A stretch of DNA of 64,000 bases from Candidatus Chlorohelix allophototropha (GCF_030389965.1 NZ_CP128402.1:1-64000); one strand, 5' to 3'. Shown: positions 1-64,000, counted from the first letter of the stretch. Translations and numbers: made by a program. Notes: generated from the sequence alone by a model not told the origin.

Positions 1-909
1 GTGTTGCTAGAACAACTATTCTACAAAATTGGTCTTCTAAGAGAAACCCAAAACGGCATTTTTATCCCGGAATCCTTTTCCTTTCCTTCCCGTATTCTAC
101 AGGTGTTGGTGGAACTTTACCGCCAGTATTTCCCTGAGAAGTGGCAGAGTTCCGAGGTTTCGCTAGAACTGCCATCAGGACAGGAACACGGCTACACTCC
201 TCGTGAGCTGGAATTTCTCAACCTCTGCCAGGCGCTGTTCCCCTTTTCCAGCGAGTATCTGGAGGAGATGGCCGAGGAAGGGGAGTATTCCACCGAAATC
301 CCGGTTTATTCGTTGGAAATAGACTGGTATGACACCGCTCCTTCTGACTTTGCTCCCTGTCTCCAAATCCTGTTGCTTTTGGCCGGCTGTGCTTCGCCGG
401 AGCAGTTGACGCTACCGGTCGAATATTCTCAGATCCTCTTACACCTGGAAGAATTTAACCGGGAGGTTGTTATGGAGCGGGAGGCTTATCTCCCACCCCG
501 GTTGGACTCTTATCTGGAGAGTTATACAAGCCGGAGTAGTCCGGCGGAAGAATGGTCCCCCTACTTTGGTAGCGACAATAAACGGCTTAAGGAGTTGTGC
601 CAGCTCAGGGATGATCCGCTGGCGCAGCTACCCCTGGCCCTTGACGCTATTTTCCACCAGACCGGTTGTGCCATGCTGGACGCCTCGGACGAAATGCCAA
701 TCGAGGCTTTCTGGGATAAAGAAAACCTGGACTGGCTGGCCCAGGAGACCCGGCAGGCCGAAGAGACCTGGCAGAAAATGGAAGAACTGGGGAACTGGCT
801 ACTGGCAGACCCCGCACACCTGGAGGTAGCTTTTGAGTTGTGGAAAGTGTTATACCGGGTACCGCTCAGGGAAGAAGGGGCGGTACCGGGAGAGGAGAAA
901 ACCGGATGA
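1..909 (+). CDS. Unrecognised protein, first gene of PRTRC-like operon (5' end may lie outside window)
   Basis: I do not recognise this family. The frame is open from the first base (GTG), so the true start may be upstream and the 302 residues a minimum. The protein is acidic and soluble-looking, with no signal peptide or membrane segment visible. The C-terminal 80 residues are rich in Trp and Glu and look helical (motifs such as LDASDEMPIEAFW and ENLDWLAQE). Its stop overlaps the start of the E2-like gene by 4 bases (ATGA), so it is translationally coupled to a PRTRC-type set. Inference: it is an accessory or substrate-binding partner of that ubiquitin-like system. It shows no beta-grasp-sized domain ending in GG, so I do not call it the ubiquitin-like modifier. 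Confidence 0.6.
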   Translation: MLLEQLFYKIGLLRETQNGIFIPESFSFPSRILQVLVELYRQYFPEKWQSSEVSLELPSGQEHGYTPRELEFLNLCQALFPFSSEYLEEMAEEGEYSTEIPVYSLEIDWYDTAPSDFAPCLQILLLLAGCASPEQLTLPVEYSQILLHLEEFNREVVMEREAYLPPRLDSYLESYTSRSSPAEEWSPYFGSDNKRLKELCQLRDDPLAQLPLALDAIFHQTGCAMLDASDEMPIEAFWDKENLDWLAQETRQAEETWQKMEELGNWLLADPAHLEVAFELWKVLYRVPLREEGAVPGEEKTG

Positions 910-1652
910 GTGAAGAAAGGGAACCTTACATTGCTCCAAAACTGAGCCTTAAAGAAGGGGCGGCAGCCTCACTGGTCCGTCCAGAAGCGGTGGTGGGGCA
1001 ACTGCTCTTTCTGGAAAACGAACAAGCCGTCTTTGGCTATCGTAACCGGCAGGGAGTGGAGCTCTGGAAATACCTCTCCACCGAGACTCTCCGGCAGGCT
1101 TTTAGTCAGTTGCCGGTGGATACAGGCTGGTTGCCGCCCGGTCTGGTACGCTGGGGTATTCTGGCCGGGCAGGAGTGGGCAGTGCAATTTATTCCGCCGG
1201 GTACTCATTCCCTCATTCTGTTGGAAGGGGTACAGGCAATAGAGCGACGCTTAAAAGTGCCCCTACCGGGGCTGGTGCTGGCCGGTAGCGGAACTAATTA
1301 CTACGTCTGGGCCACAAAAAGCCGGGGTTTTGATCCGGCCGGAAAGCTCTATCTGGCTCCCCTGCCCAACCTGGGCGGAAACGGATTGGTCTGTTACGGC
1401 AGCAACCGTGTACCCGAAACCTCTACCGGCACCATAGGAGAAGCCTGGAATATGTTTATCCAGACCCCTTTTAACGAGCACCAGGCCAATAACAAATGCC
1501 GCCGCCATCCTGAGGATGTGCGGCAACTACTCTACCGATTGGAAGGGTGCTCAAAGTTTCCGGTCAGAGAGCTGATCGGCTATAGCGGTCGAGAGGGGCA
1601 GCAGGTCACAGTCGCCCAGGCGGTAGAAAAATTAGTGTTAAAGGAGGCCTAA
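906..1652 (+). CDS. PRTRC system protein B-like (prokaryotic E2 family D)
   Basis: E2-like component of a bacterial ubiquitin-like conjugation system. The C-terminal half carries the pattern I associate with the PRTRC protein B family: a YYVWAT strand, a PLPN turn followed by GNGLVCYGS (the Cys is the candidate thioester residue), then W-x-x-F-x(3)-FNEH. I place the start at ATG 906, not the in-frame ATG at 840, because GGAGAGGAG precedes 906 and this gives a 4-base ATGA overlap with the previous stop. The next gene starts directly after this stop. Known: family B proteins occur with ThiF and JAB proteins, mostly on plasmids and integrative elements. Whether this one transfers a modifier is inference. 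Confidence 0.75.
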   Translation: MSEEREPYIAPKLSLKEGAAASLVRPEAVVGQLLFLENEQAVFGYRNRQGVELWKYLSTETLRQAFSQLPVDTGWLPPGLVRWGILAGQEWAVQFIPPGTHSLILLEGVQAIERRLKVPLPGLVLAGSGTNYYVWATKSRGFDPAGKLYLAPLPNLGGNGLVCYGSNRVPETSTGTIGEAWNMFIQTPFNEHQANNKCRRHPEDVRQLLYRLEGCSKFPVRELIGYSGREGQQVTVAQAVEKLVLKEA

Positions 1653-2420
1653 ATGTTGGATTACCTGATTTACCGGGGAGGGGTATTGCCTCCTCTAAAC
1701 TGTGCTCTGCGCTATGTGCTGGCCGGTAACGGGCTGCTATTACAGGCGTGGCGCGAGCATATAAATGTGCTGGTGGTACTGGCAAGCTATACGGTGCGAG
1801 GGCTTCCTCCTCTGGAGCCGTATTTATCTACGGATCTGCCGAGAATAAGCCCGGAGCTGCTAAGGCAGATGTTGGAGATATGCCACAAGCAGCGGGATGA
1901 AAAAGGCGAGATGTTGGAGGTGATATTTCACTTCCTGGTGGAAGGAGGGAAGTGGCGGATGGTAGTGCCTGAACAGGAGCAGGGTCACACCTATTGCCGT
2001 CCGGTAGGTCGGGGGGAAGAGAGCTACCGGCAGGCACTGCTGGAAATTCATTCTCACCACCATTTTCCAGCTTATTTTTCAGAGACTGACGACCTGGATG
2101 AGCAGGGGGGCTTCCGTTTCCTGGGGGTTATAGGCGACCTTTTCGATAAACCCCAGATCCGGCTAAGGTTGGGGATTTACGGCCATTTTATCCCGCTCCC
2201 GGCGACATTTCTATTAGCTCTACCGGAAGGATTGGAAGATGCCCTATCAGGGGAGAATGTTAACTTGCCGGTTAATAGACCGGGAAGCGTTGGAAATGCT
2301 GTTACCAATCGGCTCTGGCCAATTCAAAGGTGGAGCAAGATCTGGAAAGGTTGGACAGGATCTGGTAAAGGACAGAGGTGCTATGAAGTAAGAACGGGAG
2401 GTGCTGACGATGCGCTTTGA
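1653..2420 (+). CDS. JAB/JAMM-domain protein, PRTRC system protein A-like
   Basis: Predicted zinc-dependent isopeptidase of the Mov34/JAB superfamily, expected to process or remove a ubiquitin-like modifier. The JAMM signature is complete: EIHSHHHFPAYFSETDD at about residues 131-147 gives H-x-H (133, 135) and Asp 146 at the canonical ten-residue spacing. The flanking FSxxDDxDE and RLRLGIYG segments are typical of PRTRC protein A. ATG 1653 abuts the previous stop and is preceded by AAAGGAGG. The last 60 residues (after about 195) are low in recognisable structure and may be a variable tail. The gene overlaps the ThiF gene by 11 bases. Confidence 0.8.
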   Translation: MLDYLIYRGGVLPPLNCALRYVLAGNGLLLQAWREHINVLVVLASYTVRGLPPLEPYLSTDLPRISPELLRQMLEICHKQRDEKGEMLEVIFHFLVEGGKWRMVVPEQEQGHTYCRPVGRGEESYRQALLEIHSHHHFPAYFSETDDLDEQGGFRFLGVIGDLFDKPQIRLRLGIYGHFIPLPATFLLALPEGLEDALSGENVNLPVNRPGSVGNAVTNRLWPIQRWSKIWKGWTGSGKGQRCYEVRTGGADDAL

Positions 2421-3270
2421 TTATCTAAACGCCAAACCGGTACTGACCAGGTCCTGGAATAGCGCACTGGTGATGCTGGTGGGCTGCGGGGGAACCGGCT
2501 CGTACCTGGCGGTCCATCTAGCCAGGCTGACCGCCCTCCTTAGAAGTAAAGGTAAAGCGGTTACGCTGGCCTTTATTGATCCGGATTTTGTCGCTGAGAA
2601 GAATATTGAAAGGCAACACTTCTGCCGGGCTGAAATATCCAGGTCCAAGGCGGTCACCCTGGCGCGCCGGTATGGGGCCGCCTGGGGTCTGGAGATTGTG
2701 ACACTGGCAGAGCCATGTAGCCGCGAACTGGTCAGTCGGAAATTGGAGGGAGCCGACTTGGAACTGGTGGTGGGTTGTGTTGATAACGCCGCTGCCAGGC
2801 ACTCTATCGCCGAGTGGTTGCCGTTACCCGGTTGGGAAAGGCAGAAGCAGCGCTGGTGGCTTGACAGTGGTAACGAAAAGTCTGCGGGCCAGGTCTGCCT
2901 GGGAAATTGTAGCAGCCTAGAAGAGCTGAGAACTGCTTTTGAGCTTGCTGATTACTGCACCCGATTACCATCTCCGGCCCTTCAATTTCCTGATCTCTTA
3001 AAGCCCAGGAAAGAGGAAACTCAGACCGGTAAACTCTCCTGTGCCGAACTGGCATTACTTAATGAGCAGGGGTTGACGATAAATGCGGCGATGGCAGGGG
3101 TAGCGGCTGACTACCTGTTCCGGCTTATGCTAACTAGAGATCTCAAGCGGTTTTGTACCTGGCTAGACCTGGGAGCAGGCACTATGAGCAGCCGTTATAC
3201 CAGCCGGGAGGGGTTGAGGGAAACACTGGAATTACCCGAGGGTTTCTTCGACCGAGAGCCGGGGAAATAG
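2410..3270 (+). CDS. ThiF-family E1-like adenylyltransferase (PRTRC type)
   Basis: E1-like enzyme expected to adenylate the C-terminus of a ubiquitin-like protein. The N-terminal Rossmann motif VGCGGTGSYLAVHLARL, an acidic strand end (FIDPDFV) followed by KNIERQ, and VVGCVDNAAAR (the Asp that usually contacts Mg-ATP) are the E1/ThiF hallmarks. A C-terminal SCAELALLNEQGLTINAAMA segment matches PRTRC ThiF proteins. I prefer ATG 2410 (GGGAGG about 8 bases upstream) to GTG 2401. It is the last gene of the operon and is followed by an intrinsic terminator. No separate ubiquitin-like gene is visible downstream, so the modifier, if any, should lie to the left of the window. Confidence 0.82.
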   Translation: MRFDYLNAKPVLTRSWNSALVMLVGCGGTGSYLAVHLARLTALLRSKGKAVTLAFIDPDFVAEKNIERQHFCRAEISRSKAVTLARRYGAAWGLEIVTLAEPCSRELVSRKLEGADLELVVGCVDNAAARHSIAEWLPLPGWERQKQRWWLDSGNEKSAGQVCLGNCSSLEELRTAFELADYCTRLPSPALQFPDLLKPRKEETQTGKLSCAELALLNEQGLTINAAMAGVAADYLFRLMLTRDLKRFCTWLDLGAGTMSSRYTSREGLRETLELPEGFFDREPGK

Positions 3271-3313
3271 AGGATTACTCGGAGAGGGGGTTTGTAGTAA
3301 CCGCTATTTAATA

Positions 3314-3362
3314 AAAAAAGGCCGGGGAAACTATCCTGAAGAGGATCCCCTGGCCTTTTTTC
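3314..3362 (+). terminator. Intrinsic terminator of the PRTRC-like operon
   Basis: A GC-rich stem (GGCCGGGG at 3320-3327 pairing with CCCCTGGCC at 3347-3355, one bulged base) is flanked by an A run on the left and a T run on the right, so it could stop transcription from either side. It lies 44 bases after the ThiF stop. Confidence 0.85.
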
Positions 3363-4043
3363 TCCAATTTACATCAAAAGAAGGAAAGGGAAACCGGAAA
3401 TTGTTACCTTGACAGATTTATTTTAAAACCGCAGCATCTTATATTTTTGCCACTTTTCGGGTATTTACTGGGGTTGGGATTTAAGATAACCGGGTAATTA
3501 CAGGGGTTGGGAAATGGCAAGTTTTGAAGCTAAATCTCTTCGCTTACCCTAAAACAATATTTCTTTTGTAACAGTTTAGCCAGCCAAGGCTAGTAAAAAA
3601 ACCTATGCCCGGTGGTGCGTATGGCCGATATGCTCAGGAGCAACCCACGTGTCAACGCTCACTTGGATTCCCCTAGCTCGATTTTGTTATCTGCTGTCTT
3701 ATCCAAGAATTGCCAGTTTTTGGGAATTGTGCCATATATAGCAAGGGAGCTACCATTGTATCTTCTCAATATTATGTGGTAATACACAGTTTGGCTGTAT
3801 ATTCTGAACTTAAACTCTTTAAGAAATCACCGTTTGCCACCAGTTATTGAGAAGATACCTACCATTTCCCCTGGCCCAATTTCAAACGAGAGGTTTCAAA
3901 GCTGGGCGTTCGCCCTGATTGTAAGCAAAGCTTACTTTGCTTAGATTTGTATTTGTTGTAAAATTAGGTCATCTAAAAATGCAAGTTATATAGTACAAGT
4001 TATCTTTAAAACTGTCTTACAGGTTTAGCTAAAAATTAGAATT
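3363..4043. other. Gene-free AT-rich stretch with an inverted repeat and a candidate operator
   Basis: No convincing coding region. Visible: two GGGGTTGGGA copies near 3470-3510, a 14-bp perfect inverted repeat (3758-3771 and 3845-3858) about 73 bases apart, a GGGCG-tt-CGCCC hairpin near 3903-3914, and a palindrome with promoter described separately. Base composition changes here from the moderate GC of the PRTRC operon to the AT-rich DISARM-like block, so this is a likely junction between modules. Confidence 0.5.
3922..3964 (+). promoter_or_regulatory. Candidate promoter and overlapping palindromic operator of the DISARM-like operon
   Basis: TTGCTT (3937-3942) and TAAAAT (3959-3964) are separated by 16 bases, a plausible sigma70 promoter reading towards the phosphoribosyltransferase gene. 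The -35 box overlaps a perfect palindrome with 9-base arms (TAAGCAAAG, 3922-3930; CTTTGCTTA, 3935-3943; 4-base centre). A dimeric repressor bound there would block the -35 element. No regulator gene is adjacent. Confidence 0.45.
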
Positions 4044-4877
4044 ATGATTTTTAACTCAGATTATTTTAGACTTACAAAAAAAACACCAGTGACAGAAGAG
4101 CAGCGAAGCCAAATGCTCAAGAACTTTTGTAATACTTGTATTAAGCCTTCACTCAACATTGAGTGTGGGAAAGTTTTCCAACGATTTTTCCTGGAGTCAA
4201 TCCAGTGCCCTTCTGAATTAAGTGAAACCCATCAGATTTGTACCTATTGTTTAGAACTCCATCGAAAAGATTATAATCATGTCTCTAATTGTATTTTTAT
4301 TAGAAATCAACTGACTATTAGGGCTGTGGGTTGGGCCACGCCTACATCTACAAAAATCCTGAATAATTTACACAAAATCAACTTCACTTATACACATCCT
4401 GTTTCTAATCTCCTTGTTGCTTTTCTTCAAAATTTTCTTTGGTCAGACTCAGTTATTGTTCCAATACCTCTGGGAAACTCTATATCTGAAACCAACGGAT
4501 GGTTTCAGGTTGTAAGTGGAGTTAGTTCTTATTTTCGAAGTGAAATAGTTCCTGCAATTATTCGTAATAAAAAAAAATCTACTAGGCAATCTAATTTTCA
4601 AGAACGACAAATTTTAACTAAAAATGAATATGAACTTGATAAAAATGTAGCAGTAAAATTATCAAATAAACGCATATTTCTCCTTGACGATAATATTACT
4701 ACAGGTGCAACTATTTTACATGCTGTAAATTTGCTTAGAGCTACAAATCATATTGAAATAATCCCAGTGGCAATTGAACGTTACGTTTCACCTCGTATTC
4801 TACAACGCTGTACAGGTTTATCTATAGAAGAAAAAAATTGTATTTTCCATCTTCCACAAAGGTTACCTGAAGTCTAA
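4044..4877 (+). CDS. ComF-like phosphoribosyltransferase-domain protein
   Basis: The C-terminal third has the type I phosphoribosyltransferase signature: RIFLLDDNITTGATILHA (about residues 212-229) is the PRPP-binding loop with two acidic residues and TTGAT. Earlier, VIVPIPLGNS resembles the ComF-type VPVPL strand, and RQSNFQERQ resembles the ComF RKTxxQxxL segment. An N-terminal Cys cluster (C-x2-C, later C-x2-C) could bind zinc as in ComF. The gene is AT-rich, 20 bases upstream of the DrmA-like gene and probably co-transcribed with it. A phosphoribosyltransferase is not among the DISARM core genes I know, so its role here is unknown: possibly nucleotide sensing or release of a nucleotide derivative. 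Confidence 0.65.
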   Translation: MIFNSDYFRLTKKTPVTEEQRSQMLKNFCNTCIKPSLNIECGKVFQRFFLESIQCPSELSETHQICTYCLELHRKDYNHVSNCIFIRNQLTIRAVGWATPTSTKILNNLHKINFTYTHPVSNLLVAFLQNFLWSDSVIVPIPLGNSISETNGWFQVVSGVSSYFRSEIVPAIIRNKKKSTRQSNFQERQILTKNEYELDKNVAVKLSNKRIFLLDDNITTGATILHAVNLLRATNHIEIIPVAIERYVSPRILQRCTGLSIEEKNCIFHLPQRLPEV

Positions 4878-4897
4878 ATAAGGAGAATGTTAAAATA

Positions 4898-7800
4898 ATG
4901 TTTTACCAACCAGCTTCATCTCGTTATCTACTTACTCAATGGATAAAAGAAATATTGGACTGGACTACCTATGATAGCAACGACCGTCTTTATTTAGATG
5001 AAATTAGTGCTTCTGAAGTTATCGATTTAACCTACTTAGAAGGTACTGTTCTTGATGAAGCTGTTGCAGCTAATGCACTTTTCCCTGCCAGTATTGTTCA
5101 GAATGAGGCGTATAGAGGAATTGGCACAAATTCCACAATGAGTGTTACTTTTCCTGTAAACATCGAAAACGCTGATTGGGCTTGTAAAATTCGTTTACGT
5201 GCTGCACTTCCATCACTTTTAGCAGTAGGAAGAGATCGGTTTTATCCAAATATTGAGCCAAACACCCAACCCCCTGAAGAAATGCTTTTCCCCTTAATTA
5301 ACGGCACACAATATGAACTACAAGAAGCAGCAGGTAACCGGTTGCGCGCTTTAGCTGGGCAACTAGAGGTTGTTGATTTTTCTCATACTTTCGATATAAA
5401 TATTCCAAGCGGAAATCAGGTAATTCCTGTTATCCAAAAGGGAATTAAAAATATCTATGCTTATATTGATGAACAAGATAACTTGCATTTAAATCAAAAC
5501 GAAAATAATTTACATCCAATACCGGCTGAACAACTTCCAGCAAACCTGCGATTTTTTTATCTCCAACGTAAAGTTAACGAGTGTTCTCTTCAACTAAATT
5601 TTTCCTGGAAACGTTATTCCCCTACCTCTGCCAAAATCACTATTTCACTCCACAATCAATCAAACGTAGAAAATACAAATCGCAACAATATATTGCTCAG
5701 TACCCTTATTTTACCTCATATGCAAATTACACTTGTCGGAGCGAAAGCTGATTTCCCGCTTCAACAGTATGCAGACGTAAAACAAAGCGTTATATCGCTT
5801 GATGAAGAGAGGCTTCATGAGGAAGCAGAAAAACGTCTCTATCAGGTGCCGCAGTCAGGATGTATCGCTACACTGCATCCTAGAGATAGTAGTAAATTAT
5901 CCTTAACTACTTTTGGAGTTTTCGACACCCCACGCGAAACCCCTGCTCCTGGGCCGAAGATTTCTGAAATAACTGTTAGTCCCGAGTCCTTTCTGAGTAT
6001 TTGTTCTAATCGCAATTCGCAATTTGATAGTTTTATAACTAATCATTGGGCAACGATTCGTAATATTTTACTTGCAGCTGCGGAAGCTTTTAAATTTGAA
6101 CGATTTCACCTATTCCAATGGGAAGCTATAACAACTGGTATAAAACTTGAATCTACTGGTCAGGAACGAACTGTTACTATTGTTCGTGCTCCAACAGGGT
6201 CTGGTAAAACAATTGTCTTTATGGTCAATGCTGCAATTTCTTCTCTATGTGGAAATCAACGTTCTACATCAATATTGCTTTTTCCTACCCGTATTTTGAA
6301 CGAAGATATGTTTCGTCGTCTTACTGCTTTTGTTTATCAAATGCGCCAAAAATTGCCTGAGCTGAATGTTACTGGTGGATTATTAATGGGTGCAAGTGAC
6401 CCACTTTATCGGTTGGTTCTTAAACCTGCTGTAGGTGAAGCAATGTACTACTTTGGCAAGTGTCCTGCCTGCGGGCATGCTCCATTGGTAGCACAAAGAC
6501 ACTCTGCTTTAAATGAGATAGATGCAAAAATATTAGCCAGCTGTCCTAAGTGCAACCATATTATTAACTATATGCGTAACCCACATGAAGTAGCTACTTT
6601 TTTACCTGATATTATTATTGCTACTCCAGATAAACTCTTTCACGTAGCTACTGTAAAATCCTTTGAACAATATGGTTACGGTCTTTTTGGATCTCCTGTA
6701 CGTTATTGTCAGATTTGTGCCCGCGCTTATACAGATGCAGGTTTGCAACTAAAACCTCAAAAATTTTTATGCAATCAAATTTTTTCTGACTCAACTTGCC
6801 CCGGTACCTTCACGTCTAACGCCATTAGCAAACCAATTCGTTATATGGGTTTTGACGAAGTTCATAGCTTGTATGGTGAATCTGCTACATATCTTTCTGT
6901 ATTTCTCTCTACTCTTGAAGCGATGCAACGTATTCTATCTAAGCAAAGTACTCTGTCTATACGTTATGAAACCGCTACTGCTACAATTGCAAATGAGACT
7001 CAGCTCCTTGAAGCCATTACACGTAAAGACACAACTAAGGATGAGATCATTCCTATTCCTGCCACAAACCAGCTTACAGACTATTTTCTTATTCAGCCTA
7101 AAACTGTCCGCTATCGTGTTTTGGTCAATATGCCAGCGCGCATATCTTCGAAACAGGCTTTCCTCCGCGCTGTTCTGAATTCCCATCTACATTTACGAGG
7201 CAGATATAACCAAGCACCCGATCTTAAAGAAATACTACAAAATATTACTACTAAACCCACCTCTTGGGATTTTTTACTTGGTTATGTTTTTAAAAAACAA
7301 GACGGATTCGACCTACAACGGTCTTTGAGGGATTTTTATCGGAATCGTTACGGCCAAAGCCTCAATATAGATTTTTTAAGTGGTGAAGCTCCTAAAAACA
7401 AAATTAGTGAGATTATTCAGAAAGCTATATCAGGTCAATTAGACCTTCTTCTTGCAAATTTGGTTATTAGTTTAGGAATTGACATCCAAGACCTTAACCA
7501 TATGATAATGTTTGGAGTTCCCAAAGGTTTTACTGAGTACGTTCAGACGGCAGGGCGTACAGGACGTGGTTATTTTAGTGGTCATGTCAATATTATTTTG
7601 CTTCCAGCTTACCCGCGTGATGTTTATCTTTATCGACATTTTCATGCTGTCTTATCCGATGTTTCAGGATATTACGACGCACTTCCAGTAAAGAGTACTA
7701 ATCTTTATTGCTCTGATCAAATTTTTGGTAATGTTGCTAAAGCTCTTTTAAGCTCCTTCTGTTTGCGCGAACCTAAATGGGCGAACGCGAACGGCGTAAA

Positions 7801-8191
7801 TCAAGTTATATCCAATATTGGAAGAAATGATTTTAACAAAGGTCTTAATATACTTAAAGGTGGGATTTCTCGGGTGCTTTGCAATGACGAAGAACTTAGA
7901 ATCGATACTAATACAATTGTTAATGATAAAAGTCGCAGGCTTTTTCAAGAATTAAGAACACAGAATGAGTTTTTAATTAAAGTTATGACTGAATCTAGCG
8001 AACAATGGCTCACTTATAGCCTACGCGGTCGTGCTAATAATATTGTACGTATTAATTGTATTGATCAGGGACTCCTGGATTTAATTGGTGCTACTACTGA
8101 TCCTGAACAAGAAGAAATGGACGAGCCCGTAGAGATCTTGGTTGGTACTGCTAATCCTGAACCTGTAATACTTGAAGAGGAGAACCTTTAA
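4898..8191 (+). CDS. DrmA-like superfamily 2 helicase
   Basis: Large SF2 helicase resembling DrmA of DISARM. The N-terminal ~420 residues have no motif I recognise. Helicase motifs: Walker A APTGSGKT near residue 433, DEVH box (GFDEVHSLYG) near 652, and motif VI QTAGRTGRG near 883. Between motifs I and II are Cys pairs (CPACGH, CPKCNH, then CQIC) that probably bind zinc, as in helicases paired with DUF1998 proteins. The length (1097 aa) is in the usual DrmA range. The stop shares one base with the start of the next gene (TAATG), so the pair is translationally coupled. Known: DrmA and DrmB work together in DISARM. Inferred: this pair does the same. The assignment rests on domain order and neighbourhood. 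Confidence 0.72.
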   Translation: MFYQPASSRYLLTQWIKEILDWTTYDSNDRLYLDEISASEVIDLTYLEGTVLDEAVAANALFPASIVQNEAYRGIGTNSTMSVTFPVNIENADWACKIRLRAALPSLLAVGRDRFYPNIEPNTQPPEEMLFPLINGTQYELQEAAGNRLRALAGQLEVVDFSHTFDINIPSGNQVIPVIQKGIKNIYAYIDEQDNLHLNQNENNLHPIPAEQLPANLRFFYLQRKVNECSLQLNFSWKRYSPTSAKITISLHNQSNVENTNRNNILLSTLILPHMQITLVGAKADFPLQQYADVKQSVISLDEERLHEEAEKRLYQVPQSGCIATLHPRDSSKLSLTTFGVFDTPRETPAPGPKISEITVSPESFLSICSNRNSQFDSFITNHWATIRNILLAAAEAFKFERFHLFQWEAITTGIKLESTGQERTVTIVRAPTGSGKTIVFMVNAAISSLCGNQRSTSILLFPTRILNEDMFRRLTAFVYQMRQKLPELNVTGGLLMGASDPLYRLVLKPAVGEAMYYFGKCPACGHAPLVAQRHSALNEIDAKILASCPKCNHIINYMRNPHEVATFLPDIIIATPDKLFHVATVKSFEQYGYGLFGSPVRYCQICARAYTDAGLQLKPQKFLCNQIFSDSTCPGTFTSNAISKPIRYMGFDEVHSLYGESATYLSVFLSTLEAMQRILSKQSTLSIRYETATATIANETQLLEAITRKDTTKDEIIPIPATNQLTDYFLIQPKTVRYRVLVNMPARISSKQAFLRAVLNSHLHLRGRYNQAPDLKEILQNITTKPTSWDFLLGYVFKKQDGFDLQRSLRDFYRNRYGQSLNIDFLSGEAPKNKISEIIQKAISGQLDLLLANLVISLGIDIQDLNHMIMFGVPKGFTEYVQTAGRTGRGYFSGHVNIILLPAYPRDVYLYRHFHAVLSDVSGYYDALPVKSTNLYCSDQIFGNVAKALLSSFCLREPKWANANGVNQVISNIGRNDFNKGLNILKGGISRVLCNDEELRIDTNTIVNDKSRRLFQELRTQNEFLIKVMTESSEQWLTYSLRGRANNIVRINCIDQGLLDLIGATTDPEQEEMDEPVEILVGTANPEPVILEEENL

Positions 8192-9975
8192 TGTCTAAGA
8201 CAACTTTACTCTCTCCCGCCGCTGTAATTTTCAAAGTATATCCTGATGCATTTTGGAATTCTTCTAATGCGATAACTAAAGTTGTGTATATTGATAATGC
8301 TGATGGGGACACTCGCAATCGAATGATTACTCACGTTCTTCAACGTCTTGCCCAACATTTAACAAGAGAGCATGACAAAGTTGAGTTACATTTTCAAGAG
8401 CAACAACGTCGTAGAAATCTACAACAATTGCAACTTTCTACAACTACCTCGGCTGCTGATAATGGGGAACAAGACTTTGACTTCAGTGAAATTTTTGGTG
8501 ATTTACCCTTAATGGAAGAAGATCTAGATACTACTATTGACGCAACCCAATTTCCTCCTGTCCGTGCAAGTCATATAAGCTTCATCTTAGTAAACGAACA
8601 AGCAAAGGTACGTACTAAACTTTATCCACGTACTTTCCACTGCAAATATTGTGGTCATTTTCTTGCCCTTAATCCTGCACGACCCCCTCTTAATCTTACA
8701 TGTCCTTGTTGCCGTCATGACCAGCTTATTCAAGAGCCTATTGTTTTTGGGTGCGCTCGTTGTGCTAATGTCATAGAACTTTTTCCTAAAGGAGAACGTT
8801 CAAATTCTACCCCTACCAATCGGCGGACAATTAATATTGATAACTTTTTAGGCACACCTCCTCCTTGCCCAGAATGCAGTTCCGGACATATTCATCTCGA
8901 AAAACACAATACTAATAATCTAGTTTCTTGGCAATGGAAGTGCAATTCTTGTAAGCAATATTTAGAAAACGTTCAAGAACTTTGTTTAAAGTGTTATTTA
9001 CCTAAAGAAAATTCCGATGACAAAACAGATATTACTTTTATGAGTGCCTTTCCAGCTTCTGCTTCAAATGCTCTTCATCCTCTTGTAGATGTTCAAATGT
9101 TTCTCAAAGATGAACCTCTTGAACCAGCTACCTTTCCTACAGCCGCAATAGAAAGTGCTCAGAATTGGGCAGATTACTTCGAGTTAAAACCGCTTGCAAA
9201 TATTACAAATTCTATTTTAGACCTAGACAAGATAGAAGTAATTGAGAATGCTTGCATTTCAAATGCATATCTTCTTAATCGTGTGCGCGTTGTTACTACT
9301 ATTTATGGTTATCAGGCTGGTGACATCATGAAGCATCCTCGCTCACCCGTCCAACTCCCTGATCGCCTTGCACGTTTTTTTAGAGATCCAGAGGGCTTAA
9401 CTGATTATCAATGTTTTGGAATGATCAATGAAGGATCAGCCCTAGTTATAGAGTTAGATAAATCAAAAATCATTGAACGTCTTTCACAGCTTTATCCTTA
9501 TATAACTACATCTTATAATGACTTGTTACAAACAGAACGCGAGGAACTTGGTATTATTCCATTACGTGAACTACTACAACCTATATCTCTACAACATAAT
9601 CAATTTCCATTAATAAGTGCGCTACATGCCTTAGAGCATGCCATACTCATTAATGCACATCGTCAAATTGGCAATGAAGTTCTTGGTTCTATATTATTTC
9701 CACAGGCGGGAGTGATTCTCTTATACGAACGTGAGTCAATCGGACGGGGTGGCGTAGTTCAGCTAATAAACCGTGGACAAGGGTTAGTCAAACTTATTTT
9801 GGCTGCTACTGACCATGTTAATGGTTGCGCCCAAGGGTGTTTTGATGGATGTCCTAGTTGTAGTTATATCAATGATATGTATTGTCAGTATCATCAGGAA
9901 GATTTTAATAATAGATGGTTACCACCTAACATTTTGCTTTCTAGAACAGGAGGTAGAAGCATTCTTAAGTCATAA
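8191..9975 (+). CDS. DrmB-like DUF1998 protein
   Basis: 594 residues, close to DrmB length. Several zinc-binding Cys pairs lie in the first half (CKYCGH, CPCC, CARC, CPEC, CNSC, CLKC). The C-terminus ends with the DUF1998 (MZB-type) cluster GCAQGCFDGCPSCSY near residues 545-560, preceded by HALEHAILINA, a segment typical of DUF1998 proteins. DUF1998 proteins are the usual partner of a large SF2 helicase in DISARM and in Dpd-type systems. The gene is coupled to the helicase gene by a one-base overlap, and 52 bases separate its stop from the stop of the convergent methyltransferase gene. Confidence 0.74.
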   Translation: MSKTTLLSPAAVIFKVYPDAFWNSSNAITKVVYIDNADGDTRNRMITHVLQRLAQHLTREHDKVELHFQEQQRRRNLQQLQLSTTTSAADNGEQDFDFSEIFGDLPLMEEDLDTTIDATQFPPVRASHISFILVNEQAKVRTKLYPRTFHCKYCGHFLALNPARPPLNLTCPCCRHDQLIQEPIVFGCARCANVIELFPKGERSNSTPTNRRTINIDNFLGTPPPCPECSSGHIHLEKHNTNNLVSWQWKCNSCKQYLENVQELCLKCYLPKENSDDKTDITFMSAFPASASNALHPLVDVQMFLKDEPLEPATFPTAAIESAQNWADYFELKPLANITNSILDLDKIEVIENACISNAYLLNRVRVVTTIYGYQAGDIMKHPRSPVQLPDRLARFFRDPEGLTDYQCFGMINEGSALVIELDKSKIIERLSQLYPYITTSYNDLLQTEREELGIIPLRELLQPISLQHNQFPLISALHALEHAILINAHRQIGNEVLGSILFPQAGVILLYERESIGRGGVVQLINRGQGLVKLILAATDHVNGCAQGCFDGCPSCSYINDMYCQYHQEDFNNRWLPPNILLSRTGGRSILKS

Positions 9976-10027
9976 AATATTTTAACAAATTTATTTAACA
10001 GTCTTATTAACTGATCAGCCTAGAACT

Positions 10028-11125
10028 TTACTTTGCCATCTCTAATAATAAATTTTCATTCGTTTCCAAGGTTTCTTCATTTGGATTTGGATTCTCTTGA
10101 GTTAAGAAAGCAATTATTTGTCTTGTGACTACCTCTGACAGTAAAGGTGGTATAGCATTTCCAACCTGCCTATATTGGTCAGTTTGATTTCCAGCAAAAA
10201 CCCAATCATCTGGAAAGCCTTGTAAACGGGCAGCCTCTCGGACTGTTAAATGTCGTGGTTCAAATGGATGAATAAATGGCCTACCTCCTCCTCTGGTTGA
10301 GCCCACTAAAACTGTTCCACTCGGTCTATCCCAAGCTAATCTATCAGTGTGGTCAATTCTATCTCTAGCTCCTTGTACAAGTTGCTCGTATCTTGTACGC
10401 ACTCGTTCACTATGAATTCGTCTTTCGTTGTTTGCTAGACCATCTGGCATATTTTCTAACACATCACGCACACAACGATAAATTAAACCATTTCTATTAT
10501 TGCCAATGGCATCTGGTGGAAAGTACGTTGAGTCAGGCGGAACTAAACCTCGTACTTCCATGCCTTCTCTAAAACCAATTATGAAGACTCGTCTTCTAAA
10601 CTGTGGAACACCAAAATTCACTGCATCTAGTACCCAAGTAAGTGTATTTAAGTATCCTGCTTCAGTAAATAAGTCTATTACTTTTTGATAAGATTTCCCT
10701 TTATCCACACTTAAAAATCCTGCCACATTTTCCATCACAAAACACTTTGGCTGTATTTCCCGTACTACCCGCACAAATTCGAGCATCAGGTTTCCTCTTG
10801 GATCTTCAAATCCTTGGCGATTTCCTAAAATGCTAAAAGACTGGCACGGTGGACCTCCAACTACTAAATCAGCCTCTTTAATTGCTAAATTAGCTCTTTG
10901 CAGTATTAGATTGCTATTAATTTGGTATAAATCTCCTCCGAAATCTCCTTCGTTGTCTCCAATTACATTTAACGATGGTCGGTTAAGTCTAATAGTTTCT
11001 CTAGCTGCCAAACTTATATCTAAACATACTCTCAAATCAATTTGCACATTTGACTTGTAGGCGGCTTGTTCTATTCCAAGATCTAACCCAAACCCACCTG
11101 AAAACAAACTAATATACTTTAGCAT
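10028..11125 (-). CDS. DNA (cytosine-5) methyltransferase
   Basis: All key C5-MTase motifs are visible: SLFSGGFGLDLG (motif I, AdoMet), VVGGPPCQSFS with the catalytic Cys near residue 95 (motif IV), FVMENVAGF (motif VI), QFRRRVFIIG (motif VIII), and ARLQGFPDDW then QVGNAIPPLL (motifs IX-X). The target-recognition segment (about 190-270) is short. It faces the DrmAB-like genes on the opposite strand and shares their AT-rich composition. Class 2 DISARM uses a C5 methyltransferase (DrmMII) to mark self DNA, which is the likely role here. An orphan or restriction-linked MTase is the alternative; no endonuclease gene is adjacent. Confidence 0.9.
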   Translation of the reverse strand: MLKYISLFSGGFGLDLGIEQAAYKSNVQIDLRVCLDISLAARETIRLNRPSLNVIGDNEGDFGGDLYQINSNLILQRANLAIKEADLVVGGPPCQSFSILGNRQGFEDPRGNLMLEFVRVVREIQPKCFVMENVAGFLSVDKGKSYQKVIDLFTEAGYLNTLTWVLDAVNFGVPQFRRRVFIIGFREGMEVRGLVPPDSTYFPPDAIGNNRNGLIYRCVRDVLENMPDGLANNERRIHSERVRTRYEQLVQGARDRIDHTDRLAWDRPSGTVLVGSTRGGGRPFIHPFEPRHLTVREAARLQGFPDDWVFAGNQTDQYRQVGNAIPPLLSEVVTRQIIAFLTQENPNPNEETLETNENLLLEMAK

Positions 11126-11439
11126 CCAAAATCCTCTTCAATTACAAAATCAATTGTAGTGTTCTGCATCAATCAGGTTTGACGTTCCTCTGAAAATTAC
11201 TTAACAACAGGCTAATGGAATTTGGGTAACTTAAACCGCCTGCCCGCAAGGGTAGCTTCCTTTTACCTGCAATCGAGTTTTGAAGCTAAAACAGTTCTAG
11301 CTGGCCTTTTGGAGTTCGACGGTATAACCTAGGCTCTCCAATTGCCGTAAAGCCCGTTTCTTGATGCTCTCCTGATCTAGCTTGTGGAAGTAATCCCCGC
11401 CTATCTCCTTGTAATATTCTCTGCGCAGAAGCAGGTGGT

Positions 11440-12959
11440 AAATAATTGTAACAGTTCAGACCAAAAGCTTGGGAAGGGGAGGTTGCCCACAAAAAGTGTC
11501 AAGGAGCGCAACCAACAAGTTTTCACCTTGCTTTTTCATGGTGGAAAGGTAGCCTCTTATCCGACAAAAGAAGCTGGCACCTTCCTGGCTGCGAAAACAA
11601 CCTGAAACCTTTTGTTGCACTTTAACCATCCGAATATCACGCTCGGCCAGATTGTTATCAAAAGGCACATCAAAACGGTAGGCAAACAGCAGCACTTGAT
11701 GACGCTGTTTATCCAGCCGATCCAGTAAGTTCTTAGGCTTGCTCTGCCGGGGCTTGCCCCGTTTTCCACAAGGCCAGCCACCCTGGGGAGGAGGATTAGC
11801 TGCCAGACCCTGTGCGATCAATTGCTGGTAGCGCTCTTCGAAATGCGCTAACCGTGCACTGCTTAAACTGGTTTCAGACCTAGCCCTGGCGACTTCCACT
11901 TCTTCTTTCAAGTCCACAAGAAGGGTGGTGAACTCAGCCGCCCACGCCTGCTTGAGTTGTTCGTAGACAAAAGCAAGTTCCCTGAGATGATGGGCGTTAC
12001 ACAGACCGTGGGTACAGGCATAGCGCAGATAGTTAGACCAACCATCGTGGATCGCTGCGCCCTGGAAAGCCGGTAAAATCCCAATCTCGTCTGTGGCTTT
12101 ACTACCTCGCCGTAAATGGTGAGCATAGTGGGTTAAATGTGGTGTGCTGGCTACGTGCAGCCAGTGGCGCTTGCCTTCTACATACAACCCGGTTTCATCG
12201 CAATGTAACACTTTGGCCTGGGTAAGCGCTGTCTTGATGGTTTTTTCTGGCTCAGCCAATTGCTCGTAGCACTCCGCTATCATATTGACCAAACTGCCGG
12301 GTGAAAGACTTTCGCTGTAGATTTCATTAAGTAGCTCGCACACCCGGGCATAAGGCAGCAGTTGATAAGTGATCAGGTAAACTGCCAGAGCCCGAAACCC
12401 AGGTCCGTATTGCACCCAATTCTTGACGGACTGCGGGAATTTGGCTTTGGTAACAGTCTGACAAGTAGGACACTTTTTGCTGTAAGTGCGGTGTTCGGTG
12501 ACGTGCAGTTTGAGTTGAGTAGGCAGCTCAAAAACCTGACGAGGCTCGAAGTGAGGTAGCGCTGCTTCTTTGGTTAAGTCAGTCTGGCACTTTTCACAGG
12601 TGGTGGGCAGATGCGCAATCACTGTATCCGGGTTTTCGCTTTGTTTAAGAGCCTGACCCTCGTGACCAGGTTGACCACCCGGTTTCTTACCGCTGGATTT
12701 GCGCAAGCTGCGTTTTTTGGGCGAGCGCTTAAACCCGTCGGAAGAAGGCGGTTTGGAAGAATTATGGCTATCTTGAGAGAGCCGGGCTTCAAGGGTTTGA
12801 ATACGTTCTATCAGTTGGGCAATCAAAGCTGCCTGTGAAGCGGCTTTAGCTTCAAGTTGGGCGTAATCGTTTTGAAGTTGGGCTAATTGCTCTTCTAATG
12901 TCATTTTATTAGTCTACCAGCCTCGTCAACTGACCCTGGCTGAATTGTTACAAATAATT
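11440..12959 (-). mobile_element. IS66-family insertion sequence with 8-bp target duplication
   Basis: The element spans 11448-12951 and is flanked by perfect direct repeats AAATAATT (11440-11447 and 12952-12959), the 8-bp target duplication characteristic of IS66. Terminal inverted repeats start GTAACA and share GTAACArTTCAG. It carries only the large transposase gene (no tnpA/tnpB), as in the ISBst12-like IS66 group. Intact ends, an intact gene and a perfect duplication indicate a fairly recent insertion. Confidence 0.9.
11456..12904 (-). CDS. IS66-family transposase (TnpC)
   Basis: 482 residues, full length for a single-gene IS66. The N-terminal coiled coil (residues 1-45, QLAQLQNDYAQLEAKAA) is followed by the conserved SxxSSKPPSSD motif, a basic KKPGGQPGHEG stretch, and a CxxC-type zinc finger (CEKCQTDL, CPTC). 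The DDE core shows VLHCDETGLYV (first Asp), AIHDGWSNYL (second Asp) and DNNLAERDIRMVKV (Glu). The gene ends 8 bases inside the left terminal repeat. It probably encodes an active transposase. Confidence 0.92.
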   Translation of the reverse strand: MTLEEQLAQLQNDYAQLEAKAASQAALIAQLIERIQTLEARLSQDSHNSSKPPSSDGFKRSPKKRSLRKSSGKKPGGQPGHEGQALKQSENPDTVIAHLPTTCEKCQTDLTKEAALPHFEPRQVFELPTQLKLHVTEHRTYSKKCPTCQTVTKAKFPQSVKNWVQYGPGFRALAVYLITYQLLPYARVCELLNEIYSESLSPGSLVNMIAECYEQLAEPEKTIKTALTQAKVLHCDETGLYVEGKRHWLHVASTPHLTHYAHHLRRGSKATDEIGILPAFQGAAIHDGWSNYLRYACTHGLCNAHHLRELAFVYEQLKQAWAAEFTTLLVDLKEEVEVARARSETSLSSARLAHFEERYQQLIAQGLAANPPPQGGWPCGKRGKPRQSKPKNLLDRLDKQRHQVLLFAYRFDVPFDNNLAERDIRMVKVQQKVSGCFRSQEGASFFCRIRGYLSTMKKQGENLLVALLDTFCGQPPLPKLLV

Positions 12960-13170
12960 ACTAAAATACTGTGAGCAACCGCAACCACCGCTTTTTTGCG
13001 CCTCAGCCGTACTGTTAATCGGCGACCCTGAGCCGAAAGATAAGTGTCACGGGTGTGCAGAGCCGCTTGCGCCGCTTCGACCAGTGCTTGTCTAAGCCAA
13101 CGACTACCCTTGGTGGTACGTCCACTTAACCGTTTGCCTCCACTTTCTTTGTGAACTTGCCCCGGTTTAG

Positions 13171-14385
13171 TGGAGTGTGAGAATAGTCAAACATTTAGCT
13201 GTTCAAACCCCACTGGTGTCATAAAACCCAACGCCGAATGTAGCCGCTGCCGATTGTAAAACACTTCCATATATTCGAAAATAACTGTCTTGGCTTCGCG
13301 TCTACTCTCAAACTTATAACGATCCGTACATTCCACTTTCAACGTCCCGAAAAAGCTTTCCATGAGAGCATTGTCCCAACAATCACCCTTTCGGCTCATA
13401 CTGGTTTCGATCCCGTACTGCTCGAGCAACCCCGGTAGCCCCTACTGGTATATTGGCTCCCCCGATCGATATGATGTAAAAGCCCCTCTCCCGGTTTACG
13501 TCGCTCCAATGCCATAACCAAGGCTCTTTCCACCAACGCTTCATCCCGGTTGGCACCCATCGACCAACCCACTACTTTTCTCGAATAAATATCTACCAGG
13601 GCTGCCAGGTACAACCAACCTTCATTAGTCCATACCCCGGTAATATCTCCCACCCATTTCTCATCAGGCCTGGTAGCCGTGAAATCCCGCTTTAGCCTGT
13701 TGGGTGCCACCGGATTGCTGTGCTGGCTATCAGTCGTTATGACCTTTCGCTTTTTACGACGATGACAGGAGACTAGCCCCAGCAACCGCATCAGCCTGGC
13801 TACCCGCTTCCTCGAACAGTTTATCCCTTTAAGCTTTAGCGCCGCCTTTATTCTGGGACTACCGTAAGTTTGCCTAGACTGCTCGAATATAGGCTCAATT
13901 TCTGCTCCCAGTTCCCGGTTAGCCTAGGCTCTGGCACTTTCTGGTCGTTTCCGCTAGGCGTAATAGCCGCTCTCAGAAACCACCAGCACCTTGCACATCA
14001 GGCTAACTGGAAATTCCTGCTTGTACTCATAAATGAACTGAAACTTCACTGAAGATGGCTATGGCTTTTTTTAAGATATCCCTTTCCATCCGTAGTCGTT
14101 CATTCTCCTGACGCAGCCGACGGAGTTCTTCTTCAGCCTCAGTTTGATAACTCTTACCAGGAAAAGCTTGCTCCCCTTTTTCAGCCAATATTTTACGCCA
14201 ATGCTAGAGTACACTGTCGGATACCCCTAATTCTCTAGCGATTTGGACCGCTGTTTTACCGCTGTTTTCCAATAAGCGCACTGCTTCTCGCTTAAATTCT
14301 ACTGGATACTCTTTCTGCTTATCTCCCATTTCTGCCCCTTTCGTAGATTATTATAGCATCTGCCTCTTCCTCTTCCTATACTCCA
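13171..14385 (-). mobile_element. Degenerate IS3-family element
   Basis: Imperfect terminal inverted repeats (TGGAGTGTGAGAA at 13171; TGGAGTATAGGAA on the minus strand from 14385) bound a 1215-bp element, the normal IS3 size. It contains an orfA with an HTH and leucine zipper and an orfB with an rve integrase core, both broken. I could not find a matching 3-4 bp target duplication, so one flank may have been rearranged. Confidence 0.82.
13187..14329 (-). pseudogene. IS3 transposase orfA/orfB, inactivated
   Basis: orfA starts at ATG 14329 (MGDKQKEYPVEFKREAVRLL, HTH) and has an in-frame TAG near 14203 between SVL and HWRKILAEKG; its zipper ends near IFSE at about 14045. orfB has lost its N-terminal frame through stops around 13800-14040. 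Its core is readable as RPDEKWVGDITG, YSRKVVGWSM and HHIDRGSQYTS (13791 to about 13430). A single-base frameshift near 13430 then separates it from LLEQYGIETSMSRKGDC and the DDE glutamate segment ESFFGTLK. With at least one nonsense codon and one frameshift the element cannot move by itself. Confidence 0.85.
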
Positions 14386-14505
14386 CGAATCCGGGTTAAC
14401 TTCAAGTTTTGGCTTATTTTGATGCTTTACTACATTATGAAAGGCTCTCGTTTACACTATAAGTACCATTTCCACCGATTCACGCGTTGTGTACCAGAAC
14501 CTTTT
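14386..14505. other. Short intergenic spacer downstream of the secA-like gene
   Basis: Nothing recognisable apart from AT-rich sequence. No IS110 N-terminal continuation was found here. Confidence 0.4.
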
Positions 14506-17166
14506 TCACTTGCAAAAAACAGTTATATTCTCCAATATTTTTTTCTGGCTTTTCACCTGAAACTCAGCCCATAAGTGCCAGGCTTCCCGTTGGTATTCCC
14601 TGAGGGGTTCCTGCCCACCATAGACCCTTAGAAAAATCCCGTGCCTGAGTTCTTCAAGCGGGGTTAAATACTCGACCCACTCCCCATCTAACGTTTTAAG
14701 CAAGGTATCTCGGATATTTTCAGAGAGGTTTACCTTTCTCAAGCCAAGCCCTGCCTGCTCCATAACCTGTTCAAGTTTAGCTAACAGCCACTTTTTTATC
14801 GCGTCCTCGCTTACTTCTTTTCTTGAACCCAGAAAAAGCTGTAACTCACTCGCAATTTTAAAACCAAACAGGGCAGTGGTCGCTTCCACTAACCCTGCTG
14901 TACCCTCTTGCCCTCCAACTTCATTTTCCCCCTCCAGCCAAGCTGTCCCCAACTCTGAGATTTCTTCCCTGGCAAGTTTCAGGACGAACATTTTCAGCCG
15001 ACCAGCATCTGCTTCCAGCACCTGCTCCCGGTCCCTGTAAAAGGTCGTCCGTTGTACCTCCAGCACCCGGTCGTATTCAATACCTCTTTTCAACTCCTCG
15101 TAGTGCTGCCCCTCTTGCTTGCGCTGGCATTCCTCTACCACCGTTTCAGCCAGTCTTTTGGTAATAGATTCACCCCATTCGACTCCAGAACCCAACCGCT
15201 CTGATAACCCGTCCCCCCACCCACCGGCAAACTTTAGCACCAGTTCCTCCTCCAGAGAACGATATAATCTGGAGTAACCGGGGTCGCCCTGCCGCCCTGT
15301 TCGCCCGATCAGTTGCAGATCCAGCCTTTTAGTAGCTGACAACCCCAACCCCATTACATGTAAGCCGCCTGAGTTGAGTACCAGCTCCCTGGCCCGTTTG
15401 GTCCTCTCTCTGGCATCTTCCTCTAGCTTTAGCCAGGCCGAGCTACCCCGGTCCACCTGTTCTACCAGTCCCCTTTTCTGGGCCAGATCCGCCAGGTGAT
15501 CCTCATACCGGCCACCCAGGAGAATATCGGTACCTCTACCCGCCATGCTGGTTGCCACTGTAATCCGACCGGGGAAACCAGCCTGTGCCACAATCAAGGC
15601 TTCCCTCTCGGTCTGTCTGGCGTTCAGTACCAGGTGAGGTATGCCTCGTTTTGCAAGGTAGCCGGACACCGCCTCACTATCCGCTATCCCGGTGGTACCG
15701 ATCAGCACCGCTGCGCCGCTCTCCCTGACCCTGATTGCGTCGCTTACCAGGGCTTCCAGTGCCTCCTGCCTGGTGCGATACAATAGCGGTTTTTTATCCC
15801 GGCGGCGGGAGGATTTATGGGAGGGAATTTCTAAGACTTCTAACCTGTATAGTTTGTGAAAGGTGTCCCGGTCCTGGGTAAGAGTGCCACTTAATCCAGC
15901 CAGTTTCTCATACCCTCTGAAATAGGCGTGCAAGGAAATAGTGGCATATGTCACCGGGGAAGGTTGCACCACTAACCCTTCTTTGGCCTCCAGGGCCTCA
16001 TGCAGTCCACCTCTGAACCTTCTACCCGGCATAGGGCGCCCGCTTCGCTCCCGGTCTACCAGCACTATTTCCCCCTCCAGCATTCCGGGCTTTGCTTGTT
16101 TCTCGGCTTGTGCCAGAGTAAGAAACGGCTTGGAGGCTTCCAGACCGGGTGGGAGCAGCTTTTCGCGCTGGCGTGCAAGCTGCTCCCAGTCACCTCCCTC
16201 AGAGGGCCTCTTTCCAGCCAGGGAGGGTTTCAGCAACACCAGATAGTCCTCCCCCTGGTGGTAGAGAGTAAGAGCCTGCAGGGCTATGTCCAGGTAGTAG
16301 AGTTCCGAACGTTCCGCGTCATAGAGAGTTTGGCTTTCTTTTAATCCCAGCCACTTTTCCAGCCGGGTAATCCCGCTTTCGGTGAAATGCGCTTTGCGCT
16401 TTAGTGCAGCTACTTCGTAATCTTGATCTGGTGCCAACCTTTTAATCAATTCGGTTGCCCGGTAAAAACCCTCCACCGATTGGTTACTCCGCCCGCTAAT
16501 AATAAGAGGGGTGCGGGCTTCGTCTAGCAGGATATTATCGGCCTCATCCAGGATGGCAAAGTAGCACCCCCGTTGCACTCTGTCCTGTGCCTGCTGCACC
16601 AGATTATCTCTCAGGTAGTCAAACCCGAAGGCAGGAGCAGTTCCATATGTTATGTCAACTTGATAAGCTTCCTGCCTGGTACAGGGCACCAGAGTTTTGC
16701 GCCGGGGTTCATAGCGGTATTGTGCTTCCGCCACAGCAGTAATAGCCCCGCAGGAAATACCCAGTCGGCTATATACCCCACCCATGGTGGCGCAGTCACG
16801 TTTCGCCAGGTAGTCGTTGGCAGTGACAATATGCACCCCACTACCCCTTAACGCAGCAAGGAAAGCCGGGGCGGTGATGGCCAGGGTCTTGCCTTCCCCG
16901 GTCTTCATCTCCACTAACTTGTCCTCAGAAAGGGCGATCCCGGCCATGAGTTGCTCAGGGTGGTGGCGATAACCCAGTTCCCGCCAGGCCGCCTCCCTCA
17001 CCACCGCAAAAGCCCTGGGTAGTAACGAGGAAGTGATACCTCCACTGGCAAGTTCTGCCTGAAACCCACCAGCCAGCCCCAGCAATTCTGCCTCAGTCAG
17101 TGCCGCATAACGCTTCTCATAATTTCTGATTATTCTCAAAGCCTGATTTTTTAGACCTGAAAACAT
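14506..17166 (-). CDS. SecA-family ATPase (accessory SecA paralogue)
   Basis: Preprotein-translocase motor ATPase by sequence. Motifs: VEMKTGEGKTLAI (Walker A, near residue 88), DYLAKRDC, AILDEADNILLDEAR (DEAD box, near 207), GLSGTL, VATSMAGRGTDI, and IGRTGRQGDPG with SLEEEL. The C-terminal CxCxSGxxxxxCHG zinc tail of housekeeping SecA is absent and the protein ends in a plain helical region, which suggests a specialised paralogue rather than the essential copy. An insertion around residues 280-370 (ALQALTLYHQGEDYLVL, EKQAKPGMLEGEIVLV) corresponds to the preprotein cross-linking region. A prepilin peptidase gene follows upstream on the same strand, so the pair may serve secretion of pilin-like proteins. 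That link is inference. Confidence 0.88.
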   Translation of the reverse strand: MFSGLKNQALRIIRNYEKRYAALTEAELLGLAGGFQAELASGGITSSLLPRAFAVVREAAWRELGYRHHPEQLMAGIALSEDKLVEMKTGEGKTLAITAPAFLAALRGSGVHIVTANDYLAKRDCATMGGVYSRLGISCGAITAVAEAQYRYEPRRKTLVPCTRQEAYQVDITYGTAPAFGFDYLRDNLVQQAQDRVQRGCYFAILDEADNILLDEARTPLIISGRSNQSVEGFYRATELIKRLAPDQDYEVAALKRKAHFTESGITRLEKWLGLKESQTLYDAERSELYYLDIALQALTLYHQGEDYLVLLKPSLAGKRPSEGGDWEQLARQREKLLPPGLEASKPFLTLAQAEKQAKPGMLEGEIVLVDRERSGRPMPGRRFRGGLHEALEAKEGLVVQPSPVTYATISLHAYFRGYEKLAGLSGTLTQDRDTFHKLYRLEVLEIPSHKSSRRRDKKPLLYRTRQEALEALVSDAIRVRESGAAVLIGTTGIADSEAVSGYLAKRGIPHLVLNARQTEREALIVAQAGFPGRITVATSMAGRGTDILLGGRYEDHLADLAQKRGLVEQVDRGSSAWLKLEEDARERTKRARELVLNSGGLHVMGLGLSATKRLDLQLIGRTGRQGDPGYSRLYRSLEEELVLKFAGGWGDGLSERLGSGVEWGESITKRLAETVVEECQRKQEGQHYEELKRGIEYDRVLEVQRTTFYRDREQVLEADAGRLKMFVLKLAREEISELGTAWLEGENEVGGQEGTAGLVEATTALFGFKIASELQLFLGSRKEVSEDAIKKWLLAKLEQVMEQAGLGLRKVNLSENIRDTLLKTLDGEWVEYLTPLEELRHGIFLRVYGGQEPLREYQREAWHLWAEFQVKSQKKILENITVFCK

Positions 17167-17249
17167 AATTACTCCGGGTTCATGGGCTAAATGCTGGAAA
17201 TATCAGGGAAAAGGGTTTACCTTCGGGCAGGGGCGGCATCGGTAGAATC

Positions 17250-18035
17250 TCAAACTACCAGCAGAACCCAGATAGCCCCGCCACAGATAAAGGGTCCAAA
17301 GGCCAGTGTCCTGCTCACTTGGGTGTCTCTGCCTTGAATTCTGCTTGCTACCAGTAAACCCAACCCTACCACCAGACTGGCTAGAAATATAACCGGGAGT
17401 GCCGCCAGGGTGCGCTTTAAGCCCAGCGCCAGACCCACCACTGTTGCAAGCACTACATCTCCGCCGCCTACCGCCTCCCGGCCGAAGAAAGCCCGTCCAA
17501 TAATAAAAAACAGTCCAAACAGTAGCAACATGACCAGTGCTCCGGCCAGGCTATCCAGCAAGTTTAGCGACCATAATTGGATAAACTCTGGCTCTTTGAC
17601 CGCCGGATTTCCGGCCAGTACCGGCCAAACCGTGTTGTCACTGGCTTTTGCTACTCCCACCACCGGATTTAAAAACACGGCTATAGTGGGAAGCGCGAGT
17701 GACACCGCCCCCAACAGCACCAGAGTTTTAGGGAAGATCTGGTGGGTATACAGGTCAATTGCCGCTATCAATAATAGCAACCAGACCAGAATCAAATTGA
17801 GGGCATAAACATATAAAGGGGTCACCCTGTAAGGGGTTTGCAGCCAGCCTACCACCTGGACACCGGCCGTAATAAACGGAAATAGCCAGCCGGAAAAATG
17901 GTCTGGCACTCCCGTTTTTTTGCTGGTTGAAAGAGTTCTAGCCGAAAGGCGGTCTATCAGCCGGCCGGCCACCACCCCCAGCAGACCTATAAAAATGATT
18001 GGTAAAATGAAATTTAAAGCCAATCTCTTTAACAT
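17250..18035 (-). CDS. Type IV prepilin peptidase (A24 family), polytopic membrane protein
   Basis: 261 residues with about seven hydrophobic membrane segments. The two catalytic aspartates of A24 aspartyl proteases are present: AAIDLYTHQIFP (Asp near residue 93) and GGGDVVLATVVGLALG (the GxGD motif, near residue 191). There is no N-terminal Cys4 methylase domain of the PilD type, so it resembles the short TadV/CpaA-like or archaeal-type peptidases with an extra N-terminal segment. It sits in the membrane and removes leader peptides from pilin-like precursors. No pilin or assembly ATPase gene is nearby. The secA-like gene follows 83 bases downstream. Confidence 0.85.
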   Translation of the reverse strand: MLKRLALNFILPIIFIGLLGVVAGRLIDRLSARTLSTSKKTGVPDHFSGWLFPFITAGVQVVGWLQTPYRVTPLYVYALNLILVWLLLLIAAIDLYTHQIFPKTLVLLGAVSLALPTIAVFLNPVVGVAKASDNTVWPVLAGNPAVKEPEFIQLWSLNLLDSLAGALVMLLLFGLFFIIGRAFFGREAVGGGDVVLATVVGLALGLKRTLAALPVIFLASLVVGLGLLVASRIQGRDTQVSRTLAFGPFICGGAIWVLLVV

Positions 18036-18052
18036 ACGTGCCGTAAGCCCCC

Positions 18053-18206
18053 TAGCTTTGGGTTACTGTTGGCTTACCTACAAAACTAAAAAAATTAGCT
18101 GTTTTACCTTAATTTCGTTAGTGAAATAGGAAATGACTTTAGTTTCGTAGGTGAAAAAACTGTTTTTCTTTCGATTTTTGAGTTTGCCAACAGTAACTTT
18201 TAGCTA
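18053..18206. repeat. MITE-like 154-bp element with 21-bp terminal inverted repeats
   Basis: The ends are inverted copies of TAGCTnnnnGTTACTGTTGGC (18053-18073 and 18186-18206; the four central bases differ). An inner inverted pair (CCTACAAAACTAAA near 18077-18090 and TTTAGTTTCGTAGG near 18138-18151) nests inside it, so the whole stretch can fold into one long hairpin. It has no coding capacity. It ends 17 bases upstream of the prepilin peptidase start and may affect that gene's promoter. Confidence 0.6.
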
Positions 18207-18292
18207 TTGGGATATAAGGCACTCCTTTCTTGCAATAGCAAGGCAGTAGATTAGTCTGACTTATCTACTATCTTTGTGTTATAAAATGTTTT

Positions 18293-18691
18293 ATGAAAAC
18301 TGAACTTAAAACCAACAATAATAACGCTTACAACTGCCATTATCACGTTGTTTTTTGTCCAAAATACCGTAGGTCTGTACTAGTTTCGCCAATAGATGAG
18401 CGGCTCAAAACTATTATTTTGGAAATAATAGAAAAGTGGGGTCAAGAATTGGTAGAAATGGAAATTATGCCAGACCACATTCATCTTTTGGTAGGGTGTG
18501 AACCTCAATTCGGTGTTCATAAATTGGTAAAGTACATCAAAGGCGCGAGTAGCTTTCAACTTAGAAAAGAGTTTCCCGAACTCAAACACAAGCTTTCTAG
18601 CCTTTGGACTAACTCTTATGCTTGCTACACAGTAGGGGACGTAACCCTTGAGATCATCAAAAAGTACGTAGAGAACCAGAAGGGCAAATAA
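18293..18691 (+). CDS. tnpA: IS200-type Y1 (HUH) transposase TnpA
   Basis: 132 residues, typical for TnpA. The sequence shows HYHVVFCPKYRR at the N-terminus, the HUH motif in MPDHIHLLVG near residue 60, and the catalytic tyrosine in IKKYVENQKGK near residue 126. All family residues are present, so the protein is probably active. It performs single-strand excision and insertion at the 3' side of a short target. Confidence 0.95.
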   Translation: MKTELKTNNNNAYNCHYHVVFCPKYRRSVLVSPIDERLKTIILEIIEKWGQELVEMEIMPDHIHLLVGCEPQFGVHKLVKYIKGASSFQLRKEFPELKHKLSSLWTNSYACYTVGDVTLEIIKKYVENQKGK

Positions 18692-19771
18692 GTGCAAACC
18701 CGGCGCATGTGCAAATTCAGAATATACCCAACCAAACCAGCCCAACACTCTTTGGAAAATACCCTTAGATTGTGCCGGGAATTGTACAACGCTGCCCTCA
18801 CAGAACGTCGTGAAGCCTACCGCATGAAGGGTATCACTCTCAACTACTATGACCAGCAAAACCAGCTTCCTGAGATTAAAGAAATACGTACAGACCTGAC
18901 TACTATCCATAGTCAGGTTTTGCAAAATGTACTCAAAAGGGTAGACCTTGCTTTCAAAGCCTTTTTCAGCCGGGTTAAGCGCGGGGTAAAGGCCGGATTT
19001 CCACGTTTCCAGGGCCGTAATCGTTACGATAGTTTTACTTTCCCGCAGGGCGGGTGGGCTCTCAAAAACGATAAGCTGACCCTCTCCAAAATCGGCACAA
19101 TCAAGGTCAAGTTTCATCGAGAAGTGTTGGGCAGGGTCAAAACCTGTACGATCAAACGGGAAGCGGGTAACATCTGGTTTGTAGTCTTTTCGGTTGAAAC
19201 TAAGATAGAAACGCCCCAGTATCATTCCGGCTATGCTATCGGGATTGATGTCGGGATTGAGCATTTCGTCAATCTTAGCAACGGGGAACAGGTTGAAAAC
19301 CCGCGTTTCTACCGTAAAGCCCAAAAAAAGCTTACCAAAATCCAACGAAAATGTGATAAGGTTAAGCGGTTGTCCCGCCGTAACCCTCTCAAACGCAAAG
19401 CTAGTCTGGCACTCAGTCGCGCCCACCGTAAGGTTAAGAACTGTCGTTTGGATTTTCAACATAAACTTTCGAGAAACCTAGTCAATACCTACAGCTTGAT
19501 AGCTGTAGAAGATTTGAATATCAAGGGTTTGGCGGCTGGTATGCTTGCCAAGTCTGTGAACGATGCCGGATGGTCTTGTTTCATCGCTATGCTTCGCTAC
19601 AAAGTTGCAAAGACTGGTAGTAAGCTGATAGAAATAGACCCTCGTCAAACTTCACAGATATGCCCCAACTGCGGCGTAATTACTAAGAAAGAACTTAGCG
19701 TTAGATGGCACTCCTGCCCGTGTGGGTGTGAGATGCACCGTGATACCGCCGCCGCAAGGCGTGGGGAGTAA
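18692..19771 (+). CDS. tnpB: TnpB RNA-guided nuclease of the IS605 element
   Basis: 359 residues, starting at GTG 18692 immediately after the tnpA stop. The RuvC catalytic residues are intact: IGIDVGIEHFV (Asp near 181), AVEDLNIKGLA (Glu near 271) and MHRDTAAA (Asp near 349). The zinc finger is CPNCG with CPCGC. The C-terminus stops only five residues after the DTAAA motif (RRGE), shorter than most TnpB proteins, because a stop is reached inside the region that forms the guide-RNA scaffold. Known: TnpB is an omega-RNA-guided DNA endonuclease that helps keep the element in place. Activity here is likely but depends on whether the short tail is tolerated. Confidence 0.92.
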   Translation: MQTRRMCKFRIYPTKPAQHSLENTLRLCRELYNAALTERREAYRMKGITLNYYDQQNQLPEIKEIRTDLTTIHSQVLQNVLKRVDLAFKAFFSRVKRGVKAGFPRFQGRNRYDSFTFPQGGWALKNDKLTLSKIGTIKVKFHREVLGRVKTCTIKREAGNIWFVVFSVETKIETPQYHSGYAIGIDVGIEHFVNLSNGEQVENPRFYRKAQKKLTKIQRKCDKVKRLSRRNPLKRKASLALSRAHRKVKNCRLDFQHKLSRNLVNTYSLIAVEDLNIKGLAAGMLAKSVNDAGWSCFIAMLRYKVAKTGSKLIEIDPRQTSQICPNCGVITKKELSVRWHSCPCGCEMHRDTAAARRGE

Positions 19772-19925
19772 TCACTCCTGTTTCTGTTGGGCTTTTAACG
19801 GTAAAGGAATGTGGCAGGAGCGGCGAAAAGGGAGTTGCTGGGAGGTCGGTTAAAATGCCAGAAAAGCTATATAGCCGATCCTAATAATATGATCGGTTTG
19901 AAAAAGAATATTAGGTGTCCAGCAT
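19700..19925 (+). ncRNA. Candidate omega RNA (reRNA) of the IS605 element
   Basis: In known elements the TnpB guide RNA overlaps the 3' end of tnpB and ends at the right end of the element. Here there are two tight hairpins at the tnpB end (CGCC-gcaa-GGCG at 19750-19761; GGAGT-aatc-ACTCC at 19765-19778), then about 95 bases of non-coding sequence and the right-end hairpin at 19875-19896. The sequence just past the right end would be the guide. Boundaries are estimates. Confidence 0.45.
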
Positions 19926-19998
19926 TAACTTAGCCATAACGGCCGGAATTTGTCAAGAAGTTGTTTAGCTTTGCAGATAGTATTTTAGTACTTGATTT

Positions 19999-20370
19999 TT
20001 AATAGGGGAAACACTGATATTTGACGTTTAGATAAACGGGGCTATAGGAAATAGAAACCCGTACCGGAACTAACAAAAGAATGACAGTTTGTAGCCAGTT
20101 ACCAGCAAAATTAACAGTAGTAGTTTCGTCGCCATTCCCATAACCCAGTTTAGCTTTACCAGAAGCCCAACCGGTGTCATTAAAGTTGCTTGTACTCCAA
20201 TTATTACCCAAGTTTAAACCGGTATCTAGGTTTTTCCAAATGTCTCTTGTTGGCACAAGTACAGTTTCGGTGGTAGTTCCAGAGTTGGTTTGTAATACCA
20301 ATTGCTGGACATCGCTATCTTTCTTCACGGTGTTCTCCTTAAGATTTCTTTGCTTGTTGGGGAACACCAT
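19999..20370 (-). pseudogene. Fragment of a secreted beta-sandwich domain protein
   Basis: 123 residues starting MVFPNKQRN. The middle (WKNLDTGLNLGNNWSTSNFN, then GWASGKAKLGYGNGDETTTV) matches a pattern common at the N-terminus of secreted metallophosphatases and other large extracellular proteins. After VNFAGNWLQT the sequence stops resembling that domain and soon ends, so this is probably the start of a longer gene cut off by frameshift or deletion. No signal peptide is visible. Confidence 0.4.
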
Positions 20371-20595
20371 GATATACCTTTTCTCAGCCTTGCTTTATGC
20401 GGCAATTCTTATTGTCGTACCCGGTTAGTCGGCTCTTCCGCAGGTTCGCTGATGTGCAAACCATTTTGAGATTAGATTACGGTTAAGGTTACAAAAATTC
20501 CGGTTCAAAATGTATTTGAATCAGCGAGATTGCGGGAGGCCCTATTGACAACCGCAATCTACATATGAGTTCATGGTAAATCTTTATAAAAATAA
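20371..20595. other. Intergenic region downstream of the rad50-like gene
   Basis: No gene recognised. It separates the gene fragment from the Rad50 gene. No clear intrinsic terminator for the minus-strand operon was seen. Confidence 0.35.
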
Positions 20596-23500
20596 TTACC
20601 TACGTTTAGCGATAGAAGTACCATCTACTAACCGGATTTCGTAACCCTGCTCAAATGATTCAAAGAATTCTTCTTGATGCGATACCAGGATAATGCGGGC
20701 GAGCATATCTTTAAGCTCGTGCAAGACATCAATCATTTCCTGCCGCCCTTCTTTGTCCAGGCTACCAAAGCCTTCATCAATTATAACCGACTCCCCTAAC
20801 CTACCGCTACGACTGGCGTAACGACCCATACCTAAAGCCAAACTGACGGCTACCCGAAATTTCTGGCTACCACTCAGGTAAGCTACCCCAATGCTTTTGA
20901 CATTATCGCCATCCCGGATGAGGGCTTCCAAATCCAGGGAACTCCCCACAAGTTTGAGTTGAATCGTTCCGTTGGAAAGGTTGTCCAGAATTTGATTTGC
21001 ATTACTTACAATACCCTTTTCAGCTTGATCAAGCAAGTGACGCTGGAGATGATTCGGTCCAAGAAGGTCTGCCAGTGTTTTATGTAATAGGGCTTGATGG
21101 TTGGCCTCTTGACGTTGGTTTTCCAAATTGGCCCTTTGCTGATTAACGTTCTGAATGATACGTAGTTGCTCCTCAGAAGCCTCGCGCTGACCTCTGGCTT
21201 TTTCCAAAGCTTTCTGGGCTGTGGTTTCCTGCTGTTCTACCTGTTGGGCGGTTAGTTTTTCTTCGGGCGGTATCGCCTCAAGTTGAGCCCTAACCATGTC
21301 AAGCTGTCGCTTTAACGACACAAAACCATAATGAGCTTCTGCTAGTTTTTCAAGGCGAGCGGGTGCGCCAACTAACTTTCTAGCTTCAACTTCCCAGGCT
21401 TTTACTTGCTCCAGCGTAAGAGTAGCAACCTGACTTTGCCAGTCTGCCTCCAGGGAATCGCGCTGTTGCTGCAAGGCCCGGCGGATTTCTGCCTGTTTGG
21501 TTAGCTCGTTTTGGACCGCATTAGCCGCATTCTGGCGAGACTCTTTGACCTTGTCCAAATCCTTCTGCAACTTATTTTGCTCTTTAGTGGCAGTAACGAA
21601 CTGCGGTTGCACTTTTTGGGTTTCCAGGTTAGCCAGGGCCTCCAAGTTCTCAGCTTCCTGGTTAGCTTCAATAATTTCCTGACGGCGAGAACTGGGATAC
21701 TGCTCCTGGTAGGTCACAATCTTTTGCTGAACTTCTTCAAGTTTAGAAACCAATAACTGACGCTCATTAGCCCGCTTTTGAAGCTCTTCAAACTCTTTCT
21801 TTGCTCTTGGATAGCTATCATTTTGTTGTTTCAACCTCGTCAGCACCTCAATTTGAGGATAGGGCAGGCCAAAACAGGCTACAATTCCGGCCTCAAGGTT
21901 AAAGTTAGCACGATATTGTTCGGGTAACTGACTAATAACCTCACGTCCAGCTTTTTCAGTCCGCATTTTGTCACGTTGAGACGTATCCAGATGATTTTGT
22001 ATTTGTTGCCGGTCCAAACCTGACTGCCTCAGCTTTTCCCCATGAGCTGTAAAAGAGGCTATGGTAGCTTGTTCCTCTTTTTCTAGGGCAGTGCAGCACT
22101 TTCTAGCTTCAAGAGTCGTTTGTTTAGCTTCCGCCACTATTCCTTCAAGCTGGGCGCGTTCAGTCTCAATATGTTCAGGCGTTAATTCCTGCCCACAATA
22201 GTCGCAGGTGGGCTTTCCCTCAATTTGTTTAAACCGCTTGAGTCGATTTTCAAGTTCCTTTTGTAAGGTTTCGCTCGTTGTAGATATTACTTTTGCTGTT
22301 GCTACCGCCTGTCCAGCCTCGGTTTTCAGCTTTTCGGACTCAGCTAGTGACTTTTGTAATTCAACTATATGGGCATCAATATTTCGCAAGTCTTGCTGGT
22401 GTTGATTTTCCTGCTCATCGGCCTTTTGCCACTCTTGGCGGGCATCGGTATAGCGGCGCAAGGGGTCTAGCACTACTCTAGCCTTATCAGCTTCTCCCAC
22501 TAGCTGAGTTTGGGCATATAGCTGCTCTGACAAATTCAGGGGAAACCCAACCAACTGCTTCTCCAGGGCCTCTAGATTTTTTTCATTTTTTCCCCACTCA
22601 CCAATCGCAAATACAGCCTGGGAAAGTTCGAGCTTGATCTGTAATGCTTCTTTTTGCTGGTTTTTGGCGGCATTAAATGCTTTAGTCAGCTCTATTACCT
22701 GCTTTTCGGCATTTTCGAGAGCGGTAGTAAGTTGGGCTACATTAGCGGCCAGCTTTTGTTCTTCCTGATGGTAGTTTTCGCCTAAACGATTGCTCTCATC
22801 CAGGCGGTTTTGTTCTTCCTGTAAACGCCGCAATATTGGCAGGGCCGCCCCAAGAGAGTGGTAACGTTCGGCATTAATTTTTATTTCATCTTCCTCTGAA
22901 AGTAAATTTTCAGCCTCGGCTACTTGAGCATTTTGGGTAATTTCTTCTGCCAACAATTTTTGCCAATTTCTGGCCTTTTCTTTTAGCCCAGCCAGCTTCA
23001 CCAGTAGATTTTGAGCTTGAGCCTCAGATTCTTGAGCCACTTTAACCGCCTCTTCGGCGAAGGCAACTTGTTCTTCAGTATATTCTGGCAACTTCCCGAT
23101 TTGCCCCATTAATACTCTGACATTTACTGAAAATTCATTTGAATGTTTTTTTGTAAGTTGATATAAGCGGTCAAAGTTATCCAGTTTTACAAGTTGTTTT
23201 AACATTTCCAGTTTAACAGGAGCTTTAGCCTGTAAAATTACATCTGCCTTTCCCTGCAATAATAGGAAAGAAGCGGTATACGCCTCATAATCCAGTCCGA
23301 TGGTATTCTTTACCCATTCTTCAAACTGGCTATCACCCTCCGTCCCTGGTATGGACTGTTCCCCTTCACGGTTGAAGTAAGGTCGGCTAGGCCCACATAC
23401 ATGAATTGCCTGACGGCTGGCTCTACCCTTGCGGCTCTGAGTCCGCTTCACTCGATAGATATCCTGATCCATCTGGAATTCAAACTCAACCAGTAATTCG

Positions 23501-23706
23501 GTTGAGTCTTTATTGATCAGCTCGATGGCATCCTGTTTACCGCCACGATGCTCCTTGAACAAAGCAAAAGTGATAGCGTCAAAAACGGCAGATTTACCAT
23601 GCCCATTTCGCCCGAAGAGAACCCAGAGAGTGGCATCCCGAAAATCCAGGGTTTGTTCTTCCCGATAACTGAGAAAGCCCTTTAGTTTGACCTTAAGAGG
23701 AATCAT
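20596..23706 (-). CDS. Rad50/SbcC-family ATPase
   Basis: Coiled-coil SMC-like ATPase that partners Mre11 in DNA end processing. Walker A is FGRNGHGKS near residue 34. Two long coiled-coil arms flank a zinc hook CDYCGQELTPEH near residue 500, which dimerises Rad50 through Zn. The ABC signature is YLSGSQKFRVAVSLAL and Walker B is VIIDEGFGSLD near the C-terminus. At 1036 residues it has normal SbcC/Rad50 length and no missing motif. It is the last gene of the operon and overlaps the Mre11 gene by 4 bases. Within the operon it should load on DNA ends with Mre11 and hand them to HerA-NurA. Confidence 0.93.
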   Translation of the reverse strand: MIPLKVKLKGFLSYREEQTLDFRDATLWVLFGRNGHGKSAVFDAITFALFKEHRGGKQDAIELINKDSTELLVEFEFQMDQDIYRVKRTQSRKGRASRQAIHVCGPSRPYFNREGEQSIPGTEGDSQFEEWVKNTIGLDYEAYTASFLLLQGKADVILQAKAPVKLEMLKQLVKLDNFDRLYQLTKKHSNEFSVNVRVLMGQIGKLPEYTEEQVAFAEEAVKVAQESEAQAQNLLVKLAGLKEKARNWQKLLAEEITQNAQVAEAENLLSEEDEIKINAERYHSLGAALPILRRLQEEQNRLDESNRLGENYHQEEQKLAANVAQLTTALENAEKQVIELTKAFNAAKNQQKEALQIKLELSQAVFAIGEWGKNEKNLEALEKQLVGFPLNLSEQLYAQTQLVGEADKARVVLDPLRRYTDARQEWQKADEQENQHQQDLRNIDAHIVELQKSLAESEKLKTEAGQAVATAKVISTTSETLQKELENRLKRFKQIEGKPTCDYCGQELTPEHIETERAQLEGIVAEAKQTTLEARKCCTALEKEEQATIASFTAHGEKLRQSGLDRQQIQNHLDTSQRDKMRTEKAGREVISQLPEQYRANFNLEAGIVACFGLPYPQIEVLTRLKQQNDSYPRAKKEFEELQKRANERQLLVSKLEEVQQKIVTYQEQYPSSRRQEIIEANQEAENLEALANLETQKVQPQFVTATKEQNKLQKDLDKVKESRQNAANAVQNELTKQAEIRRALQQQRDSLEADWQSQVATLTLEQVKAWEVEARKLVGAPARLEKLAEAHYGFVSLKRQLDMVRAQLEAIPPEEKLTAQQVEQQETTAQKALEKARGQREASEEQLRIIQNVNQQRANLENQRQEANHQALLHKTLADLLGPNHLQRHLLDQAEKGIVSNANQILDNLSNGTIQLKLVGSSLDLEALIRDGDNVKSIGVAYLSGSQKFRVAVSLALGMGRYASRSGRLGESVIIDEGFGSLDKEGRQEMIDVLHELKDMLARIILVSHQEEFFESFEQGYEIRLVDGTSIAKRR

Positions 23707-24929
23707 GCCTGCACCTCATTTTCTTCCATCAAGCGATTAGCTAGTTCACGTATTTCCTCCCCCAAGGATTGGTCTGACTGTTTTTTTAACTCCTCGTTCA
23801 GATAGTTTCGGACAATTTCTTTCCAGGGCTGGCTAAAATCGAAATTAGTGAGCGGACTATTCCCTATATCAAGCCCGAATTGTATGATGTCACGTTTATA
23901 CCAATTAGGGAAAATCTCCTCAATTCTATGCATTAGGACATCTCGATTGTGGGTAGTCGGATGATAATGCAGGTTGTAACTTATCAATGCTTCGTTATGG
24001 TCGGGATAAATATCGGGCAGGTGGTCTATCTGTTCAGGGTCGGTAATATCAAGCTGATAAATAGGGCTACACTCTAGCGACAATAACTTAGGTACGTCTA
24101 CCCGCCGCCCATTTTTTATTTCCAGATAAACCACACTCTTTTGGTCTTCTTTTTCGCCTAGGTCAAGCCGCTCAATACTCCCGGCGTAACGAACGTGGTC
24201 AGCTCCAGGTATTGCCCTCTGCGATTTATGGATATGACCATAAGCCGCATAGGAAAAATGGGAAGGGATTTGGGAAGGCTCAAAAACAACATCTTCGTTT
24301 TCGGTAAGGTGGAACAGGTTATGGACTTGTGCGCCCCGCACATGCACATGGCTGACCAATACCGAGGGTTGTGAACGCTCCAACATTTCCTGGATGCTAC
24401 TCAAAACTAAAGTGTAGGCTTCCTGGAGGTTGCGGTTTTTTTCAGCAAGATTTGTATAATTTAACTTTTCGTCGCGTAGATAAATACTAGCACGCGGGTA
24501 GGGCATCAAGACAAATTGGACAACCTGCTCCTCTTTATCAATAAGCCGTACAAGGTCAGGCCGGGAGCTGATATAAAAACCACCACTATAGCTACCATCT
24601 GGTTTTTTAACCCCGGTTGGTAGCATAGAAATCGTGGTACGAAGCGTTTCAAAGAAAACCTCGTTATCATGATTACCGCTTATGGCGACTATTGAGCCAC
24701 CCCGATAAAGAAAGGGCGAAAAAACTTCCTTGAAATCATCCATAGCGTCACGACGCTGTTCAGCTCGTAGTCGGTCACTAAAAATATCCCCTGACACTAT
24801 CATTACCTCTACCTGGTATTCCTCAAGATAGCGGGCAATTTGGTAAAGAGATTTTTTGATGTGAGGGCGACGCTCAATCCGACCAAGCCTATCGCCCAAA
24901 TGCCAATCAGAGGTGTGTAGAATCTTCAT
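23703..24929 (-). CDS. Mre11/SbcD-family DNA exonuclease
   Basis: Calcineurin-like metallophosphoesterase with all Mre11 motifs: MKILHTSDWHLGDRLG at the start, VMIVSGDIFSDR, AISGNHDNE, VLVSHVHVRG and AAYGHIHKSQ. These supply the Asp, His and Asn ligands of the two-Mn site. I choose ATG 24929 over the upstream in-frame start at 24995, because MKILHTSDWH is the near-universal start of this family and AAGGAA precedes it. The C-terminus has a basic helical Rad50-binding segment. It forms the nuclease subunit of the Mre11-Rad50 complex encoded by this operon. Confidence 0.93.
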   Translation of the reverse strand: MKILHTSDWHLGDRLGRIERRPHIKKSLYQIARYLEEYQVEVMIVSGDIFSDRLRAEQRRDAMDDFKEVFSPFLYRGGSIVAISGNHDNEVFFETLRTTISMLPTGVKKPDGSYSGGFYISSRPDLVRLIDKEEQVVQFVLMPYPRASIYLRDEKLNYTNLAEKNRNLQEAYTLVLSSIQEMLERSQPSVLVSHVHVRGAQVHNLFHLTENEDVVFEPSQIPSHFSYAAYGHIHKSQRAIPGADHVRYAGSIERLDLGEKEDQKSVVYLEIKNGRRVDVPKLLSLECSPIYQLDITDPEQIDHLPDIYPDHNEALISYNLHYHPTTHNRDVLMHRIEEIFPNWYKRDIIQFGLDIGNSPLTNFDFSQPWKEIVRNYLNEELKKQSDQSLGEEIRELANRLMEENEVQA

Positions 24930-25004
24930 ATTCGAGGTTCCTTGAGTTAGGGAAGTGACCTTTACGGGGACGAATAATCCTGGGTACAAAGCCACTCCCG
25001 CAAA

Positions 25005-26828
25005 TTAAAATTTAAGCAGGTCGGAGAATTTTCCGGCTGTTTCCGAAGTGACAGTTTCTGGCACAGCTTCACGGGGATTCATAGCCCAGACCGGAAATGG
25101 CACACGCACATGCATTGGCTCCCGGAAGTTATCCTGTACTATCAGTTTCTCATCTGGCCCCAGAGCCTGCACCTTCTGTCTGGCACTATCGCTTAAAAAA
25201 CGCCAACCCGGTGTGGCAAGTTCTAATGTGCCAGTTTTGCCCAACGCCCGAATCCCACAATTTTCAATAATTCGGTCTGAAACTTTGGAAGCCTGCTGCT
25301 GTGCGCCCAACAGGATAATCCCTTGAGAACGCATTTCCGCCGCTACCGTTTCAATTAGCTGGGTTATCGGGTCATGGGCGCCACGCGGGGCAAAACGGTT
25401 TAACTCGTCCAGCGTAACAAGATAAATCAGACCTGGAACGGCACTCGCTCCGGTGCGAGCTTCTACCAGTTGTCTGAGCAGTGTCGCTACTACAAAACGC
25501 TGCATCTCTGGGGTAGCAGATAGGGCCGATAAATCCACCACCTGTGGATCAGCAGTATCACCCTTCACCAGTTCAAGTGGATGACCCTTCTGTTCATCAC
25601 GGCGCAAAACTCCTTTACTCTCATAAGTGAGTTTTATCAGGCGGCGGTGCAGCTTCTTCCAGGTGGCAGTATGATGACTTTTCAAATCTCGTTGGTTGTC
25701 TTCACGTTCCATTGATTGGGTTTTCACCCATTCTACAAAAGCGTTAAAGGTAGCAGGCCCGCTTCCTTGCAAATGCCGGGTAACGGTGCCATCACCCGCC
25801 ACAGTCTCGCGGGTTAGCCAGTTTTCAATATCAAGGATTAGCGCGCCAAAATTTGCGTCATTCGCATCCGTTTCAGCGAAAAGGTAAGAAAGTAAATTTC
25901 GTTCGATAATATCACTCAAACTCCAGCTATAAGGTTTTACCCCACTACCGCGACCAGTCTGAATTGCCAGTTGGGTGGCAGGCTGCTGGGCCGCAAAATA
26001 GGCTACTCCACTAAAGGGAGCAGGGGTTTCTATATCAAGCCTATTCCAATCAGACAGATGTTTTTCGGCTATAAAGCGAGTGCTTGGCTTATCTATATAA
26101 AAAAGATCAAAATTCTTTACGTTAAAAATTATTGGCACAATCCGTAAGCGGCTCGGATTGGAAGGCTCAGTTGCCTCCTGCTCACGGGCTTTTTTCAACA
26201 AGAGCCAGTTAACGGTTAGCAAGAAACTGGATTTGGTGCCACGTCCGGCGGCCCCGTTTACATTAAGATGCCCACCATTAGCCCCCAAAAGATAGTCAAG
26301 GTCAATAAAGCCTGGGCCAGCAAGTTGCTCCCCACCGTTTTTAATCAGACCAACCGCCAGGGGGTTGTCAACTTCATCCGCTCCATAAGCCTTAAAAGCG
26401 TCTTCTTCGCTCGCCAGAAATACCTCACTTCGTTCCAGGGGGGCGGTTAAGACTGGTGGTTCAGTTCTAAGGATACTGGCTTGGGCATAAGTAATACCCT
26501 CGAATTTAAAGGGCGGCTCGTAGCTCAAATCTCCGTCTGCCTGATCCACCTCACTACTCATGCTACGTTGGCGGCTCTGGCGACGCACTTCATCCACGAT
26601 TGCATAAAAAGTGTAAAGTTTACCCGCGATGGTACTTTTGCAGGTGACTAGCTGGGTCTTTTCGACCAGGGTGCTAGGCGGTATCCAGAAAAAGAATCTG
26701 TCGCTGGTAGATTCATTCATTGGGGGTGCGCCAACCCTCCCAATACAAATCTGGCCATCTCCGTCCGTGACCGGACCACGTGGCTTTTGCCAGTTAGAGG
26801 TCTCGTTTTCTTCAAAGTGCTCAAACAT
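25005..26828 (-). CDS. HerA-like hexameric ATPase/translocase
   Basis: 607 residues. The N-terminal HAS-barrel-like region (about 1-120) begins with GQICIGRVGAPP. The ATPase shows a P-loop variant GAAGRGTKSSFL near residue 195 and Walker B LVTLDELNRFAPRG near 475, followed by LLGAQQQASKVSDRIIENCG (sensor/arginine-finger region) and a C-terminal substrate-like tail. Known: HerA hexamers translocate duplex DNA and activate NurA. It lies between the NurA and Mre11 genes, the order that defines the archaeal end-resection operon. It is much less common in bacteria, where HerA often belongs to defence modules. Confidence 0.85.
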   Translation of the reverse strand: MFEHFEENETSNWQKPRGPVTDGDGQICIGRVGAPPMNESTSDRFFFWIPPSTLVEKTQLVTCKSTIAGKLYTFYAIVDEVRRQSRQRSMSSEVDQADGDLSYEPPFKFEGITYAQASILRTEPPVLTAPLERSEVFLASEEDAFKAYGADEVDNPLAVGLIKNGGEQLAGPGFIDLDYLLGANGGHLNVNGAAGRGTKSSFLLTVNWLLLKKAREQEATEPSNPSRLRIVPIIFNVKNFDLFYIDKPSTRFIAEKHLSDWNRLDIETPAPFSGVAYFAAQQPATQLAIQTGRGSGVKPYSWSLSDIIERNLLSYLFAETDANDANFGALILDIENWLTRETVAGDGTVTRHLQGSGPATFNAFVEWVKTQSMEREDNQRDLKSHHTATWKKLHRRLIKLTYESKGVLRRDEQKGHPLELVKGDTADPQVVDLSALSATPEMQRFVVATLLRQLVEARTGASAVPGLIYLVTLDELNRFAPRGAHDPITQLIETVAAEMRSQGIILLGAQQQASKVSDRIIENCGIRALGKTGTLELATPGWRFLSDSARQKVQALGPDEKLIVQDNFREPMHVRVPFPVWAMNPREAVPETVTSETAGKFSDLLKF

Positions 26829-26840
26829 TCGGCAGCCCTC

Positions 26841-27887
26841 CTACAAGCTGGTCAGGTGATAGAAATGGTTGATTAGGGTCTCAGAGCGGGAGAAAAGTGC
26901 GCCGAGGGTTTCTTCAGCCCGTTGTATCGGATAAATTGAAACCGGAGCACGGCTATAAGACTCGTCACGACAACGATAGTCGCAAACCAGGTTAGAAAGC
27001 CAATCCAGATGTTCCCAGTTCTTACCTAATTGCTTCTCGAAGTAGAGGCGTGGTACTTCCAGCCGGACAACGCCCCAATTAGGCATCTCACCGCCATTCC
27101 CTTCCAGGCGTAAGTACCAGGAAACCACCTCCAGCTCCAGACCATTTAACAGAAAAGCGGGGGTACGCTGCCCGGCTTTAAGTTCGTAATAAGTACGCCA
27201 GCCTTGGGGATGCAGGTAATTCCTATAATGAGACTTAACTAACCCACAAACCGGACTATTATTAACATCATATGCCGCCACCCGGGGTTCTAGACTACCA
27301 TCCACCAGCGTAGGGGTGTCTGGCCCTAGTGAAAGGGCTTGTCGCTCTAATTGTCGCATCTCGCTGCTTGAACAGTTTTCGGTAGCTTTTCGCATCGGTT
27401 CAAAGTCATAAGTATAACCGCCCTTAATCGGTTCACATAGCAACAAGCGAAAATCATGTTCCTGGAGAGCCCGCGCAAAGCTTTCTACCTCATCCCAGGG
27501 AAACATATCGCCCATAAAAGAGACTACCCTCTCATGATAGCGATGCTCACAGCGGAGTTCATCGCCTACATGTCTCATTACTACTGCCCCTACCTCGGAT
27601 AACCGTATCGGTACCGGATACCCTTCCCGGCTTTGCAACCAGGCTACCGTCCGGCCTACATCTTTACCATCAACAAAGCGAACTGGTCGTTCTGCCCATT
27701 CTCCTTGAATGTCCCCCCTGGCTGGATTATGAGGTTTCCACTTATCGCTGGAAACTTCATAATCCAGATCCGGTGGGTTTTCTTCATCGTTTTCGCTCAA
27801 AGCCTGACCCTCGGTCAAAAGCATTGGTTGAGCCATATAGTCGCGTATCCGGTGAGCTCCATTTGAACGTAAGAAATCTAATCCCAT
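26841..27887 (-). CDS. NurA-domain nuclease
   Basis: 348 residues. The NurA domain is recognised by the acidic motif LVDGSLEPRVAAYD near residue 196 (metal-binding Asp at the start of an RNase H-like strand), followed by GLVKSHYRNYLHP, AFLL and a C-terminal YPIQRAEETLGALFSR segment with the second acidic cluster. NurA is a Mn-dependent 5'-3' nuclease that enters the HerA ring. The gene is 12 bases upstream of the herA-like gene, so the two are co-translated. The N-terminal ~150 residues (RFVDGKDVGRTVAWLQSREG and following) could hold the first catalytic Asp instead. Confidence 0.82.
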   Translation of the reverse strand: MGLDFLRSNGAHRIRDYMAQPMLLTEGQALSENDEENPPDLDYEVSSDKWKPHNPARGDIQGEWAERPVRFVDGKDVGRTVAWLQSREGYPVPIRLSEVGAVVMRHVGDELRCEHRYHERVVSFMGDMFPWDEVESFARALQEHDFRLLLCEPIKGGYTYDFEPMRKATENCSSSEMRQLERQALSLGPDTPTLVDGSLEPRVAAYDVNNSPVCGLVKSHYRNYLHPQGWRTYYELKAGQRTPAFLLNGLELEVVSWYLRLEGNGGEMPNWGVVRLEVPRLYFEKQLGKNWEHLDWLSNLVCDYRCRDESYSRAPVSIYPIQRAEETLGALFSRSETLINHFYHLTSL

Positions 27888-27918
27888 ACTCTTACCTATC
27901 AGTGTGAATTGAATATTT

Positions 27919-28656
27919 TTAGTTCCACTGGACGGTTGTAGGTGGAAGATATCCCAACTTGCGTAACCGCCACTGCATAGCAGATAAACTGACCAATAAA
28001 TCGGCAGCTAATCGTCGTACCAGATAACGTCCTTGAAAACGACCCGAATAATTTTGAAACAATTCGCGGATTAATGCCTCCGGCATCAAAATCTCTGCCG
28101 CAAATTCATTGGCTTCGTGCTCCATCTGCTCATAGGTTGGAAGTTTGGCCGAAATCCCAGAAGTTACAGTCGGTAGTGCAATCCCTTCCTGAAATTCTGT
28201 TCCCGGTTCAGCTTCCTCACTTGTAATTGGCAAACCGTCGATCAATTCTGGCAATTCCTCTTCCCCGGTCTCTTTTGCGGCTTCCAGGAGAGGGATAAAA
28301 TGTAAAAGGTAGTGACCTAGCTCATGAGCAGCAGAAAAGCGCCGACGGGTTAAGCGATCTCCCTGCTCCACAAAAATAGCCCCACAGCTTGCATTTGCAT
28401 ACATAAACCCGGCCAACTTTTCATCGTTTACCTCAGTTAAGGGGTTAAGGAGACCCCCCTGTTGTAATAATATCTCGCTGGCGGAACGACTGGTTAATTT
28501 GGGGACCTCATGCCATATCAGGCTAAGACTACCAGTTAAACCACCAAGTGAAGTGATTGGTCTGGTACTCGTGGGGAAATTTATCCCTGCCCCCTTATAT
28601 AAATTGGCAATAACCTGCCTAATACTGGCAGTATCAAGATTGGTTTCTAACATCAA
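27919..28656 (-). CDS. ImmA/IrrE-family metallopeptidase
   Basis: 245 residues with the zinc protease motif AAHELGHYLLHF near residue 111 and a downstream glutamate segment HEANEFAAEILMP, the hallmark of ImmA/IrrE proteases that cleave repressors or anti-sigma factors. A long insert (LLEAAKETGEEELPEL and on) lies between the two. The start overlaps the preceding gene by 4 bases. Known: IrrE cleaves the DdrO repressor after radiation damage, and ImmA destroys an ICE repressor. In this operon it could release the sigma factor or another regulator and so switch on the repair genes. The target is unknown. Confidence 0.88.
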   Translation of the reverse strand: MMLETNLDTASIRQVIANLYKGAGINFPTSTRPITSLGGLTGSLSLIWHEVPKLTSRSASEILLQQGGLLNPLTEVNDEKLAGFMYANASCGAIFVEQGDRLTRRRFSAAHELGHYLLHFIPLLEAAKETGEEELPELIDGLPITSEEAEPGTEFQEGIALPTVTSGISAKLPTYEQMEHEANEFAAEILMPEALIRELFQNYSGRFQGRYLVRRLAADLLVSLSAMQWRLRKLGYLPPTTVQWN

Positions 28657-29255
28657 GAATGTTCCTCTCCTTGCAGCTTTTTATTACGTGCTCTAGCCTG
28701 ACGGCGAGCGGCAGCTAGTTGAGCCATCCCTTTCTCTCGACCCATTGAAAGAAAAACTGCTTTTTCCCGAAACAATTTGAGTAAGCGGTCACTGGCTGTA
28801 AAGCCTGCTTGTCTGAAAAGGAATTTGATTGCCGCTTGACTAAGTGTAGCCGGCAGGGGTAGGGAACTGGCTTCCTGGCTCACTTGTGAAAGCAGTTGGT
28901 TAATTTCGAGGCGTAATGGTCCTCCGGTAGCGGCTTCTGCCTGCAATCGCGCTACAACATTGCCTAGAGTGAGTGGTGGTAGTTCACCTGGCTCTTCTGT
29001 TTGCTGGATATGTTGAAGGGCTAAATCTCTGACGAGTTTATCTTCGGCTGCCTTAATCTCTTCTACGACTTCGGCATAGAAATATTCAGTAATTTCATTC
29101 ATCTTTTGTTTGAGAACCGGGTCATTCTGAGCTTGTGAAAGCAAAACCAGAACTGTTTCATCATCCCCTTGTTCCAGGGCAGTGGTGTAGCGATATAGTA
29201 TCTTCTCACGCTCGATCTGAGCTTTCTTATTATCTATATTGAAGCTATCACTCAT
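28653..29255 (-). CDS. Unrecognised soluble protein between sigma factor and ImmA/IrrE protease
   Basis: About 200 charged, mostly helical residues with no membrane segment. The N-terminal part (IEREKILYRYTTALEQGDDE) resembles the generic start of small regulators paired with ECF sigma factors. The middle segment LTLGNVVARLQAEAATGG and the C-terminal basic stretch RRQARARNKK may bind a partner or DNA. I prefer ATG 29255 (MSDSFNIDNKK) to the upstream 29279 start inside the sigma gene. Its position directly after the sigma gene is that of an anti-sigma factor, and the next gene encodes a protease that could cleave it. This is inference from order only. Confidence 0.6.
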   Translation of the reverse strand: MSDSFNIDNKKAQIEREKILYRYTTALEQGDDETVLVLLSQAQNDPVLKQKMNEITEYFYAEVVEEIKAAEDKLVRDLALQHIQQTEEPGELPPLTLGNVVARLQAEAATGGPLRLEINQLLSQVSQEASSLPLPATLSQAAIKFLFRQAGFTASDRLLKLFREKAVFLSMGREKGMAQLAAARRQARARNKKLQGEEHS

Positions 29256-29256
29256 A

Positions 29257-29910
29257 TTATTGACTCCACCCCTGTTCAATCATGGCATTTCGCACTCGGT
29301 TCAGGGCTCGAGATAAACGTACTCTTGCCGCACCTCCCCCAATGCCTAATGCGCTGGCCATTTCGGCTCCATCCAACTGCTTGATTAAATACAGTCGTAA
29401 AATTTCTTGATCTGGTTGAGAAAGTGTGCGTAAAACCTTTTCAAAAATAGGCTGGAAGGAGAGTTGTATAACTGAAGCCTCCGCAAAATCTTCAATTGCC
29501 ATAGCGGTGAATTGATCAAAAAAGTCACCCTCTGCTTGATACGCTGACTTAGCAGCTAAAGTTGTTACACTTACTTCTCGTTTATTCAGTTTTACTATTT
29601 TTTCAAAGCGTTGTCTCACGACATTTCGGGCTATTCCGTAAAGCCACTGTTCAACGTGCTGTGAGGTATCAAAATCGGGGGCTTTAGAAAGAGCAATACT
29701 GGTTACCTCACTCAATATTTCACCGGCAATACCTTTTGTATCATGACCCGACCCCAGCCTATTCCAAACGAGTACACATAGCGTTTTTTCAAATTTCTGG
29801 CTATGTTCTTCCAAATACTGACTAATAAGGATTTTATTATGGGAGGTGGAATCATATATCTCAATCTGTGAAACTATCCCACCTCCCGGCAGGTTATCTT
29901 CATTTTTCAC
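29257..29910 (-). CDS. ECF-type RNA polymerase sigma factor
   Basis: 217 residues. Region 2 is recognisable (VEQWLYGIARNVVRQRFEKI). Region 4 has the HTH LSQPDQEILRLYLIKQLDGAEMASALGIGGGAARVRLSRALNRVRNAM, the sequence that reads the -35 element; the order TLSQPDQEIL then ALGI-RVRLSRA is typical of sigma70-like ECF factors. It is the first gene of the operon leading to NurA-HerA-Mre11-Rad50 and overlaps or abuts the next gene. It probably controls its own operon in response to a signal passed by the following protein and the ImmA/IrrE protease. Confidence 0.85.
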   Translation of the reverse strand: MKNEDNLPGGGIVSQIEIYDSTSHNKILISQYLEEHSQKFEKTLCVLVWNRLGSGHDTKGIAGEILSEVTSIALSKAPDFDTSQHVEQWLYGIARNVVRQRFEKIVKLNKREVSVTTLAAKSAYQAEGDFFDQFTAMAIEDFAEASVIQLSFQPIFEKVLRTLSQPDQEILRLYLIKQLDGAEMASALGIGGGAARVRLSRALNRVRNAMIEQGWSQ

Positions 29911-30008
29911 GCTTGAACTTTAACCTCCTTATCTATCTTACCGCTGAGAATATATTCCAATTGAAGACCGATTTGTTACAGGTTATAACCAGGAAATTTA
30001 AAACTCCT

Positions 30009-30359
30009 TTATGCTACGAATCGGTAACGAGGCAGTTTCTTAATCTCACGCAACCCTTTGCAATGCCGATAGGCAGTAATAATATATTTATCTTGAGGGT
30101 CTACTAGCACTACCAGGCCAATTATTCGTTTAATCCAGGGTTGGGTGCAATCAGCAGTAGGTATATCTTTTTCAGCCAGGAAATGGAAGTAAAGACCGTT
30201 TCGCCTCAAAAGCTGACCATATTTAATTGCGTAATAAATTTCTTCTTGGCTTAAATTTCGCTGCTGCATCCGTTCCCAGGCATGTCGGGATAAACGGTAT
30301 CCTATTTCCATTAGTTCAACTTGTTTAGCAAATGCAATTCGTGATTTTTTCCTTTTCAT
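30009..30359 (-). CDS. DUF4258-domain small protein
   Basis: 116 residues. The core SRHAWERMQQRNLSQEEIYYAI followed by LYFHFL, IIGLVVLVDPQDKYIITAYR matches DUF4258, a RelE-fold-like family often found as a solitary toxin-like protein. The first 25 residues are strongly basic (MKRKKSRIAFAKQ). No antitoxin gene is adjacent: the nearest upstream sequence on this strand is an 800-base gene-free stretch. Function unknown. Confidence 0.7.
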   Translation of the reverse strand: MKRKKSRIAFAKQVELMEIGYRLSRHAWERMQQRNLSQEEIYYAIKYGQLLRRNGLYFHFLAEKDIPTADCTQPWIKRIIGLVVLVDPQDKYIITAYRHCKGLREIKKLPRYRFVA

Positions 30360-31165
30360 AAATACTGCCTCCTCTTAATAACTTTTTATGTGCTTCTCGA
30401 AATGTTATTCCAAGAAGAGCAGAAAATGTTACATGATCGGAAGTACCATTTTTATAATTAGAAATATTCAGTTATTGCTAATATTTAACCTAAGTTTATC
30501 CCTTCAAGATTACAAAGTAGATTACAATAAATTTTAATTCGCAATGAAATATTTGAAGTATTACGGGGGTTGTAATTCTTATTCTACATAGTCATAGGAA
30601 GACTTTTTAGACCTGAGCGTTAACATCTAAATTTCTTAAATTGATTTTGAGGCTAAAAACCCATCAAAATCTTTAGTTCTTTATACTCAGATCTATAAAC
30701 CGGATCCCTGTAACTACCACCGAGCCTGTAACTGTTCACGGAGGTTAAAAATTCGTATAGTTTGATTTACAGCTATATAATATGTTGTATAACTCATGAA
30801 AAAATTTGATTTGTGGTAACCTAACCAAATCAATCTGTTGTGGTTAGCTTGTGGCTAAGACCAGAAGAAAAATACCACCCGTGAACGGTTACCCGAACCT
30901 ATCAAAAATGTAGAAATGTAGAACCATATCTAACTAACTATTATCATAAGTTATTTTATGGAGCTCTTTAAGGATTTGGCAACGAATATATCAAAGATCA
31001 GTGGCATCTAAATTAATTCCGATTAGAACTTTGATAAATTTAATCTGAGGTATATACGGAGTATATAGCCATAGCTTTTGAACCCTATTGTGTGAATCTT
31101 CGCAATAATTACATTATTCCTATCCCAATTATTTCCACTCCCAAACTAGGGTATTTTTATGTGGC
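30360..31165. other. Gene-free 800-base AT-rich region
   Basis: No gene seen. It contains an inverted repeat of 14 bases with one mismatch (GTAACTGTTCACGG at 30728-30741; CCGTGAACGGTTAC at 30879-30892), enclosing about 140 bases, perhaps a relic of a small mobile element. The rest is AT-rich with no clear RNA structure. Confidence 0.4.
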
Positions 31166-33367
31166 TTACTGAGCAGAATTCTCGGGAAGCGCTTCATTTA
31201 TTCTAGCTATATATGCAGCAGCTTCAGAAAAACCTAGCTGGTTAGCCTTTTCCAGAAAAGGGAGAGAATCGTGCAGCATTCCATATTTTAAGTATATCCG
31301 TCCAATGCTGAAGTAGGCTATACCATCAGCCGGATTAAAGTGAATTGCCTGAAAATAATCTGATAGAGCCTCATTGTCTCTATTAAGTTTCCAAAAGGTA
31401 TTCCCCCGGTTAGAATAGGCCTTGGCATACTCCGAATTCATTTCTAGAGCTCGATTGAAATCCATCAAGGCTGATTCATAATCTCCTAATTCGGAGAATA
31501 TACATCCGCGTATATTGTGGGTATAAAGTAAATCAGGTTCCAGTTCCAGTGCTCGATTGGCATCCCTTAAAGCTTCATTAAACATTTGTAGATCAGAATA
31601 ATAACAACTTCTATTATGGAAAGCGCTACTGTTATCGGGCTTCATACTAATCAGTGTGTCTAAAACTTCGACGGCTTTCTTTTTATTACCTAGTACATAA
31701 TAAGCACCGCTAAGTTCAAGATATGCATCGGCATGGTCTGGTTTGAGCTCAATCGCTGTATTTAAATCCGCTATAGCCTCAGTAGAACGTCCCAATTTAT
31801 TGAAAAGTGAAGCTCTCTGATAATAGGTGATAGAATCCTGACTATTAAGCTGAAGTGCTCTGGCAAACTCTTGCAAAGCCAAGGGATAATCTTGTAATTT
31901 TTGATAAATTAGGCCGCGGCTACTGTAGAAAGCGGCTTCATAAGGCCTCATTGTAAGGGCCTTATTACAGTCTGATAGTGCGTTTTCTTGTTGATTTAAC
32001 TTCGAATAGATAATACTTCGATCATGTAAGTACTTTGCATCAGTAGGTTCCAGATTCACGGCCCTGTTCAAACATACCAAAGCACTGGTATAATCTCCTG
32101 AGTGGTCATATATCCGGGCTTTATTTGAATAAAGATAAGCAAGTTTAGGATCAAGTTCAATTGCCAGGTTATAATATTCGAGAGCGCTATCATAATCCTT
32201 TAATTCCAGATAGAGATTCGCAAGATTATTATGATAATTAGCGTTATCCGGTTCAAGTGCAAGAGCTTTCTCAAAATCGTTACGAGCAGCTTCATACTCT
32301 TTCAGGTTCATATACACCCGACCGCGGTTACTGTAAATAAGGGCTTCTGATTGCGTAAATTCTAAAGCCTTATTAATATCCAGTAAAGCTTCCTGGTACA
32401 TTCCCAGATCCAGATAAGTAGCGCCTCTATTGCTATAATCGGCATAAGAAAAATCCTGGTTTGCCACCAATTCTCTAGGAGCTTCCCCGTATTTGGAAAT
32501 ATAGAAATTTACCACCTCCTGGTAAAGGGCTTGAAGAGAGGGAAAGCGATCCTCTTTTTTCTTTGCCAGGCATCCTTCCAGTAACCTTTTAACCGTAAAT
32601 GGAAGATTTAGCTGTACCGCAAAATCAGGGATACTGGAGTGCAAATGCTTTTCGCGGAGCTTATCTCTGGGGATCTTACCAAAGAGATGATCGCCCGTAA
32701 GCATTTCAAATAATATACAACCTAGCGCATATATATCAGTCCGGTAATCAAGTTCCTGCCTTAACCACTGCTCGGGTGCCATATATTCAGGGGTACCATC
32801 ACTTACGAATATATCCTTCTTCAGGAAGGAATTGGACTTTATCCCAGTAGCCTCAATTATTTTTGCAATGCCGAAATCAGTTATCTTAGCAGTATGACTC
32901 TGACCCATCAATATATTGCCTGGTTTCAGATCACGATGTACTATTCCGGCTTGTTTCTCCTGGGCATAGATCAGTCCTCGGCAGAGGTCAGCTAAAATAT
33001 CAAGAGCCATCCTGAGAGAGAGGGGACGTTGTTTAATCCAACTACTCAGATCCGTACCTTTATTCTGATCGCTGGAAACCCATTCTAAAAAAAGAAAAGG
33101 GATATTGTCTAATTCATCAAGGTAGTGGCACCTCACAATATTTGGATGCTTCCCGAGGGAACTCCAAATTCCTGCCTCTAACTTGAAGGATTCAAGAAAC
33201 CTGGAATTGTTAAAATATTTAGCCTGTAACGTTTTTAAAGCAAAGGGTCTATTGTTATTTTTTTCAAGGCAAAGATAAACTTCGCTCATTCCTCCGGCAA
33301 GTGCACTATGCACTATATACTTCCCCCCGATCTGGTCACCTTGCTTATAACGTAGTTCAACTGTCAT
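31166..33367 (-). CDS. Ser/Thr protein kinase with C-terminal TPR array
   Basis: 733 residues. The kinase domain occupies about 10-290: glycine-rich loop SALAGGMSEVYLC, catalytic Lys in FALKTL, HRDLKPGNIL catalytic loop near 145, DFGIAK near 163 and a GTPEYMAPEQW activation-segment end. The remaining ~430 residues are about twelve TPR repeats (for example YSNRGRVYMNLKEYEAARND, YHNNLANLYLELKDYDSALE), a protein-interaction scaffold. There is no transmembrane helix, so it is cytosolic. It overlaps the FHA-GAF-TIR gene by 4 bases. FHA domains bind phosphothreonine, so the kinase may phosphorylate itself or its neighbour to recruit it. Confidence 0.93.
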   Translation of the reverse strand: MTVELRYKQGDQIGGKYIVHSALAGGMSEVYLCLEKNNNRPFALKTLQAKYFNNSRFLESFKLEAGIWSSLGKHPNIVRCHYLDELDNIPFLFLEWVSSDQNKGTDLSSWIKQRPLSLRMALDILADLCRGLIYAQEKQAGIVHRDLKPGNILMGQSHTAKITDFGIAKIIEATGIKSNSFLKKDIFVSDGTPEYMAPEQWLRQELDYRTDIYALGCILFEMLTGDHLFGKIPRDKLREKHLHSSIPDFAVQLNLPFTVKRLLEGCLAKKKEDRFPSLQALYQEVVNFYISKYGEAPRELVANQDFSYADYSNRGATYLDLGMYQEALLDINKALEFTQSEALIYSNRGRVYMNLKEYEAARNDFEKALALEPDNANYHNNLANLYLELKDYDSALEYYNLAIELDPKLAYLYSNKARIYDHSGDYTSALVCLNRAVNLEPTDAKYLHDRSIIYSKLNQQENALSDCNKALTMRPYEAAFYSSRGLIYQKLQDYPLALQEFARALQLNSQDSITYYQRASLFNKLGRSTEAIADLNTAIELKPDHADAYLELSGAYYVLGNKKKAVEVLDTLISMKPDNSSAFHNRSCYYSDLQMFNEALRDANRALELEPDLLYTHNIRGCIFSELGDYESALMDFNRALEMNSEYAKAYSNRGNTFWKLNRDNEALSDYFQAIHFNPADGIAYFSIGRIYLKYGMLHDSLPFLEKANQLGFSEAAAYIARINEALPENSAQ

Positions 33368-34587
33368 GTGCGCTCCTTATAGATTCTTTCAGCCAATAAA
33401 AGGGTAAATTCCTGATAATCTTGCCCAATTGAAAAATATTGCAGCGGTAAAATTGTTAAAGGTAACGGGGTTTTCTCATACATAACGGGAAGAATTTTTT
33501 TATGCAAAGACTGTGCGATAGTCAGCTCCCACTCTACATACTCTGAGTTAGTGCTGGTAGGGGATAATATGAGAAGGAAGACATCTGTATTCTTTATACT
33601 GAGTGCCAACTGGTTCCGCCAGACTTCGCCTTCTCTCAATCGTTCATCGTACCAGACTTTTATCTTTCGCCTTCGCAAATCGCTTGCGAGTTTTTTAACA
33701 AAGGCAATATCTTTGTGACTATAGGAAATAAACACTGAAGGGGTTTCAGGCAATTCATCTCTCTCACTGGCTTTAAGAGAAGGCGCTATTATATTTGCAA
33801 TTACACTTAAAAGCTGGAGGTCAAGTTCGGAAAAACTAATCCCAACTCTGCTAGTATCCAGGTGTATCAAACCAATTATTTTTGAATTGAAAATCATCGG
33901 AACATATAATGCCGAAGTTGCATCGGTAACACTGGGCACCAGTTTATCTTTAACATCATCTAAAATCCATCTAAATGCTTGTTTATGAGCTATTGCTTTG
34001 TTTGCTAGAGTAAAACTGAGGTGTGCTTGAAAAGGAGGCCAACTCGCTCTTATTATCAGCTCATTGTTTTCGATTAAAGCCAGCGATATATTATCTGCCA
34101 GAGGAAATCTACTTCTAATTTCACTTATAAACCCCTGTAGTATATTTTGTAAGCTCTCAGAATATGCAACCAGTTCAGAGAGCCGGGCAAAAATTGCCAG
34201 ATGTTGGTCCTCTGAGATAATGGTAGGAGTTTTCGTTTCATCAATCTCCAGAATTTCATCAATATAGCCTGCTTCTTCTGGAGCAGCAAATTCAACTTTA
34301 ATTGTAGTCTTCCCAAGATAGAGAGTATCTCCAGATGAAAGAGCGATTTTCTGAGCAATAATTTTACCGTTAAGCCTGGTACCAGCTTTGCTACCTTTAT
34401 CTTCCAACCACCAAGTCCCGGACTCAAAGAAGATTCTGGCATGCATTCGTGAGACCGATTCATCTGGGCTAAGATCCAGGTAATCCGGATTTTTAGTGCT
34501 GTTGGTCCTACCCAGGATAATTTCAGGGCTATTAGTGCGAAAACTAGTTTCAGGGTTTTTATTAAAGCGAATTATAAGTTTTAGCAT
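33364..34587 (-). CDS. FHA-GAF-TIR domain protein
   Basis: Three-domain signalling protein. The FHA domain (about 1-85) has EIILGRT, SVSRMHARI, WWLEDKGSKAGTRLNG and SSGDTLYLG. A GAF domain (about 105-255) ends IGLIHLDTSRVG. A C-terminal TIR domain starts PSVFISYSHKD and has WYDERLREGEVW, and SEYVEWELTIA with the likely NADase glutamate. I choose ATG 34587 (MLKLIIRFNK) rather than 34629, because a TTGACA/TATAAT pair at 34629-34604 overlaps the longer N-terminus; that spacer is only 14 bases, so this is not certain. Known: bacterial TIR domains often deplete NAD+ in phage defence. An FHA-TIR fusion next to a kinase suggests phosphorylation-gated activation, which is inference. Confidence 0.87.
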   Translation of the reverse strand: MLKLIIRFNKNPETSFRTNSPEIILGRTNSTKNPDYLDLSPDESVSRMHARIFFESGTWWLEDKGSKAGTRLNGKIIAQKIALSSGDTLYLGKTTIKVEFAAPEEAGYIDEILEIDETKTPTIISEDQHLAIFARLSELVAYSESLQNILQGFISEIRSRFPLADNISLALIENNELIIRASWPPFQAHLSFTLANKAIAHKQAFRWILDDVKDKLVPSVTDATSALYVPMIFNSKIIGLIHLDTSRVGISFSELDLQLLSVIANIIAPSLKASERDELPETPSVFISYSHKDIAFVKKLASDLRRRKIKVWYDERLREGEVWRNQLALSIKNTDVFLLILSPTSTNSEYVEWELTIAQSLHKKILPVMYEKTPLPLTILPLQYFSIGQDYQEFTLLLAERIYKERT

Positions 34588-34694
34588 GTATTGTTCTTGA
34601 TAAATTATACTGAGCTTGAGCATTGTCAAAGCTTGAGCGCAACCATCTTCTCCATGGGTCGAGAAACAGACTTTGTGAAAACTTAGCTACAATA

Positions 34695-37600
34695 TTAATT
34701 TTCCTCAAACCCGAACTGCTCGAATTTTAGAGTGCGACAGTTTTCAGTGACGGTGCGAACCACGTTATCCGGTGTGCCTTCCGGCAAGTCGGCTTCTATC
34801 TCCAGCGTAATTTTAACCTTCGAGCGCAGCAGCCCCGCCAGATGCTGAATTACCGCCTCTGAAATCGTCCCTACATCCCGACTGAGTCTGAGCGCATCCA
34901 GTGTGATGCTGCCATGAAAGCGGTGTAGTCCTTCTTTCTTGAGCGTATCAATTGGCGGCACATCCCGCTCGTCTGGTACGTCCGGTTCTAGCTTTCGGAT
35001 ATGTGCCGGTGGGGGTGGGTTACCGGCTTTCTCGGCTCTTTCGCGTTCCCGCCGCGCTTCGGCTGCTCGACGTGTCGCGTCTTCTTCCTCTATTTGGCGT
35101 TGTGCCACTTCGGATTTAACTACCAGACTTTCCCCATCTAAAATTACTGAGGTTATTTGCCCGGTTTTTAACCCCCGGTACTTTTCCCATTGGCTATCCC
35201 AGCCCTCGGCATAGGCGAAGGTTTCGCTCTCCCACATCATCGAAGCCACCCCTGCCTGAATGGACTCGGTCAATACATGAGGGTCTCTAAGGCGCGGCAA
35301 GTAGAGGTATTGGGCGAAGTCGTCCACCAACTGCTTTACTCCCACATCTGCGCCGTTCCGTTCACCCCGCCACAAGGGTATCCGATCCAGTTCCATTTTC
35401 AGACGAGTTGCCCCCAATTGGGTGATGAGTAGTTCTTGGTTTTTGAGCTTTTTACTCGCCCTTACTGCCAGCGGGTCACTCCCTTGCAAGCCCAATTCTT
35501 CCCACTCCAGTTCGGTGTTGGGCGCGTTGGGACTGGGTAGTCCCGGTACCAGCAACCAGATGTAGGTTTCAGGGATGCGTTGCTTGATAGTATCATCTGC
35601 CTGCCCACGCTTAACTTTAGCTTGATTGGACTGGAAGTTGTCGAGGTTTAGGGTTTCGCGCTCATCTTCAATTGATTTCCAAGCGAGGTATTGCCGCACC
35701 GCTTGTTCCAAATCCTTGTAGCGAGCGCTATCCGGCGCAAGAAATACCAAGGCGTTTCGGTATCGGCGGGGGCTGCTGCCGCGCTGGTCGAGAATAATGC
35801 CGACTTCCTTGCGTGCCGGGCTGTCTTTGGCGTTGCGGCTGTGCCAATGTTCGGGGGCAAGCATCACCAAGCGCGTCTCTCGCTCGTCCGGCACTTCGCT
35901 GCTGTTTGCCGGAGCGAGATGTACTGCGCTGAAATCGCCCCGGTTCTTCTGGTCTTTCTGCTCGACTCGCAACCGCGCCAAGATTTCCAGATAAATGTCG
36001 TCATCCTTTTGTTGGGTGGCACGATCCTGCGCCAGTCGGTTTACGCTGGGTTGAGTGGAGAACCAGTAACGCTTGCCGTCCACATAAAGGTGGGTGGCTT
36101 GATCGGTCAAGCGGCGCAGGGCATCGCCAAAGGTTGCCACGCTCTCCCCCGGTTGGGCGCATCCCAACTTGATGCGCTGGTCGTCCAGCCCTTTGTTGGC
36201 GGTATTCAGGGTGGGGGCAGAACCGAGATAGAGGGTGCGGGCTACCCGACGCGCGGCAGAATAACGCCCTAGATTGGGGTTTTCCCGGTCAAGGCGCAAA
36301 GGCAAGGAATGTTGCCCATCCACATCTTTTTCGATTACCGGAACCCACGTGTCGTCCAGATAGCGGGTCAGTTCGGTCTGCACGGTAGAGTCGTCCACCG
36401 GCACGTTGGCGGGCAGTATGAGCAGGCTGCGATCATCCCTTTCCCACAGGGCATGGATTACTGCCGCCATTAAACGCAATACGCCGCGAGTGCGCTGGAA
36501 TTTCTCAAGGGTACTCCAGTCGTTGTAGAGCCGGTCGAACAGTTCCGGGTGTATGGGGTAAGCCGCTTTCATGCGCCGTTCGTAGTCGGCTTCGCGGCAA
36601 GCAGAAGGGAACTCGGCACTCTGGGTGCGGTACATCTCGGTGAAGGCTTTTACCACCGCATCTCTGGCAGTATAAAGCGAGGGTTCGGTGATTGGCTCGA
36701 ACAGGCGGCGGCGGACTATCTCAAAGCCTTCTTCCGCGCTGGCAGGTCGCCATGCCGATTCCATGCGCCCAAAGGTGTTACGCAGACGAGAGAGAGCTTC
36801 GCGCCCACCCTCTCCCCCGATTTCGATGTCGGAGGCAGGTAAGCTGGCGACTACCAACGTACGGGGGACGGCTCTGGCGGTTTCGGTTAGAGCTTGGGCA
36901 AAGGTCAGGTTGGAATCGAAAGAGCCGCCCGTTAAGTCATACTTACCGTACAACATTCGCAAGTAGGCGACCCACTCGTCAATCAGTATCAGGCAGGGGG
37001 CAGCCGCGCTGAACAATTGGCGCAATATATCCGAGCCGGGGCTAACCCCCTTACGATCAGATTCGGCTACCAGTTCGTAGCCATCCCGCCCAAGTAGTTG
37101 CCACGCCAGTTCGCCCCACATGGTGAATACTTCGGTGCCGTCCGCTTTGCGCTGCGGTTGCGCCGGAGAGAGGGCTTGTCCCACCAGCGCCGCCCGTTGC
37201 ACCTTTGGCAGGGTAGTTACCCCCGCTTCTTTTAGTATCTCTTCCACGCCCAATAAATCTCCGGGAATTGCGCCGGAAAAGAGGTGGAATAATGCCAGCA
37301 TGGAGTGGGTTTTGCCACCCCCAAAGTTGGTTTGCAGTTCTACTACCGGGTCACCGCCCGTTCCGCTGAGGCGTTTTAACGCGCCCGATAGCAGGGTTTT
37401 CAAGCCCTCGGTTAGGAAGGTGCGCTGGAAGAAGGAGCGGGGGTCGCGGTATTCATCCGTACCTTCACCCCGATACACCTGACCCAAATCGGCGGCAAAT
37501 TCGGCTTGCTGGTAAGTGCCCCGCGCTACGTCTGTATGCGGAGTGACGATTTCCCTCCACGGGCGATAACCTGCGGCGGGTTGTCCCTCGATGGGGGCAA

Positions 37601-38063
37601 TGGCTACTTTCCGACTCTCCACTTTGGCTTGCTCTTCAAAGCGCAACCGCAAGATTTCCTGTTTCTGTTTCTCCAGTTCGCGGGCTTCGGGGGCATTGAC
37701 TGCGGTAAGCAGACGCTGAATGCTGTCCAAGGCGCGATAGGCATCGTCTAGGGTAAAGGCTTGTTGGTGCGCCCAATTATTGCGTACCGTCCGCAATTCG
37801 CTGACTAAGCTGCGCTCGCTCTGCCCCAGAGTGCGGTTAAAAACGATATTCCACTGATCCCACATGATTTTGAGCAGCGGGGCGGCATCCCAATTGGCAA
37901 AGGGCTGGTTGTTCAGGGCGTAGTCGTTAGCCAGCGATTGCCGAGCGTAATCCATCCAGCCATCTTTGTACAATGCCTGAAATTCTCGCTGGAAATAGGG
38001 TTTCAAGCCATCTCTCAGCAAATCCAATCCTTTTGATACTCTATCCCGGTTGCTCAATGCCAT
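34695..38063 (-). CDS. Swt1-type HEPN plus DUF499 AAA ATPase
   Basis: 1122 residues. The N-terminal ~125 residues form a Swt1-type HEPN domain with RNNWAH (R-x4-H, near 94-99), the RNase active-site motif of HEPN toxins. The DUF499 ATPase follows, with TNFGGGKTHSML (Walker A, near 250) and LILIDEWVAYLRML (Walker B). A charged coiled-coil (RQIEEEDATRRAAEARRERERAE) precedes the C-terminal domain. Proteins of this type accompany DUF1156 methyltransferases in defence loci. The ATPase probably senses or moves on DNA and the HEPN domain could act as an RNA-cleaving effector. The second point is inference from the intact motif. Confidence 0.87.
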   Translation of the reverse strand: MALSNRDRVSKGLDLLRDGLKPYFQREFQALYKDGWMDYARQSLANDYALNNQPFANWDAAPLLKIMWDQWNIVFNRTLGQSERSLVSELRTVRNNWAHQQAFTLDDAYRALDSIQRLLTAVNAPEARELEKQKQEILRLRFEEQAKVESRKVAIAPIEGQPAAGYRPWREIVTPHTDVARGTYQQAEFAADLGQVYRGEGTDEYRDPRSFFQRTFLTEGLKTLLSGALKRLSGTGGDPVVELQTNFGGGKTHSMLALFHLFSGAIPGDLLGVEEILKEAGVTTLPKVQRAALVGQALSPAQPQRKADGTEVFTMWGELAWQLLGRDGYELVAESDRKGVSPGSDILRQLFSAAAPCLILIDEWVAYLRMLYGKYDLTGGSFDSNLTFAQALTETARAVPRTLVVASLPASDIEIGGEGGREALSRLRNTFGRMESAWRPASAEEGFEIVRRRLFEPITEPSLYTARDAVVKAFTEMYRTQSAEFPSACREADYERRMKAAYPIHPELFDRLYNDWSTLEKFQRTRGVLRLMAAVIHALWERDDRSLLILPANVPVDDSTVQTELTRYLDDTWVPVIEKDVDGQHSLPLRLDRENPNLGRYSAARRVARTLYLGSAPTLNTANKGLDDQRIKLGCAQPGESVATFGDALRRLTDQATHLYVDGKRYWFSTQPSVNRLAQDRATQQKDDDIYLEILARLRVEQKDQKNRGDFSAVHLAPANSSEVPDERETRLVMLAPEHWHSRNAKDSPARKEVGIILDQRGSSPRRYRNALVFLAPDSARYKDLEQAVRQYLAWKSIEDERETLNLDNFQSNQAKVKRGQADDTIKQRIPETYIWLLVPGLPSPNAPNTELEWEELGLQGSDPLAVRASKKLKNQELLITQLGATRLKMELDRIPLWRGERNGADVGVKQLVDDFAQYLYLPRLRDPHVLTESIQAGVASMMWESETFAYAEGWDSQWEKYRGLKTGQITSVILDGESLVVKSEVAQRQIEEEDATRRAAEARRERERAEKAGNPPPPAHIRKLEPDVPDERDVPPIDTLKKEGLHRFHGSITLDALRLSRDVGTISEAVIQHLAGLLRSKVKITLEIEADLPEGTPDNVVRTVTENCRTLKFEQFGFEEN

Positions 38064-38078
38064 CTATATTCCTCCAAT

Positions 38079-38178
38079 ATTCCATTTTAGATTTTGGATT
38101 GCCGATTTTGGATTGAATTCCCTAATCTAAAACCCCAAATCTCCTAGATTGCGAGTTCCCTGTCTTTAATCTAAAATC
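38079..38178. repeat. 100-bp direct repeat, copy A
   Basis: Identical over 100 bases to 38576-38675 as far as I can compare by eye. AT-rich, with internal imperfect inverted repeats built from TTTTAGATTTTGGATT and AATCTAAAATC. The two copies bracket the four-helix-bundle gene. Confidence 0.85.
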
Positions 38179-38192
38179 TAAAATCCGATCCT

Positions 38193-38561
38193 CTACTGGT
38201 TTTTTGATTTTTGACGATTTCTGAGTGTCTTGATTGATGCGACTGTCATAGCAACTATTTCATTAGTTTCTGCCATCAAGTCGGTTATTCGCGCTAGGGG
38301 AACGAGTCCCGCTTCTGCAATCAGTTCCAGCCAGTATTGTGTTTCGTCCGCTTCTTCTTCCACTATCCCTAGTTTTGCGATTACATCTGCCGCAGATTTG
38401 CCTCGGCAAGCTGCCCGATAATTTGCCCCAACGGAAGTAGCTGAGCGTAATATTTGCTTACCCAACACATCTCCTGTTTTTCCGGGCGGCAGAGCCTCTA
38501 CCAGCTTTATTATCCGAAGTCCAAGTTGCTTCGTCCTGTTTTTAAACTCTTGTTCATTCAT
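38193..38561 (-). CDS. Four-helix-bundle protein (23S rRNA intervening-sequence protein family)
   Basis: 122 residues, all helical. The conserved core is GKQILRSATSVGANYRAACRGKS, then FIAKLGIVEEEADETQYWLELI (here VIAKLGIVEEEADETQYW), the signature of the S23/four-helix-bundle family related to the diversity-generating-retroelement protein Avd. Many members stand alone with unknown function. It sits between two perfect 100-bp direct repeats and interrupts the DUF1156-DUF499 gene pair, so it looks like an inserted cassette rather than a defence component. No reverse transcriptase gene is in the window, so I do not propose a retroelement. Confidence 0.9.
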   Translation of the reverse strand: MNEQEFKNRTKQLGLRIIKLVEALPPGKTGDVLGKQILRSATSVGANYRAACRGKSAADVIAKLGIVEEEADETQYWLELIAEAGLVPLARITDLMAETNEIVAMTVASIKTLRNRQKSKNQ

Positions 38562-38575
38562 CCAAATCTACCCAC

Positions 38576-38748
38576 ATTCCATTTTAGATTTTGGATTGCC
38601 GATTTTGGATTGAATTCCCTAATCTAAAACCCCAAATCTCCTAGATTGCGAGTTCCCTGTCTTTAATCTAAAATCCAAAATCTCCTAGATTGCGAGTTCC
38701 CTCTGTTTTTAATCTAAAATCCAAAATCCCAAATCTAAAATCCTAAGT
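38576..38748. repeat. 100-bp direct repeat copy B plus a partial third unit
   Basis: 38576-38675 repeats copy A exactly. It is followed by a partial unit (TCTCCTAGATTGCGAGTTCC again at 38681-38700) and further AATCTAAAATCCAAAATC-like runs up to and just past the stop codon of the DUF1156 gene. Confidence 0.85.
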
Positions 38749-41626
38749 TTCCCTGCACCACTGTATTAGCCTGTTTCTCCGCCGACAGCTTCAGGATTTC
38801 GGGCCACTGTACCACCAGCGTGTTGTATGCCAGCGCTTCTTGCGACCAGCCTTTACGTTCGCAGGTGGTGTAGAGGCGATAGGCTAGGTCGCGGGCGATT
38901 TCGCCTAGCCCGCCCACTTTGGTAAGCAGTTCGGCGGCGGCTGGCTCTCCCTGCTTGTCCAGCGCGTGGATGAGATGTTGGGTTACTTCCCAGACGGTCA
39001 GGCGGCGATCCGTGCGCGGGTCCCAGTCCGGGTCAAGCTCATCACGGTGCAACAGGCGCACTTTGCCCGCTTTGGAATAGAGAAAGCCCGCTTCCACCAA
39101 GCCCTCTACGGCGGTGTTTACCGCTTTGGAGAGAGTTTCCGCGCTACCGTATGCCCCTTCGGTCAAGCCGTACTGCTCGAACCATTTTATTGCCCAGCGG
39201 GTGTCGGCATCGTACTCGCCTTCCTGCTCTGCCAGCACTTCGTCCAGCGACTGATTGATGAGTTGCAGGGCGGTGCGGACGCGCATGGGTGTGCCATCCG
39301 ATTCGACTACTTTGGAGTAGCGGGAGAAAACCGCCATGCCGGGTCCGATGCTGGCTTGCGCCAAGTCCACCGGGGCGATGTTGCCCTCTTGCAGTTGGCG
39401 CAGGGCGGCGGGCAATTCCCGCTTGAGGGCGTTGAGGAAATCGCGGCGGGTGGCTAAAGCCGCGCTTTGCGGACGCGAGCGGCACACCAATACAATGGAA
39501 GAGGCTAAAACATTTGTACCTTGTCCAACCATTCTTGAGCTCATTTCAGTACGAATTGGCCATGTGCCTGTGATGGCAAAACCGGCTTTTATCAGACCTT
39601 CCAGCATGGTTTCCCAGCCAGTTGAAGAAATTGATGTTGAACTGCTATCAACAATGTTCCCAATTTCAGCTTGCTTGAAGGCATAATATACTGTTATTGG
39701 ATAGTCTAAATGGGTTAACTCTTGCAAACGGGTAAAAGCTTTACTTAAACCATTCTCAAAATATATCTGTGCTTCTTCTTTATTTCCTTTGAAACGATAT
39801 TGATCGGCTACTAATTCAGCAGATTTAGGTACAAGTAATGTACTGAACAAATCTGGATAAATTTTTCCTAAACAGCGACGCAACCAAACGTAAAAAAAGT
39901 CGGATAATCCTGCATAACTTATATTGTCATAATAAGGAGGGTCAGTCGAAATCAAACCAGACCAATTACTTATTGATGTGACGTCTCTGTTTAAAACTTT
40001 ACCTTCCTTACAATTATCGTGAATTGGCAAATTTAGAAGACTTCTACAAACATTTGTAATAGAAGCAATAAAAGAACCTGTACTTATAGAAAAAATATTA
40101 CATTCAGAGTAATCCCAAGCCATTGCTATTGCCTGCCTTGCAAATATTTGTTGTGGTACTTGGGCTTTACTTTCCCATCTGCCCAAGGTGCTTCCCCAAT
40201 CGGCAGTTCTTGAAATTGCAAGTGATAAATAGGTTATTATTGCATTTGCATAAGCATTTGCTTTCTCAATCCCTAAATCCAGGTTATTAGTATCTTTGAT
40301 TATTCGATCAAAAGTAAAGTCAACTAAATTAGAAAATGTTGTTAGTGCCACTAACTGTCTTGGTGTAAATAATTTATCAAATGTATCAAGACCATATAAG
40401 GTACACCAAATATTTCGTGGATCATAAGAAAGTGGTGAGTTTGGAACATCTGTTGGGCGTGTTACAAGAGATATACTCTCATGAGTTATATTTGGGGGAA
40501 GATATATACGTCCTTTAGAACCTTCCGCTACTATTGCTAGCATTTTAGCCCCCATTCTGTTCTCAATACTCTCCCGTTTAATATACTTCTCTTCTGCAGA
40601 TTGATTACAAATTAGGCACTTAAATTTAGCACCTCTACTCATTTTTGATGAAAGGGAAGGAGTCCCAGCACCACTTTTTATATTAAAAGTAATAGTTTTT
40701 TGTGCGTTGCTTATTTGTGGCTCAATCCATACCTCTTTTCCTTTTTTGGTAGATAAAGAAAACGAACTGACTAAAGGCATTTGCGCCCCACAAGCCGGGT
40801 TGGGGCATTTTACCGTTCGCGCCCATAGCCAAGCTATTACAGTTGCTTCCCCCCCGCCCTTTTCTCTAGGCAATTGCACTTTGGGGTACAAATGACCGAT
40901 ACGTTTGAAAGCCTCGTCTCGCATCCACTGCCCGTAGTAGCGCACATCTTCCGCCAATCCTGACGCGCCTTTCCAACTCGTCCCATGTCCGAATTTCTTA
41001 CGCGATTCCGGGTTAATGGGCGGTTGGTTGGCAAATTTCGGCGGTAGCTCGATGAGGGCTTTGGTAATCAAGACCGCCACCGGGTTGAGGTCGCTGCCGT
41101 GCGCTTCCAATCCTAATCTCTGCGCCTCCAGCGGAATAGAGCCGCCTCCGCAAAATGGGTCTAAAAAAGTCGGGGGGTTGCCATCCGTTGCCGCCATTAT
41201 CAACTCGCGGGCGGTTTTCAACGTTTTTTCATCGTTGCTGTTCTCCCACTGCACCAACCCTTCGATAAAGTTAAACAGCTTGGCGCGGCGCACCATCCCG
41301 ATACGTTTCTGATTCAGCGTCGCCTCGTCCAGCTTGGTAAATTCCAGTCGCAGCTTTTCCATACTCAGGGAAATGCCGGGAGGATTGGGCAATTCATCAA
41401 TTCTTTTTAGCAGCGCGGCAGGCACACCCTCCTGATCTGGGTCATCAATAATCGAGGCGAAAATAATTGCTCTGCAAGCAACGAGTGGGCGACGAGCCCA
41501 CCATAAGTGTACTGATGTTGGTTTTCCAACTTTGATAGTTTTTTCCCGCGCCGAGGCAATATTTATCGCTTCCAGCGGCAGCGCCACTTCAATCAGTTTC
41601 TTGCGGTATTCGGTCATTGTGTCCAT
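38735..41626 (-). CDS. DUF1156-domain DNA methyltransferase (anti-phage associated)
   Basis: 963 residues. The N-terminal DUF1156 segment is EVALPLEAINIASAREK followed by VHLWWARRPLVACRAIIFA. AdoMet motif I is FLDPFCGGGSIPLEA near 155, with GSDLNPVAV after it. Motif IV is STDPPYYDNISYAGL near 561, the DPPY type used for amino-methylation of adenine or N4-cytosine. A Cys pattern (CPNPACG, CLIC) between them may bind zinc. The last 250 residues are helical. Together with the DUF499 and SNF2-DUF3883 genes it forms a recurrent defence set in which the MTase is thought to mark or recognise self DNA. The exact role is not established. Confidence 0.9.
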   Translation of the reverse strand: MDTMTEYRKKLIEVALPLEAINIASAREKTIKVGKPTSVHLWWARRPLVACRAIIFASIIDDPDQEGVPAALLKRIDELPNPPGISLSMEKLRLEFTKLDEATLNQKRIGMVRRAKLFNFIEGLVQWENSNDEKTLKTARELIMAATDGNPPTFLDPFCGGGSIPLEAQRLGLEAHGSDLNPVAVLITKALIELPPKFANQPPINPESRKKFGHGTSWKGASGLAEDVRYYGQWMRDEAFKRIGHLYPKVQLPREKGGGEATVIAWLWARTVKCPNPACGAQMPLVSSFSLSTKKGKEVWIEPQISNAQKTITFNIKSGAGTPSLSSKMSRGAKFKCLICNQSAEEKYIKRESIENRMGAKMLAIVAEGSKGRIYLPPNITHESISLVTRPTDVPNSPLSYDPRNIWCTLYGLDTFDKLFTPRQLVALTTFSNLVDFTFDRIIKDTNNLDLGIEKANAYANAIITYLSLAISRTADWGSTLGRWESKAQVPQQIFARQAIAMAWDYSECNIFSISTGSFIASITNVCRSLLNLPIHDNCKEGKVLNRDVTSISNWSGLISTDPPYYDNISYAGLSDFFYVWLRRCLGKIYPDLFSTLLVPKSAELVADQYRFKGNKEEAQIYFENGLSKAFTRLQELTHLDYPITVYYAFKQAEIGNIVDSSSTSISSTGWETMLEGLIKAGFAITGTWPIRTEMSSRMVGQGTNVLASSIVLVCRSRPQSAALATRRDFLNALKRELPAALRQLQEGNIAPVDLAQASIGPGMAVFSRYSKVVESDGTPMRVRTALQLINQSLDEVLAEQEGEYDADTRWAIKWFEQYGLTEGAYGSAETLSKAVNTAVEGLVEAGFLYSKAGKVRLLHRDELDPDWDPRTDRRLTVWEVTQHLIHALDKQGEPAAAELLTKVGGLGEIARDLAYRLYTTCERKGWSQEALAYNTLVVQWPEILKLSAEKQANTVVQGNLGF

Positions 41627-41634
41627 TCTTTCTT

Positions 41635-41830
41635 CGGGAGACAGAGCTCCCTCACACTAATTAACTCCTTCACACCAGTGAGAGGCTGCTCCAGTAAGAG
41701 GCTGCTCCAGTAAGAGGCTGCTCCAGTGAGAGGCTGCTCCAGTGAGAGGCTGCTCCAGTGAGAGGCTGCTCCAGTGAGAGGCTGCTCCAGTGAGAGGCTG
41801 CTCCAGTGAGAGGCTGCTCTGTCAGCCGAC
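41635..41830. repeat. REP-like block with nine 16-bp tandem repeats
   Basis: Nine head-to-tail units of GTGAGAGGCTGCTCCA (two with GTAAG) run from 41678 to 41821. The block opens with CGGGAGACAGAGCTCCCTC (41635-41653) and closes with GCTGCTCTGTCAGCCGAC (to 41830). GACAGAGC near one end is complementary to GCTCTGTC at the other, so the block can fold into a long hairpin. A shorter copy lies on the other side of the RAYT gene. Confidence 0.85.
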
Positions 41831-41831
41831 A

Positions 41832-42338
41832 TCAGCCCACCCTTGATAACCAAAGCCAGTCCTCTACATTTTCCACCAGACCGGCTCTTAGTGGATTGTT
41901 TTCGATATATGTTGTTATTGACGAAATCTCATCTTCGGTTCGCAAGACATGATCATAATATCCTTCTACCCATAAATTCCCTTTTCCGGTCTTTCGAGCT
42001 ACTTCCAGCCCAGTAAAAGAGCCAAACCTTTTCATTACCGATGCCAGATTATCTTTTTCCCCTAGCTGAAACAATAAATGCAAATGGTCTGGCATGAGAC
42101 AATATGCTATCAGTATTATAAGTTGCTTTTCCTGTAACCAAGCCAGCGACTTGAAAATAATTTCCGGCACGCCTTCCTGCACCAAAGTGCCATTTCTCAT
42201 TTTTTCCTCTACCGACCAGTCTTTATTAATGCGCTCACGGGCATTTTTGGTTATGAAATATAGGCTACCTGCTTCAGAAACTCTGCCCTTCCGAAGAGCC
42301 TGAGAACCTATTGGAGGTAAAATTATTGCCATTTCCAC
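41832..42338 (-). CDS. RAYT: REP-associated tyrosine transposase
   Basis: 168 residues of the Y1_Tnp/RAYT family. YFITKNARERI near the N-terminus, the HUH motif MPDHLHLLFQ, GSFTGLEVARKTG, WVEGYYDHVLRTEDE and the catalytic-tyrosine helix with TTYIENNPLRAGLVE are all present. Unlike IS200 TnpA proteins, RAYTs are usually single-copy and act on REP hairpins. The gene is flanked on both sides by the same REP-like blocks (41635-41830 and 42358-42447), as expected for a RAYT with its own repeats. It lies in the middle of the defence operon on the same strand. Confidence 0.9.
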   Translation of the reverse strand: MEMAIILPPIGSQALRKGRVSEAGSLYFITKNARERINKDWSVEEKMRNGTLVQEGVPEIIFKSLAWLQEKQLIILIAYCLMPDHLHLLFQLGEKDNLASVMKRFGSFTGLEVARKTGKGNLWVEGYYDHVLRTEDEISSITTYIENNPLRAGLVENVEDWLWLSRVG

Positions 42339-42357
42339 ACCTTGTCATACAGAACAT

Positions 42358-42447
42358 CGGGAGACAGAGCTCCCTCCCACCAATTTCCCCTTGTGAGAGC
42401 CTGCCTAGTGAGAGGCATTCTAGTGAGAGGCTGCTCTGTCAGCCGAC
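42358..42447. repeat. REP-like block, second copy
   Basis: Shares its first 19 bases with 41635-41653 and its last 25 bases with 41806-41830, in the same orientation, with only two or three degenerate inner units. Its end overlaps the stop codon of the next gene (42439). Confidence 0.8.
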
Positions 42448-43158
42448 CCTTTTATTCTTAAAGCTTGTCAGTATTTCGGTTTTAAATTGATACAGCAAGC
42501 GATCCAACTCCCAGCCTTCCAAACCAGCTTGATGCGCCACTTCCAGATAGAAGGTTTCCAAGCCTTCGTAGCTCTCCCGCGCTTTCTCCGGCAACCCTAT
42601 TTTCTCGGCTATTTCTTTCAAGCGTGAGTCAAGCGCAATCGAATCTCGAAAATCAGGGTGATAGACATCCATCATCATGTTGCGGGAATATTTATCTCCG
42701 ATGCCCTTAAATAACTTCAAGAACTTAATCTTGCCAGCTCGACCCTCTTGGCTCAAAAGCTTGTCTTCTGCCGCTTTCAACCCGCCCATATCTAAAATAA
42801 GCGCTACATTGTAAGAAAGTTCTTTAGACTTTTTTTCTGGATAGCGTACTTTAGCCAGCCGCAGAACCTCCTCAAGCAGCATTATTCTGTCAGCTCCACT
42901 CAGCGCGACAAGGGCTTCAAAAGCTACCCTGTTATAATTGTCCTTGTTATCTATCAACCCTTTAGACCCATTAGAACCGCCCAAGGTAGAAGCGCTTTGC
43001 AATATCAGAAACCATAAAAACCCGGTCTGTTCCAAACGGTGGTATTCGCTTTTCAGTTCTGCAAGGGTTTCTCCCTTTTCTCTACCCACTTCTTGGGCGG
43101 CAGCCGCCAGTGCTTGAATAATCTCGCTATATTGTGCTTGGTCATTATTTAGGCTCAT
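42439..43158 (-). CDS. Unnamed HhH-like protein paired with SNF2 helicase
   Basis: 239 residues, largely helical, not assigned to a named family. The segment IKFLKLFKGIGDKYSRNMMMDVYHPDFRDS looks like a helix-hairpin-helix DNA-binding motif, followed by DSRLKEIAEKIGLP, the arrangement seen in HhH-GPD glycosylase-like folds; I do not see a clear catalytic Lys/Asp pair. The gene starts one base after the SNF2 stop, so the two are certainly co-transcribed. Likely a DNA-binding partner of the helicase. Confidence 0.7.
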   Translation of the reverse strand: MSLNNDQAQYSEIIQALAAAAQEVGREKGETLAELKSEYHRLEQTGFLWFLILQSASTLGGSNGSKGLIDNKDNYNRVAFEALVALSGADRIMLLEEVLRLAKVRYPEKKSKELSYNVALILDMGGLKAAEDKLLSQEGRAGKIKFLKLFKGIGDKYSRNMMMDVYHPDFRDSIALDSRLKEIAEKIGLPEKARESYEGLETFYLEVAHQAGLEGWELDRLLYQFKTEILTSFKNKRVG

Positions 43159-43159
43159 T

Positions 43160-46100
43160 TTATGCTGTTCCTCTTTCCCATAGTTTTTGCCAGTCGTAGT
43201 TGACGCTCACTGCACTAAAATCCGGCTTCTCATTAAAGGGCTGTTTAACATAGCGTACCACGCAACCGTTAGCAGGGCTGTAATTTCCCCTACTTTCGGC
43301 TATCCGGTAGGCATCCCCCTCATTAAACTCCGCATCCTGTGGCACTTGCGCCAACGCCAGAATGAAATCCTCCGGTTTGTTCAATGCTGCCAATATTTCA
43401 TTCTTGGAAACCGTCACCGTTTCCGCGCCGGCTATGCGCCCCTTCACCTCAATAAAGCGCAGCTTGCCCGTGCCCGGTACTTTCGATTCTATGTCCCAAC
43501 CGCATTTGTCCGCGCTCACATCCTTCGGCACGTAACCCAATCCTTGCTCCATCGCCATCACCGCTGCCATTGCCGCCAATTCCACCCGCTTTGTCTCGCG
43601 GGCAAACAAGCTGGCTGCCGTCTGCCGATTGCCCTTCAACCGCGCCAACAATCCGGTAGGAATTACCAACGCCCCACCGATTGCCAGCGGGGGCAGCGGC
43701 GAGAGATGCCCTTCTTGCTCCAGTTCCGCCATGCGCTTGTCCAAACGCACCTGCAAATCATCGGCGCGTTGCCGAGCTTTGCCGGAGTTGAGGCGGGGGG
43801 TTTTCCCGGCAAGCTCTTGAGCCTTCAACTCATCGGCTCTTTTATCCCAATAGATTATCTCTTTGGTCAGCCGCTCTTTGACCGCTGCCATTGTTTTAGC
43901 CACCAGTTCCTCTTTGGGAGCGCGTACTTCCTGCATGTGGCGTGGCACCAGTTCATTGATGGCGTACTCCAGCGCCTGCCGTTCTAAATCGCCCTTCAGC
44001 CATTCCGATTCCAGCGCGTGCGCCAACAACGCCCCTTCCCCTTCTTCCAGAGGGCGGTAGTTCAGGTACGGGGCATATCCGGCAGTACGCGCCTTGTCTT
44101 GCCCCTCCAGTTCCACGAATTGCATCTGGCGCGAGATAACCCGCCGTTGCCCGTTCTTGTCCAGCCGCGCATCTTGGATGCCGTGTTCGATGTAGAATAA
44201 TGCCCGGATTTCTTCGCCGGGGTCTGCCGGGTCTATTAGAACTGCGCCCGCTTTGAGCAAAGCCCGATTGCGTTCCAGAATCAGACCGAGCGTAGCTTCC
44301 AACAAGGGATGACCGGGGCTGACATAAGCTGCTATCGGCTTGCCCGGCACTTGCACCAGTTCTTTCTCAAAGGTGATGCGCTCGTAGCGGGGCAATACCG
44401 GCTCTCGACTGCCGCCCCCTCTTTCCCGATTGCGGATTACCGCCGGCACAAAGGTTATCTCATAGCGGCGTTGTTCACGCTCCCGAATACTGCCGCCCAG
44501 TTGCTTGAAGGCTTCCAGAAAGAAGGAGGCGATGTAATGCGGCTGTAAACGCCGCGCCTCGATCCGCTCCATCTCTTCGCGTACTCGTTGCACCCGCGAG
44601 GCATCCATGGTATCCCGTGCTAGGGCGTGTTCTTCCAGCAGTTCTATCAGATGCTGGTGGTCAAGGGCGCGTTCCACCACCTGAGTAAGTTTCGCCCGTA
44701 CTTGGGGGCTGTCCCCGTAGCGAATGGCTTCCAGCAGCAGTTCGCGCAGGGGTTTGTTATCGAAGGTGACTTTGCCAAGCACATCAAAGACTTGCCCGCC
44801 CAGCGATTCCCGCTCTTGTTTCAGCTTCTCCAGCAAACGGGAATACACTTCACCCTCGCGGGTATCGGCTGCCACCAGATTCCAAAGGTGGCATACTTCG
44901 GTCTGCCCGATGCGGTGTATGCGCCCGAAGCGTTGCTCCAGTCGGTTGGGGTTCCAGGGTAGGTCGTAGTTCACCATCAGGTGCGCCCGTTGTAGGTTAA
45001 TACCCTCTCCGGCAGCATCGGTGGCTACCAAAACCTGCACTTCTTTCTGTTGGGTGAAGGCTTCTTGCGCCCTGCGCCGTTCTTCCCGATTAATCGCCCC
45101 ATGTATAGTCACCACTGCCTCGCTGCGTCCCAGTAGGGAGCGGATGCGTTCGGTCAGGTAGTTGAGGGTATCGCGGTGTTCGGTGAAAATTACCAACTTG
45201 CGGCGGGTGCCACTTTGGTCAAACATCTCGGCGCCGGTTTGCAGCAGGTTGGAGAGTTGCTCCCACTTGGCATCCTTGCGGCTGTGCCTAACCTGCAACG
45301 CCAGCGCTTCCAGCCCTTCCAGTATGACGATTTCTGCTTCCAGTTCGGCAATGGTACGGGCGGCAGAGGCTTGGTCAACTACCTGTTCTTCAGCTTGCTC
45401 GTACTCCTCATCAGGGGCATCGTCCAGTTCTTCCAAATCATCGGGCGTATAGGTTGGCAGGTCGCTCAATATTTCAAGCGGGTCGTTAGCGCTCGCCTTG
45501 TTTAGCTTCTCCTCTTGCAACCGCTTCTGGAGGCGTTCCTTTCTGCGCTTGAGGGACTGGTAGATTGCTTCGGGAGAAGAAGCCAAGCGCCGTTGCAGAC
45601 TGGTGAGAGCAAAGCCAATTGTACCCTTGCGTCCCTCACTCTCCAACATATCCGCCCGGTTGAACTCCTCCCTCACATAGGCGGTCACTTCCTCGTACAG
45701 GTATTCCTCTGCCCCAGACAGTTTGTAGTTGACGGTGTAAGCCAATCGTTCCGGGAAAAGGGGCGTGCCATCGAATTTCAGGAGTTGCTCTTTCGACAAG
45801 CGTCGCATCATGTCCGAATTGTCGCTGGCATGTACCCCTTCCCGGAATTTGCCCTCGAAGCGGTCGGGATCGAGCAGCGCCATGAATAGCTGGAAATCCG
45901 CTTCTTTGCCGTTGTGGGGAGTGGCGGTCATTAGTAGGAAATGGCGGGTGAGTTTGGATAAAAGCTGTCCCAGCCGGTATCTTTTGGTGTAACCCACCTC
46001 GCCTCCGGTAAAATGGGCGCTCATTTTGTGGGCTTCATCGCAGATAATAAGGTCCCAATCGGTTTGTTCCAGCTTGGCTTGCGCCCGTTCGTCCCGGCTG

Positions 46101-46726
46101 AGTTTATCCAGACGGCAAATCGCCAGATTGTTTTCGGCAAACCAGTTGCCGCTGCGGGCTGTTTCCAGTTTGTCGGTGGTAAGAATTTCAAAGGGCAAGT
46201 GAAAACGACGATCCAGTTCATCCTGCCACTGTTCCACCAGACTGCCGGGGCAAACCACTAAACAGCGGGTGAGGTCGCCCCGAATGAGCAACTCTTTAAT
46301 AAGCAGCCCTGCCATAATGGTTTTGCCCGCGCCGGGGTCGTCCGCCAGCAGAAATTTGAGGGGTTGACGGGATAGCATTTCGCCATATACGGCAGTTATT
46401 TGGTGGGGTAACGGCTCAACCAGCGAGGTATGCACCGCGAGCATGGGGTCGAAGAGGTGCGCCAGATGGATGCGGTAGGCTTCTGAAACCAGCCTGAGCA
46501 TAGCCCCATCCGCCTCGAAACTCCAGGTATAGGCAGGCATGACAATTTCCAAAGTAGCTTCATCGTAGCGGTAGAGCAATTGATTACCTAGGCTGCCTTC
46601 AGCGGTTTTGTAGGTTAGTTCTAGCGCCGCGGAGCCACGCCAAACCGCATCCACCACCGTCACAATACCAACGGGAAGAACTCCTTTTACCGCCACACCA
46701 CGGTTTAAATCCTCAAGACGGGTCAT
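43160..46726 (-). CDS. SNF2-type helicase with C-terminal DUF3883 domain
   Basis: 1188 residues. SNF2 motifs: DDPGAGKTIMAGLLIKEL (I, near 130), IICDEAHKMSAH (II, DEAH, near 230), LLMTATPHNGKEADF (III), VLVATDAAGEGINLQ (V) and RFGRIHRIGQTEVC (VI). The C-terminal ~100 residues are a DUF3883 (NO VEIN) domain, GWDIES with RFIEVKGR, a PD-(D/E)XK-like fold that may act as nuclease or DNA sensor. A coiled-coil insertion lies at about 370-450. It is the first gene of a minus-strand set that continues with the HhH protein, the methyltransferase and the DUF499 ATPase. Proteins with this architecture are common in phage-defence modules. Confidence 0.92.
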   Translation of the reverse strand: MTRLEDLNRGVAVKGVLPVGIVTVVDAVWRGSAALELTYKTAEGSLGNQLLYRYDEATLEIVMPAYTWSFEADGAMLRLVSEAYRIHLAHLFDPMLAVHTSLVEPLPHQITAVYGEMLSRQPLKFLLADDPGAGKTIMAGLLIKELLIRGDLTRCLVVCPGSLVEQWQDELDRRFHLPFEILTTDKLETARSGNWFAENNLAICRLDKLSRDERAQAKLEQTDWDLIICDEAHKMSAHFTGGEVGYTKRYRLGQLLSKLTRHFLLMTATPHNGKEADFQLFMALLDPDRFEGKFREGVHASDNSDMMRRLSKEQLLKFDGTPLFPERLAYTVNYKLSGAEEYLYEEVTAYVREEFNRADMLESEGRKGTIGFALTSLQRRLASSPEAIYQSLKRRKERLQKRLQEEKLNKASANDPLEILSDLPTYTPDDLEELDDAPDEEYEQAEEQVVDQASAARTIAELEAEIVILEGLEALALQVRHSRKDAKWEQLSNLLQTGAEMFDQSGTRRKLVIFTEHRDTLNYLTERIRSLLGRSEAVVTIHGAINREERRRAQEAFTQQKEVQVLVATDAAGEGINLQRAHLMVNYDLPWNPNRLEQRFGRIHRIGQTEVCHLWNLVAADTREGEVYSRLLEKLKQERESLGGQVFDVLGKVTFDNKPLRELLLEAIRYGDSPQVRAKLTQVVERALDHQHLIELLEEHALARDTMDASRVQRVREEMERIEARRLQPHYIASFFLEAFKQLGGSIREREQRRYEITFVPAVIRNRERGGGSREPVLPRYERITFEKELVQVPGKPIAAYVSPGHPLLEATLGLILERNRALLKAGAVLIDPADPGEEIRALFYIEHGIQDARLDKNGQRRVISRQMQFVELEGQDKARTAGYAPYLNYRPLEEGEGALLAHALESEWLKGDLERQALEYAINELVPRHMQEVRAPKEELVAKTMAAVKERLTKEIIYWDKRADELKAQELAGKTPRLNSGKARQRADDLQVRLDKRMAELEQEGHLSPLPPLAIGGALVIPTGLLARLKGNRQTAASLFARETKRVELAAMAAVMAMEQGLGYVPKDVSADKCGWDIESKVPGTGKLRFIEVKGRIAGAETVTVSKNEILAALNKPEDFILALAQVPQDAEFNEGDAYRIAESRGNYSPANGCVVRYVKQPFNEKPDFSAVSVNYDWQKLWERGTA

Positions 46727-47570
46727 TTTAGCGCTATCTTTCTAAACGAAACGACAAGCCTGCTGCTGTCGGAAGTGGCGGTGGAAGAGTCGTCGCAAGC
46801 TGCCCGTAAACCGATGTTAGGAAACCATACGGCAATGAACTGATATTGTGAAACTCTAACCCCTATATGATATATTCCCATCATTTTGAGAAAGTTCGAC
46901 ACGAATTTCGATGGGTATTTTGTAGCACAGCCCATACTGCCAAGCATTCTTTCTATTAAGAAGGAAGGGTAGACTTGCTACCACTACAGACAGGTAAGCA
47001 GACTGGTAATGTTAGAACGGGCAACCAAAAATAAGCCCAAAACTTTTTCACCGTTTCTGCTTACCTTTATGGCGCAACCGACCTTCCTTGACCGATTTAA
47101 TGCCCTTATTAAAATTCCATTTCACTCAGTAATGTAGCGCTGATTGGGGATTTTGTGTCCACCATCCCGTAAATGCTGCTTAAAATACAGGCAGCATGTT
47201 GTATAGATACTTTATCACCATAAAGTCTTAAAGTAAACTGCTGAGTCCTGCCTTTTAGTTAAACTATTGGTTTGGTGGCAAAGGGGATATGTCAGGGTAC
47301 ATCAAAGGTAGCGGCATCGTGCAACCGGATTGGTATCGGTATTGGCGCTTTGGTAGTGGGTGGCGGTGGCGGTGGCGCTGACCCACGCCTTTGAATTGCC
47401 TGTGCCTTCTTGTGCGCTGCCAATTCGGTGCAATCGCTGGCAAAGGGGCAATAGTTGTTGGGTAGGCACAAACCCCGATGCAACTCCGCTTCGGCGCGTA
47501 CTCCCGTTCTAACCGCCAGTTCCAAGCTGGTAATTTGGGTCGGCGGAGACGAACGGCTGCAAACGACCGT
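46727..47570. other. Intergenic region between SNF2 gene and the distal end of the CRISPR array
   Basis: No full gene is convincing. On the minus strand two short protein-like stretches are readable without a good start: about 47220-47090 (QQFTLRLYGDKVSIQHAAC and on), and 47525-47292, which includes a Cys-containing segment GLCLPNNYCPFASDC and stays open back to the first CRISPR repeat. The latter looks like the 3' end of a truncated gene. The promoter of the SNF2 operon should lie here but I cannot pick it with confidence. Confidence 0.4.
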
Positions 47571-50500
47571 GTTTCAATTCCTCAATCGGAATTAGGTTCA
47601 ATCTGACGAATAAAAGCGGTCAACCAACCGTTAGGGGATAAATGTTTCAATTCCTCAATCGGAATTAGGTTCAATCTGACGTAAATCGCTTCGCCTGTAC
47701 CGGCAGTCGAGATGTCGTTTCAATTCCTCAATCGGAATTAGGTTCAATCTGACGTGGGGTCTAACCCCATATCCTCGCACACTGGTTTGTTTCAATTCCT
47801 CAATCGGAATTAGGTTCAATCTGACGCACGGCGGGCGCGTGGACTATGCCGATTTTGACGTTTCAATTCCTCAATCGGAATTAGGTTCAATCTGACTCTT
47901 CGGTACAGCTCCACTTCGGTGATGTTTGGGTTGTTTCAATTCCTCAATCGGAATTAGGTTCAATCTGACCCTTTCCATTGCGCCCGGATTGACCGGGCTT
48001 TTGCTGTTTCAATTCCTCAATCGGAATTAGGTTCAATCTGACGTATTCCGGGCTTTCGCTGTCTTTGTAGAAAATGTGAGTTTCAATTCCTCAATCGGAA
48101 TTAGGTTCAATCTGACGGCTTTTTCGAAAGCTTTTTCCATGCCGGACTGGGTGTTTCAATTCCTCAATCGGAATTAGGTTCAATCTGACTACTCGTACCC
48201 CAGCCGCACTCCTGCTGTATTTCCCGTTTCAATTCCTCAATCGGAATTAGGTTCAATCTGACCCTGCCACCAGGGCGATATCCCCACCATCGTTGGATAG
48301 TTTCAATTCCTCAATCGGAATTAGGTTCAATCTGACGAAATACTCGATTTCGATTTCGAGACCGATATAGCCTGTTTCAATTCCTCAATCGGAATTAGGT
48401 TCAATCTGACCTGAATAGCTGCCCCACCTGATTTATGTAGTCGAAAAGTTTCAATTCCTCAATCGGAATTAGGTTCAATCTGACATCACCCGCCCAGCTT
48501 GCCGATACGTTCAGCATATCGTTTCAATTCCTCAATCGGAATTAGGTTCAATCTGACGTTATAGTTCCCCGGCTTCGTGCCACCCGAAGGGGCGTTTCAA
48601 TTCCTCAATCGGAATTAGGTTCAATCTGACTTCAGGATTACCCCGCCCGCGCCACGAACCGGAAGTTTCAATTCCTCAATCGGAATTAGGTTCAATCTGA
48701 CAGTCGCGGCTGACATGGAGCAAGCAGAAGTTGCCTTGTTTCAATTCCTCAATCGGAATTAGGTTCAATCTGACAGTTAATACCAGTAATAGCGTTGTTA
48801 CAGTTCTAGTGTTTCAATTCCTCAATCGGAATTAGGTTCAATCTGACTCTGGCGCGAGAACGACAAAGCCGAGGATAGCGAACTGTTTCAATTCCTCAAT
48901 CGGAATTAGGTTCAATCTGACTCTTCGGTACAGCTCCACTTCGGTGATGTTTGGGTTGTTTCAATTCCTCAATCGGAATTAGGTTCAATCTGACGATGTG
49001 GTGGCGACAGGAAACGGCACGTTTGAATTCCGTTTCAATTCCTCAATCGGAATTAGGTTCAATCTGACTGTGGCTATATACTTCATGGCGGTGTCATATT
49101 CAGGTGTTTCAATTCCTCAATCGGAATTAGGTTCAATCTGACCCATAGCGGAGGCGAACGCCCGTATCTTTCTTTTTCTGTTTCAATTCCTCAATCGGAA
49201 TTAGGTTCAATCTGACGGCAGATTATCAACAGGGCTTATGCGTCTCTCTTTGCGTTTCAATTCCTCAATCGGAATTAGGTTCAATCTGACGACGCTGGGC
49301 GAGTAGTCCCACAGGTGCTAATCCGTTTCAATTCCTCAATCGGAATTAGGTTCAATCTGACGCGTTTACGGCAATCACCCCCCAGTGGTCAGGCAAAGGT
49401 TTCAATTCCTCAATCGGAATTAGGTTCAATCTGACTTCCTTCCAACGTGTCCGGCATGGGACAAGCCAATGTTTCAATTCCTCAATCGGAATTAGGTTCA
49501 ATCTGACTTTTGAAATTACTTTGCCCCGTTGAAGGGGACTGAGTTTCAATTCCTCAATCGGAATTAGGTTCAATCTGACTAAATGTTGGCGGTTCTCAGG
49601 ACGGCGTTACTCCTCGTTTCAATTCCTCAATCGGAATTAGGTTCAATCTGACAGTATCATTCGAGAAAATGAGCGATGATGAGCTTATCGTTTCAATTCC
49701 TCAATCGGAATTAGGTTCAATCTGACGAAATATACGGTTACGTCAACAATGGCACACCGCCTGTTTCAATTCCTCAATCGGAATTAGGTTCAATCTGACC
49801 TTGAGTAGAAGCGCGTTGCCACGCCCCTCTGTTTGTTTCAATTCCTCAATCGGAATTAGGTTCAATCTGACCGCCGCAATCCACAAGCTTGCCGAGACTA
49901 AAGAAGAGTTTCAATTCCTCAATCGGAATTAGGTTCAATCTGACACGGTACGTCATGGTCAGCTATTGGTAATGAAGGCTGTTTCAATTCCTCAATCGGA
50001 ATTAGGTTCAATCTGACCCGTCAATGCTGGATTTGCTCAGTTGGGCGTAATCTTTGTTTCAATTCCTCAATCGGAATTAGGTTCAATCTGACAATAAAAA
50101 ACTTTACTCAGGCTCAAACGGTGAAAAATGTTTCAATTCCTCAATCGGAATTAGGTTCAATCTGACAACTAAAGAGCGCGATGCTTTAACCAGTATGCTC
50201 AGTGTTTCAATTCCTCAATCGGAATTAGGTTCAATCTGACTGGAAGCATCAGCATGCCAGTCCACAACGTCAGCAACGTTTCAATTCCTCAATCGGAATT
50301 AGGTTCAATCTGACCGCCGCAATCCACAAGCTTGCCGAGACTAAAGAAGAGTTTCAATTCCTCAATCGGAATTAGGTTCAATCTGACGACTGCCCTTATC
50401 AAAGTCAGATTGAATACTTAAAAGTTTCAATTCCTCAATCGGAATTAGGTTCAATCTGACGTGAAGGTGGCAAACAGATAGGCCGCGCCAGCGAGTGGTT

Positions 50501-53097
50501 TCAATTCCTCAATCGGAATTAGGTTCAATCTGACCTTTGCCAAGGTTGCTATGACGAGCCGGAACCTGATGTTTCAATTCCTCAATCGGAATTAGGTTCA
50601 ATCTGACCTTATTACACCGACGCATGGCAAGTTGAAGTCGGTGTTTCAATTCCTCAATCGGAATTAGGTTCAATCTGACGCCCTAAAACTTGTCTGTAAA
50701 GGTCTACAATGTCAATGTTTCAATTCCTCAATCGGAATTAGGTTCAATCTGACATATCTTTATGCAGGGTGCGTTAGCCTTTGCGGATTGTTTCAATTCC
50801 TCAATCGGAATTAGGTTCAATCTGACCTAAAACCCTATTTTCTACAGCAGAAGGTGATTTTAGTTTCAATTCCTCAATCGGAATTAGGTTCAATCTGACG
50901 TTCGTGGCGTAGGTACTGTTTTTAATTACATGGAGTTTCAATTCCTCAATCGGAATTAGGTTCAATCTGACATCATCTATAATAGAGTGTATAGACTATA
51001 ATATATTGTTTCAATTCCTCAATCGGAATTAGGTTCAATCTGACTTTATATATTGACGAATTGAGAGAGTGGTATTATGATGTTTCAATTCCTCAATCGG
51101 AATTAGGTTCAATCTGACAATTTCAGTATTACAGGAGAATATGCCCCTGCTAATGTTTCAATTCCTCAATCGGAATTAGGTTCAATCTGACTTGGTGGAG
51201 ACTGAATCCGCATGCCAATACATTAAAGGGTTTCAATTCCTCAATCGGAATTAGGTTCAATCTGACTTAGCGAAGTAGCCATTAAAGCCTTTGCCGAGAA
51301 GGTGTTTCAATTCCTCAATCGGAATTAGGTTCAATCTGACAAACGCTTTGCGAGTATGAATAATGGCAAGTCGCTCTGGTTTCAATTCCTCAATCGGAAT
51401 TAGGTTCAATCTGACAACAACATTTCCACTACCGCCAGTGCAGCGTCGTTTCAATTCCTCAATCGGAATTAGGTTCAATCTGACACCTTCGCCAACGAGA
51501 TAAGATTTATCTGACAATTGCGTTTCAATTCCTCAATCGGAATTAGGTTCAATCTGACGCACAGCCGGGAAAAGGCAAACGGACGATCCGCGTGTTTCAA
51601 TTCCTCAATCGGAATTAGGTTCAATCTGACAGAGGGGCTAGACCCGGTCGAGTGGGTATTTGTCGGGTTTCAATTCCTCAATCGGAATTAGGTTCAATCT
51701 GACATCACCGAAGCCCACGCATGGGGCGAGCAGAACAGTTTCAATTCCTCAATCGGAATTAGGTTCAATCTGACTGCTAGTGTCAATTATTCCGGTGTTC
51801 CGATAACAACTGTTTCAATTCCTCAATCGGAATTAGGTTCAATCTGACGGGGCGTGTTACCGCCCCTGCTTTTTTTCTTCTGAGTTTCAATTCCTCAATC
51901 GGAATTAGGTTCAATCTGACTAGCAAGCAAAATAAACGCTGCCAGCAAAGCACTAATGTTTCAATTCCTCAATCGGAATTAGGTTCAATCTGACTGCAAA
52001 CTCAGATGACGCGAGTATAGACCCTTACAGTTTCAATTCCTCAATCGGAATTAGGTTCAATCTGACCCGTGATATTGCGGCGTTAGGTAGCTACGGCGTG
52101 TCATGTTTCAATTCCTCAATCGGAATTAGGTTCAATCTGACGTTAATCACGCCTGTTAATGCTCCAACCAACAGACCGTTTCAATTCCTCAATCGGAATT
52201 AGGTTCAATCTGACCGAAGTAATAAAACAGGTAGTGACTTGGTTTGTAATAGTTTCAATTCCTCAATCGGAATTAGGTTCAATCTGACCATATGAACTAC
52301 AGTTTATTCTTGTCCGTCAAATGCGTTTCAATTCCTCAATCGGAATTAGGTTCAATCTGACGGCATTATCTCTGAGTAGCTTGATTAAAAATTCATGTTT
52401 CAATTCCTCAATCGGAATTAGGTTCAATCTGACCCAACGGCGTTCTCGGTGTAAGCTTCTTGACCGGCTATGTTTCAATTCCTCAATCGGAATTAGGTTC
52501 AATCTGACGAGGGCGATGTGGCTGTCCAACTCAAGTTTCTCGATGTTTCAATTCCTCAATCGGAATTAGGTTCAATCTGACCAGATACCAAGCTATTTGT
52601 TCAAAGCTCCAACCAGCACGGTTTCAATTCCTCAATCGGAATTAGGTTCAATCTGACGCCCATCATTGCCCGGCGACAATCTTCTCCAAACGGGTTTCAA
52701 TTCCTCAATCGGAATTAGGTTCAATCTGACCCGAACACAAAGGCACACACAGCCTCTAATACGTTTGTTTCAATTCCTCAATCGGAATTAGGTTCAATCT
52801 GACGGAATATGTAAAAATGACATACAAATTAGATGTTATGTTTCAATTCCTCAATCGGAATTAGGTTCAATCTGACCGTGCGGCGCGCGATTGTATGGCA
52901 ATAGCATATGTACGTTTCAATTCCTCAATCGGAATTAGGTTCAATCTGACCGTGATATTGCGGGGTCAGGTATTGCCGGCGGGTCATGTTTCAATTCCTC
53001 AATCGGAATTAGGTTCAATCTGACAAGCATGCGCTTTTTAGTTCCCTTTTTGAGATAAAAGTTTCAATTCCTCAATCGGAATTAGGTTCAATCTGAC
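47571..53097 (-). CRISPR. Type I-D CRISPR array, 76 repeats and 75 spacers
   Basis: By manual count, 76 copies of a 37-base repeat (in transcribed sense it begins GTCAGATTGAACC and ends GAGGAATTGAAAC) separated by 32-39-base spacers, mostly 35-37. ATTCC and GGAAT form the repeat stem, and ATTGAAAC is the expected 5' handle after Cas6 cleavage. The repeat sense and the leader next to cas2 mean the array is transcribed on the minus strand, with the newest spacers near 53060. I saw no mutated repeat, even at the distal end. Spacers 47897-47932 and 48922-48957 are identical, as are 49872-49907 and 50315-50350. Confidence 0.98.
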
Positions 53098-53289
53098 AGG
53101 ACCTCTCGGAAACCCATTCCAAAGCCAAAAATTGACTTGTTTACGAGAGGCTTCATTATTTCCAGTATACCATATCCTTGCAACCCCTGATTTGACCAAT
53201 TTTAACACCCAATATTGAATCTTTGCCCCATTGCAAAGCCATCGCGAGAGGTTACGCCTGTTAACTCCTGCGCTCCGCCTCTCGCCCTG
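53098..53289 (-). promoter_or_regulatory. CRISPR leader
   Basis: 192 AT-rich bases between cas2 and the first repeat. On the minus strand TGGTATACT (with -10 TATACT at 53169-53164) is an extended -10 promoter about 65 bases before the array. Four copies of CCTCTCG/CGAGAGG lie at 53102, 53144, 53244 and 53278 as two inverted pairs. The pair next to cas2 (GCGAGAGG/CCTCTCGC) could be a hairpin ending the cas transcript, or these could be integration-factor or Cas1-Cas2 anchoring sites. Confidence 0.65.
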
Positions 53290-53589
53290 CTATAAGATAA
53301 ATAGAGTATCTTCGGCAGGTAACGCCCCACCCACCGTCTCCACTTTGTCTAAGCAATTGGCACACAAAGGGTAAAAACGCACACTATCCTTCTCTGCAAT
53401 CAGATGTTTGGCAAGTTTGGAACGCAACAACACCAACTCTTTTTTGCTCAGAAAACATTCAAATAGCGAATATTGCGTCCATTTCCCAAAGCCACACAAA
53501 ATTTTGTGGACTTTAGAACGTCGCTTATCGTTAGGAATATCATACGCAATAATATAACAGGTGGTCAAATTGCTACGATTATTTGACAT
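53290..53589 (-). CDS. cas2: CRISPR adaptation protein Cas2
   Basis: 99 residues, ferredoxin-like fold. CYIIAYDIPNDKRRSKVHKI carries the conserved Asp at the end of strand 1, followed by QYSLFECFLSKKEL and a C-terminal FYPLC strand. It forms the Cas1-Cas2 integrase that inserts new spacers at the leader end, only 190 bases away. The start at 53589 lies 6 bases after the cas1 stop. Confidence 0.96.
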   Translation of the reverse strand: MSNNRSNLTTCYIIAYDIPNDKRRSKVHKILCGFGKWTQYSLFECFLSKKELVLLRSKLAKHLIAEKDSVRFYPLCANCLDKVETVGGALPAEDTLFIL

Positions 53590-53595
53590 CTGAAC

Positions 53596-54693
53596 CTACC
53601 TAACCGTAAACGGCACATATTCAGGAATTTCGCCAGTTAGAAATTTCGCTACTAGCCGCGCCTGTAATTCGATACACCGCCTATATTTAACCTTATAACC
53701 AAACACAGGATGTGTAATTTCCTCATTCAGCCGCTCCTCAAATTTAGTTAAAAATATCTTGCGCGGCTCGTTTTTCATTCGATAAGCATCCAACTCCACC
53801 GTAAAATCCGTCATAGATAGCATCCGATTGTTGAGCAAAGTCAACACCACTGAGTCCACAATTAATGGGCGAAATTCCTCCATCAAGTCCAACGCCAACG
53901 CCGGACGACCATAAACCGAGCTATGCAAATAACCAATATATTGATCAAAACCCACCGACTGAACCGCGCTCGCTACTTGATTGGTGAGTAGCGAATAACC
54001 AAAACTGAGCATAGCGTTAATCGGGTCGGTAGGTGGACGTTTAACCCTTCCTCCAAAAGGCCACTGCTCTGGATCGGTCAACAACTTACCAAAACAACGA
54101 AAATAGGCGGCGCTCCCAGCCCCTTCCAGTCCCAGAATAGTCTCTATCGAACTATTGGCAATTGCCCTATCGCCATTGGATAAAACCGCACCCTCACCCG
54201 GATTATCAATAGCCAGAGTTGCCAGCTTCCGTAGCAAAGTAGCAATTAAATCCACCTCCTGACTAATTGCTGGATCAGACTGGCGACGATTATATCGCTG
54301 CAACAAAGTACGCTGATTACTTAGCTTGCCGATGACAAAACGGCGTGCCAGTTCGCTTCGTTTGGCTAAATCGTTATGAGCACGGTGCTGCGCCAGACGC
54401 AACAGCGAGTTTTTGGTAAGCGGTGGCGAAAGACGACCTTTGAACTGTCCAAAATGACTAAGGAAATTAACCTCAATATTTCTCTCCAATAGCAGATGTA
54501 AAGCCGAAGCGGTCATGGTCACTTCCCCCATCACCACCACCCCATCCACTTTAATTAATGGTATGCGCTCCTTGCGGGCTGGCGACAAAATAACCCCGCC
54601 CTCGCCACGTCTATCAGGAATTTGAACCAACAAACAATCTTCGCTATCCCGACGCACCAAGGCACGATCCTCAGTCAGATAAAGAGTCGGCAA
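53596..54693 (-). CDS. cas1: CRISPR integrase Cas1
   Basis: 365 residues, slightly longer than usual because of a basic C-terminal domain. Catalytic residues are visible: Glu in LGLEGAGSAAYFRCF near 189, His in YLHSSVYGRPAL near 255 and Asp in LALDLMEEFRP near 270. The N-terminal beta domain begins LYLTEDRALVRRDSEDCLLV. The gene overlaps the end of cas4 by 23 bases. Confidence 0.97.
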   Translation of the reverse strand: MPTLYLTEDRALVRRDSEDCLLVQIPDRRGEGGVILSPARKERIPLIKVDGVVVMGEVTMTASALHLLLERNIEVNFLSHFGQFKGRLSPPLTKNSLLRLAQHRAHNDLAKRSELARRFVIGKLSNQRTLLQRYNRRQSDPAISQEVDLIATLLRKLATLAIDNPGEGAVLSNGDRAIANSSIETILGLEGAGSAAYFRCFGKLLTDPEQWPFGGRVKRPPTDPINAMLSFGYSLLTNQVASAVQSVGFDQYIGYLHSSVYGRPALALDLMEEFRPLIVDSVVLTLLNNRMLSMTDFTVELDAYRMKNEPRKIFLTKFEERLNEEITHPVFGYKVKYRRCIELQARLVAKFLTGEIPEYVPFTVR

Positions 54694-55309
54694 GCCAGCC
54701 TCCTTTGTGTGAATTTAACTGTTTAACTTCTTCTGGTAGACAGAGTGGAGCCAGACTACAATCCCGGCAGCGCACTGCCATTTTGCCATCCAGCGGTCGG
54801 GGCGGGCTAGGCTGTACCGCAATTTCAAAAGCCCGCCGGATAAGCTCCTCGGTTCTGGCTCGCAATTCTGGTGTGAAATCTACCCGCACTCGCCGTCGTG
54901 AACCAAAATAAAAAACAAAACCGTAAGCAATGAGCGGCTTATCGGGTTGACGTTCTTCCAAACATAAAGCCTGCGCGCAAAGCTGTACATGATCGTTTAA
55001 CCATTTGCCCTGTCGTCCGTGTTTATATTCCACCGGAATAAACTGCCCGTCTTGTTCCTCCACTATATCGGCGAACCCGGTCAAGCGCAGTTTCTCGCTG
55101 GCAAGATAAAGATGGTTAATCTGCACCTCGCCCTCAGCAGTGGTGCGGTGACCCGGTTGGTCAGCTTGTTCATGCAACAGCGTACCGGCTAACACAAATT
55201 CATTGACCAGCATATCGCCCTCGACAAACTCGTAATAGAAACGTCGTGGGCAATATTCCAAAGCATTCAAATAGGATAATGCAATTGTCTCAGGTTCAGT
55301 TTGTTTCAT
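54671..55309 (-). CDS. cas4: Cas4 PD-(D/E)XK nuclease
   Basis: 212 residues. The N-terminal Cys of the Fe-S cluster is in NALEYCPRRFYYE and the three C-terminal ones in VRCRDCSLAPLC. Nuclease motifs: H in GTLLHEQAD, LTGFADIVEE (Asp) and FIPVEYKHGRQGKW (E-x-K). Cas4 trims prespacers and helps select PAM-proximal ends, so it works with Cas1-Cas2 here. It overlaps cas6 by 14 bases. Confidence 0.95.
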   Translation of the reverse strand: MKQTEPETIALSYLNALEYCPRRFYYEFVEGDMLVNEFVLAGTLLHEQADQPGHRTTAEGEVQINHLYLASEKLRLTGFADIVEEQDGQFIPVEYKHGRQGKWLNDHVQLCAQALCLEERQPDKPLIAYGFVFYFGSRRRVRVDFTPELRARTEELIRRAFEIAVQPSPPRPLDGKMAVRCRDCSLAPLCLPEEVKQLNSHKGGWLADSLSD

Positions 55310-56174
55310 AGTATTTAGTCAGGCTCATGCAACGGACTTGCCCCATACCCATAGTGGTTTTGTAGCCAACCCCAGTATATAGAGCCAAAGCCGCCAATCG
55401 GTTCAGAGTTTGCAATAAAGTTGGTGAAGGTTGTTTTTCCATCAATTTGTAGCTAACCTGACCAGTAAAACCAAGCTGCTGATGTTGTTTGAACTGGATT
55501 AGCTCGGTCTGGCAGTGGTAGCCCGAAACCACCAGATATTTTTCTACATACTGACGAAGCTCGCTTTTATCAATTGTCAAAAAGCCCTCTGGCGCAAAAT
55601 CGTTCCAGCCACCCGCCAGACTGTCAAAAAGATTGCCGGGGTCAGGAAAAAGGTTAAACTTGCGTCCGCCCCAATCCTGTTCCCCCAAACTAAAAGCGGT
55701 GGGGCTGGCAAACTGAAAAGTCCAGGCACGGGCTTGAGGCGCTTCAGCTAGTTGCTCAAAGCTGTTGCGCCCGACCCAATGGCTATCCCCACTTCCCTCA
55801 ATCCGCACCACCTGAAAAAGCATCTCCCCTACTCGCACTTTTAGTTGGCTGGAATCTAAGCTAAAAAACCGAGCCGTAAAGGTGTTAAAAATTTCTGGGG
55901 AAAGGCTGGTGAGACGCAATTGATAGAGCCGGGATGGGCTAATCTTGAGACCACCTTCAGTCTGTCGTATGCCATTTTCAAGGTCAAGCAGACTACTCAG
56001 AGTAAAAGGCTTGCGTTGGTTCAAGTTGTGCAAAGTCTGGCTTAAAGCAGGGTCAACCTGTCTGAGCAGATCAAGAAAAGCGGCATGCGCCAAATAACCT
56101 GCAAAACTATTAATTTGACCAGCCGCCGTTGCCCGTAAATGGATTAACACCGAAAACAATTGGGCTTGACTCAT
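55296..56174 (-). CDS. cas6: Cas6 pre-crRNA endoribonuclease
   Basis: 292 residues with two ferredoxin-like halves. The C-terminal glycine-rich loop YTGVGYKTTMGMGQVRCM is the Cas6 signature. The N-terminus LFSVLIHLRATAAGQINSFAGYLAHAAFLDLL has a His that may take part in catalysis. It should cut each repeat at the base of the ATTCC/GGAAT stem, leaving the ATTGAAAC handle. It overlaps csc1 by 4 bases. Confidence 0.93.
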   Translation of the reverse strand: MSQAQLFSVLIHLRATAAGQINSFAGYLAHAAFLDLLRQVDPALSQTLHNLNQRKPFTLSSLLDLENGIRQTEGGLKISPSRLYQLRLTSLSPEIFNTFTARFFSLDSSQLKVRVGEMLFQVVRIEGSGDSHWVGRNSFEQLAEAPQARAWTFQFASPTAFSLGEQDWGGRKFNLFPDPGNLFDSLAGGWNDFAPEGFLTIDKSELRQYVEKYLVVSGYHCQTELIQFKQHQQLGFTGQVSYKLMEKQPSPTLLQTLNRLAALALYTGVGYKTTMGMGQVRCMSLTKYYETN

Positions 56175-56878
56175 TTTCCAGTTCCCTCCCCGGCAAAAAA
56201 GCCCATATTCAAGGGAAGTAACTTGCTATCACGCTCTTTTCCTAGCCGGCAGCACGCTCCCGTAACGCTGGGATTAGCCAGCAAACTGACAGGCGGCATT
56301 GGGATAACATCATAAGAAAAAAGACGTTGGCGCGGTATGTCCAGTGGATTAAGCGGACAGTCTATAAGTTGGGGTTGGTTTACTTCCACAACAGGAGCTT
56401 CACTACTACCCAACTCATACCATTGGCTATCAACCTCAGCTTTTGCCATCCACTTCCCCAGCCGTACCCACCGCGGCAAATTTAACTTCTGAGGGGCAAA
56501 GACAAAAAACTCAAAAACTGACTCGGGAGCTAATTCTTTGGCGCGACCAAACACCACCCGATTTTCGATTACTTGGGGAGTAAAACTATAATATGGCACA
56601 GTCGCCATCTTGAAGGTATTAAAAGCAAAATCTACCTTGAGCGGGCGGGCAGGGGTGACATAACAACCCCGCACCCGCTCTAGTTTTAACTCCTCCTGAT
56701 AACGCGGCACTTGCACACTATTGAAATAGGCTGGAGCGGGTTTCACCAGACCTAACGCATAGGTCAGACCATAATTGTGCAGGTATTTTTCCGTTTCATA
56801 AAACCGCCCTAACTCCCGGCTAGCATAGTAGAGATTATCATGCAAGGTCAAAAGACAACGGGCTACATATTTAGCCAT
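56171..56878 (-). CDS. csc1: Csc1 (Cas5d-type subunit of type I-D Cascade)
   Basis: 235 residues. The N-terminus CLLTLHDNLYYASRELGRFYETEKYLHNYGLTYALG is the Csc1 pattern; the rest is beta-rich and ends with KLLPLNMGFFAGEG. This Cas5 homologue caps the 5' handle of the crRNA in the type I-D complex. It starts 17 bases after csc2 stops. Confidence 0.92.
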   Translation of the reverse strand: MAKYVARCLLTLHDNLYYASRELGRFYETEKYLHNYGLTYALGLVKPAPAYFNSVQVPRYQEELKLERVRGCYVTPARPLKVDFAFNTFKMATVPYYSFTPQVIENRVVFGRAKELAPESVFEFFVFAPQKLNLPRWVRLGKWMAKAEVDSQWYELGSSEAPVVEVNQPQLIDCPLNPLDIPRQRLFSYDVIPMPPVSLLANPSVTGACCRLGKERDSKLLPLNMGFFAGEGTGK

Positions 56879-56895
56879 AATAAAACCCTTTCCAA

Positions 56896-57909
56896 CTAGG
56901 CTTCGGTGGACTTGCTTTTGCCCTTACCCTTTTTGTCGCCCGCCTTTGAACCAAAGGTTTCAGCATATTTTTTACTCTCAGCAAAAGCCTGCTGTAAAAC
57001 TTCTCTAAGGCGACCCTCGTCACTGACCAATACGCCAACTTCATCAACCAGCGCCGTCAGTTGCTCACCGCTTACCAGCGTACTAACCACCCGGTCTTCT
57101 TGCAGCAAGTTAGGCAAGGCGGCTTCTATTTTTGGTATCAAGTTGGTCGCTACAAATGGTCCCTTTTTCTCCTCAAGAGTGTCATAGAGGGTCTGGGTTA
57201 GTTTGAGGTTGGAGAAAATCTCGCCATCGGCAAATACTACCGCCACTAGATGATTTTCCAGCGTGCCGGTGCGGGTAGTCTGTGCGCCATAACGTTTAGT
57301 ACGCAAGATATTGTTCAAAACATAGATAAACTCGGCTTCGGTAGGGTCACGCACCGTAATAACCGTTGGGAAAAAGACCTGGGGTAACACATGGTCTTGC
57401 TCCCCGAAACTACTACGGGTTGCACCATCTTTGCTCATCGTGCCATGTTCATAAGGGGCGTTAAAGGTCATTGACTGATGCGACTCATCGTAATCGGAGA
57501 GTGAGAAAGCCGAATCCACCAGCACTTTGGAACGTTCGCTACCCTCGCTACCGATAGCAAATCCGTAATAGATGCAATCCGGACAGACCTTACAAAATCG
57601 CTCACTGTTATATTCGCAGTAATTAGCGGCAGTTGGCACATCACTGGTGACACCATAGCGGCGCAACAACTCCCGTCCGGTCAGGCGTTCAGGGGTAGTT
57701 TGTTTGCGTTTGAAAATTACTATCCGGCTCAACAAATGGCTATCGCTTAGACCCGCGCTAACTCTTGCAAAGTTAAGTTGCTGGTCGGTCTGGAAAAGAG
57801 GAAATGAATTGCTCTCCCGCAGTAACACAAAGTGGGCATACTTACCCATCGGTACTTGGGGAATAGCCGCTTGGAAAACGTCAGGGTTGGAAATGGTTTT
57901 CAGAAACAT
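56896..57909 (-). CDS. csc2: Csc2 (Cas7 backbone of type I-D Cascade)
   Basis: 337 residues. SRIVIFKRKQTTPERLTGREL followed by a zinc-type Cys cluster (CEYN, CKVCPDCIYYG) and FGEQDHVLPQVFFPTVITVRDPT are diagnostic of Csc2. Multiple copies polymerise along the crRNA spacer. AAGGAG precedes the start. Csc2 together with Csc1 and Cas10d fixes the subtype as I-D. Confidence 0.96.
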   Translation of the reverse strand: MFLKTISNPDVFQAAIPQVPMGKYAHFVLLRESNSFPLFQTDQQLNFARVSAGLSDSHLLSRIVIFKRKQTTPERLTGRELLRRYGVTSDVPTAANYCEYNSERFCKVCPDCIYYGFAIGSEGSERSKVLVDSAFSLSDYDESHQSMTFNAPYEHGTMSKDGATRSSFGEQDHVLPQVFFPTVITVRDPTEAEFIYVLNNILRTKRYGAQTTRTGTLENHLVAVVFADGEIFSNLKLTQTLYDTLEEKKGPFVATNLIPKIEAALPNLLQEDRVVSTLVSGEQLTALVDEVGVLVSDEGRLREVLQQAFAESKKYAETFGSKAGDKKGKGKSKSTEA

Positions 57910-57953
57910 TCTTAATTCTCCTTGTAAGTTAAAGTTGCTAGTATAGGTTAAAA

Positions 57954-60900
57954 CTACTCTATGTCGGACAGTTCCTTGTCGTCCCCCTCAGATGACGGCT
58001 CTACAATTTGCCCTAGAGCCTCACGTTCCAAGCGACGCTGGCGATTAATATCGGCAAAGGCGGCTTCACAACCATTTTTGAAGCGATTAAGCCGAGAGCT
58101 AAGAACACTCCTTTGCCCTTCAGCATAGCCTTGGAAAACCTCAGCAAAGAAAAATTCCACGAAATCTCTAATATGCTGTTCAATCTCTTTGCTAAAAATA
58201 GCCCGTCCTGTAGCCTGACCACTATTTACTATTTCCAACCAGTCTTTAATTTCTTGCCGAGTTTCCAGCATGATTTCCTCGTTGGTCAGATTCAAGGTAT
58301 CCTTGATAATGCTGCGGGCGGCAATATCTACGGGTCGTACAATAGCTCTTGAGCTTGGGTAGCCGGAAGCTTTGGGGCTATAAGGGCTATAAAATCTGAG
58401 ATAAAGTTGAACCGCTTTTTCGTGACGGGTTGCATTTACTGGCATAGAGCCTCCTTTCGTAGTCGTATCCAGATATTTCACTAACTGGTAATAGATTTGC
58501 TTATAGTGATGGGCTTTCTCACCGGGCATAGCCTCTAACTTGGCTTCCCGCACTTGTTCTTGCAGGAACGAAAACACATAAAGCGGGTCAGTTGCTAGGT
58601 CGCGGGCGATACGGTTAAAGCGTCCTAACTTGGGGTCGCCACCGGAAGCTTCGGTATCAAGGTGGAGTTCGATAGCCCGACTGAAAGCAGCCAAACTACC
58701 ACTTAGAACATCTCCCACCTTTTTTCTATCGCCGAATAGCTGGTCAAGGCGCAGGTGTGTATCGGACAACAGATAACGCACAGATTGATGCGGAGCATCC
58801 AGTATCACAGTTTCCTTGAAATCGGCGGAGGAAGAATAAACTGGCATATACATCTCGCTTACTACTACCCGCGCCCCCATTACCAACGGCAGAGCCAATC
58901 CCAACCAAGCGGCTTCTACCCAAGAGGCGGTAGTGGCAGCTGCCCCCGTTTCGCGGTTATTAAAATTTTTCTTGGCAAAAAAGATAAAACCGGGATATTG
59001 GTGGGTTTCCTTGCGATTGAACAGGTACATACTGCCCTTTTTTTCCTGCTCCTCGCTTTGCTCCTCATCTAACTGTCGTAATTCCCCCACTCTTGGATTG
59101 AAAAACTCCAGGTTAAAAATGTCGCTAGAGCTAATCGTTTCTTTATCCCGCAAGGTTTTGCCGACCGCAAAAAGTTTAAGGTTCTGCATACGTTGGATAA
59201 GAGTACTAGCCAGCCGATAGGTTTGGGTTGTGAAGAAAAAGCCCGGATAGATAAAGAAATATTTCATTTCCATGCTCTCGTACTTTTTGCCGGTCACGCG
59301 GATACGTCCCTGACCACCCGGTTTATCGGTCAGAAGAATCTGGCGCAACATCAGTTCTAGCGAACAAATACAACAGATTCCCCCTGCGTTTGAACCTTTA
59401 TAAAGTGGTAGCCGATTTTTATAGACCCAAGGCTGGAACAACACCGAAGCATCCTCTTGCACAGCGGTGGGATAAGCTGAGTTACAAATAGTGCAGGGTA
59501 GTGTGCTATTGCGGGGCATTTTTGCGGCTGTATATTTAGCCAATTCTCCCGCAAAGTCCGTACCAGTTGTGCTATTGGATGCGGCTTTGGCTGATTTGAA
59601 GCCAAAAATCAGGTTTTTATCCAGATAATCGGGCAGATATTGGAGATAGGGTCCCTGTAACCCCTCCGCATGTTCCAGCTTTTCCCCAGCTATTTCCAGC
59701 AGTTCGTCCACCAATTGCTTAAACAGTTCCTCTAATTCATTTTCTGATAGAGGGTGGGTACTGAGGTACTGCGCCGCAATCCAATAATAACGATAATCCA
59801 GCCCGCCGCTACTAGGGATTTGCTGAGCCTCTTGCCAGACTTCCGAGCTGAGACGTGCAATCAAACGTTTCTCTAACTCGGCTTTAAGCAATGGACTACC
59901 TTTCCCCAAGTTTTCATCGATTAGTTTTAGATAATTAATTAGAAACCGCCCTAACATTGTTATCCGCGCCGAAGGAAAATAATCAAGGGCGATAGATGCT
60001 GAAATTCGTCCGGCGGTTTGCATCTCTTTCATCTTCGATAGAGTGCTTTCTGCCACGTTCTCTTTGCTATCGCTGACCGCTTTCTCCGCAAAAAGCTGCA
60101 AAAACTTCCGCAAAGTTAAAAAGTCATGGAAATAGCCGGGATATTTGAGCAAGCCAAGCGGACTAAAACCCAAACCTGCACCATCACCAATAGCTTCTTC
60201 GCACGCTTCCTGTATTTCGGCTTTCACCAATTGGTTGAGGGCAGTTCGGTCAATCACGGGAGCGGGGCGGGTGCGTTTTAAATTCAAATAAACCACGCCA
60301 TTAGGGAAAAAGAGATAGGGAAGCAGGGGTGGCTCATCTGTTCCATATATGTTTTTTAGATAACCCATAGTGGCGTTATTAATCAGGTTGCTTAGAAAAC
60401 CACGCACGTCCGCCAATTTGTGATATACCAGACTAAAATCGCTGTAGTGGTCAAGGAAATCCTGTAATCGGCCGACAGACCCGCCCAGCAAAGCCACTTC
60501 CGGCGATTTGACTACAAAAGCCATCAAATCACTAAAAGTACACAGGTCACGGAGCATCGGCTCAACTTTGGTAGGAAGGCGGTCAGTACGAGGGCAGAAT
60601 GAATTAAATTGTTCTTCGCTCATAGCGCTGGCAAAGGTGGTATGGCTCATATTGATGCCCCAAGTGCGTTGGGTATTGACCGCCAACCAAGCAATCAGGT
60701 CAAGCCACTCCTCGAAATCCGGCAAAAACTCCCCCACATTCAGCTTTAGCAATTCCTCTTTTACCTGTCGCAAGACCTGTATGGTTTCTACCTTCTTACT
60801 GGTGCGGAGTTCTTGGCTCAATATTTTATCCAAATCGTGCATGGTATAACCAAGTATATAAAGCCTGAGAGCCTTATCGTCCAAGCGCTCTAGCGAACTA

Positions 60901-61166
60901 CCATATTTTTGAGCTTCGCGCACAAAGTTAAGAGTGGCAAAAATGCCGTTGAGCAAATGCGTTACCATCATCTGGTCGGCGTTATGGGCAAATTTATCAT
61001 CGGTAGTGCCTTTGGCGGGGTACAAACTATAACGCTGTAACATTGGACCAACCATTGTGGTGATAAAAGAAGACAACACCTTATTAACCAGCGCAGGGTT
61101 TTGCTGGTCTTCCTCCTCAATGGCTCGTTTTAGCACTTCGACCTGAAACATTTCAACCTCAGCCAT
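57954..61166 (-). CDS. cas10d: Cas10d (Csc3), HD nuclease and large subunit of type I-D
   Basis: About 1070 residues. An HD nuclease domain lies at the N-terminus: a conserved His (MMVTHLLNGIF) and the HD pair in LGYTMHDLDKIL, about 40 residues apart. In type I-D the HD domain is fused to Cas10d rather than to Cas3, and that is the case here. A zinc-finger region (LPCTICNSAYP and ICCICSLELM) sits mid-protein. I see no GGDD cyclase motif, as expected for Cas10d. I choose ATG 61166 (MAEVEMFQ; AAGGAG upstream) over 61202, which lies inside cas3. Confidence 0.94.
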   Translation of the reverse strand: MAEVEMFQVEVLKRAIEEEDQQNPALVNKVLSSFITTMVGPMLQRYSLYPAKGTTDDKFAHNADQMMVTHLLNGIFATLNFVREAQKYGSSLERLDDKALRLYILGYTMHDLDKILSQELRTSKKVETIQVLRQVKEELLKLNVGEFLPDFEEWLDLIAWLAVNTQRTWGINMSHTTFASAMSEEQFNSFCPRTDRLPTKVEPMLRDLCTFSDLMAFVVKSPEVALLGGSVGRLQDFLDHYSDFSLVYHKLADVRGFLSNLINNATMGYLKNIYGTDEPPLLPYLFFPNGVVYLNLKRTRPAPVIDRTALNQLVKAEIQEACEEAIGDGAGLGFSPLGLLKYPGYFHDFLTLRKFLQLFAEKAVSDSKENVAESTLSKMKEMQTAGRISASIALDYFPSARITMLGRFLINYLKLIDENLGKGSPLLKAELEKRLIARLSSEVWQEAQQIPSSGGLDYRYYWIAAQYLSTHPLSENELEELFKQLVDELLEIAGEKLEHAEGLQGPYLQYLPDYLDKNLIFGFKSAKAASNSTTGTDFAGELAKYTAAKMPRNSTLPCTICNSAYPTAVQEDASVLFQPWVYKNRLPLYKGSNAGGICCICSLELMLRQILLTDKPGGQGRIRVTGKKYESMEMKYFFIYPGFFFTTQTYRLASTLIQRMQNLKLFAVGKTLRDKETISSSDIFNLEFFNPRVGELRQLDEEQSEEQEKKGSMYLFNRKETHQYPGFIFFAKKNFNNRETGAAATTASWVEAAWLGLALPLVMGARVVVSEMYMPVYSSSADFKETVILDAPHQSVRYLLSDTHLRLDQLFGDRKKVGDVLSGSLAAFSRAIELHLDTEASGGDPKLGRFNRIARDLATDPLYVFSFLQEQVREAKLEAMPGEKAHHYKQIYYQLVKYLDTTTKGGSMPVNATRHEKAVQLYLRFYSPYSPKASGYPSSRAIVRPVDIAARSIIKDTLNLTNEEIMLETRQEIKDWLEIVNSGQATGRAIFSKEIEQHIRDFVEFFFAEVFQGYAEGQRSVLSSRLNRFKNGCEAAFADINRQRRLEREALGQIVEPSSEGDDKELSDIE

Positions 61167-61176
61167 TTTGAACTCC

Positions 61177-63336
61177 TTAACAGATAAAGATAGAATCCTC
61201 ATCGCTAGGTTTTTCGTAAAAAACCAGCGAATGGGCTAATAATGCGTCCATTCCAAAAACCACACTCCGCAACAGGCCGTTTTTATCTTTCACGGTATAA
61301 ACCGGAAACAAGGGGCTTAAGGCTTTTCTACGTTTGAAATCTTTGGGTTTATCTCCTACTACCAGAGATACCAGTGAAAGTTCAGCCAACCTATCGTTAA
61401 CCGAGTCATCGGGCAGCAAGGCTAGGGTGCGGTTGTCCTGAATTGTGAAGTTATCAAAGACATTTATCTGGTTAAGCTTATCCTTGAAAGAGCGCGAGTT
61501 ATATAGAGTGAAACTTTCGCGCTCCTCCAGATAGCTTTTCAAGCGCACATAGAGTTTTAGTTCGCGGCTCTGGTATTTGGCGAAATCATCTCCCGCCTTG
61601 CGCCTGAACTCACTCTCCGACATTGGGATAAACTCGGTATTTGCCAGCAAAAAAAACAAATCGTAAGTTTTAAAGTGACCGTCCGTTTCATCATAAATAC
61701 CGCATGCCAGCGGGCTTCTTCCCCGAAAACTGGTCAATTCCTCCAAAATCTTGCGTTCTTTTTTATTGGTATCTTCCGGTTTACCCCACAACTCCAAATA
61801 TTTTGCAACCCAACGTTTTGTATTATCTTCTCCTTCCTTTACCCCATACTGGCGGTTGTATTGCTCTCGGAGGTTTTTAACATCATCCCCAGTTGATTTA
61901 AAGCCGCCAAGTTTGCTCTGAGCCTTGACGATAATAGCGGCGGTTTGCAAACAGCCCCATTTGGATGCGTAATTTTTGAATTCTTGGTCAGGTTGAAAAA
62001 TCGCTCCAGCATCGGCGGCAGCATCTGGTTTCGTTGTCAGTTTGTCGCTCCCTTGTATCGCCGCCAGAAAATCCAGCCGTGGCACGCTTGTTCCGATATC
62101 TCCAAAGCGAGCAGCAAATTTCCCGACTATCCAATCTGGTAAGAGGGCATAAGCTCGATACTCTTGCCAACCCTCATGGCGACCTAACCGACCTAAGCGT
62201 TGGATAAAGGTTCCGGCGTTGGATGACTCGAAAATAAGCAGGTTTATTTTGAAATCCACTCCCACATCTATTGTACTGGTTGCGATGATAAGTTGTACCG
62301 CCGAGTCTTGCCCCATCACTCGGTCACGCTCCTCGCGAGAGGTCAGACCCGTATTTTCGCCAACCTTAATACCATGTTTCTGCTCTAATTCCGCTTGATA
62401 AAACTTGGTTAGGCGTTTAGCAGTGGCAACCGAGTTCGCAATAAAAACCCCCTTCGCCCCCGGATTAGCCTGGTAAAAAGTTACTAATTCTTCCAGATGA
62501 GTTTCAGCCCAAGCAAAAGCGCCTTTTTCATTTAGGGGATGTAGCCGCAACGAAATAGGCTGGACAATCGGTTTTTCGGTATAACCAAAGGCTGGTACAG
62601 CTGAATAATCACCCGCAATTTCTGTCCAGCGAAAGCCGCTATTGTCCAGCAATTTTTTGAATAATTTGCTGGGCGTAGCCGATAGAAAGATATATTTCAG
62701 CTTTCGACCTGTACCAATCGCTCGGTGGTAGTTCAAAATGTTCAAAATTGAAATTACTTGTGGTGCGCCAAAAATATGAAATTCATCAAAGATAAAATAG
62801 TCGAAATTTGGGGGAATAGCATAAACATAATCTCGTTTTTCCCCATCGCTGCCCGGATAATTGTAGCTACCTAGCAAATGAAACAGGTCTGGGTTAGTCA
62901 ACAATACATCGTTACTACTGAACAGTTTTAGAATCTGGCTACTGCGTTTACCTATTTCCTGTATTTCCATCAGTTCGGTGATACGCTCCCCATACATGGT
63001 GTCGAAATGGAGGTTTCTCCCGAATTCTTGAATGTAGCGCGCAACTTGCCGCTCTTGATCTTTAATCAGATCGTTGGTGGGGTAGGTGAGTAAGGCACAT
63101 TTATTCTGAGTTAATATGGGTAGCTGTCCCGCCAGACTCTTGCCATCGCCAGTTAAGGCTGTATCAAATATTACATCTAAGTCTGGGTCGTTAAAGGCTT
63201 GCCAGACGCGGGCTTGATGATAGCGTAACTTGCTTTGATAGTGTAGCGGCAACCGCTCTATCGAAAGCCCCTTTAAGTCAGCCGCAGTCGCTAACCTGGA
63301 ATAAATTGATCCTAATTCAATCCTAAACTCTGCCAT
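61177..63336 (-). CDS. cas3: Cas3' helicase of type I-D (no HD domain)
   Basis: 719 residues. SF2 helicase motifs: TALTGDGKSLAGQLP (Walker A, near 62), YFIFDEFHIFGAPQ (DEFH box), FLSATPSKLFKKL (III), IATSTIDVGVDFKI (V) and RLGRLGRHEGW (VI). There is no N-terminal HD domain, consistent with its location in Cas10d. It is the first gene of the cas operon and is preceded by a TATAAT box at 63423-63418. It unwinds target DNA after Cascade binding. Confidence 0.95.
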   Translation of the reverse strand: MAEFRIELGSIYSRLATAADLKGLSIERLPLHYQSKLRYHQARVWQAFNDPDLDVIFDTALTGDGKSLAGQLPILTQNKCALLTYPTNDLIKDQERQVARYIQEFGRNLHFDTMYGERITELMEIQEIGKRSSQILKLFSSNDVLLTNPDLFHLLGSYNYPGSDGEKRDYVYAIPPNFDYFIFDEFHIFGAPQVISILNILNYHRAIGTGRKLKYIFLSATPSKLFKKLLDNSGFRWTEIAGDYSAVPAFGYTEKPIVQPISLRLHPLNEKGAFAWAETHLEELVTFYQANPGAKGVFIANSVATAKRLTKFYQAELEQKHGIKVGENTGLTSREERDRVMGQDSAVQLIIATSTIDVGVDFKINLLIFESSNAGTFIQRLGRLGRHEGWQEYRAYALLPDWIVGKFAARFGDIGTSVPRLDFLAAIQGSDKLTTKPDAAADAGAIFQPDQEFKNYASKWGCLQTAAIIVKAQSKLGGFKSTGDDVKNLREQYNRQYGVKEGEDNTKRWVAKYLELWGKPEDTNKKERKILEELTSFRGRSPLACGIYDETDGHFKTYDLFFLLANTEFIPMSESEFRRKAGDDFAKYQSRELKLYVRLKSYLEERESFTLYNSRSFKDKLNQINVFDNFTIQDNRTLALLPDDSVNDRLAELSLVSLVVGDKPKDFKRRKALSPLFPVYTVKDKNGLLRSVVFGMDALLAHSLVFYEKPSDEDSIFIC

Positions 63337-63417
63337 ATCTGGCTCCTAGCTTTAGAAAATACAATTCCATAATATATGGAAACTTACTAAAAATTAGCAG
63401 CATTAAAAACTAAACCT

Positions 63418-63450
63418 ATTATAACAAAGTCGTTTTGTCACTTTTGTCAC
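63418..63450 (-). promoter_or_regulatory. cas operon promoter with tandem TGACAAAA sites
   Basis: A consensus -10 TATAAT (63423-63418, minus strand) lies 82 bases before the cas3 start. No good -35 hexamer is present at 17 bases; instead two perfect 9-base direct repeats GTGACAAAA (63450-63442 and 63441-63433) occupy that position. This suggests a promoter that needs an activator, or a repressor site, at the tandem repeat. Confidence 0.55.
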
Positions 63451-63474
63451 TAATTAGGATGATTTTTCGTTTCT

Positions 63475-63510
63475 AAAACTAGGCTACCTCAAAACCAGCG
63501 AGGCAGCCAA
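63475..63510 (-). terminator. Intrinsic terminator between small gene and cas operon
   Basis: On the minus strand GGCTGCCTC pairs with GAGGTAGCC (one G-U pair) around a GCTGGTTTT loop and is followed by TAGTTTTAG. It lies just after the stop of the 50-codon gene and upstream of the cas promoter, so the small gene is probably a separate transcript. An alternative stem GCAGCC/GGCTGC overlaps it. Confidence 0.6.
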
Positions 63511-63516
63511 AAACTA

Positions 63517-63669
63517 TCAGGCTGCTTTTAGCTCGTGAAGAGCAATTTGTGAATTGCTCGATTGGATGACTTCGCAAAGCAGGGGGGTAGGAGGGTTGAT
63601 GAAAAAGCTATTCCCATCGGGTGCTATAGCCACCCAAAACTCTAACTGTACTGCAATATATTGATTCAT
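63517..63669 (-). CDS. 50-residue small protein between cas3 and the CRISPR-like guide
   Basis: An ATG at 63669 with AAGGAG eight bases upstream opens a 50-codon frame ending TGA at 63517. The peptide begins MNQYIAVQLEFWVAIAPDGN and ends QIALHELKAA. I do not recognise it. It is slightly amphipathic with no clear membrane helix. It is followed by a terminator and preceded by a possible promoter TTGGAT-N17-TACTAT, and farther upstream by the site matched by the CRISPR-like guide. Its place in the locus makes it a candidate for the gene regulated by that guide: toxin, anti-CRISPR-like regulator or Cas accessory. The ribosome binding site and isolated transcription unit argue for a real gene. Confidence 0.6.
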   Translation of the reverse strand: MNQYIAVQLEFWVAIAPDGNSFFINPPTPLLCEVIQSSNSQIALHELKAA

Positions 63670-63747
63670 ACAGAAGTCTCCTTACCGTATCAGATTGTTA
63701 TAGGTATACAATCATAGTACAGTTAGAATAACTTATATCCAAATTAA

Positions 63748-63795
63748 GCGTTGGAGGAAAACTGCCAAGTAAAACCTTCAACGTTTTTATTTTAT
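63748..63795 (+). terminator. Hairpin with T run on the plus strand
   Basis: GCGTTGGAGG and CCTTCAACG pair (one mismatch) around about 20 bases and are followed by TTTTTATTTT on the plus strand. It would stop plus-strand transcription. On the minus strand the same hairpin lies in the 5' leader of the small gene and could attenuate it. Confidence 0.5.
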
Positions 63796-63816
63796 CAAAT
63801 ATTGTAATTGTTGTTT

Positions 63817-63849
63817 AGTCTATATAAGTAAACCTATATATGCATTAAA
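63817..63849 (-). promoter_or_regulatory. Candidate promoter overlapped by a GTT-flanked protospacer
   Basis: On the minus strand TTTAAT (63849-63844) and TATATA (63826-63821) are 17 bases apart. The -10 box lies inside TACTTATATAGACT (63830-63817), which is identical to the first 14 bases of the pseudo-spacer of the CRISPR-like element. The three bases 5' of the match are GTT (63833-63831), which fits the type I-D GTH PAM. Cascade bound here would cover the -10 box. Confidence 0.55.
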
Positions 63850-63966
63850 AATATAAACCCTCTTGTTTTCAAAGGAAGGGTTTATACCTCAAACGGTATT
63901 AGTTGTAACTGCTAAAGCATTTAGCAAGTCTATATAAGTATTTTCAATTCCTCAAACGGAATTAGA
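63845..63966 (-). ncRNA. CRISPR-resembling guide RNA (CreA/CreR-like) upstream of the cas operon
   Basis: On the minus strand a TTGACC (63999-63994)-N17-TAAGCT (63976-63971) promoter leads into pseudo-repeat 1 (63965-63941), which matches 23 of the last 25 bases of the array repeat and ends ATTGAAAA. A shortened pseudo-spacer follows. Pseudo-repeat 2 has a core at 63902-63884 with 16 of 19 matches and paired changes that keep the stem (ATACC/GGTAT instead of ATTCC/GGAAT). A terminator (stems 63885-63877 and 63861-63853, then ATTTTT) closes a unit of about 120 bases. The alternative is a decayed two-repeat array; the terminator and the seed match argue against that. Confidence 0.65.
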
Positions 63967-64000
63967 CTATAGCTTATCACTGTATAAGTTAACGGTCAAA

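Follow-up and report, generated by a model that had tools for sequence, protein, structure and literature searches.

The locus described here raises the question of what a ComF/ShosT-like phosphoribosyltransferase (PRTase) does at the head of a DISARM-like gene set that has no DrmC nuclease. Four intact open reading frames make up this locus, within a 64,000-nt stretch of Candidatus Chlorohelix allophototropha (NZ_CP128402.1) (hereafter the window; Table 1). Our best explanation, to which we give about an even chance, is a DISARM-like system belonging to a separate DrmA/DrmB clade, in which a ComF-like PRTase effector would stand in place of the DrmC PLD nuclease.

Table 1. Features of the window; the four open reading frames of the locus occupy positions 4044-11125.
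Feature	Position	Strand	Length (aa)	Remarks
PRTRC-type cassette	840-3270			Prok-E2_D, JAB and ThiF domains
ComF/ShosT-like phosphoribosyltransferase (PRTase)	4044-4877	+	277	PRPP loop; two CxxC pairs towards the N terminus
DrmA-like (YprA-family) SF2 helicase	4898-8191	+	1097	Motifs intact
DrmB-like protein	8191-9975	+	594	Cysteine-rich
C5-cytosine DNA methyltransferase	10028-11125	-	365	Convergent with the other three genes
Transposase-like gene	11456-12904	-	482	Higher GC; named by reading the sequence
SMC/AAA and calcineurin-like phosphoesterase pair (SbcCD-like)	20596-24995	-
Protein kinase with TPR repeats	31166-33367	-
HMA system	34695-46726	-		HmaC, HmaB and HmaA, each >1100 bits (PADLOC)
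Type I-D CRISPR-Cas	47533-63336			Cas1, Cas6, Cas7d, Cas10d, Cas3d and a long array

The product of the leading gene matched PF00156 with E=7.5e-6 (25.8 bits, slightly below the Pfam cut-off of 26.3) and TIGR00201 comF with E=4.8e-11, yet far beneath the cut-off of that family. Among the PADLOC models it matched ShosT (E=1.9e-13) and PsyrT (E=2e-5), leaving ShosT, followed by ComF, as its best named relatives. Its PRPP loop reads LLDDNITTGAT (residue 213). Sequence searches of the PDB with this protein returned just weak PRTase-superfamily matches, a profile combining it with the second PRTase described below reached ShosT structures at E=0.08, too weak for use, and its single-sequence structure prediction had a pLDDT of 31. 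No second copy of the PRTase was found by a whole-genome search of the same genome, and plasmids and phages searched with the PRTases yielded no useful match.

The helicase matched the PADLOC DrmA model PDLC02573 (E=7.7e-61) and carries Walker A APTGSGKT at residue 431, DEVH at 653 and GRTGRG at 886; it scored 49.8 bits against NCBIfam DrmAS, for which the cut-off is 950. Its downstream neighbour, the start of which overlaps the end of drmA by one base, matched PADLOC DrmB (E=3.1e-18), and its C-terminal cysteines are kept across the relatives described below. This protein had no match to Pfam DUF1998, and a DrmB profile had no match in the PDB; the best solved structure for a profile of the clade helicases was DrmA 7s9v (E=6.9e-17). 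The methyltransferase matched PF00145 (E=7e-64) with motifs PPCQ and ENV present, its top PADLOC model being a generic type II MTase; its match to DrmMII PDLC02650 had E=2.5e-62. The initial annotation, which had been made from the sequence of the window, was right about the intact PRPP loop of the leading gene and about the absence of DrmC and DrmE from the window. The coupled pair of a DrmA-like helicase and a DrmB-like DUF1998 protein that it described holds as a pair, with no Pfam DUF1998 match, and the methyltransferase, which it had likened to that of class 2 DISARM, is indeed a convergent C5 enzyme but is not supported as a class 2 one, given its generic best model and a helicase that falls outside that class.

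Other expected partners were sought. A tblastn of three class 2 DrmE-position proteins (one of them annotated as DrmE) against the window gave nothing below E=0.15, no DrmD was found by PADLOC among the four genes, and a SNF2 helicase tried as DrmD (43160-46726) was rejected, fitting HmaA far better. Pfam searches of the four genes and of upstream genes gave no DprA-like antitoxin domain. A DrmC-like PLD was absent from the window, and in the whole genome (95% complete) the best values obtained were E=0.004-0.006, for two weak matches on another contig, both of them 348-aa frames and about 450 bases apart; a DrmC hidden elsewhere in the genome was ruled out by this whole-genome search. The absence of DrmC would by itself be ordinary, because published DISARM works without it.

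The PRTase and drmA genes are separated by 20 nt, with a ribosome-binding-like AAGGAG before the drmA ATG. GC content is 33-39% in the four locus genes against 47-54% in the other window genes measured, and the transposase-like gene forms the boundary of this low-GC block. On account of this common low GC, the four genes were probably imported jointly as one block, the methyltransferase included. Judged by gene content, the locus lies in a defence island. The window also encodes an HMA system, a type I-D CRISPR-Cas system, an SbcCD-like pair and a TPR-containing protein kinase. The CRISPR array has 37-nt repeats and at least 63 units; the spacer ending at repeat 47895-47969 recurs identically at 48920-48994, and part of the array may therefore have been duplicated. 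The PRTRC-type cassette suggests a plasmid or mobile element.

Relatives were sought with a hand-made DNA pattern for helicase motif V, scanned over 84,980 species with one genome each. It matched five loci, all of them genuine relatives with 32-38% identity and E values under 1e-120; two are from haloarchaea and one each from a Heimdallarchaeon, a Nitrosopumilus and an Anaerolineales bacterium. Through profile searches around these, the haloarchaeal class gained three more members and the Nitrosopumilus phylum two, and a plasmid collection supplied one from Haladaptatus. No relative turned up in an earlier scan of genome contigs with a two-row alignment, or in viral contigs scanned with patterns made for DrmA, DrmB and the PRTase. 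The clade sample thus consists of 12 loci (the window and 11 relatives), obtained with one motif and with profiles in a limited set of 1,996 genomes; genes in the relatives were called as plain ORFs, and two contigs (L041 and L049) end near the locus. Among the loci found, the members besides the window are archaea and the one Anaerolineales bacterium. In a maximum-likelihood tree the 12 clade helicases stood apart from four class 2 DISARM DrmAs with support of 100/100, and class 2 membership of the window locus was rejected on this placement and on the lack of DrmE. By sequence comparison, DrmA and DrmB are assigned to a separate, well-supported and rare clade that is DISARM-like, not class 2.

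This rarity bears on one alternative, that the locus is a decayed DISARM-like remnant conferring no protection: neither DrmB nor DrmA, when searched against 400 genomes from the window's phylum, gave another clade member, transposase-like genes adjoin the locus and the genome lacks a DrmC-like nuclease, but all four frames are intact and keep their active-site motifs, and we consider decay very improbable.

A DrmC-like PLD gene lies directly after drmB in 10 of the 11 relatives, and no PRTase was found at any of these 10 loci (six-frame search in nine, predicted genes in all ten). At the remaining locus, from an archaeon of the Nitrosopumilus phylum (G812), a 249-aa ComF-like PRTase is encoded 12 nt after drmB, which puts it in the slot of DrmC, a gene not found there; the sister of this locus in the tree (G1532) has a PLD in that slot. 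The archaeal PRTase matched PF00156 (E=1.1e-9), PsyrT (E=1.2e-13), ShosT (E=7.9e-12) and comF (E=4.6e-9), the top PADLOC matches of both PRTases being the defence PRTases ShosT and PsyrT. The two are 28% identical to each other, and both match ComF-like families weakly. Ten PLD-only against two PRTase-only loci gave a Fisher p=0.015, a figure to be taken as a guide, because the loci are related to one another and the window served as the seed. Across these 12 loci, PLD and PRTase thus appear mutually exclusive, a pattern of apparent substitution and not of random absence. The neighbourhood search proposed in the initial annotation therefore had a divided outcome, with the PRTase absent in 10 of the 11 relatives but in a pattern of substitution. 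Its suggestion was that a nucleotide-handling enzyme replaces or supplements the usual accessory genes; replacement gains support from the two-to-ten exclusion and the archaeal PRTase in the DrmC slot, but a ShosT/PsyrT-like effector role is likelier than general nucleotide handling.

In the DrmA tree the two PRTase loci lie far apart, and grouping them was rejected (AU p=4.9e-7); in the DrmB tree the deep branching of the clade is unresolved, and the supported branches alone are compatible with a single origin. The PRTase precedes drmAB in the window and follows drmB in the archaeon, a difference in gene order that is expected if there were two separate events. By the DrmA tree, at least two separate exchanges of the PLD for a PRTase are predicted, to either side of drmAB, the DrmB tree allowing one origin. 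By chance, on the assumption of roughly one ComF-like gene per genome, we would expect a ComF-like PRTase there at about one locus in a thousand, and any type of PRTase at about one in a hundred. As the exchange recurs in a distant archaeon, the combination of PRTase and DrmAB is probably real.

Several further genes were seen at the related loci. In the archaeal PRTase operon, the PRTase is followed by a 262-aa gene that matches no Pfam family (L047:6392-7180), and a 465-aa gene (homologue at L056:15795-16679) precedes drmA with a PD-(D/E)XK gene farther upstream (both within L047:12637-16529). Two other archaeal loci have a gene of 638-761 aa immediately before drmA (L046:13704-15620 and L048:16812-19097); these are 32% identical and match no Pfam family save for a weak C-terminal Alba match in one. 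TGT/DpdA-like and DUF6884 genes adjoin sister drmA-drmB-drmC loci (L046:15953-18446, L048:9449-10927, L045:286-1969, L045:3642-5627 and L043:17356-19099) in a Nitrosopumilus (which also has QueC and QueD), a Heimdallarchaeon and haloarchaea. It is possible that these sister loci are DISARM-Dpd hybrids with a split helicase.

Under the main rival explanation the PRTase would be a passenger independent of the system, an orphan ComF- or ShosT-like gene that came to lie ahead of drmAB, and DrmAB and the methyltransferase would need no DrmC or would draw on a host nuclease. Defence islands collect unrelated genes, the PRTase is missing from all relatives but one, and DrmC is dispensable and frequently missing in DISARM (PMC9142583), so that its absence requires no replacement. 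Against a passenger stand the second ComF-like PRTase, which occupies the DrmC slot in a distant relative, the exclusion between PRTase and PLD, and the close spacing to drmA, and we regard this explanation as serious but rather unlikely. The second rival would place the PRTase on the marking side, as an enzyme that makes or transfers a modified base or nucleotide for labelling self DNA, with DrmAB attacking unlabelled DNA. The TGT- or DpdA-like genes beside four relatives (L043, L045, L046 and L048), joined in the Nitrosopumilus by QueC and QueD, would suit such a role, but the window already has a methyltransferase and a C5 MTase lies near the archaeal PRTase locus; moreover, PRTases of this kind are toxins in known defence systems, and the exclusion seen is with PLD, not with TGT or MTase. 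We hold a marking role to be improbable.

A replacement of DrmC by a PRTase effector is argued for by the 20-nt spacing, the exclusion of PLD and PRTase, the non-sister position of the PRTase loci, the lack of DrmC in the genome, the ShosT and PsyrT matches, the low-GC block within a defence island, and published precedents. RqlH is a RecQ-like helicase fused to a PRTase, the toxicity of which requires the PRPP pocket and is restrained by the helicase domain and the partner RqlI (PMC4670107). In E. coli, a DprA-PRTase pair gives defence against T7 and lambda, and the PRTase is suggested by the authors to be its effector (PMC9122126). DrmAB is autoinhibited and activated by 5'-overhang DNA, and its ATPase is weaker on methylated DNA (PMC9142583). 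Counting against this reading are the existence of just two PRTase loci, one being the seed, with differing gene orders, the low identity of the two PRTases and their weak ComF-like matches, the lack of a DprA-like antitoxin among the four genes, and the PD-(D/E)XK gene upstream of drmA in the archaeal operon, where the nuclease was perhaps not wholly lost.

We infer by analogy with these systems that the PRTase is the effector, and likewise its target and any protection against phage. The C5 methyltransferase would mark self DNA, and DrmA-DrmB would load on unmarked DNA that is entering or being replicated and exposes 5' single strands, where translocation by ATP hydrolysis might in itself hinder phage. 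Engaged DrmAB would then release or activate the PRTase, which would consume PRPP and so poison nucleotide or DNA metabolism; at rest, the PRTase would be restrained by DrmAB or by the methyl mark, DrmAB thus acting as both sensor and brake. Tentatively, and with a little less than an even chance, we propose that the clade has a modular effector slot in which a toxin-type, PRPP-using PRTase repeatedly replaces the PLD, giving a non-nucleolytic DISARM-like system.

With DISARM the locus shares separate DrmA-like helicase and DrmB-like genes, a DNA methyltransferase nearby and, for the clade profile, DrmA 7s9v as the best solved match; it differs in having four genes without DrmC, DrmD or DrmE, in missing the curated DrmA cut-offs, in the added PRTase and in lying outside class 2. 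ShosTA, PsyrTA and RqlHI likewise have a ComF-like PRTase with an intact PRPP loop, joined in PsyrT and RqlH to an SF2 helicase, whereas here a DrmA/YprA-like helicase is encoded by a gene of its own, DrmB and a methyltransferase are present and a DprA-like partner is lacking. The sister loci recall Dpd and BRIGADE in adjoining TGT/DpdA-like genes (once with QueC and QueD) and in having PLD nucleases. The window locus, in contrast, has no TGT/DpdA or QueC/QueD genes (tblastn of the window with the relatives' DpdA- and TGT-like proteins gave a best E=0.024 over 29 residues), and the Dpd helicase is unsplit (PMC12458937) whereas DrmA and DrmB are separate here. The competence pair ComFA-ComFC also combines a helicase with a ComF-type PRTase, but the helicase of this locus is not ComFA and it lies in a defence island with a methyltransferase. 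A survey of YprA-family helicases covers DISARM, Dpd, Druantia, ARMADA, BRIGADE and TALON, and its main text makes no mention of a phosphoribosyltransferase or ComF (PMC12458937). The literature searched contained no paper in which a PRTase or ComF forms one system with DISARM or DrmA, and the available part of the one paper naming both (PMC9122126) treats them apart. The parts are thus of known kinds, and their combination and the exchange of a nuclease for a PRTase appear to be new.

What degrades DNA in DISARM after recognition by DrmAB is an open question (PMC9142583), and the locus bears on how DISARM stops phage once DrmAB has recognised DNA. If a PRTase takes the place of the nuclease in this clade, DrmAB would be a sensor to which different effectors attach, and a link would exist between DISARM and the poorly understood PRTase toxins ShosT, PsyrT and RqlH.
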